A stretch of 64,000 nt of DNA from Pycnococcus provasolii. Taxonomy: Eukaryota > Chlorophyta > Pseudoscourfieldiophyceae > Pseudoscourfieldiales > Pycnococcaceae. Positions 1 to 64,000 of the stretch are shown here, piece after piece. Each line of letters starts with the position of its first letter. Position 1 is the first letter of the stretch. The stretch is from assembly GCA_938743325.2 (NCBI GenBank), contig OW568868.1:1-64000 (forward strand), written 5' to 3'. The notes below the pieces were generated by a model, which ran no database searches, was not told the DNA's origin, and was given only the letters and a program-made list of their open reading frames with translations. The position numbers and the translations under genes were made by a program.

Positions 1-1
1 T

Positions 2-73
2 ATAGAAAATAACGCGTACCCGAGCCCGCTCAACTACGGCAAGTTCCCGAAGAGCGTGTGCACGAGCGTGAAC
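2..73 (+). pseudogene. Methionine aminopeptidase (type I) fragment truncated by telomere repeats
   Basis: Frame 2 reads a 24-codon fragment that contains AYPSPLNY, GKFPKSVCTSVN and then stops matching. This is the conserved segment of type I methionine aminopeptidases (plastid/bacterial style: AYPSPLxYxxFPKSVCTSVNE followed by CHGIPD). The expected next residues, a Glu and then the CHGIPD block, are absent, because the codon after the Asn at 71-73 is already part of a CCCTAA array. The gene continues upstream of the window, so whether an intact copy exists cannot be seen. Only the match to the family is direct; truncation by telomeric DNA, or an assembly chimera, is inference. Confidence 0.75.
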
Positions 74-262
74 AACCCTAACCCTAACCCTAACCCTAAC
101 CCTAACCCTAACCCTAACCCTAACCCTAACCCTAACCCTAACCCTAACCCTAACCCTAACCCTAACCCTAACCCTAACCCTAACCCTAACCCTAACCCTA
201 ACCCTAACCCTAACCCTAACCCTAACCCTAACCCTAACCCTAACCCTAACCCTAACCCTAAT
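74..262. repeat. Telomeric CCCTAA array 1
   Basis: About 31 uninterrupted CCCTAA units, degenerating at the right edge (an ATTTTAA interruption at about 261-267). The orientation is that of a left chromosome end, with the G-strand 3' end pointing left, yet gene sequence (the methionine aminopeptidase fragment) lies on the distal side. It is therefore interstitial as assembled. Confidence 0.95.
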
Positions 263-270
263 TTTAACCC

Positions 271-394
271 TAATTGCCAGGCTGGCAGTTTGACGCACAT
301 GTTGAAAAAAAAATTTTGCCTCCGGTATGCGGCCGACCGTCGGCCAGTGTCGTGCAGAACGAAGCCAATAACAACAGCCATTTTTTTGGCAGTT
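271..394 (+). repeat. 124-bp telomere-associated repeat, copy 1
   Basis: This starts with TAATTGCCAGGCTGGCAG right after the telomeric array and ends with TTTTTTTGGCAGTT. It matches positions 1451-1574 over its whole 124 bp with about five substitutions. Both copies sit on the same side of a CCCTAA array, so array plus segment behave as one unit. The inner GCCAGGCTGGC is a short palindrome. No coding potential is evident. Confidence 0.9.
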
Positions 395-640
395 GTTTCG
401 ACGACATGTTCAGAAGTGTGTTGCAAAAATCTGGAATGCCCAATCGGGAAACCCATGACCTCTTCGATCATTTCCGATGGAGCTGCCACGACGTTGTTCA
501 CTTCGATGCCCGACGGCACAAGACTGAACTCCTTGATGATATCAGACGCTCTTTTCCTGTCTTCTAAGTGCTCGTATACGCCTTTACTTGCAACTTCACC
601 TGAGCGATGTACTCTGTTTTTCTCAATCTTTCGTTAAAGA
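395..640 (-). pseudogene. Possible coding fragment, unknown family
   Basis: On the minus strand one frame stays open for about 80 codons with a normal globular composition; it includes the strings RKRASDIIKEFSLVPSGIE and EMIEEVMGFPIGHSRFLQH. It ends where the 124-bp repeat begins. I recognise no family, and no convincing start codon is visible. It could be the remnant of a gene disrupted by the telomere-repeat unit, or chance. Confidence 0.25.
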
Positions 641-741
641 ACTCCACAACTCTTAGTAAGCACGAACGTCAAAAACGAGTGACGACGTGAAAATAAACCA
701 AAAGTGTAAAATGAAGTTACAGTGGGGGAAAAAGGGAAGGG

Positions 742-876
742 CGAGCCTCGTGAGGCTCGAGTCCCAAGGGGACCAACAGGTCGAGGAATTCCTGGACCTA
801 ATTGGTCTGCCGACCAAATAAGTCCATGAATTCAATCCTCCGACTACTGACAGATGCCACTCTGTAATATCTGTCA
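742..876. other. Cluster of short perfect hairpins in an otherwise unassigned stretch (641-1010)
   Basis: Consecutive inverted repeats: CGAGCCTC/GAGGCTCG at 742-759, AGGAATTCCT at 784-793, TTGGTC/GACCAA at 802-817, and TGACAGAT/ATCTGTCA at 848-855 and 869-876. No ORF is convincing. A structured RNA or a mobile-element end is possible, but no family is recognised. Confidence 0.35.
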
Positions 877-1010
877 AACCACCCACCAAACTATTAGACA
901 ACCGTCGATCCAGGCGCCAACCCTAGATCTGCTCACAGCCGTCCATCATACTAATTATTCCATGTAAACCAGGTACCCATTGTTGAACGGATACCTGTCC
1001 AACCAAACCC

Positions 1011-1243
1011 CTAACTGCATGCTGATCCATCGCTCACTCCCCCATAATCTTCTTCTTTCGTTGTAAAAGCAGGTGGCTTGGCGCCGTGATCTACATAATC
1101 CAGACCACGTCGTTGTTGTCGATACTGCTGCTGCGACGAATAAAGATCGTCGTAATCATCATCACGTTTCATACGATCAGAACGCGTCTGATGGCGATTC
1201 TGTTGTCGTCGTTGCTGCTGCGATGTCGGTTGGGCCCAGGTTC
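1011..1243 (-). pseudogene. Possible C-terminal coding fragment abutting telomere array 2
   Basis: The minus-strand frame that leaves the telomeric array reads a Gln/Arg/Asp-rich tail with strings such as RDDDYDDLYSSQQQ and KPPAFTTKEEDYGG before a stop at about 1011. Upstream of it on the minus strand lies only repeat-encoded Gly-Leu. It could be the 3' end of a gene cut by telomeric DNA; the low complexity keeps confidence low. Confidence 0.2.
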
Positions 1244-1246
1244 CAT

Positions 1247-1462
1247 CTAACCCTAACCCTAACCCTAACCCTAACCCTAACCCTAACCCTAACCCTAACC
1301 CTAACCCTAACCCTAACCCTAACCCTAACCCTAACCCTATTGTAACCCTAATTGTAACCCTAATTGTAACCCTAACCCTAACCCTAACCCTAATTGTAAC
1401 CCTAATTGTAACCCTAATTGTAACCCTAATTGTAACCCTAATTGTAACCCTAATTGCCAGGC
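1247..1462. repeat. Telomeric array 2 with 12-bp variant units
   Basis: About 15 perfect CCCTAA units (1247-1339) are followed by units in which CCCTAA alternates with TTGTAA, giving a 12-bp repeat CCCTAATTGTAA, with a few canonical units in between. The array ends at the second copy of the 124-bp repeat. Confidence 0.95.
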
Positions 1463-1574
1463 TGGCAGTTTGACCCACATGTTGAAAAAAAAAATTTGCC
1501 TCCGGTATGCGGCCGACCGTCGGCCAGTGTCGTGCAGAATGAAGCCAATAACAACAGTAATTTTTTTGGCAGTT
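1451..1574 (+). repeat. 124-bp telomere-associated repeat, copy 2
   Basis: Same segment as 271-394, about 96 percent identical by eye, in the same orientation and again directly after a CCCTAA array. Flanking DNA on the right differs between the two copies (GTTTCGACG versus AGGTTTGAT), which marks the right boundary of the repeat. Confidence 0.9.
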
Positions 1575-2707
1575 AGGTTTGATTCGAAGCACTCACTCGC
1601 GGCACGAGGTTGGTCTAATTGTTAATACTCTTAGCGGAAGGTATTTGCTAATCGATCGCCCCACGATGAAACACAACAAACTTAACAACAACGTAAGCGT
1701 TACAACATCATGAAATTAACCGTTGACCGCATGTCGGACAAAGTGTGGTCACGTTGGTTTCGTTGTTACTTTCCTCTCTGTTCTCTGCAGGTACTTTATG
1801 GTATACACTCGCAACGGCGTCGGAAAGCACTTGTAAAGAGTTTCCTTTGCCGTTTTCTTGTCGTATAAGTTGTTGCGTAGGGGGCTATAACTAGGGTTAT
1901 AACTAGGGTTACAACTGAGCGTATTCCGCTTGTCGATGTGAAGGCACGCACAGTTAGCCGTTGGCCATCCGTCCCCACAGCCTTCTCCCCGTGACTTCTC
2001 CCCCTTGGCCCCTTGCACACGGGCCGCTTTCTTTGGAGCGGTTTTTGCACGAGTGTTTCTTGATTATTATGGTATGGTTTTTTACAAGAGATACGACATT
2101 GCGGTGAACGTAATACAAAAAGCAAGGGTCCCAACACAAAGAAACGCTTAAGAGTAACGACTCCCCGTGCAGTCGTGCACGCCGCACGCGCTTGAGTATC
2201 GGCGACTCGGCGTCGAACACGTTGTGGCTGTCAAACGCGCGTTGTTGACCAGCTTTCAGTTTACAAGTGTGAAGTGTCCACATTCCTTTAAAATTTTATG
2301 AGTCACGCACGTTATTGATTGATCTAAAAAATGATAATGGTGTTGAGTTACATATCCCGTGCTCAGGATATAAGGCGACTCTTTTCCTTTGCCCGTGCTA
2401 GCCATTCATGGACAAAAGGGAGGCGGCAGAAAAATAAACGCGCGCGGGGTGTCCTATACTCCTTCAGGTGCCGTGGCCTCACTCAATGAGCAGGTGCGGA
2501 TTTTATGCGGGGTTTGTTTTGATTTGGTTTTAGGCACCCGCACAACAAAGCGACTCGCCAACGGCCAACGCCAACTTGTTGCTCTCCCCATCGAATCCCG
2601 CGTCTAACTAGGTGCGACGGTTGTATATACGCACGCGGAAAGCCGCCAAGCCGGGAAAAACATCGGTAGTACAGAACATTAAATTACAAGTTTTTGCTTA
2701 AATAACA
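1575..2707. other. Gene-poor stretch with a small inverted telomere-like repeat
   Basis: No convincing gene is present. At 1884-1915 two 12-bp units of the type TTATAACTAGGG occur, which resemble the reverse complement of the variant units in telomeric array 2 (TTACAATTAGGG). The remaining short ORFs lack protein-like composition. Confidence 0.5.
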
Positions 2708-4000
2708 CTAATTTATCTCATCGGCATTTGGCACGTCAAAACGTGAGCTGGCACCATCTCGTCGCGAAGCAAGTATAAAGTTGTTGTTCGGCAAGCGATC
2801 TTCACCATCGTTCAAAGAAGGTAAGCCGTAGAAGGTGGCAAAACGCTTCGCCGTATCATCGCTGGCATCCGAATTGGCTGCATCAAATTCCACAGGCGGA
2901 GCGAAGCGCACGCCATATTCTGCCGCATGAGATCTTGCCGCCTCAGCTAGTGTGCCGTAATGGCCCGTAGATTGCTCATGCTCAGTCGTCGTCAACTCGC
3001 CACGCTCGACGTAGGCGCAGAGAAAGCATCTCGAAGCCGCGGATCGGCCAACGCAGCATCCACGCCGGCCCGTACCATTCACGACGATGGGCAAGGGAGC
3101 ACCTTCACGCACCACGGCATGCAGTGCAAATCGTCCAAAGTCGTTGCGAGCCTTGTCCATCTCATCGAATGTCCACCTTGCAATCAGGTACTCGCCCAGC
3201 GGATGGCCATGTGCAAAAGAGGCGCCAGGAGTGCGCACCGTAGCAAAGCGCGCGAGAGTGCCGCCGTCCAAAGCCACGCTCCATACGCGCGCTTCATCGA
3301 GGCTACCAAGAAATGCCTGTGCCATGTCAGGCTTCGATGCATGAATGCTCTCCTCCACGGCACGCGCCAGCACCTCCCCGACGGCGAACGAGCGCTTCGT
3401 TCCTACCCCTACACGGATCGGCCCGCTGTCGCCAACGAACAGTGCGCGCGATGTCCCACGAGCAATCGCCTTGCCGTCCACGTACAAAGTCCTGACCCGT
3501 GCCACGGGATCGTACATCGCTGCGTAGTGATGCCAAGTAAGAGGACTGTGTGGTGGCCGTGACGAAGCGTCCGCAGCGCCAGGGTCAGGTGAGTCCACTG
3601 GAAGCTCGAACAAGCCTTCGAGAGCATTTCGACCGCCGGCGGCGGGAAACGAAAGTATCAACGCGTCGCGTGATCCACCCGCACCACCCGAGCCGCCTAC
3701 GAGCGGCGTGCCGCCGGGGGCACGTGCTGCATCGGGCTGTGCGGCGAAACCGAAAAAGAGCGGTGCGCCGAGCTTGAGCGCGTCAAGAGCTTCGCTCCCA
3801 CCATTCGCTTGGTCAAACGCGGCGTAGGTAATGGGTGCAGAGGCTCGCACGCCGCAACTAAATAGAGCCTCGCTTCGTCCGCCGAGATTTCGTGCACGCC
3901 TTGCCCAGATTTCAAGCGTGAAGCCGCCATCACTGCCACCGAGCACTGATGCCGCGCCAGGCGCTTCAAAGTACGCAGCGGTCAGCGAGTCGCGTGGAAC

Positions 4001-4031
<31 letters not shown>

Positions 4032-6907
4032 TCGTCGACGTACGCGGGATAGGTACCCAGCGGCACGGTGTCGTGAGGGTACAGCCAAGCTTCACCAATC
4101 GCCGCGGGCGCGCCACCAGCTGGAGCACCTCCTAAGTACGCACGGTGATCAGGTGGTGCACCGTCCCTGGGAGGAATGCGCTGCGATGACATCGTGGCTT
4201 CATCACCCATCGTCGCTTCGCGCACGTCGGACGACGGATCTCCAAACGGCGTTGGCCAAGTACCGAGTCCAGGAACATGAGCTTGCGCTTTCGATGGACG
4301 GGCGACACCACTGCGTGCATCTAACGGCACGAATGCACTGGTTCCTATGCCACCCGCATACGGACCTACCTCGAGATAGCCATCACCGCCAGTTTGCCCC
4401 GTCATACCATCGTAGCCGCCAGAGGGGCCAGGTGTGGCATAATGATGATACATGCGAGAATCTTGTGACGCGAATGGAGATTTCACACGAGCATGTGGTT
4501 CAGCAATTGGTGAGACGAGCGCCGCGTCCGTTGGCGGCGACAGGTACGACAGCTGCGGAGGCCTGCTAAAGCCGAGAAGGGTTCTCCTGCCCTCTCCCAC
4601 TGCGATGGATGGCACAGTTCCTTTGCCGTCCATCTCAAAGTCACTCAGAGTGCGCCGACGGCGAATGGCTGGAAGTGGCGGAGCGTTTGCATCATCATTG
4701 TTTTGCACGAGAAGTCGACGATGGTACAGCTTTCTTGTAGTCGCGTGAAGCCTTGCCATTGGCTCATCTGAAAGCACTCGTCGTCGTTGAGACGTGAGCC
4801 GACGACGTCGTCGAAGTGGGTCAGACACCACCTGTGGCGGGGGCGGAGCGAATGGCGGCGGTGAGGGTGGAGGAGGGCTGGGAACTTCGGAGGATGAAAG
4901 TGTCGAAGAAGCGGGCACGGGTGCAAGGTCGACGGCGAACTGGAGCCCCCAGACGCTTCCCACATGGCTGCGTGGACCGTTTACGACGAGGCCATCCTCG
5001 CGCACGGGATTTCCGCTCAGTTCGCAGATCGCATTAAAGCTTGCGCATGCTTCTGACTCAGCAACGCCGTCGTCGGCAGGTGCGCCAGCGAGCACGGTGG
5101 GTGGGTTGGCACGCACAAGCTCCAGAATCTCGTCCAAGCTTGGATCCAGCGGCAAATCGTCGACGCGATCTGCAAGCGCCTTGGAACTCGCCACGGAAAA
5201 GAAGAGTTCGTATCCCGGTGGTAGTGCACGCAGGCTCGGTGCATCGAATCCTGGTGTCATCCCCGGAACTACGGTTGCGCGCGCGCCGCTATCGTCCCTT
5301 GCAGGTTCTTCGAGTGGTGTGACGAAGAGCACTCCGGTATCGCTTGTGCGATTGCGATCCGCATCAACAAAAAACGCTTTGTCGTCCCAGTAGCGTGCCG
5401 CCGAAGCGTCTGCTCGGGGAGCTCCAACTGCAAGTTCGCGAAGTCGCATTGCAACAACGGATCCGCCCAGCACGACTTGCAGACCGGGTCCTTGTGTGAC
5501 GCCGCGTCCAAATAGGGATCCAGCGAACGAAGGTTCTGGCGTGCCTTGGATGCGCTTTGGCATTCCGGTTGGCATGCCTGTGCTGCCATCCAGGTGGCAG
5601 AGGAGCACTGAACCGACACCAGAATTCGCGTTTGGACAGCCAACGGCCACGAGTTGCGAAGACAGCAGCGCGACGGCCGCGCCGCATCGACTGCCAGGCG
5701 TGGCGAATCCTCCTAACGGGAGAAAGGTCACACGCGAGGCTGTCGCTCCACGTGTCAGTGTGAGCAAGAGCACCGCTCCCGCCGACGCTTGTGAACCAGG
5801 GGCACCCACCACGACGTCTGGAATTCCATCATCATTGACATCGGTGCCACCAGCACAGGACGAGCCGAAGGACGATCCAGCTTGAAGGACTCCGTCTGGC
5901 AAGCCACCAACTCCCGATTCGTCGTTTCGCGGGGCAATGTCAGAAGTCGCCCACGTCGATCCGTCTGCTTCAACAAGGTGCACGCGCAATCCTCCACGTC
6001 GTCCGTTCGCTTCGCCGAGCAGTCCGCCACCTGGGACTCCAACGGCAAAATCGGGCACGCCATCGCCATCGACGTCGCCAACGCTGCAAACAGCTTCGCC
6101 AAATCGCGCTCCACCCGTGCTTGCTGCTGCGTCGACGTTGGTGGAGCTGGTGTGCTTTTGGTACTCGCGTATTGACAGATCTCGGCGCATCAGGAGAAGA
6201 AAGGTCGCACCCGCATTTGCGTTTGTACCAGGCGCACCGACGACGGCGTCGTCAATACCGTCTCCGTCGACGTCGCCAACGAAGCTCAGAGCAGCACCGA
6301 ATCTTGCACCTGGCTGATATTCTGGGGAGGGAATGCGTCGCCAAAAGGCGACTTTTCCGCTGGAAATGTCAATGAGCTGTGGCAATTCTGACGGTAAGCC
6401 GTAAAATGATGGACTGGCGAGCACTTCGGTATTCCGAAGTGCTTCCTTCAGCACAGGCTCGATTTGGGGGGGAGGAGGAGGTGGTGGAGGTGGTGGTGGT
6501 GGCGGTGGCGGTGGCGGCGGTGGTGGTGGTGGTGGTGGCGAGATTCTTGGTGGCAACCCATAAAAGGAAGGCGGCACTGGCGGCGGAGGTGGATGAGCTG
6601 AGGTTGTTTGTTCGGCGTCGGCAGTGCCAAGGTCTTGCACCCCAACCAACCCGTAGAACGTGACGGACTCTTTGAACGGCGAAAACATAGGTGCGTGCGT
6701 CTGATGTGGCTCAGAGTTTGGCTGAGGCATGGGTATGTGCCTAAAAGCGCCAGGTGCCGTGAGCATTGATGGCGGGTACGCGTTCCATCGCAGTTGCGAC
6801 GACGGCCCACAAGCCAGGTTGCCACCAAGGCAAGCTGCAAGGTCCTGTGCGTTGGAGCGAGCGACGAGCAAGAGCACGCAGCTTACGAGTCGGAACGCAG
6901 CCGGCAT
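2708..6907 (-). CDS. Secreted FG-GAP repeat and LamG-domain protein with polyproline linkers
   Basis: Encodes 1399 residues starting MPAAFRLVSCVLLLVARSNA, a clear signal peptide. A long polyproline run (about residues 125-148) precedes FG-GAP repeats of the integrin-alpha type (about 195-480), with calcium-loop motifs GDVDGDGIDD, GDVDGDGVPD and TDVNDDGIPD, each followed by VVGAPG-like strings. A Ser-Pro-rich and Arg-rich middle follows, then a concanavalin-like LamG domain (about 978-1260) with FTLEIWARR, WHHYAAMYD, LYVDGK and LDEARVWS. The short motif FYGL(P/V) occurs four times, near the polyproline stretch and near the C terminus. The layout suggests an extracellular matrix or adhesion protein; the ligand is unknown. 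It shares an upstream region with the divergent LRR gene at 7517. No introns are evident. Confidence 0.85.
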
Positions 6908-7516
6908 TTGCTGTGCAAGGTTTAGCAGTCTACTGGCCCCTCCTCTTCTTGTCTTGCCTCGCAGAACAAGAACGTCTGTGGCTTCCTCGTCGCGCCATCG
7001 TAGGCATGCCCACGTGAGCGGCGGGCATCATCGTGCAGATGGCTGGCAGTCAAGTGGCAGGTTGGTTTGAAGTTTGGGGGTTAAAGAAAAAAAAAACAAG
7101 CGTGTGCATGTTTTTCTTTTGGGGGTTTGTCATCGCTTAACGGTATTTACCTACGGTATTTTTCGCTGTTCGCGTTTCGTTGCGGAGTGCGGGGGCGGGC
7201 GGATGGCCGAGAGGGAAGGAGAAGGTCTGCCCTCTGCCCTCTGGTCGGCGGCCTGTTTTTTAGACCTGTCCTCGTGCAGGCGCCGGGTTCGGGCGGTCGG
7301 GTGCCAGAGAGGAGGGAGGGGGTGGAAGAGAGGTTTTCTCCACTCCTCCAGTCGCTCCTCCGACCTGCCCCACCTGTGACCTGGTTCTGCGTAGGAAGTA
7401 CGTCCGGCCTCCCCCCTGACCCCCTCCTCTCCCGAGGCCTCCTCCCTCGACCTCCCCCTCTCGGCTGTTTACCACAACCAACTCGACCGCAGCGCCGCGA
7501 CGTTCGTGCAGCGGCC
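6908..7516. promoter_or_regulatory. Shared upstream region of divergent genes
   Basis: 609 bp between the start codons of the FG-GAP/LamG gene (-) and the LRR gene (+). An open frame reaches 130 codons upstream of the plus-strand ATG but is Arg/Pro/Gly-rich and looks like untranslated sequence. No specific motif is assigned. Confidence 0.4.
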
Positions 7517-8326
7517 ATGGGAAAGAAGGGCAAGAAGGGAAAGGGAGGAGATCCCGTAGAGCCGCCGCACGACCCAGGATGGGAACGCGCTGTGGAGTCG
7601 GGCAAGTGGGACAGGCCGCCGGAAGCTCTGCCAGACGCAAACTTGTGGCCAACGTGGGGTGCGCTGCGTGAGCGCGTCATCACCTCTTGCAAGGAGGTGA
7701 AGGTCACCTGGTCGCCCTCGCTCCGTGACGCGTTCCCCGCGGAGCTCATCAAGCTCTCACCTCCAGAGCTCACGACACTTGACATGCACGGTTCCGAGCT
7801 GATGACGCGCTTCGTCATGAGCCCGCTCGGAACGTGCCCCAAGCTCGCGGAGCTCGACCTGAGTTCGTGCAAGCAGCTCGAGTACATACTTGTCCAGAGC
7901 GAGAGCATTGAGAAGCTTACGTTCAACCGCTGCCCGAACTTGAAAAAGGCTTTTGTGCAGTGCAAGAACATGCGCGAGCTTGCCTGCGAAGGTTGCGAAA
8001 AGCTCGAGCGTATCATCGTGTGGAGTGAGCAGCTCATGGAGCTCGATATCAGCACTTGCACGGAGCTTCAGGTTGCTGAACTTTACTGTCCAGAGCTGTA
8101 CAACCCGGTGTTGCCTCCCAACGGCTTGAAAAAGAAGGCTGGCCTTTTGCCGCCTAAGCAGCCTCCCATCAACAGCATGCTCCGCGAAGACTACCGCCTT
8201 GCAGCACAAAAGGAGGATGATATGAAGGAAGCTGAGCGCGCGCTGAGCGTCGGCGGAACGCTCATTCCTAAACCGTACCACGCGCTCAAGGCGGATTTTA
8301 ACAGCAGCACACTGGCGCGCTCTTAG
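7517..8326 (+). CDS. Small leucine-rich-repeat protein
   Basis: 269 residues from an ATG in good context (gcggccATGG). The N terminus MGKKGKKGKGG is basic. From about residue 65 to 195 there are LRR-like units with regularly spaced Cys and Leu: TTLDMHGSEL, AELDLSSCKQL, EKLTFNRCPNL, RELACEGCEKL and MELDISTCTEL, the Cys-containing style seen in F-box/LRR families, but no F-box is present. The C-terminal 70 residues are charged and helical. I cannot assign a function; a scaffold role in cytosol or cilium is only a guess. A TGTAA, the polyadenylation signal known from green algae, lies a few bases past the stop. Upstream in-frame codons exist but look like leader. Confidence 0.8.
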   Translation: MGKKGKKGKGGDPVEPPHDPGWERAVESGKWDRPPEALPDANLWPTWGALRERVITSCKEVKVTWSPSLRDAFPAELIKLSPPELTTLDMHGSELMTRFVMSPLGTCPKLAELDLSSCKQLEYILVQSESIEKLTFNRCPNLKKAFVQCKNMRELACEGCEKLERIIVWSEQLMELDISTCTELQVAELYCPELYNPVLPPNGLKKKAGLLPPKQPPINSMLREDYRLAAQKEDDMKEAERALSVGGTLIPKPYHALKADFNSSTLARS

Positions 8327-8410
8327 CCACTTGTAACCTTTAAGGCTATACCTTGAGTCCAACCATTTTCTCCTGTGAAAAACCCCCAAACTTCTGGGGC
8401 GAATCCCAAA

Positions 8411-8520
8411 GCTAACCCCTCCTCTGAATCGAAGAAACCCGACACTCCTGTTCAATGCTGGTACCCCACGATTCGACGAGATTTCGATCTCGAAGCGTTC
8501 TGCGTGATTGCGTGATTATT
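8411..8520 (+). repeat. Conserved noncoding element, copy 1 (upstream of polycystin-like gene)
   Basis: Shares long identical blocks with 34524-34651: GCTAACCCCTCCT, GAATCGAAGAAAC, TTCAATGCTGGTACCCCACG, CGAAGCGTTCTG and GCGTGATTAT. It contains CGAGAT-TTCG-ATCTCG, a six-bp stem with a TTCG loop, followed by a T run. It ends 306 bp before the ATG at 8826; the other copy ends 305 bp before the CNG-like channel ATG, in the same orientation. Confidence 0.8.
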
Positions 8521-8825
8521 CATTTTTTTTTTAATAACGTGAGGCTCCCGACCCAGACTGCCAGCCAGAAAACCGGACTGGACACCCGTCACAAGTCGGC
8601 ACAAGCAAGTCACACCCCTGACAGCCTGAACTAAACTCTCACGCGCGGAGAGCAAGCGGGGTCGTGCAGAGTGGCGGCGCACGCACGCGTGACGCGCACT
8701 TGCTTTTTCGCCAAAGTGGGCCATCTCACGTCTGCGCGCCCTTAACTCGTAAGGCGTGCGTGAAGCACTAAAGCCGAGAGGGTGCGGTCGTTGGGCTGGG
8801 TTCAGCGCGTCACCCGTCGTTGTCA

Positions 8826-11800
8826 ATGATGGTGCTCGAAGATATCTCCACGCCGCCATCTGAAGAGGAGTCCGGGGGAGAAGGACGACTGGTGGTGCCC
8901 GAACGCATCATCTCCACGGCACCACTTCAGGACTCTGACAAAGAAGGTCGGCTGGCGCTCGGACGCTATGAGCACGATGACGAAGGGACGTTGACTATTC
9001 CGAATACCGCGTCGACACCCAAGCAGCACGCCGATCGCTCAAAGAAGGCGATCTTCCCAACAGAAACAACGGCGAGACGCCTCGAAAGCTTCGGCGAAAA
9101 TACGGCACGAAGACACAGACCTTCTGCCGGTGCTGCTTGGGCTGAAGAGAAAACCACAGCACTGGAGCCGGCACAGATCCTCAACGCAGCGCGTGCTGCG
9201 CAGCATGACTTGGCTACGAAATACGCCAAAATGGCCAGGGCGCTCGCGTGGATGGCTATCTTCGGAGCCTACCTTTGGTTCCAAGTCGCGCTTTCGCGCA
9301 ACGCGACGATATTCCAGGTGCAAGGTGCAATCGAGCGCATGCTCTTTCGCAAATTGCCACAGGTGGAACACCAGGGCTTGCATGGTGCGGTTGCGTGGGT
9401 GGAGAATGCACTTGTCGCACCAGCCTGGCGCGACCCGCAGTGCGGCGATGGCATATGCGAAATGCCGTACGAAATGCCGGGTTCGGGACCTGGAGGGTGT
9501 CCGGCTGACTGCGGCTCAGTGAAGGAGGTGAAAGCCGTCGTGCGCGTCTCATCTGACTTCCGGTATCCGCGAATTTCGTCGAGGACCCTTCGGCAGCCTG
9601 CACGCTGGAACATTTGCCACCGCGACGACGACCGCGCTCGCGTCAGCGGAAAGGACCTTTGCTATTTTGGCGACGGCATTGCCTTTGAAGACACCAAGCA
9701 AGTCCAGGTGGCGGATGTGATGATGCCGCCAGGCGTTTGGTACCTGAGCATCGACGGAGATCCCGCAGGGAGAACGTCGGGTTTCATCGTCGATGCCAAC
9801 TTGCTGTCCACGCGTGGGTTGAAGGCGGCATACGACGCCACCACCAAAGCAACGACATCGTCAACTATCCAAAACACTTCGGCGGTTGGGGACATTCATC
9901 TTTCTGCAAACGCCAAGACGTGGGGACATTGTGACGTGCCTCGACAAGCACTTCGACCTCTCGATGGGGTCATGGCTCGTGCTCCTGCTCGTCGTCGACA
10001 TCTTGCGCAGGAGCAGCAGCAGAGGTGCGACTTCAGCTGCCCTCCGGCAAATATTGCAACGGTGACGTGCCCGTGCGATTCGTGCGCCCAGGATCCAAGC
10101 TCCGCGGAGTGCGGATCTTCCACCACGGCGTACTGCTTGGCATTCGATGGAAGGGGATTTCCCGCACCGCCGCCCAGCCCGCCCCCGCAGCCGCCATCGC
10201 CGCCGCCTCCTGCTTTACACGCCATCATAAGCCGGGTGATGCTCGTGGGATACACGATTGCGACGTTCGACGATACGGTCCAGGCCGCATACAAAGACGG
10301 AGTGAAGGCGCAGTTGACGAGGGGCGATCTCATCATCGACAGCAACGCAGTGGTCATAACGAATATAGCAGACGCAGCGAGAAGAAGGAGCCTTCTCCAA
10401 GACACTGCCGTTGTCGTCGACTATCGTGTCGAGCTTGCAACGCTCTCTGAGGTGTCTGGCGCTGTCAATTGGCTCAAATCGAGTCAGGCAAGCGTGATGC
10501 AAATCACACATCGAGCTGCCGGTCTCGATCAGCTCTCACTTCTGATCGTGCTCTTGGAGCCTGCTCTCGCCACACCTCCCTCGCCGCCAAAACTGCCGTC
10601 GCCACCGCCCCTGCCGCCGCCACCACCTAGCCCTGCGCCGCCGCCAAGCCCTCAGCCGCCATTGAGCCCTTCACCACCTCCACATTCGCCAATAGCAGCA
10701 AATTCAATCCAAGCAGTGCAGATGCAGTGCGATGCCACGTGCTCCGAGGTATGCGAAATCGGAGCGAGATACTTTCCGGAAATCCTTCAGGGTGCTGCGC
10801 CAGAAGCTTCAATTGGCGATGGCATACAGTGGCCGTCATTTTCACCGAGTTCCAAGGAGTACGAAATCGCCATCCCTGAGGCACTGGCTGCAATTGCAAA
10901 TGAGTGGCCAACTATCACGCTGTATGCCATCCCAAAGGTGAACACATCATACATGTTCGTCGAATGCCTCGAGCAAGGGTGCCTAATATCAAATACAGGC
11001 CCCGACCAGGAACTTTCTTACACCACAGTCACGTACCCTCCATGCGGACCAGCCACCCTTATACTGAAAGTATGCTGCGATGAAACGTGCGTTGGCGAGC
11101 AAAGCAATTACACAATAATATTCATTGGTCAGAAACCGGCATGTCCACCGCCACTTCCTCCACCTCCGCCTCCGCCCCCTTTGCCTCCGCCTCCACCCCC
11201 TTCGCCTCCTCCCCCTCCAGCTGTGTGGGTGCAGGAAGGCGCCGATGTCGACGGCGAGGCGGCAGGCGATGCGTCTGGCAGGTCGGTGTCCCTGTCTTCG
11301 GACGGCTTGCGCATCGCGATCGGCGCTCCATCAAATGACGGTAGTGGTGCCGACGCCGGACACGTGCGCGTGTACGAGTACGCGTCCGGATCGTGGACGC
11401 AGCTCGGCGCCGACATCGACGGCACGTCGGCGGGCGATAAGGCTGGTTCTTCGGTGTCGCTCTCATCCGACGGATCGCGACTCGCCGTCGGAGCACCTGG
11501 CAGCTGGGGAGGCGCGCACGGCGGGTACGTGCGCATCTACGAGTACGCGTCCGGATCGTGGACGCAGCTTGGCGCGGATCTCACCGGGCTCGCGACGGGC
11601 GACTATTGTGGATCTTCCGTGTCGCTGTCGTCGAACGGCTCGCGCGTTGCCATAGGAGCAACCACGGGTGGCGCATCATCCGGCGGATACGTGCGCGTGT
11701 ACGAGTATGCGTCCGGATCGTGGACTCAGCTCGGTGCCGCCATGACATCTGAGGGGACGAGCGATGACTTCGGAGCCTCAGTGTCGCTGTCGTCCGATGG

Positions 11801-14800
11801 GACGCGCGTCGCGGTGGGAGCCCCTAAGAACTCAGAGGCGAATGGCTCCGAGTCGGGGCACGTGCGCGTATTCGAGTACAGCACGTCGTCTGGATCGTGG
11901 TCGCAGATGGGCGCCGACATCGACAGCGAGGCGGCGGGCGACTTCGCGGGCGTGTCTGTATCGCTTTCGTCAGATGGCACGCGCGTCGCCGTCGGATCAT
12001 CGGGGAACGACGGTAACGGCAACTACGCCGGTCACGCGCGTGTGTTTGCGTACGCGTCGGGTTCGTGGACGCAGCTTGGCGCCGATATCGATGGCACCGC
12101 GACGGAAGACCAGTTCGGCAACAGCGTTTCGATCTCATCGGACGGGTCACGCGTCGCCATCGGGGCGCCCCAGCTGTACAAGGGAAGTACATGGCCGGGC
12201 TACTTGCGTGTGTTCGACTACGTCTCTGGCACGGGTTGGATGCAGCTGGGTTTTGACGTGCAAGGCGAGGCTGGAGAAGACGATTTTGGAGTCGTATCTC
12301 TGTCAGGCAACGGCATGTACGTCGCCGTCGGAGCCCCCGAAAACGACGGCGTGGGTAGCAATGCCGGGCACGTACGCATCGTGAACTTGCAGTATCGCAA
12401 TCAGCCACCTCCACCGCCTCCGCCGCCTCCGCCCCCGCCACCTTCCCCACCGCCGCCTCCCCCGCCGCCTCCCCCGCCGCCTCAACCACCTCCGCCTCCA
12501 CCTCCACCTCCGCCTCCGCCCCCTTCGCCACCGCCTCCGCCCCCTTTGCCTCCGCCTCCACCCCCTTCGCCTCCTCCCCCTCCAGCTGTGTGGGTGCAGG
12601 AAGGCGCCGATGTCGACGGCGAGGCGGCAGGCGATGCGTCTGGCAGGTCGGTGTCCCTGTCTTCGGACGGCTTGCGCATCGCGATCGGCGCTCCATCAAA
12701 TGACGGTAGTGGTGCCGACGCCGGACACGTGCGCGTGTACGAGTACTCGTCCGGATCGTGGACGCAGCTCGGCGCCGACATCGACGGCACGTCGGCGGGC
12801 GATAAAGCTGGTTCTTCGGTGTCGCTCTCATCCGACGGATCGCGACTCGCCGTCGGAGCACCTGGCAGCTGGGGAGGCGCGCATGGCGGGTACGTGCGCA
12901 TCTACGAGTACGCGTCCGGATCGTGGACGCAGCTTGGCGCGGATCTCACCGGGCTCGCGACGGGCGACTATTGTGGATCTTCCGTGTCGCTGTCGTCGGA
13001 CGGCTCGCGCGTTGCCATAGGAGCAACCACGGGTGGCGCATCATCCGGCGGATACGTGCGCGTGTACGAGTACGGGTCCAGTTCGTGGACTCAGCTCGGT
13101 GCCGCCATGACATCTGAGGGGACGAGCGATGACTTCGGAGCCTCAGTGTCGCTGTCGTCCGATGGGACGCGCGTCGCGGTGGGAGCCCCTAAGAACTCAG
13201 AGGCGAATGGCTCCGAGTCAGGGCACGTGCGCGTATTCGAGTACTCGTCTGGATCGTGGTCGCAGATGGGCGCCGACATCGACAGCGAGGCGGCGGGCGA
13301 CTTCGCGGGCGTGTCTGTATCGCTTTCGTCAGATGGCACGCGCGTCGCCGTCGGATCATCGGGGAACGACGGTAACGGCAACTACGCCGGTCACGCGCGT
13401 GTGTACGAGTACACGTCGGGTTCGTGGACGCAGCTTGGAACGGACATCGATGGCACCGCGACGGAAGACCAGTTCGGCAACAGCGTGTCGATCTCATCGG
13501 ACGGGTCACGCGTCGCCATCGGGGCGCCCCAGCTGTACAAGGGAAGTACATGGCCGGGCTACTTGCGTGTGTTCGACTACGTCTCTGGCACGGGTTGGGT
13601 GCAGCTGGGTTTTGACGTGCAAGGCGAGGCTGGAGAAGACGATTTTGGAGTCGTATCTCTGTCAGGCAACGGCATGTACGTCGCCATCGGAGCCCCCGAA
13701 AACGACGGCGTGGGTAGCAATGCCGGGCACGTACGTATCGTGAACTTGCAGTATCGCAATCAGCCACCTCCGCCGCCTCCGCCGCCTCCGCCCCCGCCAC
13801 CATCGCCGCCACCTCCGCTTCCGCCGCCTCCCCCGCCGCCTCAACCACCTCCGCCTCCACCTCCGCCTCCACCTCCGCCTCCGCCGCCTCCGCCGCCTCC
13901 GCCCCCTTCGCCACCTCCACCGCCTCCGCCTCCAGCTGTTTGGGTGCAGTTAGGCAACGACGTGGATGGTGAGGCTGCTCCGGACGTCTCTGGGAGGTCT
14001 GTATCAATTTCATCGGACGGGTCGCGCGTCGCGATCGGTGCTCCGTTTAATAACTTTGATTACGGTCACGTGCGCGTGTACGAGTACTCGTCCGGATCGT
14101 GGACGCAGCTCGGTGCCGACATCGATGGCGAGGCGATGTTGGATTGGTCCGGCGATTCGGTGTCGCTGTCATCCGATGGATCGCGCGTCGCCATCGGCGC
14201 CCCTTCCAATGCCGACAACGGGGCATACTCCGGTCACGTGCGCGTGTACGAGTATGCGTCCGGATCATGGACGCAGCTCGGTGCCGACATCGACGGCGAG
14301 GCGGCGCAGGATGTTTCCGGCGATTCGGTGTCGCTGTCATTCGATGGATCGCGCGTCGCCATTGGAGCTCCATTAAATGACGGTAGTGGTGCCGACGCCG
14401 GCCACGTGCGTGTGTACGAGTATGCGTCTGGATCATGGACGCAGCTCGGCGCAGACATCGATGGATCGACGGCGGACGATAGGGCGGGAGCTTCGGTGTC
14501 GCTATCATCCGACGGATCGCGACTCGCCGTCGGAGCACCTGGCCACTCTGGAGTATCCATAACCGGGTCCGTGCGCATCTACGAGTACGCGCCCGGATCG
14601 TGGACGCAGCTTGGTGCCGACATCGACGGCGAGGCGGCGGGCGACTTTTGTGGATCTTCCGTGTCGCTTTCGTCAGATGGATCGCGCGTTGCCATCGGCG
14701 CCCTAAAAAATGACGGAAACGGGGCAGACTCTGGTCACGTGCGTGTGTACGAGTACACTTCTAGTTCGTGGAATCAGCTTGGCGCAGACATTGACGGTGT

Positions 14801-17800
14801 CGCCGGCAATGACGAATTTGGAACTGTCTCTCTCTCAGCGGACGGCTCACGCGTCGCCATCGGCGCTTCGGGCAATGACGGCATCGGCTCAAACTCCGGT
14901 CATGTGCGTGTGTATGAGTACGAAGGAGGCACATGGACGCAGTTGGCTCTCGACCTTAATGGCGAGGCGGCTAATGATCAGTTTGGAGCTTCGGTATCTC
15001 TATCGGCTGACGGATCGTATCTCGCCATAGGAGGCCCTGGGCATGCAAGTAGTACCGGTCACGTACGCATCGTGAACTTGCAGTATCGCAACAGTCCGCC
15101 CCCTCCGCCGCTTCCTCCGTCTCCGCCTCCTCCCCCTCCAGCCGTGTGGTTGCAAACTACCCCAGATGTCGATGGCGAGGCTTCATTTGATTACTCGGGT
15201 TTTGCGGTATCCGTCTCTGCAGATGGGCAAAGATTCGCCATTGGAGCATATCAAAATGATGCTGGTACAGGGATGTTTACTGCTGATCCGGGTCACGTAC
15301 GCGTGTACCAGTACTATCAAGGATCGCCATGGGTGCAGCTGGGTGCTGATATCGATGGAGTACTCTGGATGGCATTATGTGGCTGGTCGGTACATCTATC
15401 GTCAGATGGAAGTAAACTCGCTGTTGGTTGTCCCGGTTACACTACTTATACGGGGCGTGTAATAGTGTACGAGTACTCGTCAGGATCGTGGAATTCGATC
15501 AGCGGCACAGGATTGTCGGGGGAAGCGGCCAACGACTTCTTTGGATACTCCGTGTCTCTCTCATCGGACGGAACGCGTGTCGCTGTAGGAGCACCGGGCA
15601 ATCAAGGGAATGGCGTCGACGCAGGCCATGTTCGCGTTTTTGAGTATGTCTCCGGATCGTCGTGGATACAGCTTGGAGTCGATATTGACGGTGAGGCAGC
15701 GGGTGATGCAACCTCTGCGTTCAATCTGGTTGGAATGAGCGTCTCGTTATCGCCCGATGGATCGCGTCTTGCCGTCGGAGCTACGCACAATGACGGCGCA
15801 GGTGGCACCGATTCTGGCCATGTACGCGTGTACGAGTACTCGTCTGGATCGTGGACGCAGCTCGGTGCCGACATCGACGGTGAGGCAGCGGACGACAAAT
15901 CTGGATGGTCTATTTCGCTTTCATCGGACGGATCGCGCGTCGCCATTGGAGCTCCCCATAACGGCGGAAACGGCGCCAACTCTGGTCATGTGCGCGTGTA
16001 CGAGTACGCGTCGGGGTCGTGGACGCAGCTCGGTGCCGACATCGACGGCGAGGCATCGGAGGACAATTCTGGGTGGTCAATCTCTCTATCGTCAGATGGA
16101 TCTCGTATCGCCATAGGAGCAACCGGCAACGACGGTAACAACGGCTCTAACTCTGGTCACGTGCGTGTTTTCGACTACATGGCTGGGACGGGATGGGTGC
16201 AGCTTGCTGCCGATATAGATGGTGAGGCAACGAACGATAAATCTGGCATTGCAGTTTCTCTGTCGTCAGATGGCTCGCGCGTTCTTATTGGATCTCGTCT
16301 GAATGGTGGTAACGGGCATGCGCGCATGTACGACTTATATTATCGCAACAGTCCGCCTCCGCTTCCGCCTTCACCGCCTCCGCCTCCAGCTGTGTGGGTG
16401 CAGGAAGGCGCCGATGTCGACGGCGAGGCGGCTGATGACTACTCTGGGAGGTCTGTATCAATTTCAACGGACGGATCACGCGTTGCCATCGGAGCTCGTG
16501 GGAACGACGGCAGTGGTGCCGACGCCGGACACGTGCGCGTGTTCGAGTACTCGTCCGGATCGTGGACGCAGCTCGGTGCCGACATCGATGGATCGTCGGC
16601 GGGCGATAAGGCTGGTTCTTCGGTGTCGCTATCATCCGACGGATCGCGACTCGCCGTCGGAGCACCTGGCAGCTGGGGAGGCGCGCACGGCGGGTACGTG
16701 CGCATCTACGAGTACGCGTCCGGATCATGGACGCAGCTTGGCGCGGATCTCACCGGGCTCGCGACGGGCGACTATTGTGGATCTTCCGTGTCGCTGTCGT
16801 CGGACGGCTCGCGCGTTGCCATAGGAGCAACCACGGGTGGCGCATCATCCGGCGGATACGTGCGCGTGTACGAGTATGCGTCCGGATCGTGGACTCTTCT
16901 CGGTGCCGCCATGACATCTGAGGGGACGAGCGATGACTTCGGAGCCTCAGTGTCGCTGTCGTCCGATGGGACGCGCGTCGCGGTGGGCGCCCCCAAGAAT
17001 GCCGAGGCGAATGGCTCCGAGTCGGGGCACGTGCGCGTATTCGAGTACTCGTCTGGATCGTGGTCGCAGATGGGCGCCGACATCGACAGCGAGGCGGCGG
17101 GCGACTTCGCGGGCGTGTCTGTATCGCTTTCGTCAGATGGCACGCGCGTCGCCGTCGGATCATCGGGGAACGACGGTAACGGCGACTACGCCGGTCACGC
17201 GCGTGTGTTTGCGTACGCGTCGGGTTCGTGGACGCAGCTTGGAACGGACATCGATGGCACCGCGACGGAAGACCAGTTCGGCAATAGCGTGTCGATCTCA
17301 TCGGACGGGTCACGCGTCGCCATCGGGGCGCCCCAGCTGTACAAGGGAAGTACATGGCCGGGCTACTTGCGTGTGTTCGACTACGTCTCTGGCACGGGTT
17401 GGATGCAGCTGGGTTTTGACGTGCAAGGCGAGGCTGGAGAAGACGATTTTGGAGTCGTGTCTCTGTCAGGCAACGGCATGTACGTCGCCGTCGGAGCCCC
17501 CGAAAACGACGGCGTGGGTAGCAATGCCGGGCACGTACGCATCGTGAACTTGCAGTATCGCAATCAGCCACCTCCTCCGCCTCCGCCTCCAGCTGTGTGG
17601 GTGCAGGAAGGCGCCGATGTCGACGGCGAGGCGGCTGATGACTACTCTGGGAGGTCTGTATCAATTTCAACGGACGGATCACGCGTTGCCATCGGAGCTC
17701 GTGGGAACGACGGCAGTGGCGCCGACGCCGGACACGTGCGCGTGTTCGAGTACTCGTCCGGATCATGGACGCAGCTCGGTGCCGACATCGATGGATCGTC

Positions 17801-18812
17801 GGCGGGCGATAAGGCTGGTTCTTCGGTGTCGCTCTCATCCGACGGATCGCGACTCGCCGTCGGAGCACCTGGCAGCTGGGGAGGCGCGCATGGCGGGTAC
17901 GTGCGCGTGTACGAGCATGCGTCCGGATCATGGACGCAGCTTGGCGCGGATCTCACCGGGCTCGCGACGGGCGACTATTGTGGATCTTCCGTGTCGCTGT
18001 CGTCGGACGGCTCGCGCGTTGCCATAGGAGCAACCACGGGTGGCGCATCATCCGGCGGATACGTGCGCGTGTACGAGTACGCGTCCGGATCGTGGACTCA
18101 GCTCGGTGCCGCCATGACATCTGAGGGGACGAGCGATGACTTCGGAGCCTCAGTGTCGCTGTCGTCCGATGGGACGCGCGTCGCGGTGGGCGCCCCCAAG
18201 AACTCAGAGGCGAATGGCTCCGAGTCGGGGCACGTGCGCGTATTCGAGTACTCGTCTGGATCGTGGTCACAGATGGGCGCCGACATCGACAGCGAGGCGG
18301 CGGGCGACTTCGCGGGCGTGTCTGTGTCGCTTTCGTCAGATGGCACGCGCGTCGCCGTCGGATCATCGGGGAACGACGGTAACGGCAACTACGCCGGTCA
18401 CGCGCGTGTGTACGAGTACGCGTCGGGTTCGTGGACGCAGCTTGGAACGGACATCGATGGCACCGCGACGGAAGACCAGTTCGGCAACAGCGTGTCGATC
18501 TCATCGGACGGGTCACGCGTCGCCATCGGGGCGCCCCAGCTGTACAAGGGAAGTACATGGCCGGGCTACTTGCGTGTGTTCGACTACGTCGCCGGCTCAG
18601 GCTGGACGCAGCTGGGTTTTGACGTGCAAGGCGAGGCTGGAGAAGACGATTTTGGAGTCGTGTCTCTGTCAGGCAACGGCATGTACGTCGCCATCGGAGC
18701 CCCCGAAAACGACGGCGTGGGTAGCAATGCCGGGCACGTACGCATCATGAACTTGCAGTATCGCAACAGTCCGCCCCCTCCTCCAGTAGGCCGGCGGCGC
18801 TTGTTACAAGAT

Positions 18813-18844
<32 letters not shown>

Positions 18845-21800
18845 TGTGTGGACTGAACCTGATATGGCGTGTTCTTTGATTTTCCCGGACATTGCCTCGC
18901 CAACGTCTGATTCGCCGCCATGGCAGATTGCCATTGAATCTCCTCCACCCTTTCTCCCGCCGTACCCTCCCCCCCTGCCTCCACCCCCTTCGCCCCCCCC
19001 GCCGCCAAGTCCACCTCCACCACTGCCGCGACTCGTGGTGGCGGTTTCCAACGAAACTCTTCCCGCACCACCTCCGAACATGTCCCCGCCACCACCACCT
19101 CCCGATTTCCAGCTCCCAGTGATCGAACTCATCGGGTCTGAGGAGATGGATATTGCTCAAGATGCGGAATACGTGGATTTGGGTGCAAGCTGCGTTGACA
19201 ACGTCGACGGTGCGATTGTTGTCGGCATTCCAGATGGCCTTACTAAGGTGAACACGACCGTTCCCACGCTTCCCGAATTACCTCACGTGCTCACGTACGA
19301 GTGCGTCGATCAGTCTGGAAATCGTGCGATCGCACGTCGACGCATTCATATCCTGGACAGCAGATGTTCGGAAGCTTCGAAGAGGACTGGAGTCCGCGAG
19401 TTCCTTTGTCCTGGTTTATATGTGAGCGATGGGTCGCCAGCCTGTAGCGTCTATGGCATCTGCAGCGAGGGTTCTGCGTGGACAAATCCCGATGCAGAGA
19501 ATGCCCAGCTCCCTGCCGCGTCCACGGCCGTAGACGCGATACCGCCACGCATCTTGCTTGTTGGCAGGAAGGCTGATGCGACTATGGCACGAACGGCAGA
19601 TGGCATTCTTGTGCTTCGCGAACAGGTCATTCAAGGTGAGGCGTACGTCGATCCCGGATACGTCTGCTTGGATCAGACGGATGGCGACATCAGCAGCAGC
19701 GTGAGCGTGTTCGGCGAAGCTGCGGTAGACACAACGCGTCCAACGGACGATCCTTTTGTGATTCGATACACGTGCACAGATCTCTCGGGTGTTCGTGCCG
19801 AGGAGGTGCAGCGATGGATTACTGTAGACGCGATATGTGCAGATGGTGAAAAGGTGTGCGAGGATGGGAGCTGCCCAGTCGATGGATACTGCATTGCAAA
19901 CAAGCCAACCGCTCTCGACGCTGCAAAGATAGCTGAGGAAATTGTCGTGGTGGACGAGCCACCAACCATCACACTGGTTGGAGACGAGTTCATCGAGGTC
20001 GATGCTAGCGGGTATACCAAGTGTGACGATGGCGTTACCGTGTTCTCGCTTTGTGATCGTGGTGCAACGGCAACGGATTCCACCGATGGTGATCTCACGC
20101 CTTATGTTAAGGCGTGTGGTCGCAATTTTCAAAATGAGGGCCTTTCCGGATGTGCGATCAGCGGCGCGGACTTCCCAGGAATGTATGAGATTGAATTCAG
20201 CGTCGTGGACAGTGCTGGGCACGAGGCTCATTTGATGCGAAAGGTCATGATTAATGTGGAGTGCGGACCTGGTGAAGTGCGATGCCTGGATGGCGTGACG
20301 TGCGTGCCTGAGGGTAAGCCTTGCGAATCTGACATTGCCCCTGAAATCGAGCAGGCGGCAGCACCACCTGCGCCGATGATACCTCCGAATGTCACGTTGC
20401 AAGGTCCGACGGTGATAACGTTGCCAAGATTTGCTAGATACTCATCATGCGCCACCGATCAAATTTCCTCGGACAGTGTGGTGTGCGACAAAGGAGCCGT
20501 CGCTCACGACGACATCGATGGCAATCTGACCAGCGCGTTGCTTGTTTGCCCTCCCGAGACTTGCATGGCATTCGGGTGTCCAGGCCACGAACTGTGGCGC
20601 AAGGGTGTTCACAGCTGTGTCAATACGTCGGCACCCGTGGGAACAATATTTGATGTGAAATTCGTTGCATTTGATACCGACGGCGGACACGGATCCGCGG
20701 CACGCACCCTTGCAATCGGCGTGCCATGCCCAGAAGGACAGTACTGGTGTCCAGCCAATTCGCCAGCAGGACGGTGTGAAAGGACTTCATGCGAAACAAT
20801 CGAGAGTATGGCTAACGAAAACAATCTACCACCCTCTCTTCAAGTGGACGCTGACTTTTCGCTTGGACCGAAAATCGAATGGCGAACACCACCTCGCGAT
20901 GAAATGCCCTTCGGCTTCATTTATGGGCAAACGCCGTGGAAAAGCCTTGGTATCTATGAGGCTGCAAACCCCATCGCCGCGTGCACGGGAGATTTGTTGA
21001 ATGCCACCTTCCCGCAGTGTGCTGCCACTGCTCAGGACAGCGTCGACGGGGATGTGTCATTCACGATTCAGGTTACAAATCGTGAAGGGGACTGCACGCC
21101 TGGTGTTTTAGCAATAGGTCTTTGTCCACCAGGCATTCATCACTTCAACTTCTTGGCGGTTGATAGTGATAGAAACGTGGGATACGGAGACACCACAATT
21201 CAAATTGAAGTCTTGCAGGGATGGGAAGAGAGGTATCAGATGTCAATGAAGGGTGAGTGCGACCCCCTCCTTGACCCGCGATCAGGTTCGAGTTCTCGCG
21301 TGCGGTCCAGTGTGGCAAGATTACTTATGGTGCATTCTGGTCGCGTGCGCATACAGACGTGCAGCAAGACCGATTCAGCGAACGTACAAGTGGAGATTGT
21401 TGTTGTTCGCACGTTGGAAGATGGTGGACCAAAACGTCCGGATCAGATTGAAGACGATCCGAATCGACCACAGCGGCGCACGGTGCTAGCTGAAAGCGAT
21501 CACCCATTTGCCTCTGGAGTAGATGTGGGTGAATTCATCGGCTTTACTTTTCAAACCGCACAGGCTACCAGCTATGATCCGAACGGGTCGTGGGCATTGA
21601 GCCAGCGCATACGGGCGGCGGCTATTGCAGCAGATGACATTGCCAGGCAGATGGCGTGGGTCGTATCTGAGACGAAGCTTACGGAGCAGCAGATGATTGG
21701 CATTGCTGACAGCGTGAATAGCTCTAGCGCCGTCGTTGGTACAATCGCTGGTTCCGTCGACGATACCGTGCAAGCATTGCTCTCACAGCAGGCTCAGCTA

Positions 21801-24800
21801 GCAACGATGTCCACGGATCTCTTCAAATTGTTGGACCAGAACGTGTCAACCATCGCTGAGACGAAGGAAGCGCAACGGGTAGTTTCTACGGCAGGTCACA
21901 TGTTCAAGGCCCAGGACCGTGCCGACCAGCTGCAAGCGTCGGTTGAGGCAGCATTCAAGGCTGTATCTGACGTGAGCGGAATTTCTGCCGATGTGGCGTC
22001 AGCTTGCCGCGGTGCCTATGGAGCACGGCACATGTACTACAGCATCAGTGGGACTTCGATTTTCCGACAGCGAATCGAGGAGGGTGCTAATAATAATAGC
22101 ACTGGGACTTCTTCTTCTTCTTCTTCGCAGGAATCGAGCAATGACAAGAATACAAATGTTACGGGACTCCGTCGACGCCAGCTGGGCACCGTCGCGAGAC
22201 GGATTCTTCGCGTGAAGTCGTCGTCGCGCAGTAATCAGCAGTTGCTTGAATCTGCGTTTGGGCCCTCTGAAAGTGCATGGGCTGGGTACTCGTCATCATC
22301 ATCGCCTCTCACCATCGACGATCGTCTGCGTTTTTCGAACTATTCTGGATACAGCAAGCCGCGAAAATTTGGAGGAGTGACTGGACGGCTTCGTGTTGTT
22401 GGTGGCGTGCTTGTAACGCAGCGGCGTGCTGCGATAGGACTGGGGTGCTTTGGGCAGGGTGTGTCGTCGTCGTCGTCCACCAATCATCATGATCGTTTCC
22501 AAGATCTACATGGTGCAATTCGTTGCTTGCGACAGGATGCCTCCAATCGTTTTGGCATTGACCCGATGTTCGTGAAATTGGACGTGCCTCCGGGCATGGA
22601 AGATGCCGATCCTACGACGAGCTTGCGCCGAGACATTTTGTACGACCCCTCGCTGCGAGAGATTCAAGGGGCATTCTACAACGCGTCCGAAATCGACTGG
22701 AACACTGTTCCTTATGCATTTTTCAGCCGCGGCTACGATCGTGGGTGCACCAAATCCCCGTGTAGTCGTAGCAGCAATTTGGCAAACGAAATCGAGAAGG
22801 CTCTCTTCGACGTTTACATCGATGGCACACTCATGCGGGAGAGTGCAAGGCGCATTCTCATGTACATGAACCTCGCTCGATTTGTCAACCGACACACTCG
22901 CGGCGTTGATATTCGCGTGATCTTGCACGATGCACAGGCGATGGCCTTCTTCGATGTGCGCATATCGCTAAAACTGACAAGAGGGGGGGAGCTATCTCCG
23001 ACCACCTTCGTACGTCACATTCCTCTTACGGATTTCCTTGATGGCACCAGAGAAAACGTGGCTCTATTCACCGTCATTATCGGCGTCAGCGTGATCGCAG
23101 TTATTCTTTGCATGAATTCGATGCGCGACTTGCGGAATTTGGCAAATCTGTTCTACGACTCCATCGTCATGAGGATGCGTCAGCGCATTGTGAGAAGGCA
23201 CTTCTTTGCAGATGTGTGGGTACTCTTGGTAGAGGCGCTCAAAATCGCGATCCCACTCTCTTTGCTTTCTGGAAGTATCGTACTATTGGTGTACTACTTC
23301 CACTTCTCGCGTTTCTTTACTTACGAGAGCAAGTACCGCTGGTATGACGGCGATGGATCCGCGGCGGCACGCCCGCTACTGATTAAGCGCGATGCTCCGG
23401 CTCCTGGTCTCGTCGAAGGATTACCTCGTGGTACGTTTCGCCACTTGCTTCCGCCAGATACCAACGACGTCGATGCCTACATGCGCCTTTTGGAGAAACT
23501 TGACCGGATGAGTGAAATGCACACGGGCTACGCTATGCTACAGATTCCAATCTTATTGGGGATTGCCGCGAATGTTGCGCGGTTGTTCATGACGATGCAA
23601 GGACAGTCAATATTCCTGCGCGTCTTGCAGAAGTCGATTCCCGATATGGTAATCCTCGTCCTATGTCTGGCAATCCTTACCATTCCGTGCGCATACGAGC
23701 TTTATCTGCTTGCGGGTGATCGTATGAAGTCACTTTCCCGCGTGGGTGATGCCATGCAGAGTCTTGCCGAATACCAAATCGGCGACACGTTTGGCTTAAA
23801 GTATAGCGCATTAATGGGGATCCAGTATGGGCAGTTTGTTACCCCTGCGGAAGTTGTCGCCATCATAGCGATTCGCATATTCTATCCATTCATGACCACG
23901 TTTCTCCTAATGCAATTCATAGCTGCTATTCTTGTTGACTATCTCGGATGGGAAATGCAACGCCGCACTTTAAGGAAGCTGTTTGATAAGAAGCATATGA
24001 CGAACAATCAAAGCATGTCGGATCGTCTGATGCACGCGTCAGGGACCCTTTCTCTTCTGCGCAATCATGTGAGCGCTGCGTTATATGCCGTGGGTTGGAA
24101 AAATTTGTCCGCATTCTTTCTGTCAGGCAATCTGAAATGGCTTCATCCTGGAAAAGGGATGAGAGGCTTTCAGGGTGGTAGCGCCCGCACGGCAGACACC
24201 TATTTTGCTGATGGTGCACGCAACGCACCCACTTTGACGAGGGTGAACACATTTTCAAGGAAGTTCACGATTATGGATGATCCAAGCACTCCACACGCTC
24301 GTGCACATGCCACAAAACTATTTCACTCAATCACTGCCAAACCAAGGAAATCGCGCAGCCTGTCACCCTTTCAGCCGCGTACTGCCGATGACGATCTTGA
24401 TGATGAATATGCTGCTGCGGATCATGTACATCGCATCATGACCTCTGAATCATATACGGCGGGCCAGGGGGAGACGACGCAGCCCCCAAAGAAACCAAAG
24501 CAGGATTATTCGGAACTACCCTCGGTTTGGGTTGGAGGAGAAGATTCTTCCGACAAGCCTATCTCTCTTCGCAAGGATGGTCTGAAAAGCGATGTTGCGC
24601 GGTACTTGCGCATGAATAATGCGAAGGATCGCTACGAGCTTGTTGTACCAGTCATTGGATTGCTCGGACCGAAAGCACTTGCAGACTTGCTCTACTACTG
24701 CTTCCTCTTGCAGAATGGTGAGTCTGCTGCCACCACCACCAATCTTATGCAAAACGAACTTGCGTCGAAGGGGGCCGCGATGAAAGTTCGTGTGCAAGAC

Positions 24801-25451
24801 GATAGTTACCGAGATTTCTTAGAAGCGAACACGCAGGGGGGAATTCATCCTGAATCGGAAAAGCGGCCGTTTACCACGATGATGCTCAAGATTTCGAATA
24901 GCCTTGGTGAGCGCATCATTCATGATCTTGGTTGGCGACCGGGCTCGGAGTTCACCACATTGAAAGGGGAAAATCTTGTCATGGCAGTGCTTCGTCGTGC
25001 TCGCGACACAGCAAGGGGCATGAAAGCAATCTCTGCTGACACGTTGGAGCAAAACTCTTCGCTGAAAGACGTCGTGATTGATCTCATGCGCGGCGGTGGT
25101 GGTAAGGCTGGTCTAACTCGCGCCGGATACCTCAGATCTAAGTTGGTCAGAACAGTGTCTCGTGTGATGAGCGGGAAAATTGGCGTAAACCGCCTATTGT
25201 TCGACGGACTGTGGAAGCTCTTTGGCCTATTCCTGAATGCCATCTCGCCAAACGAGATCGGGCGTCGTCGTAAGGAACGTGAGAAAAGGAGAAAAAGTTA
25301 TAGAACCAGGAGAAATGACAGCGAGTTCTTCAACACCTTCACGACGGAATGGGCCTCGGACGACGAAGGTGAAGAGTACGATTCGGTTTCTACGACGACG
25401 CCACGCCATGCAGCTGGTCAGCTTATGCGTGTGCTCTCTTCGAAGTTGTAA
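8826..25451 (+). CDS. Giant polycystin/PKD2-like channel with FG-GAP propeller ectodomain
   Basis: One uninterrupted frame of 5541 residues (ATG at 8826). In order: cytosolic N terminus; membrane helix about 140-158; Cys-rich CGDGICEMPYE module (about 206-226); Pro-rich linkers; six FG-GAP-like beta-propellers (about 799-3314), each of seven blades with the pattern DGEAAGD, SVSLSSDGSRVAIGAP, GHVRVYEY, GSWTQLG, separated by polyproline; a polyQ tract (about 3330-3341); four or five Ig-like/HYR-like modules (about 3427-4130; strings VDLGASCVDNVDG, YTCTDLSG); a region with the character of the polycystin TOP domain (about 4490-4745); then helices near 4743-4763, 4797-4827, 4905-4922 and 4938-4964 and a pore/S6 region at 4999-5042 (FVTPAEVVAIIAIRIFYPF); a basic cytosolic tail of about 500 residues. 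With no signal peptide and one N-terminal helix, the topology matches polycystin-2 with a giant insertion in the S1-S2 loop. A mechanosensory or ciliary role is inferred from Chlamydomonas PKD2. Confidence 0.85.
11220..12400 (+). repeat. Propeller block 1 (seven FG-GAP-like blades)
   Basis: Starts AVWVQEGADVDGEAAG and ends IVNLQYRN. Seven blades can be counted. Nearly identical at the DNA level to the blocks at 12585, 16389 and 17592. Confidence 0.9.
12585..13755 (+). repeat. Propeller block 2 (near-identical to block 1)
   Basis: The first 140 bp and most later stretches repeat block 1 base for base, with only scattered substitutions, for example TACTCGTCC for TACGCGTCC in the first blade. 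Seven blades, flanked by polyproline linkers on both sides. Confidence 0.9.
13935..15092 (+). repeat. Propeller block 3 (divergent)
   Basis: Same seven-blade plan (AVWVQLGNDVDGEAAP at the start, VNLQYRN at the end), but the sequence differs clearly from blocks 1, 2, 5 and 6. Blades 2, 3 and 5 carry the consensus ADIDGEA. Confidence 0.85.
15141..16350 (+). repeat. Propeller block 4 (most divergent)
   Basis: Seven blades beginning AVWLQTTPDVDGEAS and ending MYDLYYRN. Blade 2 (ADIDGVLWMALCG) and blade 3 depart most from the consensus. Confidence 0.85.
16389..17567 (+). repeat. Propeller block 5 (near-identical to block 6)
   Basis: Starts AVWVQEGADVDGEAADDYSG; from blade 2 onward almost base-for-base like blocks 1 and 2. 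The linker to block 6 is only a short Pro run. Confidence 0.9.
17592..18767 (+). repeat. Propeller block 6 (near-identical to block 5)
   Basis: Begins with the same bases as block 5 and ends IMNLQYRN before the GRRRLLQDQQQ polyQ stretch. Together the six blocks give 42 blades. Confidence 0.9.
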
Positions 25452-25784
25452 AAGAAATACGTTTTCATGGTTAAAAGTTTCAATTTTAAAAACACCACAA
25501 ATAATACACCAACCCTAACCAACCTTAATCGTCCATTTTACAACCCTTCCACCCACCGCAAGTCGAAAACAATTGTCTGAAAATGACGGGCAGGACATGC
25601 GCATCATTTTGCAACCTTCACTTTTGTTTTTCGTTATAAAAATAATGAAGTTTTGGGTTGACCAGTAGTGAAGTGAAACATAAACATGGCGCCGACTTAA
25701 AAAAGTTCTGTGACCGAGTAGCCAAGTTGGCAAGTTATTAAAAAAAAATCAAAAAGAAAACTTTTACAACAAAACAAAATTGTT
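25452..25784. other. Convergent intergenic region
   Basis: AT-rich 333 bp between the stops of the polycystin-like gene (+) and the AP2 gene (-). I see no gene. It presumably carries both 3' ends; the polycystin-like stop codon itself overlaps a TGTAA. Confidence 0.5.
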
Positions 25785-27302
25785 TTAATCTTTCTTTTCG
25801 TCGTGCGATTGAAGGACACCAAATCCTCCTTGCCTCACCGCCGTCACAAAGTCCTTCTGTGACATGCGCGTCGTAAAGGCTTCGACAAGAAGTCTGTCCG
25901 TTTCGTACTCATTCAGTGGGAAGTTGAGCTCCTTGTCAATCTTGTCGTATTCGCCTTTTTCTAGGCTTGGCAATCTCGTCAACTTCATCCCCTGCTGTGT
26001 CTGTTGTTCTTCTTCTTCTTCTTCGGTGGCAGTTGTTGAAGAAGGAGCCGCCACCGCGGTGGCGGTGGCGGTTGTAGTAGTAGTGGTCACGGGCAGCTCT
26101 GTGGGCTTCTTCCCTTGATGATGTTGTTGTTCTTCTTCTTCTTCGTTGGCAGTTGCTGGAGAAGGAGCTGCATCAGACGCGACGGCGGCGGCGGACCACG
26201 CCGAATTGGAGCGGAAGCGTATGAATGCCCGGTCAAATGCGCGGGCAGCGTCTGCTGGCATTTCGAACGAGCCAAGGTGGATCTGCCTTGAATTTGCCCA
26301 AATGTGTGCCTCCCACCGGCCTGTTCGTCTGTAGCGCGTAACTCCACGAAACTGGTTGGTCTTGCACTTTGGACCACGTCGCTTGGAGAAGTTGCCCCCT
26401 CCCTGTGGCCTTGCAACTACACTTCCGTCATTCTTCTGCTTCGCAGCGGATATCGCCGCGACGCGCATCTGGTTGAGCTGTTCCGGGGTCAAGACGTTTT
26501 CCTCGTCGTCATTCTTCTTCTTTCGACGCATTGGTCGTGATTCTGATTGTGTAGCCGTATTAGTAGCGGCGGCAGCATCACCACCACCAGCAACAGCAAC
26601 GACACCTGCGGTGGGTGTGTCGGTGGATGTCGATAAAAGTGTACTGCTCGTTCTTCGCTTTCTTTTCGAAGGAGTGAGCGGCGGCGGAGGTGGAGGCGGT
26701 TGCAGTAGTGGCGATGCCCAAAAAAAGGGTGATGCGTCATTCGCCGTTTCCATCAATGAAGCGCAGACTCGACTCGCGTCCAAGATGCTTGACGTGCGTC
26801 TGCATGGATTGTTGGTTCTCATCATGGGTGGAGTCGTCGGTGTCGCCACTGTCGGTATTGTCGCAGTCAACCCGGCAGCCGGCCCGACAGACGAAGGAGG
26901 AGGAGGAGGAGGAGGAGGATGCCCTCCTCCTCCGGGTGCTGGTGCGGAAGCAAAAGTCGGCGCTATCATCGACATGATGCGACGCTGTTCATCGAACATG
27001 TGCTTCGTGCAAACGAGACGCGGAGTGACCAGCCATGCAAGTGCCTTGATTTGTGCACGTTGAATGTATGCCGACAGCATGAGTGCGGTTTGTTGTTCGT
27101 CGACGATTTGATATTGCTGCTGAGGAGGCGATGGTTGCTGCGGCGACGTCGTGTTGCCGTTGTTGTTGTTTGCTAGCATCATTGGCGATAATAAGGAATC
27201 TGTTGTTGATGAGGGTGGTTGAGGAGATGCGCCGAATGATGATGGGTGGGGTGCCGCCAAGAACTGCTGAGCAAAGTGCATGATAGCAGCAGCCTGTTGT
27301 TG

Positions 27303-27344
<42 letters not shown>

Positions 27345-27542
27345 GAGTTGCTGCCCATCTGCTGAGTGAGATGTCATCGGCGAGCTTTGGTGTTGTTGGT
27401 GGAGAAGTTGCTCGATGACGTGTCGTTGTTGCAGTTGTTGTTGCAGGAATGTGGTGGCGTCTTCTTCTTCCATCATGAAGTTGTCGTTGTTCGTGTCGCC
27501 GTCGTTGAGCACAAGCTGCAGCGTAGACAGTGGCACGGACAT
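25785..27542 (-). CDS. AP2/ERF-domain transcription factor with polyglutamine tract
   Basis: From the chosen ATG (27542, MSVPLSTLQLVLND) the product has 585 residues. The frame is open to another ATG at 27716, but that extension crosses a TATA-like stretch and reads like leader. One AP2 DNA-binding domain lies at about residues 395-450 with FRGVTRYRRTGRWEAHIW and QIHLGSFEMPADAARAFDRA; it is preceded by a basic KRRGPKCK and followed by acidic and Gln/His-rich stretches. N-terminal features are a long polyQ run (from CAG repeats near 27300-27345), Asn-rich patches and polyproline. Family knowledge: AP2 proteins bind GCC or DRE-type elements. Targets here are unknown. It is divergent from COX17. 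Confidence 0.9.
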
Positions 27543-27995
27543 GACAGCAGATATATTATAGATAGAGTAGTATGTATGATTTATGAGCACTCTACCCTTA
27601 GCCAGCGCCGAATCAAGACTGTTTTTTTTGCCACTAACTAATCTTGGGTAGCTGGGAGAGGCCTTGTAAAAGTGTAGGGCGCAGAGACTACGTTTTAGAT
27701 CACACCTTTCCATCATTGGATCATCCGATTATTTTTTAACCGAGCGAGCAACTGCCTCCAGGGCACTCAGGCCTGGAACTGGAGGACAGGAGGAGTGCCA
27801 GCCACGTGCCAACAAATCCCCAACCCCGAACTAAACTAAATTCTGGCTTGGGCCAACCCCGATTATGATTAGTTCCGATTTCCGATCGGTCGTCAAGTTT
27901 AGGGTCTCGGTGGTCTTTTGTTTGGCGACGTCACCTTCGTCCCTTTCCCCCCTCCCTCCCTCCATCAACGACGACGACGACGACGGGGAGTCACC
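27543..27995. promoter_or_regulatory. Shared upstream region of AP2 and COX17 genes
   Basis: 453 bp between divergent start codons. On the AP2 side an AT-rich TATA-like stretch (about 27549-27575) lies only 10-30 bp before the chosen ATG. On the COX17 side, C/T-rich sequence and GAC triplets run directly up to the ATG. Confidence 0.4.
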
Positions 27996-28232
27996 ATGGC
28001 GGGCAAGTGGGCGTGGTTCTCTGGCTGGGCGGCTCCGGATCCACCTCCAGCTTCCAACGCGGCAACACCAACCGACGCTAACGGAAAGCCGAAGAAAATA
28101 TGCTGCGCTTGCCCAGAGACGAAGGGTGTTCGAGACACGTGCATTGCTTCCAAGGGGGAGGAACACCCCGAGTGCGTCGCGCTCATTGAAAAACACAAGC
28201 AGTGCCTGCGTGCGGAAGGTTTTAACATATGA
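27996..28232 (+). CDS. COX17: COX17 copper chaperone
   Basis: 78 residues from the ATG in caccATGG context. The C-terminal half is a textbook COX17: [15 protein letters not shown] and [12 protein letters not shown], with the copper-binding CC pair at residues 36-37 and a twin CX9C motif (C39-C49 and C60-C70). The family hands copper to SCO1 and COX11 in the mitochondrial intermembrane space for cytochrome c oxidase assembly and is imported by the MIA40 disulfide relay, so no cleaved presequence is expected. The N-terminal 30 residues are Trp/Pro-rich and not conserved. It is convergent with the membrane-protein gene ending at 28368. Confidence 0.95.
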
Positions 28233-28367
28233 TGTGTGATCTGTGTTTCATATAGACTCTTTTTTTCCTGTTTTCATGTGACATTCGTTCGTTTCGGCTT
28301 ACGTGCCACTCGCCCCAGTGCCAAAAAAAAAAGCACCCCCAGAAAAACGCAAGTCGTTCCGTGACCG

Positions 28368-29048
28368 TCACGAAGGAGGATGGGTGGGACGCCGCTTGCG
28401 ACCGCTCAGCAAACCTCCGAATGTCCAAGAGCTGAACGACGGCACGTCGACACTGTCGGCGTAGATCGGTGACGGCGAGCAAGCACTTGGTGTCCCAGGG
28501 AACAACACCATCGCACGCAGTCGTGAGAGCACGCCACGTGCTTCCTCGGCAGCCTTAGCCTGTCGTCGGCGCATCTCCACGACTCGTGCTGTGCGCTGCT
28601 TTTCCACGTAGACGAGTGAGCCGACTATAGCCCACCAGAGCAAGCTTGCGATGAAGATTGACCGCCAATTGACTCCCGAAAACGCGCGAAGGCGAACGCG
28701 ACTTTCCTCCGCCTTGAGCCAGGCGTCGACATCCTCCTCGGCGTTCCCAGCACGCGGCGAGGGACGGGGAGTGTGCGCCGTCTCCTTTGCGTTGTCAGAA
28801 GGTGGTGGTGTCAGCGGGTATCTTTGTGCTGCAACCGCTTCGTCGATAATGCGGCGCACCTCGGTCTGGTCGTCGAAGCGCTGCAATCGCTGCTTTATGA
28901 TGGTGTTGTCGTCGCCGCTACCACCAGAAGGTGATGTTGAAGCACCACCACAGCTCGTCGGGCTGCAGCATGCCAGGTGATTTTCGAACCACGCGGCAAC
29001 GGTCTTCACGGACGTGGTCGTTGGGCTTTCAACCTTGGTTTCCTCCAT
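28368..29048 (-). CDS. Single-pass membrane protein, unknown function
   Basis: 226 residues starting MEETKVESPTTTSVKTVAAWF. The only clear feature is one membrane helix at about residues 130-150 (WRSIFIASLLWWAIVGSLVYV), followed by a basic helical stretch (VVEMRRRQAKAAEEARGVL). The N-terminal part carries a DDQTEVRRIIDEAVAAQ helix and Pro/Ser linkers. I do not recognise the family. The composition is protein-like and there is an ATG start. Its strand is shared with the GYF gene 200 bp upstream, but nothing indicates co-transcription. Confidence 0.6.
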   Translation of the reverse strand: MEETKVESPTTTSVKTVAAWFENHLACCSPTSCGGASTSPSGGSGDDNTIIKQRLQRFDDQTEVRRIIDEAVAAQRYPLTPPPSDNAKETAHTPRPSPRAGNAEEDVDAWLKAEESRVRLRAFSGVNWRSIFIASLLWWAIVGSLVYVEKQRTARVVEMRRRQAKAAEEARGVLSRLRAMVLFPGTPSACSPSPIYADSVDVPSFSSWTFGGLLSGRKRRPTHPPS

Positions 29049-29249
29049 TTTTGGCGAAAGTCACACAAAAAGTTTAAAACGAAACGGTGGGCGGGTTTTC
29101 TCCCTCCAGTCCCAGGGTGGTTCCCCTTCTCCCCCCCCCTCTCATCCGTACCCCAAAGAAGTCCCGACCGGAGAAAAGGTTGGGGTTAGAACCCCACACG
29201 TGCGCTTTTGATGATTTCACATGTTCATTTTCGTGTTCGTCTTGAGTTA

Positions 29250-30677
29250 TTACATGCGGACGGGCGTGAAGCCATCCTTCCAGAAGTCGGGCATAGTCAG
29301 CTCGCTCAGAAAGCTGCGATCCGGAGAGGCTCTAGAAGCAGCATCCTGCTTGGCTGCATCCTCCGTGCCACCATCGAGCGCATCCTCATCTTCCTCCATC
29401 CACTTCAGCGCATCAGCGAGCTTTTTCTTCTTCCGTGCAACCCAAGGCCGTGGGTCGTGCGGAGCGCCTTTCTCGAAGCCTTCGGGACGCGGCAAAGGTT
29501 CCTCGAGCAAAGCCTTGAATGGATTTTTCACCTCAGGCATCAAGAGTATATCTTTATTCTTTTCCTTTGCCGGAGATGTTTTGGTGGCGGCAGCGCCGGC
29601 GGGATGCGCTGAACTGGGAGGCTGTGTCGGCGTCACACGACGCTTCGCGTTGGGATCCATCTTCGCCGTCGACGCGGTTGCGGCGGACCCGCCTCGATGT
29701 GTGCCCATATCCATGAGGCGGTGTATGGGGTTGACGTACGTCGCTGGCGTGGGAGGCGTGCCTTCATCTCCCGAGTCGTAGTACTGTATGCCCGGAAAAC
29801 CTGGATGGTCGGAAACCAGCTTGGTCATAATCTCGCTAGCCTGCATCGTCTTGCCAGAGATCCCGAGGTGTTCGCACAGCGATTCCACTTTCCTGAGCAC
29901 TCTGCCGCTCTCTCCAGTGGCAGGCACCTGCTCCGCCCTGATGTGCCCCGCCGGAGGTGGCGGCTGCGCAGGAGGCGTGGTGATCGCTGGCGATGCTCCC
30001 GGCGTCGTCGCTCTGGCATCAGCACCTCCGACGAAGTGCTGCTGCTGCTGCTGCGTATGCCGTCTGTCGCCGCCGCCGCTGCTGTTTCGCCACGAATCGT
30101 GGTAGTATCGGTCGCTGGGGTGGCCTCGTCGGTCGTTCCGGTCGTGATCTAAGTCACCACGGTCGCGACCGCGATCTCGGCCGTGGTATTCGCGTGGTGG
30201 GTTAGACTGCTTGTGGTATCCTGGTCCACCACCGCGACTTGCTCCGTGCGGTCCGTTTGAGTGCCATCCGTAGTCGCGGTCACCGCCGTGTGGCGGTGGA
30301 CTGCGGCTTCGCTCACGCGGTCCACGCACGGGAGGCACACCAGCTCCTCTTGCTCCTCTTGGCACTGGCGGTGGGTTATCCAGGGGCAGATACCCGTAGT
30401 GCTCAAAGGTGTACCACAGCCCATGTTTGCCGTCTGGAGTCTCCGCCATAAGCGGCTGCGCGGGATCCTTGAAGTGCATACTTTGGCACCAACTCATAAT
30501 TTGGCGTGTTTCAAAGCCTCCCTGAGGCTTGTTTTGAGTGTCTCGGTACCACCACTTGGTGTTTTTCGGCATCGTTTGGAATAAGCGGCTTCTTTGCCGA
30601 GGTCTGCCAGGAACGTTGTCGCCGCCGGCGTCTCGCCGAGGTGCGCCGTCGCCTGTTCGACCTGCCTGATGCTGCAT
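29250..30677 (-). CDS. GYF-domain protein with Arg/Gly/Ser-rich linker
   Basis: 475 residues from the first ATG at 30677; an alternative ATG at 30572 (MPKNTKWWYRD) has A at -3 and starts just before the domain, so 440 residues is equally possible. A GYF-like module covers about residues 40-95: WWYRDTQNKPQGGFETRQIM followed by W and LWYTFEHYG. GYF domains bind proline-rich ligands in splicing and translation-repression complexes. Next is an RS/RGG-like stretch (RERSRSPPPHGGDRD; RDRGRDRGD), a helical segment (RVLRKVESLCEHLGISGKTM) and a conserved-looking C-terminal tail (FLSELTMPDFWKDGFTPVRM). A role in mRNA processing is inferred from the domain and the RS-like composition. Confidence 0.7.
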   Translation of the reverse strand: MQHQAGRTGDGAPRRDAGGDNVPGRPRQRSRLFQTMPKNTKWWYRDTQNKPQGGFETRQIMSWCQSMHFKDPAQPLMAETPDGKHGLWYTFEHYGYLPLDNPPPVPRGARGAGVPPVRGPRERSRSPPPHGGDRDYGWHSNGPHGASRGGGPGYHKQSNPPREYHGRDRGRDRGDLDHDRNDRRGHPSDRYYHDSWRNSSGGGDRRHTQQQQQHFVGGADARATTPGASPAITTPPAQPPPPAGHIRAEQVPATGESGRVLRKVESLCEHLGISGKTMQASEIMTKLVSDHPGFPGIQYYDSGDEGTPPTPATYVNPIHRLMDMGTHRGGSAATASTAKMDPNAKRRVTPTQPPSSAHPAGAAATKTSPAKEKNKDILLMPEVKNPFKALLEEPLPRPEGFEKGAPHDPRPWVARKKKKLADALKWMEEDEDALDGGTEDAAKQDAASRASPDRSFLSELTMPDFWKDGFTPVRM

Positions 30678-31151
30678 GAGAAACGCAGAGGACTTTTATT
30701 CCTAAGAAAAAGTACTTCTCAAGACTAGTAGTTAAAAGTCTACAGAGCACGGCACCACACGGCACAGCACGACGCACGCAACGCGACGCGATGCGATGCG
30801 GCACGAGTACCCACCCGACTCGACTCGACGCGCGCGCCACAGAGAGACGGATGGAGGCGGAGGAGGGGCAGTCGTTGTTTGGGAGGGGAGAAGACCTGGT
30901 GCCTGGCCCCATGAAGAAGAAGGAAAAGGGGAGGGCTTCCCTGGAGAAACTACCCTACACGTTCAACGGATGGATCCCCCCTCACCTGCATCTTCCCAAG
31001 CGCAAGCTCCCACTCCATGGAAAACCAATGGATGGAGTTCGGGGTTGCAAACTGCCACCACCTTGGCACGAGCACTCCCCCTTTTCATCTTTCGTGACAT
31101 TTTCATCTTCAAACGTGCGCGCACTCAGTCGTCGACGCGCTTGCAGCAATA
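30678..31151. promoter_or_regulatory. Shared upstream region of GYF and J-domain genes
   Basis: 474 bp between divergent starts. It contains a run of CGACGCG-type pentamers (about 30770-30830) but no recognised motif. Confidence 0.35.
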
Positions 31152-31706
31152 ATGGTCGAGGGACTGGACCACGGCGACTGGACGGACTGGTATGCGGTGC
31201 TTCACGTCGACCCGACGTCGGCAACATCTTCCAACAACTTCCATGCTGAACTACGTGCCGCTTTCAGGCGATGTCTGCTCAAAACGCACCCCGACAAAAA
31301 TAACGGTGACGCAACGGGATTCCAGGAGGTCGTCATGGCGTACAGCGTTCTCAGCGACGACTTGCGAAGGAGGCAGTATGACTGCGAGAGATTCATGAGA
31401 CGAAAATCGTCGTCTTCTAATCCAACCACGCCAGTCACGCCAAAGCCGCCGGCATCGACGCGGTCGTCAACAAACCCGATGTTGAACGACGCATCAGCTA
31501 TTTTCGCAAGTCTGTTTGGTGAGCGCTCTCCATTCAAGGCTTTTACGCCAAGTGAGCTGGGAACACTACGAGACTATACCGATCGCTTCTTCACGTCACC
31601 TGGAACACCGCCAACCACGCAAACCGACGAACTGGTGCGGCGCGCCGAACGAAAACTGACAGCATTTATGGTTGACGACCACGTTGCAGACGCCGACGAG
31701 GTCTGA
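31152..31706 (+). CDS. Small J-domain (DnaJ-like) co-chaperone
   Basis: 184 residues. An N-terminal J domain (about 12-82) begins DWYAVLHVDPTSA and contains the diagnostic HPD at residues 46-48 (KTHPDKNNGDA), then FQEVVMAYSVLSDDLRRRQYD. It therefore should stimulate an Hsp70 ATPase. There is no Gly/Phe region, zinc finger or transit peptide, so it is a type III J protein with a Ser/Thr/Pro linker and a short C-terminal part ending VADADEV. The client and compartment cannot be told. It converges on the cyclin gene, with 131 bp between the stops. Confidence 0.85.
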   Translation: MVEGLDHGDWTDWYAVLHVDPTSATSSNNFHAELRAAFRRCLLKTHPDKNNGDATGFQEVVMAYSVLSDDLRRRQYDCERFMRRKSSSSNPTTPVTPKPPASTRSSTNPMLNDASAIFASLFGERSPFKAFTPSELGTLRDYTDRFFTSPGTPPTTQTDELVRRAERKLTAFMVDDHVADADEV

Positions 31707-31837
31707 GTTGACGTAACGATGTTCAAAGTTACAGAGTAATCAATCTTATATTTCTTTTCACTCCAAGGCAATCGCTCGCACGAGCGCATGAGCGCCTAAT
31801 TCAAGCAACTTCGCTGCCCTTTCATTATTATCTCCTC

Positions 31838-33913
31838 TCAGCTGCGCGTTGCGGCTGGCATCGACGAACACACGTCGTTCCACACGCGCATGCAAGTCGC
31901 AACATCCGCAGGAAGCACTGATGGCGCCGACGTCGATGTACCGAGCCGATGCTTGAGCCGTGTACCGAGACATGGACCTGGTTCCGCCTCGCACCTCTCG
32001 TACGCTCGCGTCACGTCGCGATGCAAGGCTGCGAGAAGCTGCACGGACTCCACAAGTTGAACGAGCGGGTACCCGCTAGCCTCGACAAGGCTGAGAGCCC
32101 ATTCGGGTGGCTTGTCGCGCGAACTTGTCGACGCTGCTCCCGCTGCTGCATCAGCCACCCCGGCTGCTCCTGCGGATGATCCTGCACCACTGCCACCCGG
32201 GGCTACCGCGGCGGCGACGAGGCCAACGGCTGCCGCCGCCACCTGGCTCGGCTGCGTGCCAAGCGCGTCATGGCTGAGCAAGCTCAGGTCACATAGATAC
32301 CGCACCACCGAGCGGCGGCGAAGGTCAAGGGCCGCGGCGTGCGCGTAGGCGGACGCGAAGCAGACGGACGTTGGCAGCACGAGGTCGAAGTCGAGACCTT
32401 TCAGCAGAGCGCGCTCTGCCACGACAATCTGCGCACGGTCGAATTGCAGGCCGGCGAAGCTAACACGTGCAAAGTCGCGTGCCGTGTGGTGCATTGCCGG
32501 CTCGGTGAGCTTCGCGGCGATGAAGAGCGCCGTGAGGCCCAATCGTCGCAGCTTGCAGGGAATCGCCGCCGGGTCGACGGTGGCAGATCCAGACAAGCTT
32601 GCACGGCGCGTCAATGGACCACCGCCTTCTCCGCCCGTCACAGCCATCGACGTGGCTAGCAGCGGGAGACCCGCAGGCTCGACGGCGGTTGCAGCAGCTG
32701 CGCCATGGGAGCTTTGCTCGCAGGCGCTAGCGCGATTACCCGCGTCGTTCGCGTTGCTTCCGTGTCCGGCGAAGCTCGCCGGGAACTGCTGCTCAGGCGA
32801 AGCAGCAGATGCTGCAACGACAGCGGCAGCGGCGGCGGCGGCGGTGGGTGGATGACGCAGCAGGAACGATTCCGCGCCACGAGCGGCAAGGTAGGCGTCG
32901 AAGTAGCGCACAGCTAGGTGCAGCGTCTCATCCTCAAGTCGAAGCTCAGAGCTGCGAGCGAGCATCCAGTCGACAGCAAGCTGCCGCATGGCTGCAGTGA
33001 AGCGTGTACTCCCCGGCTCAATGTATGTTCGAGTCGGATATCGCCTTTCCAGCCGACGTCGTCCGCCGTCTCCTGTGAATGGAACCGCTAAAGTGGAGGG
33101 TGGGCACCATGCAATTGACGGCGACGTGGGCGGGCGCACTGGGAAGGCATGGTTGAGGTCGCTGCTCGGTCCTGAATCTAGAGGGCTGCTTTCACTGTCG
33201 ATGGGCACGCTCTCGCTGCACGCGAGTTGGTCCTGCGGCTGGTGTCGTTGTTGTTGCTGCTGCTGCTGCTGCTGCTGGTGCTGTTGGTGCTGCGCGACGA
33301 CCGCCACAGCTGCAGCCGCCGCCGCGGCGAACATGTGAGCCTGGATCTGCTGTTGCTCATCCTGCTTACGTTCCAAGTGCTGCTGCTGCTGCTGCTGCTG
33401 TAAAGGTTGCACGTGCGGCGCCTGAACCTGTGCAGGCTGAATCTGCTGTGCCTTCGACTGCTGCTGCTGCTGCTGCTTTTCCTTTTCCAAAGTGACCACT
33501 GGCGGCACAGCCAGGAGCTCTGTGAGCCTCCTTGCGCGTGTCATGCGTCGCGTCTGCACCTGTGGCTGCGCCTGAGCCTGAGGAGGAGGTTGCGCCTGCG
33601 GTGGCTGCTGCGCCCTCTGCCTCTTCGTTGCAGCGACGACGGAGGCCGATGTTGTATTACCACCGTCGCGTTTGCGCTTGTCGGCTTTGTCCATCGCATT
33701 GTCAGAGCCCGCGCGTCGTCTCGGCTGAGGCTTCTGCTCCAAGGAGTTGGTAATGTCGCCGAGCGGTTCGCGCTTTGCCGCCTTGTTAGCGCCAGACGCG
33801 TTGTTGGATGTCGCCTTTGCCTGCGCCGATGTCGCCCTCTTTCCGCCCGCGCGCGCTGCGTTGTTCTGGCTCCTGGTTCGCTTGTCCGTTGTGTTTGTCG
33901 TTTGTCCCGCCAT
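31838..33913 (-). CDS. Mitotic (A/B-type) cyclin with inserted low-complexity tracts
   Basis: 691 residues from the ATG at 33913 (MAGQTTNTTDKRTRSQNN); the frame is open further upstream but there it reads through the interstitial telomere repeat as untranslated sequence. Near residue 51 is KREPLGDITN, the PLGDITN signature before A/B cyclin boxes. The cyclin box starts at about 285 (RRYPTRTYIEP, MRQLAVDWML) and resumes after about 100 residues of Ala/Ser/Gly-rich insertion with LRRLGLTALFIAAKLTEP and ALLKGLDFDLVLPTSVCF; the C-terminal cyclin fold follows, with another Ala/Gly-rich insertion. Several polyQ tracts (CAG repeats near 33250, 33385 and 33465) lie in the N-terminal half. It should activate a CDK in S/G2/M. 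Confidence 0.85.
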   Translation of the reverse strand: MAGQTTNTTDKRTRSQNNAARAGGKRATSAQAKATSNNASGANKAAKREPLGDITNSLEQKPQPRRRAGSDNAMDKADKRKRDGGNTTSASVVAATKRQRAQQPPQAQPPPQAQAQPQVQTRRMTRARRLTELLAVPPVVTLEKEKQQQQQQSKAQQIQPAQVQAPHVQPLQQQQQQQHLERKQDEQQQIQAHMFAAAAAAAVAVVAQHQQHQQQQQQQQQQRHQPQDQLACSESVPIDSESSPLDSGPSSDLNHAFPVRPPTSPSIAWCPPSTLAVPFTGDGGRRRLERRYPTRTYIEPGSTRFTAAMRQLAVDWMLARSSELRLEDETLHLAVRYFDAYLAARGAESFLLRHPPTAAAAAAAVVAASAASPEQQFPASFAGHGSNANDAGNRASACEQSSHGAAAATAVEPAGLPLLATSMAVTGGEGGGPLTRRASLSGSATVDPAAIPCKLRRLGLTALFIAAKLTEPAMHHTARDFARVSFAGLQFDRAQIVVAERALLKGLDFDLVLPTSVCFASAYAHAAALDLRRRSVVRYLCDLSLLSHDALGTQPSQVAAAAVGLVAAAVAPGGSGAGSSAGAAGVADAAAGAASTSSRDKPPEWALSLVEASGYPLVQLVESVQLLAALHRDVTRAYERCEAEPGPCLGTRLKHRLGTSTSAPSVLPADVATCMRVWNDVCSSMPAATRS

Positions 33914-34523
33914 GGTGTGCACGTAGAGTGTTGTGTTGCTTCGTACCGTACTTCTGTATTCTCGCCAGCGTGCACGAGGCAGCGTACCGAGCAGGCGGGT
34001 TAACCGGCAGCGCACCGGCACGTGCAAGGTTGTGAGCAAAAGCAGAGGCTGAAGGGCAGAAGGGGGGGAGGGGGAGGGAGAGAGCTGATAAGAGGGGAGC
34101 GACAGATGGTTTGAAATTTGAAAACCCCACCGGACAGCCGGAGAGGGGGCAGCTCTAATAATAGCCCTAACCCTAACCCTAACCCTAACGCTTCGGGGAG
34201 GGCCGGACAAGACTACAAGAGGTGAAGAGGAGGAGAGGAGAGGGAAGGGAGGGAGCCCACCAATCTCCCTCCCAACCAACCTCTCAACCCTCGCGAAGCA
34301 GGACAAAAACACGCAGAGATAACTTACCTTAGGTCGCAGGGATAGATACTGTAGATGCCACATGGTCTTGCTTGGAAAGGAAGTCTAAGTAGGCTCCAGG
34401 TGGTACTGTATGGTAGAATGACATCACAGTACTACTCCATAGTCTAGACTAACTAAGCATGGCCGCTCGTCTCCAAGTAAAGAGTACATAGTCGGGTTGA
34501 GCTAACAGTTGAGCTACTGTTGA
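33914..34523. promoter_or_regulatory. Cyclin upstream region
   Basis: Contains four perfect CCCTAA units about 250 bp upstream of the cyclin start, GA-rich stretches around 34050-34080 and 34210-34250, and three GTTGAGCTA-type units at 34496-34530 that run into the conserved noncoding element. Confidence 0.4.
34165..34188. repeat. Short interstitial telomeric repeat (4 x CCCTAA) upstream of cyclin
   Basis: Four exact CCCTAA units. In plants, short interstitial telomere motifs (telo-boxes) occur in promoters of translation and cell-cycle genes; a regulatory role here is inference. Confidence 0.9.
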
Positions 34524-34651
34524 GCTAACCCCTCCTTTGAATCGAAGAAACCACACTCCCGTTCAATGCTGGTACCCCACGATTTCGACATCCAACATGT
34601 CGACATCCAAGGCTTCGATTTCGAAGCGTTCTGAATGATAGCGTGATTATC
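34524..34651 (+). repeat. Conserved noncoding element, copy 2 (upstream of CNG-like channel)
   Basis: Homologue of 8411-8520 with an extra 20-30 bp that forms TCGACAT/ATGTCGA and CTTCGA/TCGAAG hairpins. It ends 305 bp before the channel ATG at 34956, in the same orientation and at the same distance as copy 1. The small indels relative to copy 1 are not multiples of three, so it is unlikely to be coding. Confidence 0.8.
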
Positions 34652-34671
34652 CAGCCCAGGCCAGCTGAGGT

Positions 34672-34757
34672 GAGCCGACACTAGGGTGAGCCGACACTGA
34701 GGTGACACTGAGCCGACACTGAGCCGACACTGAGGTGAGCCGACACTAGGGTGAGGC
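34672..34757. repeat. Degenerate tandem repeat with five GCCGACACT motifs
   Basis: The unit GAGCCGACACT occurs five times in under 90 bp, spaced by GAGGT or AGGGT. It contains the RCCGAC core that DREB-type AP2 proteins bind in plants. It lies about 200-285 bp before the CNG-like channel ATG. Confidence 0.75.
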
Positions 34758-34955
34758 CGCTACACTTGCGCCAACACGCTTAGACACACGCACATACTGA
34801 ACCGGCCATCCGCGTGCGCCGTGCGCGCCATCGCGGGGCCCTGTCAAAGGGTGGGGAGAGCAGCTGTGCGCGCCAGCCTGCCTGGTAACTGCACGTGAGC
34901 GCCTGCACATCCTCGGAAGAAGTTCACGCGCGTTTCGTGCAAGCGACGACGCAAC

Positions 34956-37388
34956 ATGAACATCACAAGCTCGGCATTCGCGAACGAGGAGGTGATGGGT
35001 GCAAACAGCAGGGCAAGGGCTACCTCAAGGCAACCGTCGGCCGCGCCAACCTCGAACAACGTGCTCAAGGGGAGGGACAGGCGGCAGACGGTGGGACAAT
35101 GGTCACAGGAAGGGCCGCAGCCGTTGCATGAGCAAGAACCTGGAGACGTCACAGTAAGCTCGAAGAGCGTGGTTCTCAAGTCCATTACGAAGCCGTCCGC
35201 GAAGCCGCCGCCAGACCAGAGAGAACGCTACAACGGTGAAGGTAGAGAGAAGAGGGATAGCAGAGACAAACGTTTCTCGACGATGTTTTCGAGACAAGAC
35301 GTTGAGCTGCGCGCAAAGGACATCTTCGCCAACGCCGACGCTGAGTCCCTCATGGACGGCGACGAGTGGAAGAGAACCGAGGCGCACGGCGCCAGCTACC
35401 CCGTCTCCAAGCTGAACAGCTTCCTCGGCCAGAGCTGGTCGAAGAGCGGCGTGCTAGACCCCAGCAGCTCGTTCATGGTTCGCTGGGACTTTCTCACGAC
35501 ACTTTGCCTGCTGTTCACAATCTTCGTTACCCCTTACGAGGTTTCGTTTCTGGAGACAAAGCTCAACGAGCTCTTCTGGATTAATCGCGTCGTTGATTTC
35601 GTGTTCATCGTCGACATCTTCATCACTATGCACCTCACGTACGTCGATCCTACGAACGGCAAGTGGGTGACGAGCTTGAAGCGCATACGCGAGCGATACA
35701 TCAGGTCTACGTTCACGCTCGACGTTATCTCCGTGCTGCCCTTCGACATCATCGGTGTCGCGGCCGACTCGAAGCAGCTTAACGATCTCAAGATTCTGCG
35801 CGTCGTTAAGCTGTTCAAGCTCGCGAAGCTTATGCGCATCATTCGAGCTGGTCGCCTGCTTCGGCAGATTGAGAATTCGTATCCCATCAACTACGGCGTA
35901 ATGCAGCTTGTCGGCTTCCTAATATCCGTGCTGATTGCCGGGCACTGGCTAGCCTGCATGTTTCGCATGACCGTGACGCTGACGACCGATGACGTTACCC
36001 AGGATGAAAACTGGATCCTGCGCATGACGCAGCAAGGCGAACTTCCTGAGAATTCAACGGCGTATGACCACTACGTCGTCGCATACTACTGGGCCATCAT
36101 GACCATGACAACGATAGGTTACGGCGACGTGCCAATCACCAGCACGAGCGAGAGGACAGCCGCCATCGTCGGCATGATGCTCGGCACGGCGTTCTACACG
36201 TACATCATCGGTGCGGTTACGGGTATCGTCACGACACTGAACATGTCGCATCGCGAATTCTACCAGCGGTGTGACGGGGTGAACAGGTTCTGTCAGGCGT
36301 ACAAGCTGCCAAACACCATGAGGCACAAGCTGCGGGAGTACTTTCGATACAAGCACAGCAAGACTGGGCTGTACGACTACCACGGCCTGCTGGAGGAAAT
36401 GAGCCCAGGCCTTCAGCGCGAGGTTGCGATCATCACGCAGATGCACTGGGTCAAATCGCTTCGGTTCTTCAAGGACTGCGACCACGCCTTCCTCACGGAT
36501 GTGGTGATGGTGATGAACCACGTACACTTCCCGCAGGGCGAGGTGTTCATCGAGCCCGGCGACCCACCCACGCATATGTACGTGATTGTCAGCGGCATCG
36601 CGATGCACGAGGGACGTATGTTCTGCAGCTGGGGTTTGATTGGCGAAGACATGGTGCACTCGAGCCGGAAAAGAGAAGGTAAGGCAAGGGCGCTTACATT
36701 CGTGAACGCCTTCGAGCTTACCAAGGACAACCTTGAGGTTTGCTTCGAGCGACATCCCACGGACGCAAAGCGCGTTCGCAAGCGCGCGGCGTACGCTGGA
36801 ATTCGCGTGGAATTTCTCGCATTCGCCAAGGCGAAGCGTCTCTTCGACGACGCTCGAGCATATGGAGCGGTGGACGTGGTGGCGTACGTGATGCGCTCGC
36901 ACTACAATCGTGACGGGAGCACAATGTGGACAGCCAGCGAAGGCAAGAAGCCGATTACAAATCGCGAGCTGCACCATCTGTCTAGGCTAGCAGATGATGA
37001 TAATCGCATGATAGCTGCGCTCAAGATCCAGCGAAAAGTGAAAAAGTGGCGCAAACAGACGCGAGCTCGCCTGGAGAATGAGAAGGACGTCGAAAAGATT
37101 TACCAGTTCCCCGCATGGGTCACGCGCACCGCACAGATGCTGAGCAAGTTCGATGGCAAAGACCATGTCGACGGGCTTTTTCGGCGTCACGCGAATCTCA
37201 CGCACCAAATTGCTCTTCACCAGAATTCTTTCGCGCAGAAACTCAATCACAGGCTCAACGCAGTCAGTGAGCTCCAGGAGAGCCACGAAAAGTTGCGCAA
37301 AGCCCTTAGCTTGCTGCTACGGCAAAGCGGCGTCGATCCGAGCACAGTATGGCAAGAAGAAGAAGGCGTGAGCAAATCTTCTGCATAA
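34956..37388 (+). CDS. CNG/HCN-like voltage-gated potassium channel with IQ motif
   Basis: 810 residues from an ATG with A at -3. After a 170-residue Ser/Arg-rich cytosolic N terminus come S1 (about 173-195, WDFLTTLCLLFTIFV), S2 (FWINRVVDFVFIVDIF), S3, a basic S4 (about 278-306, KILRVVKLFKLAKLMRIIRA), S5 (LVGFLISVLIAGHWLACMF) and a pore with the potassium filter TIGYGD at about 386-391. The C-linker follows S6, then a cyclic-nucleotide-binding fold (about 505-615) with FIEPGDPPTHMYVIVSG and a divergent phosphate-binding cassette (GLIGEDMVHSS, KARALTF), so ligand binding is uncertain. An IQ-like motif (ALKIQRKVKKWRKQTR, about 690) suggests calmodulin binding. Plasma or ciliary membrane location is inferred. 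The upstream region carries the element shared with the polycystin-like gene. Confidence 0.9.
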   Translation: MNITSSAFANEEVMGANSRARATSRQPSAAPTSNNVLKGRDRRQTVGQWSQEGPQPLHEQEPGDVTVSSKSVVLKSITKPSAKPPPDQRERYNGEGREKRDSRDKRFSTMFSRQDVELRAKDIFANADAESLMDGDEWKRTEAHGASYPVSKLNSFLGQSWSKSGVLDPSSSFMVRWDFLTTLCLLFTIFVTPYEVSFLETKLNELFWINRVVDFVFIVDIFITMHLTYVDPTNGKWVTSLKRIRERYIRSTFTLDVISVLPFDIIGVAADSKQLNDLKILRVVKLFKLAKLMRIIRAGRLLRQIENSYPINYGVMQLVGFLISVLIAGHWLACMFRMTVTLTTDDVTQDENWILRMTQQGELPENSTAYDHYVVAYYWAIMTMTTIGYGDVPITSTSERTAAIVGMMLGTAFYTYIIGAVTGIVTTLNMSHREFYQRCDGVNRFCQAYKLPNTMRHKLREYFRYKHSKTGLYDYHGLLEEMSPGLQREVAIITQMHWVKSLRFFKDCDHAFLTDVVMVMNHVHFPQGEVFIEPGDPPTHMYVIVSGIAMHEGRMFCSWGLIGEDMVHSSRKREGKARALTFVNAFELTKDNLEVCFERHPTDAKRVRKRAAYAGIRVEFLAFAKAKRLFDDARAYGAVDVVAYVMRSHYNRDGSTMWTASEGKKPITNRELHHLSRLADDDNRMIAALKIQRKVKKWRKQTRARLENEKDVEKIYQFPAWVTRTAQMLSKFDGKDHVDGLFRRHANLTHQIALHQNSFAQKLNHRLNAVSELQESHEKLRKALSLLLRQSGVDPSTVWQEEEGVSKSSA

Positions 37389-37622
37389 ATTAAATAATTT
37401 TAATTATCGTAAATACTACTTCAATAATGGCATCGTATGTAAAGGGTCACGCCGTAGTCCACCTACTGTACCTTGGAATATTAATATCTCAAAAGGTTAC
37501 ATCTGATAAATATAGGTGTGATAAATATAGGTGATAAATATGCTGCAACTACACCTTGCAACTACCACATACAGTTCCGACCGTCGTCGTGCAAATACCG
37601 TTTGGTGCCTTGTTGTTCATCG

Positions 37623-38423
37623 TCACTCGTGTCCAAACGTATGACTCATGCCCTGGCGAAGCTTAGATCGCAAGCTCGGCTCGCGGTACCCATCTCCCGA
37701 CTCCCAGTCGCTTGTAACAAGACTGCGCCGGCGAGTGCGCGTACTCTTGCGGCACTTGGTCGGACTCGGAGAATTGCTGCGAATGGGGGATGCGAGAAGA
37801 GGGGTCTCTGCTGTGCATGCGTCTGGGTACGAGTCGTAGTCAGGAGGGGTGGGAGGAAGCTCCGGTATTCCTTCGTCGACATGCGGCGGCGGCGGAGGAG
37901 GAGGAGGAGGAGAAGGAGGAGGAGGAGGAGAAGGAGGAGAAGGGGCAGGCGTCTGCAGCGATGGCGGCGACGGCGAAGGTAAAGGCGGAGAAGACGTCGT
38001 TGGAGATTCCTTCGCGTCGATGGCTTCCGCACTTGCTGGTGCTTCATGAGCAGCCCCGCTGTCGTTTCGCGTGCTGCGCCGCGCACTGGCTTTCTCCGCC
38101 TCGAGCTCCGCGTGCAGCACAGGCACCACCTTTGAGACCGACAGCTCGAGGCATGCGTATCCGTGCTTGATGACCCGCATCTCAAGTTTGAGCTTGTTGA
38201 TCTCCGCCGTCAGCTGCGCGTTCGTAGCGACGAGGTCTCGGTTCACCTGCGCTTGTCGCGTCGCGAGCTCATCCATCTCTCGCTTGTGCCGCCTTTCGCG
38301 TTCCGACGCGGCGTTCCTGGCCTGTCGCAGCTGGACGGTGAGCTGCCTCGCCGCGCGTTCCCACGAGCCTTGTGGCGCCGACGACGTCGATGTCGTCGAC
38401 GCGCGCCTGTGCGGTAGCGTCAT
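37623..38423 (-). CDS. SGO: Shugoshin (centromeric cohesion protector)
   Basis: 266 residues. The N-terminal part (about 20-105) is a coiled coil including LVATNAQLTAEINKLKLEM, the position where shugoshins dimerise and bind PP2A-B'. A polyproline linker follows. The C terminus has a basic patch (RKSTRTRRRSLV) and then YREPSLRSKLRQG, a very close match to the shugoshin C-terminal motif (Y-x-EPSL-x-x-KLR), which binds phosphorylated histone H2A at centromeres. Length is short compared with animal and plant shugoshins but near that of fungal ones. It is convergent with the channel gene and divergent from the giant Sfi1-like gene. Family assignment rests on the terminal motif plus the coiled coil. 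Confidence 0.8.
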   Translation of the reverse strand: MTLPHRRASTTSTSSAPQGSWERAARQLTVQLRQARNAASERERRHKREMDELATRQAQVNRDLVATNAQLTAEINKLKLEMRVIKHGYACLELSVSKVVPVLHAELEAEKASARRSTRNDSGAAHEAPASAEAIDAKESPTTSSPPLPSPSPPSLQTPAPSPPSPPPPPSPPPPPPPPPHVDEGIPELPPTPPDYDSYPDACTAETPLLASPIRSNSPSPTKCRKSTRTRRRSLVTSDWESGDGYREPSLRSKLRQGMSHTFGHE

Positions 38424-39672
38424 GGCGAGGTGACCTCCGGGGTGGTGCGTGACAGCAGGTGCCGAGGTGGCAGAGGGGACAAGCAGGCAGGCAGGCTGGC
38501 AAGCGGAGGAAAAGGGGAGGATCCGAAGCGGGGAGGGGCAAGCAAAGAAGAGATCGGGGCGAAGCAGATCGGGATCTGCTGGGAATTTCGGGGTTTACAA
38601 TTAAATAGAAAAGAGCCGTTGGGGCACCTCGTTGGGGCTTTTCTATGTATCAATCACTTGAACGACGACTGAGACCTAGGAAGTACAGTACCTACTCGTG
38701 GGCAGAGGCGACGCGAAACCAGGAGCACGAGGAATCACCCAACTTGAGCAAACAACAGGCACCAGGCGCGAAAAACGGAAAAACGAAGAGGAAGATTTCT
38801 CTCAAAGGTGTCCGGAAAAACAACAAAAAACAAAAAACAAAGCGACGTTCGAAAGAGGAGACCTGACGAACGAGACGAGACGAGACGAGCGAGACACAAC
38901 ACACTTTTTACTCCACCATGGAGTGCTATGGAGGTGCGAGGCGGAAGAAGAGAAGAGAAGAGAAGTTCCGGAAGTTCCGTTGGGACTTCTCGGGATCCGA
39001 CGTCCGAGGGCAAAGGAGAGCCTAGAGGACCCAACCTCGTCGACGAGCTACCCCCTTAGGGTTGTTGGTAGTCTACTGTAGGTAGGCGTAGGCGTTGTTG
39101 TGTCGGCTCCTCCTCCGGCAGTCCGGGTGCCTTCTGTCCTTCCCAGTTGTGAAGTCCAAAGTGCTTTCTCGCGGGAAGGGAAGGGAAGGGAAGGGAAGGG
39201 AAGGTGATGCTCGGGAACGAAAGCACCCCCAGCACCAGCACCGAGAGGAGAGGAGAGGAGAGGAGAGGAGAGGAGAGGAGAGCTGTGCCTGGCCCGATTG
39301 CTTTTTTAAGCACCCGACAGACGTACTGTACCCTTCCTCCCCGACCCTGACAGCAGGTCCCGAGCGGGAACTCCCAGGGCCAAAGGGGTCCCGTCCCGTC
39401 CCCGTCCCCTTGTTGTCCTCCAAGGCCGACCCCGACTGCCCGACGAACCTCCACCTGGTTCTGGTTCTGGCTCGTGCACCTCGCTCGAACCCGACCGACA
39501 CAGGTCTCGCTCTCACCTCACTCCGAACGGGGACAGACTGCACTGCACGGACATGCGCTTGGGCTTGGGCTGCTTGCTGTGTTAGCGCTTGACTTGAAGT
39601 GAAGCTTGTGGAGAGAGATTAGGAGAGATTAGGAGAGGTGTGGAGAGGTTAGGAGAGGAGAGGTTAGGAAAG
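38424..39672. promoter_or_regulatory. Divergent upstream region of shugoshin and Sfi1-like genes with purine microsatellites
   Basis: 1.25 kb without a convincing gene. It holds several purine-rich short tandem repeats: GAGAC units near 38875-38893, AGAAG units near 38945-38965, GGGAA units at about 39172-39203, GAGAG units at about 39243-39281, and GAGATTAG/GAGGTTAG units at about 39610-39670 right before the Sfi1-like start codon. Confidence 0.6.
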
Positions 39673-42600
39673 ATGGCGGGATACCTGCACGGCCAACTGC
39701 CCACAAGGCGCGTCGGTGGCGGATACGCATACGACGCGGACGCTTCCGACAACTTGCACACGGACGCGCTACTCGCGTCGCAGAACACATACCGCGCGCT
39801 CGGAAGAGACGTCGCGGCGGCGAGAGGGCCCATGTCGCCGTACGACGTCGAGGTCGTCGCCGAGATCTTGGGAGGGGCGGAGGAACTTGCACACCGAGAG
39901 GCGAACAGAACGGGAACGCCTGTTGAGGTACGTTTTGGCTGTGCCAACACACTCTTGCTTCAGGTTTTGTCGCGTGAACCTTGAGAAGACAGTCGCTCTT
40001 TCTCACCTCCGGTGAACGTGTGTGCGCTCGGATGAAAACAAGGCAGCAGCTCACAACTCCTCTCAATCCCCAACCGACACCCCCCTTTCCACTTCAAAAC
40101 AAACAATATACAAACAGGTTACCCTCCCGCGCCTTCTCGAGGCTTACGATGCCGTCCTTCTGCGAAGAGGCATCTCGCCTTCCGACGACACCTTCTACTA
40201 CAAGGTGCTGCTGAAGCTGTCGCTCGACCCAGACCCAGACTGGTGGGCCAAGCTAGAAAGGGAGGCGGCCGCCTCCACGCGAAGCGCCGCCACAACCACG
40301 CGAGAACGTCGAATCCTGCGCGGCGCCTTCCAGCTCTGGCGTGCCACAGCGCGAAGTGGTGTCGCAAGAACGCCAGCAAGGAACTACTACTATCAACCGC
40401 CACCGATGAGCGAGTATAGCAATCTATACAGCAACGGAAGCATGGGCGACGACAGCGCGTACGCAACCATGTCTGAGGACCAGCGCGCATACGCCGAGTA
40501 TCGGCTGCTCAAGGGCGCCCTGCACACCTGGCGAAGGCACGCGTACCAACTGCGCGTGCGCGAGGAGGAGAAGGCCCTCGCACTCGAGAACTGGATGGTT
40601 GCCGTGAGCTATTGGGAGTGCCGCACGCTTGGGCGATACCTGTACCGATGGCGCATCGGCAAAAGCCACCTGCTGAACGACGCGCTGTACTTCTGGGCGG
40701 GAAAGCTCTGTCAGATTGTTTTCTACCGATGGTACGAGTACGCGACTGACGCGCAGGAAAAAGGACTCCGAGCTGCGGACTGGCACACGAGGCTCGTAGC
40801 ACGCAAGTACTTTACCGCCTGGCGAAAGTCGTCAAAGACCTTCAAGGCGCGTGCCGCAGCGCTGAACAAGAGCCTCGGTTTCTGGGCGGGGCGCACGACG
40901 AAGTCCATCGTGATGTCTTGGCACCTGTACACCGCGAACAAAAATGACGCGGTGCGCCGCGGCGTGACCTTTATGAGAAGAACATTTCGGCATAAGACGA
41001 TCGTCGCCTGGCGCAATGAGGCGAAGCAGAGTGCATTCCTGCGACAGTGCGAGGAGAATACCTCGTTCGCCGCAGATTCCGCGCTCAAGACGCGCTTCTA
41101 CATCAGGTGGTGCGCGGCGTACGAAAGGAGGCGGCGCAACCACGAGTGCCTTTCGAAGGCTTTGGCGCGCATGCGCAATCGAGTACTCGGCGCCGCATTC
41201 GACAACTGGGCGGTTCGAACGTACGATATGCAGCAGCGCCGCACAAAGGTTGCGTCTTGCCTGAATCGGATGATGCACGGAACGAAGCTCAAGTGCTTCA
41301 TCGGGTGGTGGGACAAGATCGTCGATCTGCAGCGCCTGCGAGGGCGCGCATTTGCGGTCATGTCGAAAATGCGATTTCACACACAGGCGATGGCGGTTGC
41401 TGCGTGGCAGGACTACGTGGAGGAGCGCTTCGAGATTCGCGGCAAGATGGAGGCGGTGGTGCATCGTATTCGAAGCGGCTGTCTCGTCAGATGCTTCGAA
41501 GCTTGGTCCGAGAAGACGGCGCAGGCGTACGAGCGTCGGCACAAGGCTCGTGGCGTCCTCCTGCGTATGCAGAATGCAAAGCTCGCAAAGGCTCTCGGGA
41601 AGTGGAAGAAGGTATGCGCCGAGATGGCTGAGTACAGGGCAAGAGTTGGCATGAGCCTGGCCCGGGTTATGAAGCGCGCAATGTTCCTGGCGTACAACAA
41701 GTGGCACAACCTGACGCAGAAGATGAATGCTGAACGTGCAATCATCGAGCAGGTGAGCGCGATGCCACAGCGCCGATGCGCCGGAGTGTGCTGGAGAACG
41801 TGGAGGTACAGATTCAAGCAGCGACAGCGCCTGAGGCACGCATCCATGGCGCTGACGAAAGGTGCGCAATTCCGTGCGTTTGGGCACTGGAGGAGCAGCT
41901 GTCGTCAGAGGCGCGAGAAACGGCTCACGGCGGCACGTGCGCTCAGTCGCATGCGCAACCGTGCCGTCGCGGCGTGCTGGGTGCGATGGTGCGAGGAGGT
42001 GGCGCGAATCAGGGAGCATAAGCAGCGACTCAAGCGCGCCGCGGTCTTCATGCTCAATCGTTCGCTCACCAAGTCGTGGACGACATGGAGAAGCCAGGTT
42101 ATGGCTTCGCGAGAAATTAAGAGCATTCTCTCCAAGCCTCTTGCCAAGCTGCGAAATCGTGCCATGAGTGACGCCTTTGACATATTCCGTCAGAATGTCG
42201 ACGCCGCTCGGGCGCAAATGGAGGTGGCTCAGCGCGCGGCAGGACGTCTGCTCATGCGCGACTGTGCGCGGGCTATGGATCGATGGCTCGATATGACGAT
42301 TGAGAGGCAGCATGCGCGCGGCGTAGCGTTCCGTGCGCTACAGCAAATGCGCATGCGAGCGGTCTCAGTAGCATTCGGCAGCTGGATCGACGGCGTCGCC
42401 TTGCTTCAGCACCAGCAGAGTGTCGCGCAGAAAGCAGCAAGATGGTGGTCGAAAAAGGTAGAACGCATGGCGTATATGTTTTGGCGCGAGGTTGTGGAGA
42501 AGCGAGCCGCTGAGCGCCAAAAAGCACGTCGCGCGATTGGGCGCATTCTTCATGGTGCGCTGGGACGCTCGTTCGAGGCATGGTGTACATCGTGCGAGCA

Positions 42601-45600
42601 GGCCAAGGCAAAGAGAGCAGTTTTGCGCCGCGCTGCGGCGCGCTGGAACGGTCGCGTTGTGTCCGCCGCCTGGGCTACATGGCATGAGTCGGCAACCGCG
42701 TCGGCGGGAAAGAAGAGGCTCATGCACAATGCCATCTCGCATCTCTTCCGAAGGCAACTGCACATGGCACTTATCGGATGGAACGCGCGCATGCAGTGGT
42801 TGCACGAGTCGCGTAAAAAGGTCGCGAAGACGCTTCTGCGAATTACGAATAGCAAGATGTACGCGTCATTCGCGAAGTGGGTGGATTACTGGCGCGAAAC
42901 GACACGCAATCGAGAGCAGATGCGGCGTGCTTCGAAGTTCTTTTTGCATCGTACGGAGATGGCGGCGCTCTTGAGTTGGTATGATATCACGAATGACATG
43001 AATAAAAAGCGCGAAATGGCGGCAAAGGGCCTCGGCATGTGGAAGAACGCCACGGTGGGCAAGGCATTCCAGGCTTGGTACTTGAACGCCATGGAACGTC
43101 GCGATCACACGCGCAAGGCGACGACCATGATTTCACGCATCATGAACCGTACGTTGTTCACCGCTTACGCGAAGTGGGCCGAGGCAGCTGCTGACTCAGC
43201 GAGCCGTCGTGAGCGTGTCGCACTTGCGGCGCACCGCTGGTTGAACAAGGCTCTGTACTGCGCGCTAGATGCGCTCCAGGAGAATGTGGAGAAAGCTCGC
43301 AACGCGCGTGCTGCGCTTTCCCGCTTTCGCAATGTCGCGCTCGTGAAGAGCTTCAATGCATGGAGCGAGAACGCCTCTTCCGCGGCATATCTGCGAGAGG
43401 CTGCGACGCGCGCCTTCGGACGTTGGCGCAACAATGCGCTCGGGATGGGCTTCGATGCTTGGCGCGATTTCGTGGCTCAGCAGCAGTCCGATGAGGACAA
43501 GGTGCTACGAGCTCTTCAGTTCTTCACGCACGGCGCTCTCATCTCCGCGCTGCAGGGCTGGCGCGCGAAGATCACTGACATCGTCATGATGCGGCTAAGG
43601 GTCCGAAAAGCTGCGAGCTTCTGGATCAATGGCTCGCTGGTGCGTGGCTTTTTGCAATGGCGGGCAGTCGCAAGCCAGATTGCCTCGAGCCGTGATAAAG
43701 TGAGGGCCAGCGTTACGAGGATGCTTCAGCGTGGACTTTCGATGGCTTTTGAGCAGTGGCAGGAATGTGCCGCTGATATGGCGGACAAGCGTGGTAAGGT
43801 GAATCGCGCACTTGCTAACATTCTAATGCGAAGCATGGTCATCTGCTGGGATGGCTGGCGCAAGTATATCGTCAACGCTCGATCCAACAAAGGACAGCTT
43901 AAGAAGGCAATGCACCTCTTCCACAATCGCACATTTGTGAAGTGTTTCAACCTGTGGCGTGAATTGACTGCGAGAAAGCTGAGGGCAATGCGCAAGTGGA
44001 TGAACCTATCTCTCGCGCACGGTTTCCAGGGTTGGCTCGATGCCGTGGACACGATTCGCGAGAATCGCGAGCGCGGTTCAAAGTCGCTGCTTCGGTGGCT
44101 GAACCGATGCTTGGCCGCGGGTCTCGATGCCTTCATCGACAATGCCGAGCGTATGCAGCGCGTTCGCCGTGCTGGTATGTACCTCCGAAATAGAACAGCC
44201 GTTCAAGGTTTTTTTGCATGGCGATCGGCGGTGAATGAGCTGCGTGATGTTCTCGCCAAGGCGAGCATGGCTGCAAACTTTTTCCGCAATGGCGCTCTGT
44301 ACGCCGCGTGGCGAGGTTACCGCGACTTCATCTTGCACCAAAGAAGCTGGCGTCGAGAGCTGAAACGCGTATTGCTGCACTGGACGCACAAGGCTCTCTC
44401 AGCCTCCTGGAGAGCGTGGGTGGAAGCTGTTGAGCAGGCACGAGTGTACAACAGCAAGCGAAAGCAGGCAGTCGCAAACTGGAATTCGGCAGCTGTGTTT
44501 GCCGCATTTCGAACGTGGCTTGACTTCCACAGCACGATGCGTCGCACGAAACGCGCCGCACGCTACTGGCAGGCGGGGGCAATTGGAAAATATTTCCGGT
44601 CGTGGATCTCCGCGATTGCGCAAATTCACGCATCACGCGACCTCGCCACGAAGGCTCTCGTCTACTGGCACGACAAGCTGCTCCGCGATCCATTCGAAAC
44701 CTGGGTTGAGTGGATCGCGATGCTGCACGAACAGCGAGACAAATGCCGAAAGTCCATCGCGCGTGTCGTCATGCGAGAGCTTGCCTTCGCTTTCGACGGC
44801 TGGTCCTACGCAGCCATGGAGCTACGTGAACAGAGGATGAGAGCGAAGCGTGCACTTGGCTTTGCATTGAACCGTGAATTGAGCTCAGCGTGGAATGCCT
44901 GGCTCGACTTCGCGGAGGAGCAGCCGAAGTTGCGCCGTGCGGCTGCGTACATGAAAAATGCCGGGATTGCCAGAGCGTTTACGGCTTGGAATGAGGCACT
45001 TCTCGACGCGATTGATGCGGAGGATCGATTCCATCGCGCAGCGCGCTTCTGGTTCAATCGAGGTATTGCCGTGGCGTGGGCTGCATGGATTGACCAGGTT
45101 GTGAAGATGACGGAGATGCGCATCGCCGCCAGGCGAAGCATTGGATACTGGCGAAATCGCGCTCTGGCCGGTGCGATGTTCACGTGGACGACCATCGTCA
45201 CGACGCTTAAGTTGCACCGTCAAAAGGTTGGCAAGTCTCTCTCGCGCCTTCGCCTGCGCGCTGCGGCGCAAGCATTGGACGGTTGGAGAGCAATCGCCAC
45301 CGATATTATCCAGAAGCGAGGAAAAGCGGGTCGCTTCCTTCGACGCATGAAAAACAAGGAGCTGTATGTATCTTACACAAGCTGGAGAGAGTTCACGATC
45401 GAGCAGCGAAAGCGCCGCCATCTCATGACGAAGACGTTGCTCAGGATCAAGAATCTTAAGCTCGGAGCTAGTTTTGGCAAGTGGTCGACTTTCGTAGCGG
45501 CGAAGCGGGCAAGTGAGCACAAGGTTTTGGGCGCACTTACCACGCTACTTCACCGCGAAATGAGGGCCGCTTTTGCGACATGGATCGACGTTGTCTGCGA

Positions 45601-48600
45601 GAACATGGAGAAGCGAGACAAGATTACAAAGGCGGCATTAATGTTCGTGCATCGTGTGCTCTACTCCGCGCTTAATGGATGGCGTGACACCGTGGCGACG
45701 TTAAATGAGCATCGCCGAATGATTCGCAAGTCGCTTGCGAAGGTGATAAACCGCGAGATCGCCGCCGCCATGGGTCGCTGGCAAATGTACATGGTTATGG
45801 TGCACAAGACCATGCGAGCTATCGCACACCGCGAAAGCGTGCTGATGCGACATGCCCTTGAAACGATGTCGCGTGAGAATCGCGTCGGGGCAATGGCGCG
45901 CCGCGGCGTTCGAAAGTTCATCAACCGCCAGATTAGCGGAGCATGGGAAACTTGGTTTGCACTGTATATGGAGGCACGAGAGAAGAAGGAATCAGCCATG
46001 GCTATGGCAGCTCGCACGATTCACCGCATGCGAAATATGGCTCTTGTCGGGGCCTTCACCGCCATGGTGCAGCATGCGATCCAGAACATCCAACTGCGTG
46101 GCATCATGAGCCGCATTGTCTATCGTGAGGCGTATGCCGCGCTCCTGTCGTGGCAGGAACACACCTACAAGATGCGTCGTGCTAAGGAGCTCGCGAAGAG
46201 AGCGTTGATGGGTGGTCTCGAGTACCGCTTCCACGTGTGGAAGGAGCTCATGCTCGACTCGCTTGAAATTAAACACGACACGTATGCCATGGTTGTGCTT
46301 CTGAAGAACAACAGGACGGGGCTTGCGAGGAGGTGCCTTCGCTGTATGGCGAGGTGGTACATGCCAGAGCTCGTTCACGTGTTCGAAGGGTGGTTGCGCG
46401 CTGTTGACGATGCATATTGGGAGAGATACACAAGGCAGAAGGCTTTTCAGTTCTTCCACGGCGCGGTGGCACGCAAAGTGTTTGCACAGTTCAGCGAGGC
46501 AGTGTTTCAAGGATGTCAGCTGCGCCGGGTGATGCTCTACTGGGGTGGTAAGGCGAGTCAGAAAGCCTTCATCGAATGGTCCGAGTACGTGGTAAACTTC
46601 AAGGAATTTCGCGCGAAAACCGAGAAGGCTCTATTCTTCATGGTTGGAAACACGCTCAAGTTCTGCATATACGGTTGGTTTCACGCCGCGAATGAGCTTC
46701 GAACAAAGAAGACGGCGAAGCTTCGCGCTGCGGTGTCGTTCGATTCGCGCCTGCTGCGCAAGGCGTGGGCGACGTGGACAACGAGCAAGTCGTCGATTCG
46801 CGAGCAGAGAGCCAAGCTGCAGTTTGCTCTCGGTACGATGGCAGGGTATCGAATTCAGATCGCTTTTAATGGCTGGCTCGCGTTCGCCGCCTGCCAGCAG
46901 CAGTTAGTCCTTCAACTGAACGACCTGTACGAGAGGGTGATGGCGCGGCGCACACACGAGAAGCTCGTGAAATGGTTCGACTACACAATGCGTGTTCGGT
47001 ATCACGCGAAGGTGCTCGCGCGCATGAGCATGAGCCGGTATCTGGAATTTGTTGTCGATGCGTGGCGTCGGCTGTGCAACAAGGAGCGCGGTGCAAAACT
47101 GCTGCGCCAGCGCGCGGTGATGCGCATGGTCAATGCCGCTCTTGCGGGTGGTTTCTACAGCTGGATGGATACGACCATTCAGATGGCTGCAAATCGTGCC
47201 AGAGTGAGGCAGAGCCTCCAGCGCATCATCAATCGTGAGCTCTTCGCCGCTTTCCTTAGTTGGATGACCACTGTGCAGCGCATCTCATATCAGCGCCAGT
47301 CCATCGCAAAAACGCTTGGCAGGATTCGAATGCGCGAGGCTTCCGCGGCCATGGACACCTGGCGCGACGTTGTGTTGAATCGCGCTTCGAACCAGGCAAA
47401 AATGGGCGCGGCGCTCTCGGCGCTTCGCAACCGTCGCATCCGTGCGATGACAAATAGCTGGATCGAGTATACCCTCGATCGCCGCGAGCAGAAGGGCAAG
47501 GTGGAGCGCGCTCTTCTGCGCTTCCGCAATTCGGCAATCGCAGGCTCGTTCTACGGCTGGGCTGCCAATGTTGAGGTAGCCAGGGAGACTCGCCAGCGCA
47601 CGCGCAAGGCGTTGAACTTCTTTGTGAACTCCGAACTTTCCCGCGGATTCTACGCATTCCGCGAGAACGTTGCAGACGCGCTCGAGGCTCGTGAGAGGGC
47701 TCAGAGGGCACTCATTTACTTCATTCACGGCGCGCTCATCTCAGCGTTCAAACGCTGGGTGGAGATGGTCGAGGAGGTTGTTCATCACCGCGAGCTTGTG
47801 GCCAAGAGCCTCAGCAGCATCCTGAACCGCGCGCTGCGCGGAACATTCAACCAGTGGAACCACATGACCGCGCTTTGGGTGAATCGTCGCAAGCGTGTCA
47901 TGACGATTATGGCGCGGCGCTTCAAGAGGGACAAGGAGACATTTTTCCTCGAGTGGTTCGAGTATGTGACGTGGACGACGAAGACTTTCGTCATCCTCGA
48001 CAATGCGATGAAAAGATTTCGTAACAAGGCGCTGTACGCGTCGTGGGATGCCTGGTTGTCGCACGTCGATGAGATGGCGAAGATGAGGCGCGCCGCGACA
48101 TTCTTCACCAAGGCTGCGATGAGCAGAGGTTGGGTGCAGTGGAAGCGCATCTACGAACAGGTGCTTGTGGCGCGAAAGATGATTCGCGCAGGTGCGTACG
48201 CCGATGAGGTGCTCAAGGCTCGAGCGTTTGCCGGGTACTTGGATGCCGCCGTGAGGGAGAAGGACCGACGCTTCAAGCTCAAGCAGGCGTACATGTTCTG
48301 CTTTGGCTCGCTGCTGCAACGTACGTTCAACGAGCTTGTGATGTACACCGTGAAAGTGCAGAAGCTTCGTTGGTTCCTCACGGGAACCAACGACAAGATC
48401 ATGAAGGAGACGTTGGCGCTCTGGCGTGATGAGGCTACCTTCCTGAAGGCGATGCGCTTCAATGGCGCATTCCTTCGAAAGAATACCGACATGGGACGTG
48501 TCACGCACATCTATACCAGCTGGCGAAAGTCCATCAGGGCGAAGCAGTGGAACAAGGCGAAGTTCGCCAGCGAGCTGTTCAAGACGTGGAAGTGGCGCGT

Positions 48601-49759
48601 CGCGTATGCGAAGGAGATGAAGTCGAAGCAGCTTCGCGCGATCCAAATGATCAGGAACGGATGCATGTACCGCTGCTTCAGCCGCTGGAGCGAGCTTGCG
48701 AAGCTCATTCTCATGAAGCGCCTCATCTTCCTGCGCAAGCAGCGCAGCATCAAGATGGCGCTCATCATGGGCGACGAGCTCATCGCACGTCGGCGTCTCG
48801 AGCTGCTTGCATCCACGTTCATGGCGTGGCGGCTGACGAGCAGCAAGTTCAAGCTCGTGAGGAACGCGATCGAGTCGCGCCTCCGCGTGACGATGTACAC
48901 GTGCTTCAAGGTATGGCGTGAATTCACCGGGCGCCGAATCCTCAGTCGAGAGAACGAGGACGACTGCTCTGTCTTCTTCGACCGCGTGATCTTGCGCGGC
49001 TACCTTCGCAATTGGCGCAACTTCCGCGTCAAGGAGCAGAAGAGGATGACGAAGAAGCTTGCGATGGCCGTGGAGCATGCCTTCGGCGCTACACTTGGCT
49101 TCCAATTCGCCAATTGGAAGAAGTACACCCGCTTCTGCCAGCGCCGCAAGCGCAAGCTGGCGAAGATCTTTGCCAAGCTGCACGGCGCGGACAAGACGAT
49201 GGTCAAGCGCTTTGCGTTCAACGACTGGGTGGAGTTCCTTGTGATGAAGAATCAAGGGTTGCAGAGGATGGACAAGCTCAGGAGCAAGGCATTGCTTACA
49301 CGTGCGGGCGAGTATTTCACCCGCTGGAGCACGTACGCCTCTGCCATGGCTCACATGAACCTGGACATGTACGATCTACGCGAGCCGATTAACCGCCGAG
49401 AGGTTCTGAGTCCTGAGCGCATGCGTGAGAGCCGACGCGCACTGCAGAGGTTCAGCATCATGTACGGTGGAGATGCGGTGGTGACGGATGCTGACGACGT
49501 CGACAGCCTGATGAGTGGTGTGAAGCTATCGGATCGCGCGGAGATGATGCAAGAGATCCACAGTCGCGAGGAGCCGCTCCTGCAGCTTCAACGCCGCTCG
49601 GCGAATGGTGCCAGCGGCAGCATGACGCCGACAGTGATGAGCACGAAGTCAGCCAGTGCCAGCCGGGGTGGAATGACGGGGAACTCGTCCGCGCCGAGGA
49701 GCGGCCGCTCGTCCGCGGCAAAGAGCAGTCGCTTCACGACGCCAAGCCCGGGTTATTGA
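39673..49759 (+). CDS. Giant Sfi1-type centrin-binding repeat protein
   Basis: Two exons (39673-39927 and 40118-49759) join in phase 0 to give 3298 residues starting MAGYLHGQLPTRRV. The first exon reads to GTPVE and continues as VTLPRLLEAYDAVLLRRG, then FYYKVLLKLSLDPDPDWW. From about residue 170 on, almost the whole protein is a helical repeat with a period near 33 residues and a conserved core such as ALxxWxxxVxxxR or AFxxWR (examples: LGAAFDNWAVR, ALISALQGWRAK, GMGFDAWRDFV). These are Sfi1 motifs, each of which binds one centrin; from the length I estimate roughly 80-95 repeats, against about 20 in yeast Sfi1. Expected site: basal body, centrosome-like organiser or contractile fibres. The C-terminal 90 residues are Ser-rich. 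Confidence 0.88.
39928..40117 (+). other. Spliceosomal intron in the Sfi1-like gene
   Basis: 190 bp with donor GAG/GTACGT and acceptor CAAACAG/GTT. It separates two frames in phase 0, and the joined protein reads smoothly. One of only two introns I can place in the window. Confidence 0.8.
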
Positions 49760-50171
49760 GAACACGATAGAAAAGAGGTGGGAGCGTTCGCATCCGGCGA
49801 CTTGTTTCCTCTCCTATCCATAACTATATACAATTTATACACATTGTTTGTTTTGTCATCAGAAGCTTACGACTTTATTAAAAAATGAGTAATAAGTAGA
49901 TTCTAAAATTAACCAGTACCAAATACCAACTACACTGAACTACAGTACTCCGAAACATGAATGAGTTTTTGGTTTTCACACCGCACCACACCCACCCTTT
50001 TGTCACACCACGCACGTCGTCACAAGCTGTCACACGCCATACAACTAAGGTAGTTGAGAAGAGGACACCTATCCGGCCTCTCGGTCGAAGGGATTATTAG
50101 GGGTTGGGTGAGCCGGGGCCCGGGGTCGCGACGTCCCGTCCGCCTCGCGCGCAAAATCGCACGCGACGCAG
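49760..50171. other. Intergenic region between tandem genes
   Basis: 412 bp, AT-rich in its first half (3' end of the Sfi1-like gene) and GC-rich toward the next ATG. No further feature recognised. Confidence 0.4.
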
Positions 50172-52352
50172 ATGACGGAGCCCGCAGCGGAGCAGGCGCC
50201 TGCGGACGCGGCAGCGCCTGCGGTGCAGGAGCAGGAGCAGCAGGAGCAGCAGCAGGAGCAGCCTTCGTTCCCGCTCGTGCTTGCCACGGGGCAGGAGTTT
50301 GTGCGCAGCACGCTCTTCAGCGGCATCGCGCCAAGAGAGGCGCTTCGCCGCATTCGCGAGGCGGTGAGACTCACGGCGCCGGCGGCACCGCTGCTTCTCG
50401 ACTTTCTGAAGGAGCTTGACGTGCCTCTGGATGAGGCGCACAGACGCGTTACCAGGGCGGCTGTCGAGGAGACGACGTCGAGGCTACCAAATCTGCCGCA
50501 GGAGGAGCTGCGCAACCTCGTCAGGCTCACCGCACCGTACCTGGCGATGCCCGCGCTGCGTTCCGTTCCGCTCGCGGCAATGGCGCACCTTACCGAGGGC
50601 GTGCCGTCGGGCGTGCTTGCCGCCATCACGCAGGCGCTGACGCGCAAGGAGGGCAGGAAGAGTGTTACCATCGACGAACTTCCGGATCGCGTGCGCCGGC
50701 AGGCTTGGGAGGTGACGCCGATCCTGCTCCTCGAGCAAGTCTTGCCTCCCACCGCTTCGTACGCCGCGGAGGATCACGCGGCGGAGCTGGGGCGTGTTCA
50801 AGCTTCTCTCTGCGGCGGCGACGCTGGCTGGGAGCGTGGCAAACTGCGCCGCACGAGCAAAGCGCTCGGGCAGCTGGTGGACACCGTGGGCGCAAGCACC
50901 ACGCTGTACGAGTCCATCATGGGCATGGTTCGCCGCGCGTACGCGGGCGTGAGGGTACAGAACGACACGAAGCCTGTACTGTCCGCACCGGCGGCGGAGG
51001 GCGCCTTGGCGCTCACATTCTGGCCAGCACTTCGCACGCAGCTGCTCATGAAATTGCACGAGACTGGGCGTGGCGCGACTGAAGGTGACAGGCGCAAGCG
51101 ACTTGCCTGGGCACTCGATGCATGCGTCAAGGTGGGCACGGTTGGCGACCGGTATATCATAGAGCTTGGCGAAGGGCTGAGGGAAGCTCTGGAGCCACAG
51201 AAGCGCAAAGCGCCAGCATCAGCCGCGCCGGCATCGAAGCGCGCGAGGGGAGGCGCGGGTGGTCCCTCTGGCGGCGGAGCGGGAGTCCCGCTCGCGTCGT
51301 CCGCAGGAACCGACGATCTCCCCACCGTGGTTGATGGTGCGGTGCGCGCTGCATCCGCAGCCGGCAGCAGCTCGATTGAACGGCGACTGCTCGCGATCGC
51401 GGATGCCGGCATTGTTCTCGCCGACGCTCCGGTGGCAGCGCTGCTTGGCAGGACTCTGCTCGGTAGAGTCAGAGAGTGCATCGAAGGTGACATACTGCCA
51501 ACGAAAGATGCATCTGTGCGCCTCCTTCTCCTCTGCCTGGCACTGAGCGTGAGTGCACGAAAGTGCGCAAAGGAGTACGCTAAGGTGTCGATCACCGGAG
51601 AACTGGCGAAAGACGCCAAGGCTGCTTTCGCGTTTGACGAGGAGTGCCTTCGAGACATGCTCGGCCTCGTCGGCGAGCTCGAGGTGGAGGCTATGCTTCG
51701 TGACGAGGACGACTTGACGGCGACTGCGGCGGCGGCTGACGCAACGGACGTTGACGTTGCACGTTTGTCGGACCTCGTCAACCGCAATCGCTGCGCTCGG
51801 CGCATCGCGCTGCTACTGCTCATTGAGCGGTTGCGCAGCAAAGACGACGGCGGTGCCGCGCCTCTGATTCGCGCCCTCGAAGGCTCAATGGCCAAGCCGC
51901 GCAATCGTGAGGAGGAGGGTCACGTGCTTGCCGCTCTCGCGTCGTGCATCGTCGCTCGTGCGAATGCCGCCGCCGCGGCACCGCCGACGGACGAAGATCC
52001 TGCGCCGATTCCCGCTCTGCTGGATCGACGCCGCGCGCTGTCGGGCATATGCAGCTTGACAGATGCGGACGCGTCGCGACACACGGAGGTTTCCTCCACG
52101 ATTGCGGAAGCTCTTCGCGTGCACACCTCCGCCGCTCAGCGTGGCCTTGAACGTGCCACATCAATGCTCCACAAGGCAAAAGCGAGGAGAAAAGAGGCGG
52201 AAGATGCTGCGGTACCTGACGAGGGCGAGGTTGTCGAGGAGGGCGAGGTCAGTGGCGAGGCGGAGGTGCAAGAGGCGGTGGAGGCGGAGAAGGATGCCTC
52301 GGCACGCGTCGATGCGTGGAGGACATACTGCGACTCTCTCGTTGTAAGGTAA
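50172..52352 (+). CDS. NELF-B/COBRA1-like protein
   Basis: 726 residues beginning MTEPAAEQAPADAAAP, with a Gln/Glu-rich start. From about residue 40 to 330 it follows metazoan NELF-B in order: FLKELDVPLDEAHRRV; MPALRSVPLAAMAHL; VRRQAWEVTPILL; LVDTVGASTTLYESIM; LRTQLLMKLHET then RLAWALDACV (human NELF-B has AELLMSLHD and FTWCLDACI here). The rest is helical, with an Ala/Gly linker (about 340-380) and an acidic C-terminal coiled coil. Family knowledge: NELF-B is a subunit of the negative elongation factor that pauses RNA polymerase II. NELF is missing from land plants, so the hit is notable; it was made by eye. It is longer than the human protein (about 580). The stop lies 25 bp from that of the convergent esterase gene. 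Confidence 0.65.
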   Translation: MTEPAAEQAPADAAAPAVQEQEQQEQQQEQPSFPLVLATGQEFVRSTLFSGIAPREALRRIREAVRLTAPAAPLLLDFLKELDVPLDEAHRRVTRAAVEETTSRLPNLPQEELRNLVRLTAPYLAMPALRSVPLAAMAHLTEGVPSGVLAAITQALTRKEGRKSVTIDELPDRVRRQAWEVTPILLLEQVLPPTASYAAEDHAAELGRVQASLCGGDAGWERGKLRRTSKALGQLVDTVGASTTLYESIMGMVRRAYAGVRVQNDTKPVLSAPAAEGALALTFWPALRTQLLMKLHETGRGATEGDRRKRLAWALDACVKVGTVGDRYIIELGEGLREALEPQKRKAPASAAPASKRARGGAGGPSGGGAGVPLASSAGTDDLPTVVDGAVRAASAAGSSSIERRLLAIADAGIVLADAPVAALLGRTLLGRVRECIEGDILPTKDASVRLLLLCLALSVSARKCAKEYAKVSITGELAKDAKAAFAFDEECLRDMLGLVGELEVEAMLRDEDDLTATAAAADATDVDVARLSDLVNRNRCARRIALLLLIERLRSKDDGGAAPLIRALEGSMAKPRNREEEGHVLAALASCIVARANAAAAAPPTDEDPAPIPALLDRRRALSGICSLTDADASRHTEVSSTIAEALRVHTSAAQRGLERATSMLHKAKARRKEAEDAAVPDEGEVVEEGEVSGEAEVQEAVEAEKDASARVDAWRTYCDSLVVR

Positions 52353-52377
52353 AAAACAATTTGTGTTTTTCAGTACT

Positions 52378-53310
52378 TCAATTACATGTTGCGTCGGTGT
52401 GTTCGTCCAACACCGCGTCGAGTGTGCGCTCCGATGAGAACTTGTTGTGCAGTGGGAAATCAAGCGGGCATTGCTCAGGTTGGTCAAGCACCCGTCGCAG
52501 CTCGGAGGCAACAACGTCATTCCCGCTGGCGTTCAGGTGGAGTCCGTCACTCAACAGTGCGCCTACGTTTCCACCATACAGCTCATCTGCGATTTGGTGG
52601 AACTTTTCAAAAATGTTGACGAACGTAGCAGACTCTTCTTTTGCCGCCACCTCCGCGGCGGCTGCGTACTTTTGCGTGTGTTCGTCTGTTCTGTCGTCCG
52701 CCGCTCCCGCTTCCCCGTACTTTTCCTGGGCACACGCCTGTCTCTGCGCGTGGTCGATGGGTGGCGGCGACAAGACGACGACTTGCGTTGCTCCTCTTCT
52801 TCTGAATTCCCGCACGAATTCCTTAATATTTTCTGTGTACTCCTGTAAAGGAACCGCCTGTCTTTCGCTGGATCCTCCCGGCAACGCTGCGTCGTTCGCG
52901 CCGAAGAATATGACTGCCCAGTCCACCGTTGCGGGAATCACCACCCGAACATCATCGTCGTCGTCACGTTCGTCGTTCGTGCTGATGTCATCGCCTTTAT
53001 CTCTCACCAAGCACGCCTTGGCCCATCTGGTGTTGTACCCGCTCATTCCTCTGTTGATGACGTCAGCGCGTCGTCGGTAGTGCTCCGCCAGTTGCGCGGC
53101 CCATCCTCGCATGTCGACTCTCCACCCGTGCTCGGTGATGGAGTCGCCGAACAAGAGCAGCGTGCGCCTGGGGTTGGCACCAGGCGCAAGAGAGGAGGGA
53201 CCACCACCCGCCATGGAGTCAGACAACACGACACTGCTAGAGACTAAGAGTACCAGGCCAATAGGAATAACAAACAAAGAGTGGCGAGGCCAAATGGGAA
53301 CATTGCGCAT
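52378..53310 (-). CDS. SGNH/GDSL-type esterase, isoamyl acetate hydrolase-like, membrane anchored
   Basis: 310 residues from the ATG at 53310 (MRNVPIWPRHSLFVIPIGLV); the N terminus is a signal peptide or signal anchor (residues 11-29). SGNH blocks are complete: LLLFGDSITEHGW with nucleophile Ser57, block II RGMSGYNTR, block III FFGANDAALPG, and block V DGLHLNASGN with the catalytic Asp and His. The spacing and the ITEHGW, PPPIDH and DGLHL strings match the IAH1 esterase family, which hydrolyses short-chain acetate esters; the true substrate is unknown. The signal anchor suggests endomembrane or secreted action. It is divergent from the lipoxygenase-like gene. Confidence 0.88.
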   Translation of the reverse strand: MRNVPIWPRHSLFVIPIGLVLLVSSSVVLSDSMAGGGPSSLAPGANPRRTLLLFGDSITEHGWRVDMRGWAAQLAEHYRRRADVINRGMSGYNTRWAKACLVRDKGDDISTNDERDDDDDVRVVIPATVDWAVIFFGANDAALPGGSSERQAVPLQEYTENIKEFVREFRRRGATQVVVLSPPPIDHAQRQACAQEKYGEAGAADDRTDEHTQKYAAAAEVAAKEESATFVNIFEKFHQIADELYGGNVGALLSDGLHLNASGNDVVASELRRVLDQPEQCPLDFPLHNKFSSERTLDAVLDEHTDATCN

Positions 53311-53745
53311 CCGAATCACTTGCTCATTAAGGGGAAAAAGGAGAGGTTTTCAGCTTTCCGTGATGGAATGATTCCCCCTTGGACAGATTTCCCCAACCCC
53401 TCATTGAATTTGGTTCGGTCCTCCAGGCAGATTAGGAAGTAGGTCGAGGTAAACTTTACCTGGTCGACCCAACCTCGGCTTCTTTCGGAAACCAACCGCA
53501 CCGTTAATTCGTTAAAGCAAGAAAAAAAAAAAGGCACATTATTAGTACTACTCCCCCCACCTACTTCCTTCCTTGGGACTCGGAAAGCCGCGGAGTTGCA
53601 AGCGAAGTATTAGTGCAAGTCGGCATTATTTTTTTTAAGCGGACCGTGCACTCAACGTCTCGCGTCGTCGTCGTCGGCGTCGGCGTCATCCAGTGGACCC
53701 ACCGAAAAGAATAGAAGCAGAGAATATTATATTATATTATATAAT
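53311..53745. promoter_or_regulatory. Shared upstream region of esterase and lipoxygenase-like genes
   Basis: 435 bp between divergent starts. Directly before the lipoxygenase-like ATG is a 23-bp run of TATAT-type sequence (53723-53745). The only downstream in-frame Met is about 125 residues away, so this AT run is probably leader rather than a working TATA box. Confidence 0.4.
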
Positions 53746-56700
53746 ATGGGCGCGCGCGTCTCGTACGAAACGCAGGCGGACGGAAGCGAGCTCGCCGTGC
53801 GCACAAAAAAGCGTGTCGAAACCTTAACAGACGAACTCACGGGAGAAAAGGAAAAGGTGCTCGTCATTTACGAGGAAGTGCCCAAACACATACCGAGAGG
53901 GGAGAGGTACCGCGTCACCGTGTACTCTGGACCGCACGCGGAAAGCGGGGCGGACGCGGCCATCGCGTTCGTCATACACGGAAGCCTATCTTCCACAGAC
54001 GCGATTCCGCTGCAGCCGGTGCTCAACAGGCAGCTCGCGGACCTGCACGCGCGGTGGCACACTGGCGACAAGGCGGGACGGGCGGACCAGATGAAGCGCG
54101 TTGACCCAAACGCGCCGCCAGTAAGACCAGGCTCAAACGCCGCGCCGCCGGGAGCGGGCGCGCACGAGGAGACGTTCACGTTCGAGCTCGCCGAGCCACT
54201 AGGCGCGTTCGGCGCGGTGGAGTTCTTCAACAGAGGGAAAGGACCCAGGAGCGACTGGGAGGTTCTCAACGTGAGCCTGCGGCGCGTCATGGCGGACGGC
54301 CTGAAGCACGAGTCAGAGGCGAGTGCGGCAGTCAACGTGCCGTGCTACGGCTGGGTCAAGGGAGGGACGAGCAGGCTGTTCTTCGGCGCGCTCGCGTGCC
54401 TGCCTCAGCACTGCCCAGCTTGGATGAGAGATCGACGTGCCGCGGAACTGCACAGGTATCGCAGCGCGTTTCCCATTGCAAAGAACCTCACAGGCGCGCT
54501 GCCGGCGACGATTGACGTGCGCCATGCGGACGACCTGCCCCGTGACGAGCGCCTGTACGGCCCGAACGCTGCGACTCTCGACCCGAAGCTGCGCGCGTCG
54601 CGCCTTCTCGTGCGCCGCCGCCTCTCGCGCCTGCTCGGCGTGCAAGATTCGTGGGACGGTGTGGACGTGAAACAGATTCGGCCCGGCGAGCTGCACGGCG
54701 AGCTGTACTCGAGCGGCGAAGAGGCGTATCGTATGGGCCGACAAGCGCTGTACGACGACGGAGAGGCAAGCGTGGCAAGCCGCGGAGGAACGCAGTTCGA
54801 CCTGCTGCGTGCTTCCATAGATGCGGGCATTGAGCCGAGCGAGCTGAAGCGCGCGGTGCGCGAAGATGGCACCGTCGACGCCGAGGTGCTGGCATCCATC
54901 CTGCCGGACGACGCTGACGCGCTCGCGGCGGCCATCGCGCTGCAGCCGAACATCGACGATGTGCAGCTGCGACTGGAGGACTTTCTACATGAGGACACCC
55001 TGAAATCTGGCCTGCCCGCCCCTGCGCTCGCGGGATTTAATACGTGGGCCGAGGATGTGGAATTTGGCAGGCGCGTTCTGCAGGGATGCCATCCAAGCGT
55101 GCTTCGCGCGTGCCGCCGAATACCGTCTTGCGTGCGACCGCCCAGAGACGCGCTCGTTCCGTACCTGCGCCCAGGCTTCACCCTGGAAGACGAGGCGCAG
55201 GCAGGTCGCGTTTTCGCACTGGACTACGCGTTCATGCGCGAGCACTGCCCAGAGGATGCCGACCGACCGAGCGGTTGGACAAGACATGACAAGTGCTGCA
55301 CCGCCCCGCTCTGCCTGATGTACCTGGCAGACGATCCGCTAAGCACTCGCTCGCGCGACGGCGGCGGGCGCAACGCGACTTGCCTCGTGCCGATAGCGAT
55401 CGTGCTGCATCCAGCCCTTCCCAGCGCCGAGGAGCTCATGCAGGCGGAGGCGGATCGTCTGAAGAGAGCACGCGGCGTGAGCCCGTCTTCCAGATCACCG
55501 ACGCCTCCGGCATCGGCAGAGTCGTCACCCGTCGCGTCCGCGCCGGCACCTGAGCCTTCGTCGTCCATGCCACCAACGTTCACGCCCGCGGACAGCGTGT
55601 GGGACTGGCGCACGGCCAAGGCGCACGTAATGTGTGCCGACAGCCAGTACCACTTCCTTGGGTCGTTCTACCTGCGAAGTCATGCCGTGCTTGAGCCATT
55701 CGCGCTGTCTCTCAGGAGGCACCTTAGCCCGATGCACCCTCTGTTCAAGCTGCTTCGGCCGCACCTGCGGTACGTGCTCTCTTCGGCTGTGGAGCTCAGA
55801 AGGGCGATCGTCGATCATGGCACCATTGCAGACACACTCTTCGGCGTTGCCGCAAGCCCTAAGCCGCTGCTTCTCGCGATGCATGTTCGCAACATGAGAA
55901 AGCAGGCTCATGAGGCTACGTTGCGCCAAGAGGATGCGGCTCAGGCCTCGAAGGGCAAGAGGTCCGGGTGGGGACGGTGGGCGCCGAAGCAAGAGGACGC
56001 GAAGAAGCTGGAGGAGGATCTCGACAGGATTGAGCTGCCGTCTTCTGGCGTGGACTCTTTCCTTCGCGACGAGTACAGCCGATGGCGCTTCGAGGACATG
56101 GCTTTCCCCGCGACGCTGCTGGAGCGTGGCCTAGACGGAAAGGAGAAGCTCCAAAACTATCCGTATCGTGACGACGGCATTCTGCTGTGGAGCAGCCTGG
56201 TCGACTTCGTCGACGAGTACGTCAAGATCTACTACGTGAGTGACGCCGACGTGGCGAACGACCGCGAGCTGCAGGCGTTCTGGAACGAGGTGGTGAACGT
56301 GGGGCACAAGAAGCGCGAATTTCCGTTCCGTAAGCTTGACCACGCCGACGCCGTGTGCCGCGTGTGTGCGACGCTTTTGTGGATGTGCACGGGTCAGCAC
56401 AGCTCTGTGCGGTACTCGATGTACGACGAATACGGCGCGGTGATGTTCCGCCCGCCGCACATGCGTGGTAAGCCACCCACCGAGCGCGGCAAGTGCAGCG
56501 AGATCACCTTCCTCGACAGTCTGCCGAACATCTCGGACACCGTGGCGATGGCCGCGTTGGGTGCGGTGCTGTCTGGCACCAGCGAGCGCAACCCGCGGCT
56601 CATGGACCTGAACGTTTATGAGGAGTACATCAACGATCCGCGGGCCAAGCAGGCGCTCGCGAGATTCTCGAATGCATGCGAGAAGGTGGAGAGCGTCATA

Positions 56701-56778
56701 GCAATACGCAATCAGAGACGTCACATGCCGTATCCATTCATGATGCCGTCACGTGTTGGACTGAGTCCTGGCATATGA
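53746..56778 (+). CDS. Lipoxygenase homologue (PLAT domain) with an altered iron site
   Basis: 1010 residues. An N-terminal PLAT/LH2 domain (about 45-200; RYRVTVYSG, FTFELAEPLGAFGAVEFFN) precedes a lipoxygenase fold: VEFGRRVLQGCHPSVL, FALDYAFM, LVPIAIVLHP, then AKAHVMCADSQYHFLGSFYL with RSHAVLEPF and LSPMHPLFKLLRPH. Compared with soybean LOX-1 the iron-ligand positions are His636 (kept), Phe641 (where H504 is expected), His885 in GQHSSVRYS (kept), Arg889 (where N694 is expected) and the C-terminal Ile1010 (kept). So one strict ligand, and one weaker one, are replaced. Normal lipoxygenases oxygenate polyunsaturated fatty acids; this one may be inactive or altered. No transit peptide is obvious. 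The N-terminal MGARVS could be myristoylated (inference). Confidence 0.85.
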   Translation: MGARVSYETQADGSELAVRTKKRVETLTDELTGEKEKVLVIYEEVPKHIPRGERYRVTVYSGPHAESGADAAIAFVIHGSLSSTDAIPLQPVLNRQLADLHARWHTGDKAGRADQMKRVDPNAPPVRPGSNAAPPGAGAHEETFTFELAEPLGAFGAVEFFNRGKGPRSDWEVLNVSLRRVMADGLKHESEASAAVNVPCYGWVKGGTSRLFFGALACLPQHCPAWMRDRRAAELHRYRSAFPIAKNLTGALPATIDVRHADDLPRDERLYGPNAATLDPKLRASRLLVRRRLSRLLGVQDSWDGVDVKQIRPGELHGELYSSGEEAYRMGRQALYDDGEASVASRGGTQFDLLRASIDAGIEPSELKRAVREDGTVDAEVLASILPDDADALAAAIALQPNIDDVQLRLEDFLHEDTLKSGLPAPALAGFNTWAEDVEFGRRVLQGCHPSVLRACRRIPSCVRPPRDALVPYLRPGFTLEDEAQAGRVFALDYAFMREHCPEDADRPSGWTRHDKCCTAPLCLMYLADDPLSTRSRDGGGRNATCLVPIAIVLHPALPSAEELMQAEADRLKRARGVSPSSRSPTPPASAESSPVASAPAPEPSSSMPPTFTPADSVWDWRTAKAHVMCADSQYHFLGSFYLRSHAVLEPFALSLRRHLSPMHPLFKLLRPHLRYVLSSAVELRRAIVDHGTIADTLFGVAASPKPLLLAMHVRNMRKQAHEATLRQEDAAQASKGKRSGWGRWAPKQEDAKKLEEDLDRIELPSSGVDSFLRDEYSRWRFEDMAFPATLLERGLDGKEKLQNYPYRDDGILLWSSLVDFVDEYVKIYYVSDADVANDRELQAFWNEVVNVGHKKREFPFRKLDHADAVCRVCATLLWMCTGQHSSVRYSMYDEYGAVMFRPPHMRGKPPTERGKCSEITFLDSLPNISDTVAMAALGAVLSGTSERNPRLMDLNVYEEYINDPRAKQALARFSNACEKVESVIAIRNQRRHMPYPFMMPSRVGLSPGI

Positions 56779-56923
56779 AAAACATTTGTGTGTGTAACAT
56801 AGGTAGGAGAACACTCCTTACATATCGACGATTTATGTTCTTTCTTTCTTTTTTCAACAGGGTCAGGGTATTCGTGTCGCACAACAAATGAGGTCGTTTA
56901 TTACTTTTGTGTTTACTGTATGC

Positions 56924-58837
56924 TTAGCGGCGCGGTGGGCTGCGACTGCGGTCGCGTGCACCAGCTCCTCCTCCGTATCCGCCGTACGATCCACCGCCGC
57001 CGTAGCCGCCGCCGGGTGGTGCTGCCATACCTCCTCCTCCGCCGCCGTATCCTCCTCCTCCTCCTCCTCCATATCCTCCTCCTCCGTATCCTCCTCCTCC
57101 GTATCCTCCTCCTGCTCCACCACCACCTGCTCCTCCGTACCCTCCTCCTCCGTATCCTCCTCCTCCACCTCCGTATCCTCCTCCTCCACCTCCGTATCCT
57201 CCTCCTCCGTATCCTCCTCCACCTCTTCCGCGTCCACCGCCGCGTCCGCCGAAGCTCCTGCCACGTCCAAAGCCACCGCTCGCAGCCAGCTGCTCCAACT
57301 CCGGCGTCACAGCCTGCTTCGCCTTTCTGAGCACCGGAATGAGCTGACTCGCCAGCTTGCCTTCGTCACTGCTCATGAATGTGTGGGCAGTGCCCTTCTT
57401 GCCCGCACGCCCCGTTCGGCCGATGCGGTGCACGTAGTCCTCGACGCCGTTGGGGAAGTCGAAGTTGATCACGCACTCGACGTTCGGGATGTCGAGCCCG
57501 CGCGCGGCGACGTCCGTCGCCACCATCACCGGTCGCGACCCGTTCTTGAAGCTTCGCAGCGTGTTGTCGCGGTCGTACTGCGACTTGTCGCCGTGGATCG
57601 CCGAGGCGCCGAATTGCCGCGCTAGGCCGTACGCAATTTGGTCGCACTGCTTCTTCGTGTTGGCGAACACGATCACCTTTGCCGGACTTCCGTCGGCTCC
57701 CCGAGGCAAGCTTGAGATGATCTCCGGCAGCCGCCTCTCTTTGGCGAACCTGTCGCTGACAACCTCGATGCGCTGCTCGATGTCCGCGTTCGCGTTCAGC
57801 TGGTGCGGGTCGCCGATGAAGACGTGCACGGTGCTGTTGACGACGAACTGCGCCGCGATGCTCCTCACCTCCTTTGGCCACGTCGCGGAGAAGAAGAGCG
57901 TCTGGCGTGACGCGGGCACTTGCCTGACAATTTTCTGAATCTGAGGCTCGAATCCCATGTCGAGCATGCGATCCGCCTCGTCGAGCACGAGGTAGGACAC
58001 CTGCGACAGGTTCACACTCCTCTGTTCCAAGAAGTCGTTCAGTCGTCCCGGCGTGGCGATGACGATGTGCACTCCGTACGACAGGTCGCGAAGCTGAGGT
58101 CCCTTGGGCGCGCCGCCGTACAGGCACGTGTTGCGCACACCCTGCGTTCGCCCAAACTTGTCCGCTTCCTCCTTGATCTGGTTCGCGAGCTCGCGCGTGG
58201 GTGCGATGCACAGCATCGTCGGTCCGGTTCTCGGGTCCTTTCGCGTGTTTGCGATTTGCACCAAGCCAGGCAGAAGGTACCCACACGTTTTTCCCGACCC
58301 CGTCTTGGCGATGGCGACGAGGTCGCGTCCCTGCATCGCGACGGGCCAAGCCTGGCTCTGGATGGGCGTGGGCGTCGCAAATCCCGCGCGTTGTATTTCC
58401 GCCATGATGTCCGGCGAGAATCCCGCCTCGTCAAACTGGTAAAAGGGGTCCGGGCACGCCTGTCCTTGCACGGTCATGTTGTTTTCGCGCCGCCAGCCGA
58501 GCGCGCGGTCTGTGGACTGAAAGTCCTTGTTAAACTTCAGCTGCGTCGGCGCGGCGGGCATGGATGCGCCGGTGGGTAGAGCCATCGCCCCCGATCCACC
58601 ACCACCCCCACCACCATACCCTCCTCCTCCACCGCCACCCCCCCACTGCGAGCTGTACTGCAGGTTCCCGTCACGATAATCGCTCGACTCCGGCGCGGGC
58701 GCCTCGACAGCCGCGGGCCGTTCGTACGTCGTGACGTTTGTGGCGCCGTTCCAGTAGTACGTGTACCCCGAGTCGCTGTCGAACAGCTGGCGCCACGGCG
58801 GGGGCAGCGTGGGGTCGTCGCGCGCTTCGATCGGCAT
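56924..58837 (-). CDS. WW-domain DEAD-box RNA helicase (DDX5/Dbp2 type)
   Basis: 637 residues from the ATG at 58837 (MPIEARDDPTLPPPW). A WW domain (about 12-41; PPPWRQLFDSDSGYTYYW) is followed by a Gly-rich linker and a complete DEAD-box core: Q motif (FATPTPIQSQAWP), GSGKT near residue 179, PTRELA, TPGRL, DEAD near 285, SAT, VATDVAARGLDIP and HRIGRTGRAGKKG. The tail is GGY/RGG-rich, ending RDRSRSPPRR. WW plus DEAD is the plant arrangement (DRH1/RH40 group); the relatives DDX5 and Dbp2 act in mRNP remodelling, splicing and transcription. It converges with the lipoxygenase-like gene (145 bp between stops). Its upstream region has G-rich runs and TTAGGG repeats. Confidence 0.95.
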   Translation of the reverse strand: MPIEARDDPTLPPPWRQLFDSDSGYTYYWNGATNVTTYERPAAVEAPAPESSDYRDGNLQYSSQWGGGGGGGGYGGGGGGGSGAMALPTGASMPAAPTQLKFNKDFQSTDRALGWRRENNMTVQGQACPDPFYQFDEAGFSPDIMAEIQRAGFATPTPIQSQAWPVAMQGRDLVAIAKTGSGKTCGYLLPGLVQIANTRKDPRTGPTMLCIAPTRELANQIKEEADKFGRTQGVRNTCLYGGAPKGPQLRDLSYGVHIVIATPGRLNDFLEQRSVNLSQVSYLVLDEADRMLDMGFEPQIQKIVRQVPASRQTLFFSATWPKEVRSIAAQFVVNSTVHVFIGDPHQLNANADIEQRIEVVSDRFAKERRLPEIISSLPRGADGSPAKVIVFANTKKQCDQIAYGLARQFGASAIHGDKSQYDRDNTLRSFKNGSRPVMVATDVAARGLDIPNVECVINFDFPNGVEDYVHRIGRTGRAGKKGTAHTFMSSDEGKLASQLIPVLRKAKQAVTPELEQLAASGGFGRGRSFGGRGGGRGRGGGGYGGGGYGGGGGGYGGGGGGYGGGGYGGAGGGGAGGGYGGGGYGGGGYGGGGGGGYGGGGGGMAAPPGGGYGGGGSYGGYGGGAGARDRSRSPPRR

Positions 58838-59754
58838 AGTAGTGAAGAAGGAAGAATGCAAAGAAGATGTCTGCTTTGCAGATGCAGATGCAGATGATGA
58901 AACAAGGAGGAGAGAGATCGAGATGCGGGAAAGGGGAAGGGAAAGGGGAAGGGGAAGGGGTCCACTCCTTTGGTTGTGCGCCCCGCCGCCGAGAGACCCT
59001 TAGGTGAGAGAGGGCGTGGGAAGGGGAGGGGAAGGGGAGGGGGAAGGGGAACCGCCAAGCCTAGGGTAATAATTAGCCAAGCAGTTCCGACCATGGATGG
59101 AGAACCAGAAACTGCAGAGGAGGCGGAGGGGAGGGGGAAATTCCCCCGGGAGAAGCAGGTTTGTTTTACGCGTTCTCCTGTTCCCTCCTGTTCACCCCAG
59201 TCGGGGAGGACAAAACCCTCTCACGCCCTCCCTGTCCGACAAAACATTAGAGGGTTCCGTGTGTGTGGGGAATCACCTGTGTGTCGTCTGTGGGAACCGT
59301 TGAGGAGTTCGTTTTTAGGTTTTGGACCTTGGGTGACCTCCTTGGGTGACTAAAGTTTAAAGAGGTTAGGGTTTGGGACGGTAGGGTTTCGGGTTTTCAG
59401 GGTTAGGGTTAGGGTTAGGGTTAGGGTTAGGGAGGTGGGTTAGGGTTAGGTTCCTATGATCCTATCGTAGGAACCGTTGAGGAGAGGAGAGGAGAGTCCG
59501 AGGAGAGGAGTCCGAGGAGAGGAGGAAGAGGCCCAAACGGTTCATATTCTCCTGGGAAAATCTTCCCCGTACCCCCCGACGGCGATGAGCGACGCACAGG
59601 CACACGGCTTGTGGTGGAAAACTACCCTAGGCTTGTGGTTGATTTTTCAAGACTAGAACACACTCAGCAGCACCACTCAGCTGTCCCCGGCCCCGCGGGG
59701 AGATCCCACTGCTCACCGCGTCATCGGCACCCCCCCCTTGTCCTTGTGCGAATC
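58838..59754. promoter_or_regulatory. Divergent upstream region of DEAD-box and ROK-EF-Trx genes
   Basis: 917 bp. G-rich AAGGGG-type runs at about 58926-58960 and 59017-59052 could form G-quadruplexes. Interstitial TTAGGG units lie at 59399-59450 and GAGGA repeats at 59475-59525. A short open frame at 59094 is not supported as a gene. Confidence 0.5.
59399..59450. repeat. Interstitial TTAGGG repeat between divergent genes
   Basis: Five consecutive TTAGGG-type units, then GAGGTGGG, then two more. It is the second short interstitial telomere motif found in a divergent promoter region of this window; the other is upstream of the cyclin gene. Confidence 0.9.
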
Positions 59755-60063
59755 ATGCCCTCCACGACCACACGTCACATCAATGTACGCTCTTGTAGCA
59801 GTCTACACGGAAGCTGGAGTAGTAGCAGTAGGCTTTCACACAGTAGTGGCAGTAGCAGAACCAACCTCGCGCCTCATCTGACTTGCCACAGCTCTTCGTA
59901 CACACGCATAGCGGCGTCAGCAGCCGCATCCGCGTCCGCGTCACCATCCTCCGCGTCCTCATCAACAAACGCGTCTTTACCTCTGGGAGATGCGACACAA
60001 CACCACCACGCTCACGCTCACGCTCACGCTCACCACGCATTCACACCACTACCTTCTTCCTCT

Positions 60064-60100
<37 letters not shown>

Positions 60101-61986
60101 CAAAAATGAGAACAAGGGCACTCACGCCGCTCAACGCGTCGACATCCTTCCACGCGTCGGCAACGCCAGGAACGCCCGCGAACGCAGCGGCACACGTCAA
60201 CTCGCTAAGGCTGCAAAGAAAGGTTGCTCCTAGAGCAACCACCTCGGAAGCAGAGTGGACAATTAGCGAAAGAGACTACCCCGAGGGAGATGTCGTACTC
60301 GGCGTCGAGGTGCGCACGCACAGCGTCAAGGCGGCTCTCGTAGACGTCGCGAACGGAGAGTTTCAAAGGCCGGGACTCGTCGCGAAAGTTAACGAACCGT
60401 ACGGCGCAGACGAACTCATCGACGCCATGCGGCGTGCCGTCGACAGCTACTCCGAGTACTCAGGACCGATTGGGTGCAGCGTAACGCGCGCGGTCGTGCG
60501 ACAGTTTGGAAACGAAAGCCAGTTCCTCGAAGAAGTGCGTGGACGCCTGCGACGACCGGACACGTGCTCCATGATTCACAGCGAGGCGGCTGCATACGGA
60601 GAGATGGTGTACGGAGCAGGTTCTCTGTCGTGCAACGACAGGAGCGACGACGGCGAGGTGTGCCGACGTGTCATCGTCGCCACCTTGGGGCGAGGATTAG
60701 GTGCCAAGGTGCTTGTCGGTGGCCAGATCAGCCTCAAGGACGATGTCACGCACCTCACGTGGCAATTTGAGATGGCACTTGCGAAACTTCTGCGTGAACA
60801 CAACCTGCAGTCGAAAGCTGTGGTCACACCTCCGGCACCCGACGACGACCATGACTGGAACGACGTGCTCGACGACGAGTGGCCGCTCGGCGTGGCGTGG
60901 AGCGACTACGGAAATCTTGTGGGAAAGTTCCTGCGCAAGGTTGGTGACGCCGTGCGCGCGGATATGGTCGTCGTCACACCCACGGGGTGTGCCGCCACCA
61001 TCCCATCTGACGTCCTGCTGTCTCTGCTCCAGCGAGGCATCGAGCGCAGCGGCGACGGCGACGGTGACGAGGTACAGTCGCCAACGTGGAAGCTGCTGGC
61101 GGCGGAGAAACCGCAGGGATGCCTCGTAAAGGGCGCGGCGCGTGGCGCGTACGTTCGCCTCAGCGCGCGAAAAGCATGCGCCAAGGTGCACGCCGCCCTC
61201 GCCGCGAAGTTTGGGCGCAGCGATGCGCCGATAGACGCCGACGCCGCCGTGACGTCTTCCGTGGACGAGGATGCCGCGAAGACAGCCGCGCGAACGATCG
61301 ACGTCGATGCGGCGGTGGCTGCGCTCGACGCGGATGGCGACGGCGGCGTGTCGGCAGGGGACCTCGTCGCGAGCAGCGTCGACGTGCTGGGAGTCAGTCT
61401 CACGGATTACTCGTCGCAGGCGGTCATCCGCTCCATCTGCGGCGAACGAGAGCAGTTCAACGCCGAACTTCTAGCCTCCTGGTACGAGGCTGAGCTCATC
61501 AGCCAGTCTGTGGTTCCCGTGATGTGCTTCGCTGACCTACGCGAGAGCTTGGAGCGCGCGCGCAAGGCGAGCGTGAGCGGAAATGGCGCGCAGTTCATCG
61601 TGCTCGAAGTCACGAGCGACTCGTGCCGAGCATGTCGCAAGTTTGAGCGCAAATTTGAGCGGATCGCGTCGAGGGAATCTATGCGTGGTCGAGCAACCTT
61701 CCTTCGCCTGCAGACGGGTGTTGGCAAGGGCAAGGCTGCCGCGGCAGTGTGCGATTGGCTCAAGGTGGAGGCGACTCCAACCGCAATATTCTTTAAGGGC
61801 AAGGAGGAGGTTGGGCGCTTCGTCGGTTCGGATGTGATGCGATTCGATCGCGAACTGCAGAGCGTGCTTGACGGCACCGCAGATGCAGCCGCGATCGAGC
61901 AACAACAGAATGCGGACAATGAGCATACGCAGAACCATGAGGAGCAAGGAGCTCAGGAGGAGGAGGAGGTTGTCGTTGCCAAATGA
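59755..61986 (+). CDS. Plastid-targeted ROK-like / EF-hand / thioredoxin fusion protein
   Basis: 743 residues from ATG 59755. An alternative ATG at 60106 (residue 118, caaaaATGag context) starts after Ser and His-Ala repeats and also leaves a transit-like leader. Domain 1 (about 178-475) resembles ROK/polyphosphate-glucokinase proteins: VVLGVEVRTHSVKAALVDV, PIGCSVTRAVV, DEWPLGVAWSDYGNL and a terminal VVVTPTG. The Gly-rich DxGGTxxK phosphate loop is not conserved, so kinase activity is doubtful. Domain 2 is one EF-hand loop at 525-536 (DADGDGGVSAGD). Domain 3 (about 570-715) is a thioredoxin fold with CRAC at 624-627, inside SDSCRACRKFERKF, and the cis-Pro ATPTAIFF near 675. The tail is Gln/Glu-rich. 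It looks like a calcium- and redox-responsive plastid protein acting on or sensing sugar (inference). Confidence 0.75.
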
Positions 61987-62835
61987 AATTTGATTTGATT
62001 TGATTTGTTTTTCCTTACTACTTTTCGATTTGTTATTTTTTTTTTTCTGAAATCCCTCATTCAGTAATGAAGTTACACTTTAGTTTATCCAACGGTCGTC
62101 CACTCACATCATTCACTTTCACCGTTCAGCCCATTCATTCACCGGTGCCATTCACTGCGCGTTTTTGTTCATGGCGCAGGTGATTTCGAAGGTTGTATTA
62201 CGCCGGCCGTCATACAACGAGGGCAACGGGTACACCCGTGACCTGGCCAGGCTTTGAAGCGCAGAACAAAGTGCACTATGGAGAGAGGTTCATGGGTGCA
62301 TCCCGGCATCGAAACGGGGTAAAAGTATTGGACAGTATTTGCTTCCAGAGCAGAGAGGAGCTGAGGGAGGGGGGGGGGATGTTGTTAACACCTCCCAAAA
62401 AGGCTGTTCACGTTTGCCAAGGCCCGTTGTGAAAATAAATATCTGAAGGTTCGCAAGAAGGCAGGCAGCGCCATTCCCCAGCAAGACCGAAACACAATCA
62501 GATTTTATTCGCGGTTCCACGCAAAAAGTGCCCAAAAAGTGCACACGTCAACGCAAACACGCGGTGGGGAGGACGGGACAGACGCGGTGGGCTGCCTACC
62601 GATGATGGGTTCCAGCAACCCGCCAAAGACAGGGAACGCGAAGTTTTCCCTGAAACGCGCAAGAAACCAAGAACCAAAAAAACAAGAAAAAAAAGAAGAA
62701 AAAATACAAGAAAACAACGCGCAAAACAAAACACGCCCGCAGAACAAAACAAAACATGCAATGCGCGGAGGAATGAGGCCATCCGAGGCGAAGAAGGGAA
62801 GTGAAGGAATTATGAATGGGCAAGTCATAAACGCC
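61987..62835. other. Gene-free stretch
   Basis: 849 bp downstream of the ROK-EF-Trx gene. It begins with a GATTT-type repeat next to the stop and contains an AAAAC/AAAAG-rich stretch near 62670-62760. The small ORFs here have no protein-like features. Confidence 0.4.
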
Positions 62836-63084
62836 CAGTGAAGTTGTTTTTATATTGCAGGAAACAACCAACCATGGCACGAATATCGATATCTCCCCTT
62901 TTCCCCCCAATAACTTTGCAATAACTTTGGAATAACTTTTTGACCTAACCCTCGACCTATTAGGCATCTCTTTTGGAATAAGTTTTCCTTTTCTTTTCCT
63001 TTTCTTTTCCCCGAGATATCGATATTCGTGCCATGGTTGGTTGTTTCCTGCAATAAAATAAATTAATAAAACTTAACTTCACTG
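62836..63084. mobile_element. MITE-like inverted-repeat element
   Basis: Terminal inverted repeats: a perfect 43-bp core (62853-62895 against 63013-63055; for example GGCACGAATATCGATATCTC) with outer ends CAGTGAAGTT and AACTTCACTG that also pair after a small indel. The interior (about 117 bp) has three AATAACTTT units and is noncoding. Total 249 bp. No target-site duplication is visible, so its superfamily stays open (CAGTG ends would fit hAT-like elements). It could also fold as a long hairpin RNA. Confidence 0.75.
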
Positions 63085-63220
63085 CAAGGGCACTGGCACA
63101 AGGGAAAGCCACTTAATAACCGCGCAACCAACTCAACCAACTGTCTGACTGTATAATATGAGGCCTTGCTTCTAAGAACCACCTTCTTCTTCTTCTTCTT
63201 CTTCTTCTTCAACTCCCCTG

Positions 63221-64000
63221 ATGAGACCAACTTGCTTCTTCTTCTTCACTGCTCTCCCCATTGCTCTTGGCCACTCGTCAAGCATGATGGCTCCCAGTAG
63301 CGTTCATGTATCTCTGCTCTCAGGAGGACGCGTCTCCTGCTCGTGCTCCACCTCCTGCTCGTCGTCATCTTTGTCTAATGGCCTTAATGGTCACAACCTC
63401 TCCTTATGTTCAACCGTTGCGCGACGACAGAGACACCTGGGACATGGTGGTTCTTCTGGTGGCCATTTCTTGAAAAAGGGGGTCCCTTGGGTTCAGCATG
63501 TCTTGACACACCCGCACATGGGGAGAGGAGCTTCAAGGCCGGAAGAGCACGCCAAGGCGAAACACGTTTCAGTCAGACTGCAAATACCGAACGAAGATAG
63601 ACAGGTGGTCGCGCAGGATGAAGCGGCGAGGATGGTCGTCGTCGGAAACACCGAGTATGTTCACACACACACACGCGCTTGCTTTGCTTTGCTTTGCTTT
63701 GCTTTGCTTTGCTTTGCTTTGGGATAGGAAAAGTGGAGAACAAGGAGCTGACCAGAAGATATATATCACCCACAACAACACATCTTAACTTGAAACTGCG
63801 CAAACAGGGAACTCGGACACTGGGACGTCGCAAGCGCGGTCCCCATGTCGCAAGTCAACGGCGTCTGGCTCACCGACGTTGCGCTTCCCGCGGGAACGCG
63901 GGTGGAGTACAAGTACGTCGCCATGCGAGACGGGGGAGACGCACACTGGTGGCCTGGCGATAACCTCGTGCTCACCGTTCCGGAGGGCGAAAACTTACCA
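63221..64000 (+). CDS. Plastid CBM20 starch-binding protein, 5' part (cut by window end)
   Basis: Exon 1 is 63221-63654 and exon 2 starts at 63808 and runs past the window; they join in phase 2. The first 80 residues are Ser/Cys-rich with few acidic residues, like a plastid transit peptide (alternative ATG at 63284). From about residue 113 a CBM20 domain is readable across the junction: KHVSVRLQIPNE, MVVVGNTE joined to ELGHWDVASAVPMS, VEYKYVAMRDGG and WWPGDNLVLTVPEGENLP. CBM20 binds starch granules. An N-terminal CBM20 after a transit peptide is the arrangement of phosphoglucan water dikinase (PWD/GWD3), but the enzyme part lies outside the window, so this remains a guess. Confidence 0.8.
63655..63807 (+). 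other. Phase-2 intron with microsatellites inside the CBM20 domain
   Basis: 153 bp, donor CCGA/GTATGT and acceptor CAAACAG/GGAA. It contains a CA repeat and eight GCTTT units (63681-63720). Splicing restores the CBM20 motif GNTEELGHWD. Confidence 0.8.

What the first reader, a model, noticed from the sequence alone, without database searches (positions are those of the whole stretch)
8826..25451. Polycystin-2-like channel with a 4500-residue ectodomain inserted between S1 and the TOP domain
There is no signal peptide. A single N-terminal helix is followed by a huge extracellular part, then a polycystin domain and the remaining helices and pore. The channel itself therefore seems to carry matrix-like propellers and Ig-like modules, instead of partnering with a separate PKD1-type receptor. 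In Chlamydomonas, PKD2 anchors the mastigoneme through its extracellular loop; here anchor and filament-like domain may be one polypeptide. I know of no described protein with this layout.
Basis: partly seen in the sequence, partly recalled or inferred. Interest (0 to 1): 0.85.

Follow-up and report, generated by a model that had tools for sequence, protein, structure and literature searches.

The report
Unsplit giant polycystin receptor-channel, algal family
A photosynthetic alga with ciliary genes encodes a 5,541-residue polycystin-type ion-channel protein whose huge surface domain is built into the channel's own extracellular cap; it is one of about 23 such genes with different surface heads, and it looks like the one-piece counterpart of a Chlamydomonas flagellar-hair anchor that is known as two separate proteins.

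Summary
Window 8826-25451 is one open frame of 5,541 aa: cytosolic N-terminus, one helix, about 4,590 residues outside, five more helices, cytosolic tail. As a single sequence its C-terminus misses Pfam's polycystin models. A profile of 21 family members finds a chain that fits Chlamydomonas MST3 (E 4.5e-37), PKD2L1 (2e-14) and PKD2 (4.5e-11). 26 genes of this genome carry the same N-module (helix S1, then CGDGxCE); each of the 26 has the channel module downstream on the same strand, 21 of 26 in one unbroken frame. In 23 the gap is 1,527-5,727 codons. Heads vary (FG-GAP, C-type lectin, RCC1) before an Ig-like stalk. By spacing, the insert lies inside the TOP domain, not before it. The layout has a precedent: MST3 and seven other Chlamydomonas proteins have an ectodomain-polycystin plan but lack S1, which SIP supplies (PMC11015965, passages). 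New here: S1 in the same chain, no stand-alone SIP detected, a family with swapped heads, and a dibasic motif before TOP in 15 of 21 genes. Function (surface or ciliary receptor subunit with conventional PKD2) is inferred.

The parts
8826..25451 (+). whole gene, 5,541 aa, one open frame
8826..9239 (+). cytosolic N-terminus (aa 1-138), no cysteine, no signal peptide
   Evidence: hydropathy and residue counts
9240..9296 (+). first helix = S1 (aa 139-157)
   Evidence: such a helix 47-59 aa before the Cys motif in 26 of 26 genes
9297..9518 (+). putative TOP alpha-helix followed by the W-DPxCGDGxCE...CPADCG motif; with S1 this is the SIP-like N-module
   Evidence: alignment of 26, invariant W, C, G, C, E, C, D, C; helix assignment by spacing only
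9519..11219 (+). start of ectodomain: N-proximal part, Pro-rich segments, two RRR-L-Q type motifs (aa 390 and 520 from Met)
11220..12404 (+). FG-GAP propeller 1, seven blades
12585..13763 (+). FG-GAP propeller 2, after a 60-residue poly-Pro linker
   Evidence: 97% aa identical to propeller 1
13935..15095 (+). FG-GAP propeller 3, after a 57-residue poly-Pro linker
15141..16352 (+). FG-GAP propeller 4, after a 15-residue poly-Pro linker
   Evidence: only 4 blades by the strict motif
16389..17567 (+). FG-GAP propeller 5, after a 12-residue poly-Pro linker
17592..18770 (+). FG-GAP propeller 6, after an 8-residue poly-Pro linker
19107..21398 (+). Ig-like (PF16403) stalk region with Cys-rich spacers; ends approximate
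   Evidence: 52 bits, 2 stretches; the same domain in 18 of the 22 other giants
22197..22211 (+). RRILR, candidate processing site 65 aa before the RVVGG strand
   Evidence: motif at -42 to -72 in 15 of 21 genes; pattern chosen after seeing the sequences
22392..23057 (+). second part of TOP (polycystin) domain, aa 4523-4744
   Evidence: profile match to MST3, PKD2L1, PKD2
23058..23114 (+). S2
23235..23291 (+). S3, followed by the family block YRWYDGDGSA...RH
23535..23591 (+). S4
23637..23693 (+). S5
23775..23786 (+). QIGD, aligned with the polycystin selectivity filter
   Evidence: G[DE] kept in 19 of 21
23853..23909 (+). S6 (first part)
23943..25448 (+). cytosolic C-terminus, conserved in patches among paralogues
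   Evidence: matches within query 964-1204

Best explanation
It is an unsplit, MST3-type receptor subunit of a polycystin channel. Shown by sequence: one chain holds a first helix and a conserved N-module, a giant ectodomain, the second part of the TOP domain, S2-S6 and a cytosolic tail; the same chassis recurs in 26 genes, with a short loop in three (two of them read in full and conventional PKD2-like) and a giant insert in 23. Inferred from order, spacing and the conventional genes: the first helix is S1 and the insert sits inside the TOP domain. Inferred: the ectodomain reaches out from the cell or cilium surface, its six FG-GAP propellers on stiff hydroxyproline rods bind matrix, scale, hair or partner-cell glycoprotein, and the Ig-like stalk passes load or ligand binding to both halves of the TOP domain, which gates a cation pore made together with conventional PKD2. 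Inferred: a protease cuts at the dibasic RKLLR-type site before the TOP strand, as some protease cuts the loop of Chlamydomonas PKD2, leaving two associated chains.
For: Profile of 21 C-modules: best PDB match 9b4h_X, 8,572 aa (the length given for MST3 in PMC11015965), E 4.5e-37, then PKD2L1 2.1e-14, PKD2 4.5e-11, PKD1L3 5.3e-6; Nav-type channels from 6.9e-6 on. hhalign to an animal-type PKD2 of the same genome: probability 95%, E 1.8e-8. N-module: 26 hits, the same 26 genes found from a conventional PKD2 query, each with a C-module 703-5,727 codons downstream on the same strand, 23 of 26 in phase, 21 of 26 in one frame. N- and C-modules diverged together (r 0.88 over 21 genes; 0 of 5,000 permutations as high). 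The DNA pattern for CGDG[FLIMV]CE occurs 23 times in 32.3 Mb, all 23 in these genes, 0 in the reversed-pattern control, so no stand-alone SIP with that motif. Genes C1 (1,580 aa) and C23 (1,467 aa), over the PKD_channel cut-off, have the same N-module and the S2-S6 part. 15 Dynein_C and 51 LHC hits: cilia genes and photosynthesis. Dibasic site: 15 of 21 genes, shuffle mean 0.21 motifs in all; cutting C1 or C23 at theirs gives C-fragments of 100 and 94 kDa, near the 90 kDa reported for Chlamydomonas PKD2 (PMC10846610, passages).
Against: The N-module has no significant match to PDB chains and none by hhalign to the animal-type PKD2. The window's own S1 is the least hydrophobic of the 26 and another peak at aa 564-582 scores slightly higher. 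No structure could be predicted. 6 of 21 genes lack the dibasic motif, the pattern was drawn up after seeing the sequences, and the N-fragments predicted for C1 and C23 (77, 71 kDa) are far from the 140 kDa reported for Chlamydomonas. 5 of 26 genes are not in one frame in this assembly. No expression, localisation or current data. The near-identical propellers (94-97% aa) could be mis-assembled in number.
Confidence: 0.72

Rival explanations
1. The N-terminal helix is only a signal anchor; a separate SIP-like protein supplies S1, exactly as for MST3.
For: MST3 is proposed to work that way (PMC11015965, passages); the N-module has no direct sequence match to solved polycystin S1 regions.
Against: The helix, its spacing (47-59 aa) and the Cys motif are shared with the conventional PKD2-like genes, where it is the only helix ahead of the TOP strand; no stand-alone N-module was found by two protein queries or by the DNA pattern.
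Confidence: 0.12
2. The giants form homotetrameric channels on their own and need no PKD2.
For: Six helices; the filter G[DE] is kept in 19 of 21.
Against: Four giant ectodomains on one pore; the MST3 and PKD1 precedents are 1:3 with PKD2 (PMC11015965; for MST3 proposed there from modelling and proteomics); two giants (C5, C10a) have lost the filter glycine; conventional PKD2-like genes are present.
Confidence: 0.2
3. It is a non-conducting anchor: the pore is a relic, and the protein only ties an extracellular filament or coat to the membrane.
For: Chlamydomonas mutants suggest a structural role (PMC10846610, abstract and passages); the S6 sequence differs from that of the conventional genes, LLNFVLAII.
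Against: Filter G[DE] in 19 of 21 and the S6 QF pair in 18 of 21 are kept.
Confidence: 0.3
4. Two neighbouring genes, or an assembly or annotation fusion.
For: 5 of 26 genes are not in a single frame in this assembly; propellers are nearly identical in pairs.
Against: 21 of 26 genes show N-module, insert and C-module in one open frame on many contigs; co-divergence r 0.88.
Confidence: 0.03

Closest known systems
MST3 of Chlamydomonas reinhardtii (Cre06.g309951; PDB 9b4h chain X, matched by its length of 8,572 and its name)
   Same: Giant proline-rich ectodomain ahead of the same C-module (second part of TOP, S2-S6); best profile match; C-type lectin and Ig-like modules occur among the giants too; in the tree it is sister to the 22 giants sampled (89/84; alternatives not rejected)
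   Different: MST3 has a signal peptide and an extracellular free N-terminus and lacks S1 and two TOP helices (PMC11015965, passages); here these are in the same chain and the ectodomain is a loop fixed at both ends. I did not test for MST3's 42-fold poly-Pro repeat motif.
SIP (Small Interactor of PKD2), 361 aa, Chlamydomonas
   Same: Single helix plus part of the TOP domain, the role that the N-module appears to play here
   Different: Separate gene in Chlamydomonas; no stand-alone copy detected here.
Chlamydomonas PKD2 / conventional algal PKD2
   Same: S1, long extracellular loop, TOP domain, S2-S6; loop cleaved in Chlamydomonas (PMC10846610, passages)
   Different: In this genome's C1 and C23 copies the gap between modules is 703 and 739 codons and the loop has no propeller blocks (by eye)
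Animal PKD1
   Same: Giant adhesive ectodomain on a polycystin-type channel part
   Different: No LRR, PKD, REJ, GAIN or PLAT match by Pfam in the pieces scanned (14340-19439 not scanned); six, not eleven, helices by hydropathy; ectodomain between the first and second helix, not ahead of all helices

Membership tests
Polycystin (TRPP) channels | TOP/polycystin domain and PKD-type S2-S6 | tested here: met
   Profile against PDB, PKD2L1 2.1e-14 and PKD2 4.5e-11; hhalign 95%. Single-sequence Pfam search negative for the window; 5 of 21 members touch PKD_channel and 3 of 21 Polycystin_dom at E up to 1.
Polycystin (TRPP) channels | Six helices, both ends cytosolic, large extracellular part between S1 and S2 | tested here: met
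   Hydropathy only, (two further weak peaks, at 564 and 5272, discounted); N-terminus without Cys, ectodomain Cys-rich
Polycystin (TRPP) channels | S1 recognisable by sequence | tested here: inconclusive
   No match to PDB or to the animal-type PKD2 of this genome; shared with conventional PKD2-like genes C1 and C23
Polycystin (TRPP) channels | Filter LGD-like | tested here: met
   QIGD in the window; G[DE] in 19 of 21
Polycystin (TRPP) channels | Cation conduction, tetramer | not testable with these tools
   no experiment; structure prediction unavailable
MST3-type SIP-dependent subunits | C-module related to MST3 | tested here: met
   E 4.5e-37
MST3-type SIP-dependent subunits | S1 and TOP helices missing from the chain | tested here: not met
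   N-module in the same frame
MST3-type SIP-dependent subunits | Signal peptide, free extracellular N-terminus | tested here: not met
   138 residues before the only N-terminal helix; the helix starts at residue 32-347 from the first in-frame Met in the 26 genes
MST3-type SIP-dependent subunits | Poly-Pro repeat motif that sets filament length | not tested
   poly-Pro linkers listed only
MST3-type SIP-dependent subunits | Part of a mastigoneme or similar filament | not testable with these tools
   no localisation; MST1 sequence not at hand
PKD1 family | GAIN/GPS, PLAT, REJ, eleven helices | tested here: not met
   No such Pfam hit in the four pieces scanned (14340-19439, mostly propellers 3-6, not scanned); six helices

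The most novel reading that the evidence does not exclude
The giant ectodomain entered the TOP loop while S1 was still attached, and the two-gene MST3/SIP state of Chlamydomonas arose later by gene fission. That is the opposite order to the one proposed with MST3 (fission first, extra domains later). In the unsplit lineage a dibasic site next to the TOP domain does by proteolysis what fission did by genetics. The result is a channel chassis with a plug-in slot and swappable sensor heads, on which this alga has built about 23 receptor channels.
Probability: 0.35. Interest if true: 0.78.

Novelty: new variant of a known kind. Interest (0 to 1): 0.63.

Why it matters
MST3 plus SIP is the explanation I found in print for how flagellar hairs are tied to a PKD channel, and it rests on a proposed gene fission. 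This gene family is a candidate for the unsplit state and makes the order of events testable by sequencing more green algae. It also gives a natural set of some 23 polycystin receptors with different heads on one chassis, a way to ask what polycystin ectodomains sense, which is an open question for human PKD1/PKD2 as well. The dibasic motif gives a concrete candidate for the cleavage site of algal PKD2, whose mechanism PMC10846610 calls unknown.

Tried and rejected
Two separate genes: rejected. Non-polycystin ion channel: Nav-type chains match the same profile (from 6.9e-6 on), far more weakly than MST3, PKD2L1 and PKD2. Direct Pfam proof on the window protein: failed; reported as such. Direct sequence proof that the N-module is S1/TOP: failed against PDB, with the two conventional N-parts, and by hhalign. 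First tree: several rows were trimmed at the wrong place, giving MST3 another position; redone with alignment-based trimming. The redone tree puts MST3 beside the giants at 89/84, on a long branch; AU tests do not reject MST3 with the conventional PKD2s (p 0.149) or giants plus conventional PKD2s without it (p 0.114), so the order of events is open. Left out of both trees: C18 (fragment) and C38 (C-part not held); the C15 row is a fragment. Relatives outside this genome: two viral-contig scans gave no confirmed relative; the scan of bacterial genomes did not run. The RCC1 search is saturated (150 of 1,088 candidates scored) and tells nothing about the giants; the FG-GAP_2 search scored 150 of 195 candidates, so its counts are lower bounds. 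A membrane helix at aa 564-582: considered and put aside, since it is not conserved.
Full report
Observation. The window is the first 64 kb of contig C8 of an unnamed 32.3-Mb, 46-contig genome. The frame 8820-25451 is open, with the first ATG at 8826 and 5,541 aa. Hydropathy gives a helix at aa 139-157 (1.52) and five between 4745 and 5028. Two further peaks over 1.5, at 564-582 (1.54) and 5272-5290 (1.62), are put aside: the first holds charged residues and a proline, and in the 500 aa after the N-module only 2 of 26 genes show any such peak, at different places. The first 138 residues have no cysteine; the N-proximal and Ig-like parts of the ectodomain are cysteine-rich. This is the topology of a six-helix polycystin with both ends inside.

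Ectodomain. Six blocks of 387-404 aa are FG-GAP propellers: seven blades in five of the six by a strict motif; block 4 shows four but aligns end to end. Blocks 1, 2, 5 and 6 are 94-97% identical; blocks 3 and 4 are 59-67% identical to the others. The linkers are almost pure proline, 60, 57, 15, 12 and 8 residues. Behind the propellers comes an Ig-like region (PF16403, 52 bits), then a stretch leading to the TOP strand.

The channel part. As a single sequence it reaches no polycystin model in Pfam and nothing relevant in PDB by phmmer, except a faint hit to a huge chain, 9b4h_X, at E 3. In the same genome the C-terminal 1,263 aa find 25 genes at E up to 1, counting the window's own and two weak ones, C1 and C23. 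An alignment of 21 C-modules, the window's included (A1), made into a profile finds 9b4h_X at 4.5e-37, PKD2L1 at 2.1e-14, PKD2 at 4.5e-11 and PKD1L3 at 5.3e-6; Nav-type chains follow from 6.9e-6. 9b4h_X is 8,572 residues long and named a C-type lectin protein, which fits MST3 as described in PMC11015965 (8,572 residues, C-type lectin domains); the identification is mine. By profile-profile comparison the C-module also matches an animal-type PKD2 of the same genome (95%, E 1.8e-8). Filter-like G[DE] is present in 19 of 21.

The N-terminal module. Residues 101-260 of the frame find 26 places in the genome. A query from a conventional PKD2-like gene finds the same 26. In the alignment of 26 (A2) W, C, G, C, E, C, D and C of W-DPxCGDGxCE...GCxADCG are invariant, and the helix lies 47-59 residues before that motif in all 26. 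Each N-module has a C-module downstream on the same strand, 703-5,727 codons away; 23 of 26 are in phase and 21 of 26 lie in one unbroken frame (C38's C-module comes). The other five (C5, C10c, C15, C18, C30) are not explained. The two modules diverged in step (r 0.877 over 21 genes, 0 of 5,000 permutations as high), although the exact nearest neighbour agrees in only 8 of 21. The DNA pattern for CGDG[FLIMV]CE occurs 23 times in the genome, all in these genes, and never in the reversed control; the other three genes have variants of the motif. So no stand-alone SIP-like gene with this motif was found in this assembly; a divergent one cannot be excluded.

Where the insert sits. Three of the 26 genes have a short gap (703, 739 and 936 codons). 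Two of them, C1 (1,580 aa) and C23 (1,467 aa), were read in full and look like conventional algal PKD2: first helix, Cys motif, loop, TOP strand RVVAGMM, S2-S6 (my threshold shows five of the six helices in each). The animal-type PKD2 of the genome aligns weakly (19 bits) with human PKD2 through S1, a helix (DFWKFTEG in human) and then the strand RIRQLRV, and strongly (79 bits) further on. By spacing, the giant insert falls between that helix and that strand, inside the TOP domain. This placement is by order and spacing; no direct sequence match ties the N-module to human S1.

The family. 23 genes are giants (gap 1,527 codons or more). FG-GAP_2 lies inside at least 7 of them, with 32 of the 116 hits of a capped search. 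Ig-like PF16403 lies inside 18 of the 22 other giants, to which the window adds one; 32 of the 35 hits in the whole genome are in giants. C-type lectin domains: 6 hits in the genome, 4 of them in three giants. RCC1 repeats occur in one giant, C32. Pfam was run on the 500 residues after the N-module of 20 of the 22 other giants (C15 and C18 left out); 16 of these 20 showed no family at E 0.01. In the seven genes where a head and Ig-like modules were both found (window, C7 at 909 kb, C9, C11, C15, C26, C30) the head comes first.

A candidate processing site. [RK][RK].?[LI]L[QR] occurs once, 42-72 residues before the TOP strand, in 15 of 21 genes, the window included (RRILR); shuffles give 0.21 in all. 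The pattern was drawn up after seeing the sequences. C1 and C23 carry RKLLQ and RRLLQ in the loop; cutting there would leave C-fragments of 100 and 94 kDa. Chlamydomonas PKD2 is cut in the S1-S2 loop to fragments of 90 and 140 kDa by an unknown mechanism (PMC10846610, passages); the N-fragments computed here (77 and 71 kDa) do not match 140. Among ten other ORFs of the window the motif occurs once. After the N-module it occurs in 7 of 26 genes, C1 and C23 included. Cleavage is inference.

Relation to known systems. From passages of PMC11015965: MST3 has a PKD-like domain without S1, two TOP helices and an Ig-like domain; SIP carries this missing region; a 3:1 PKD2 to MST3:SIP complex is proposed; seven other Chlamydomonas proteins with large extracellular regions have the same gap; [quoted passage not shown] The present family suggests that large domains can be gained without fission. 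In the tree (26 rows) MST3 is sister to the 22 giants at 89/84 and the conventional PKD2s fall outside; AU tests do not reject the alternatives (p 0.149 and 0.114). So insertion-first is favoured only weakly.

How it may work. Marked as inference: a ciliary or cell-surface receptor subunit in a heteromer with conventional PKD2, the propellers on poly-hydroxyproline rods binding glycoprotein outside, load passing through the Ig-like stalk into both halves of TOP. The genome has 12 strong dynein heavy-chain ends among 15 Dynein_C hits, and 51 LHC hits, so it is a phototroph with cilia genes. Nothing here shows expression, place or current.

Print check. No described unsplit form was seen in the listings of these searches: polycystin/PKD2/mastigoneme, polycystin with FG-GAP and alga (0 papers), prasinophyte/TRP/polycystin, giant protein/TOP domain. 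Of the papers listed, passages of two were read (PMC11015965, PMC10846610), the rest only as listings. The library lacks most subscription papers and all preprints.

Noticed in passing
window 2708-6907 (-): 1,399-aa protein with a signal-peptide-like start, FG-GAP repeats and a Laminin_G_3 domain, transcribed away from the giant gene; two propeller proteins back to back.
   Followed up: no
window 40022-49759 (+): 3,245-aa open frame (GTG start) with no Pfam match at 0.01 and no PDB match at 0.01.
   Followed up: partly
window 53746-56778 (+): 1,010-aa lipoxygenase; best PDB matches are human-type arachidonate 5-lipoxygenase (E 1.7e-54), in 3 stretches.
   Followed up: partly
G000 contig C31, 133-143 kb and 360-366 kb: Twelve light-harvesting hits of identical score in two clusters, on both strands.
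   Followed up: no
G000, genome-wide: RCC1 repeats give 1,088 first-look candidates, a very large RCC1 family; only the best 150 were scored.
   Followed up: no
G000 C16:572k, C1:1164k, C15:133k (L005, L006, L007): Further polycystin-type genes whose held parts show seven or eight hydropathy peaks, a different class from the giants.
   Followed up: no
L045/L001 (C8:644k): Animal-type PKD2 of the same genome has its own Pro-rich insert at a later place in the TOP domain, so TOP has taken inserts at two places.
   Followed up: partly
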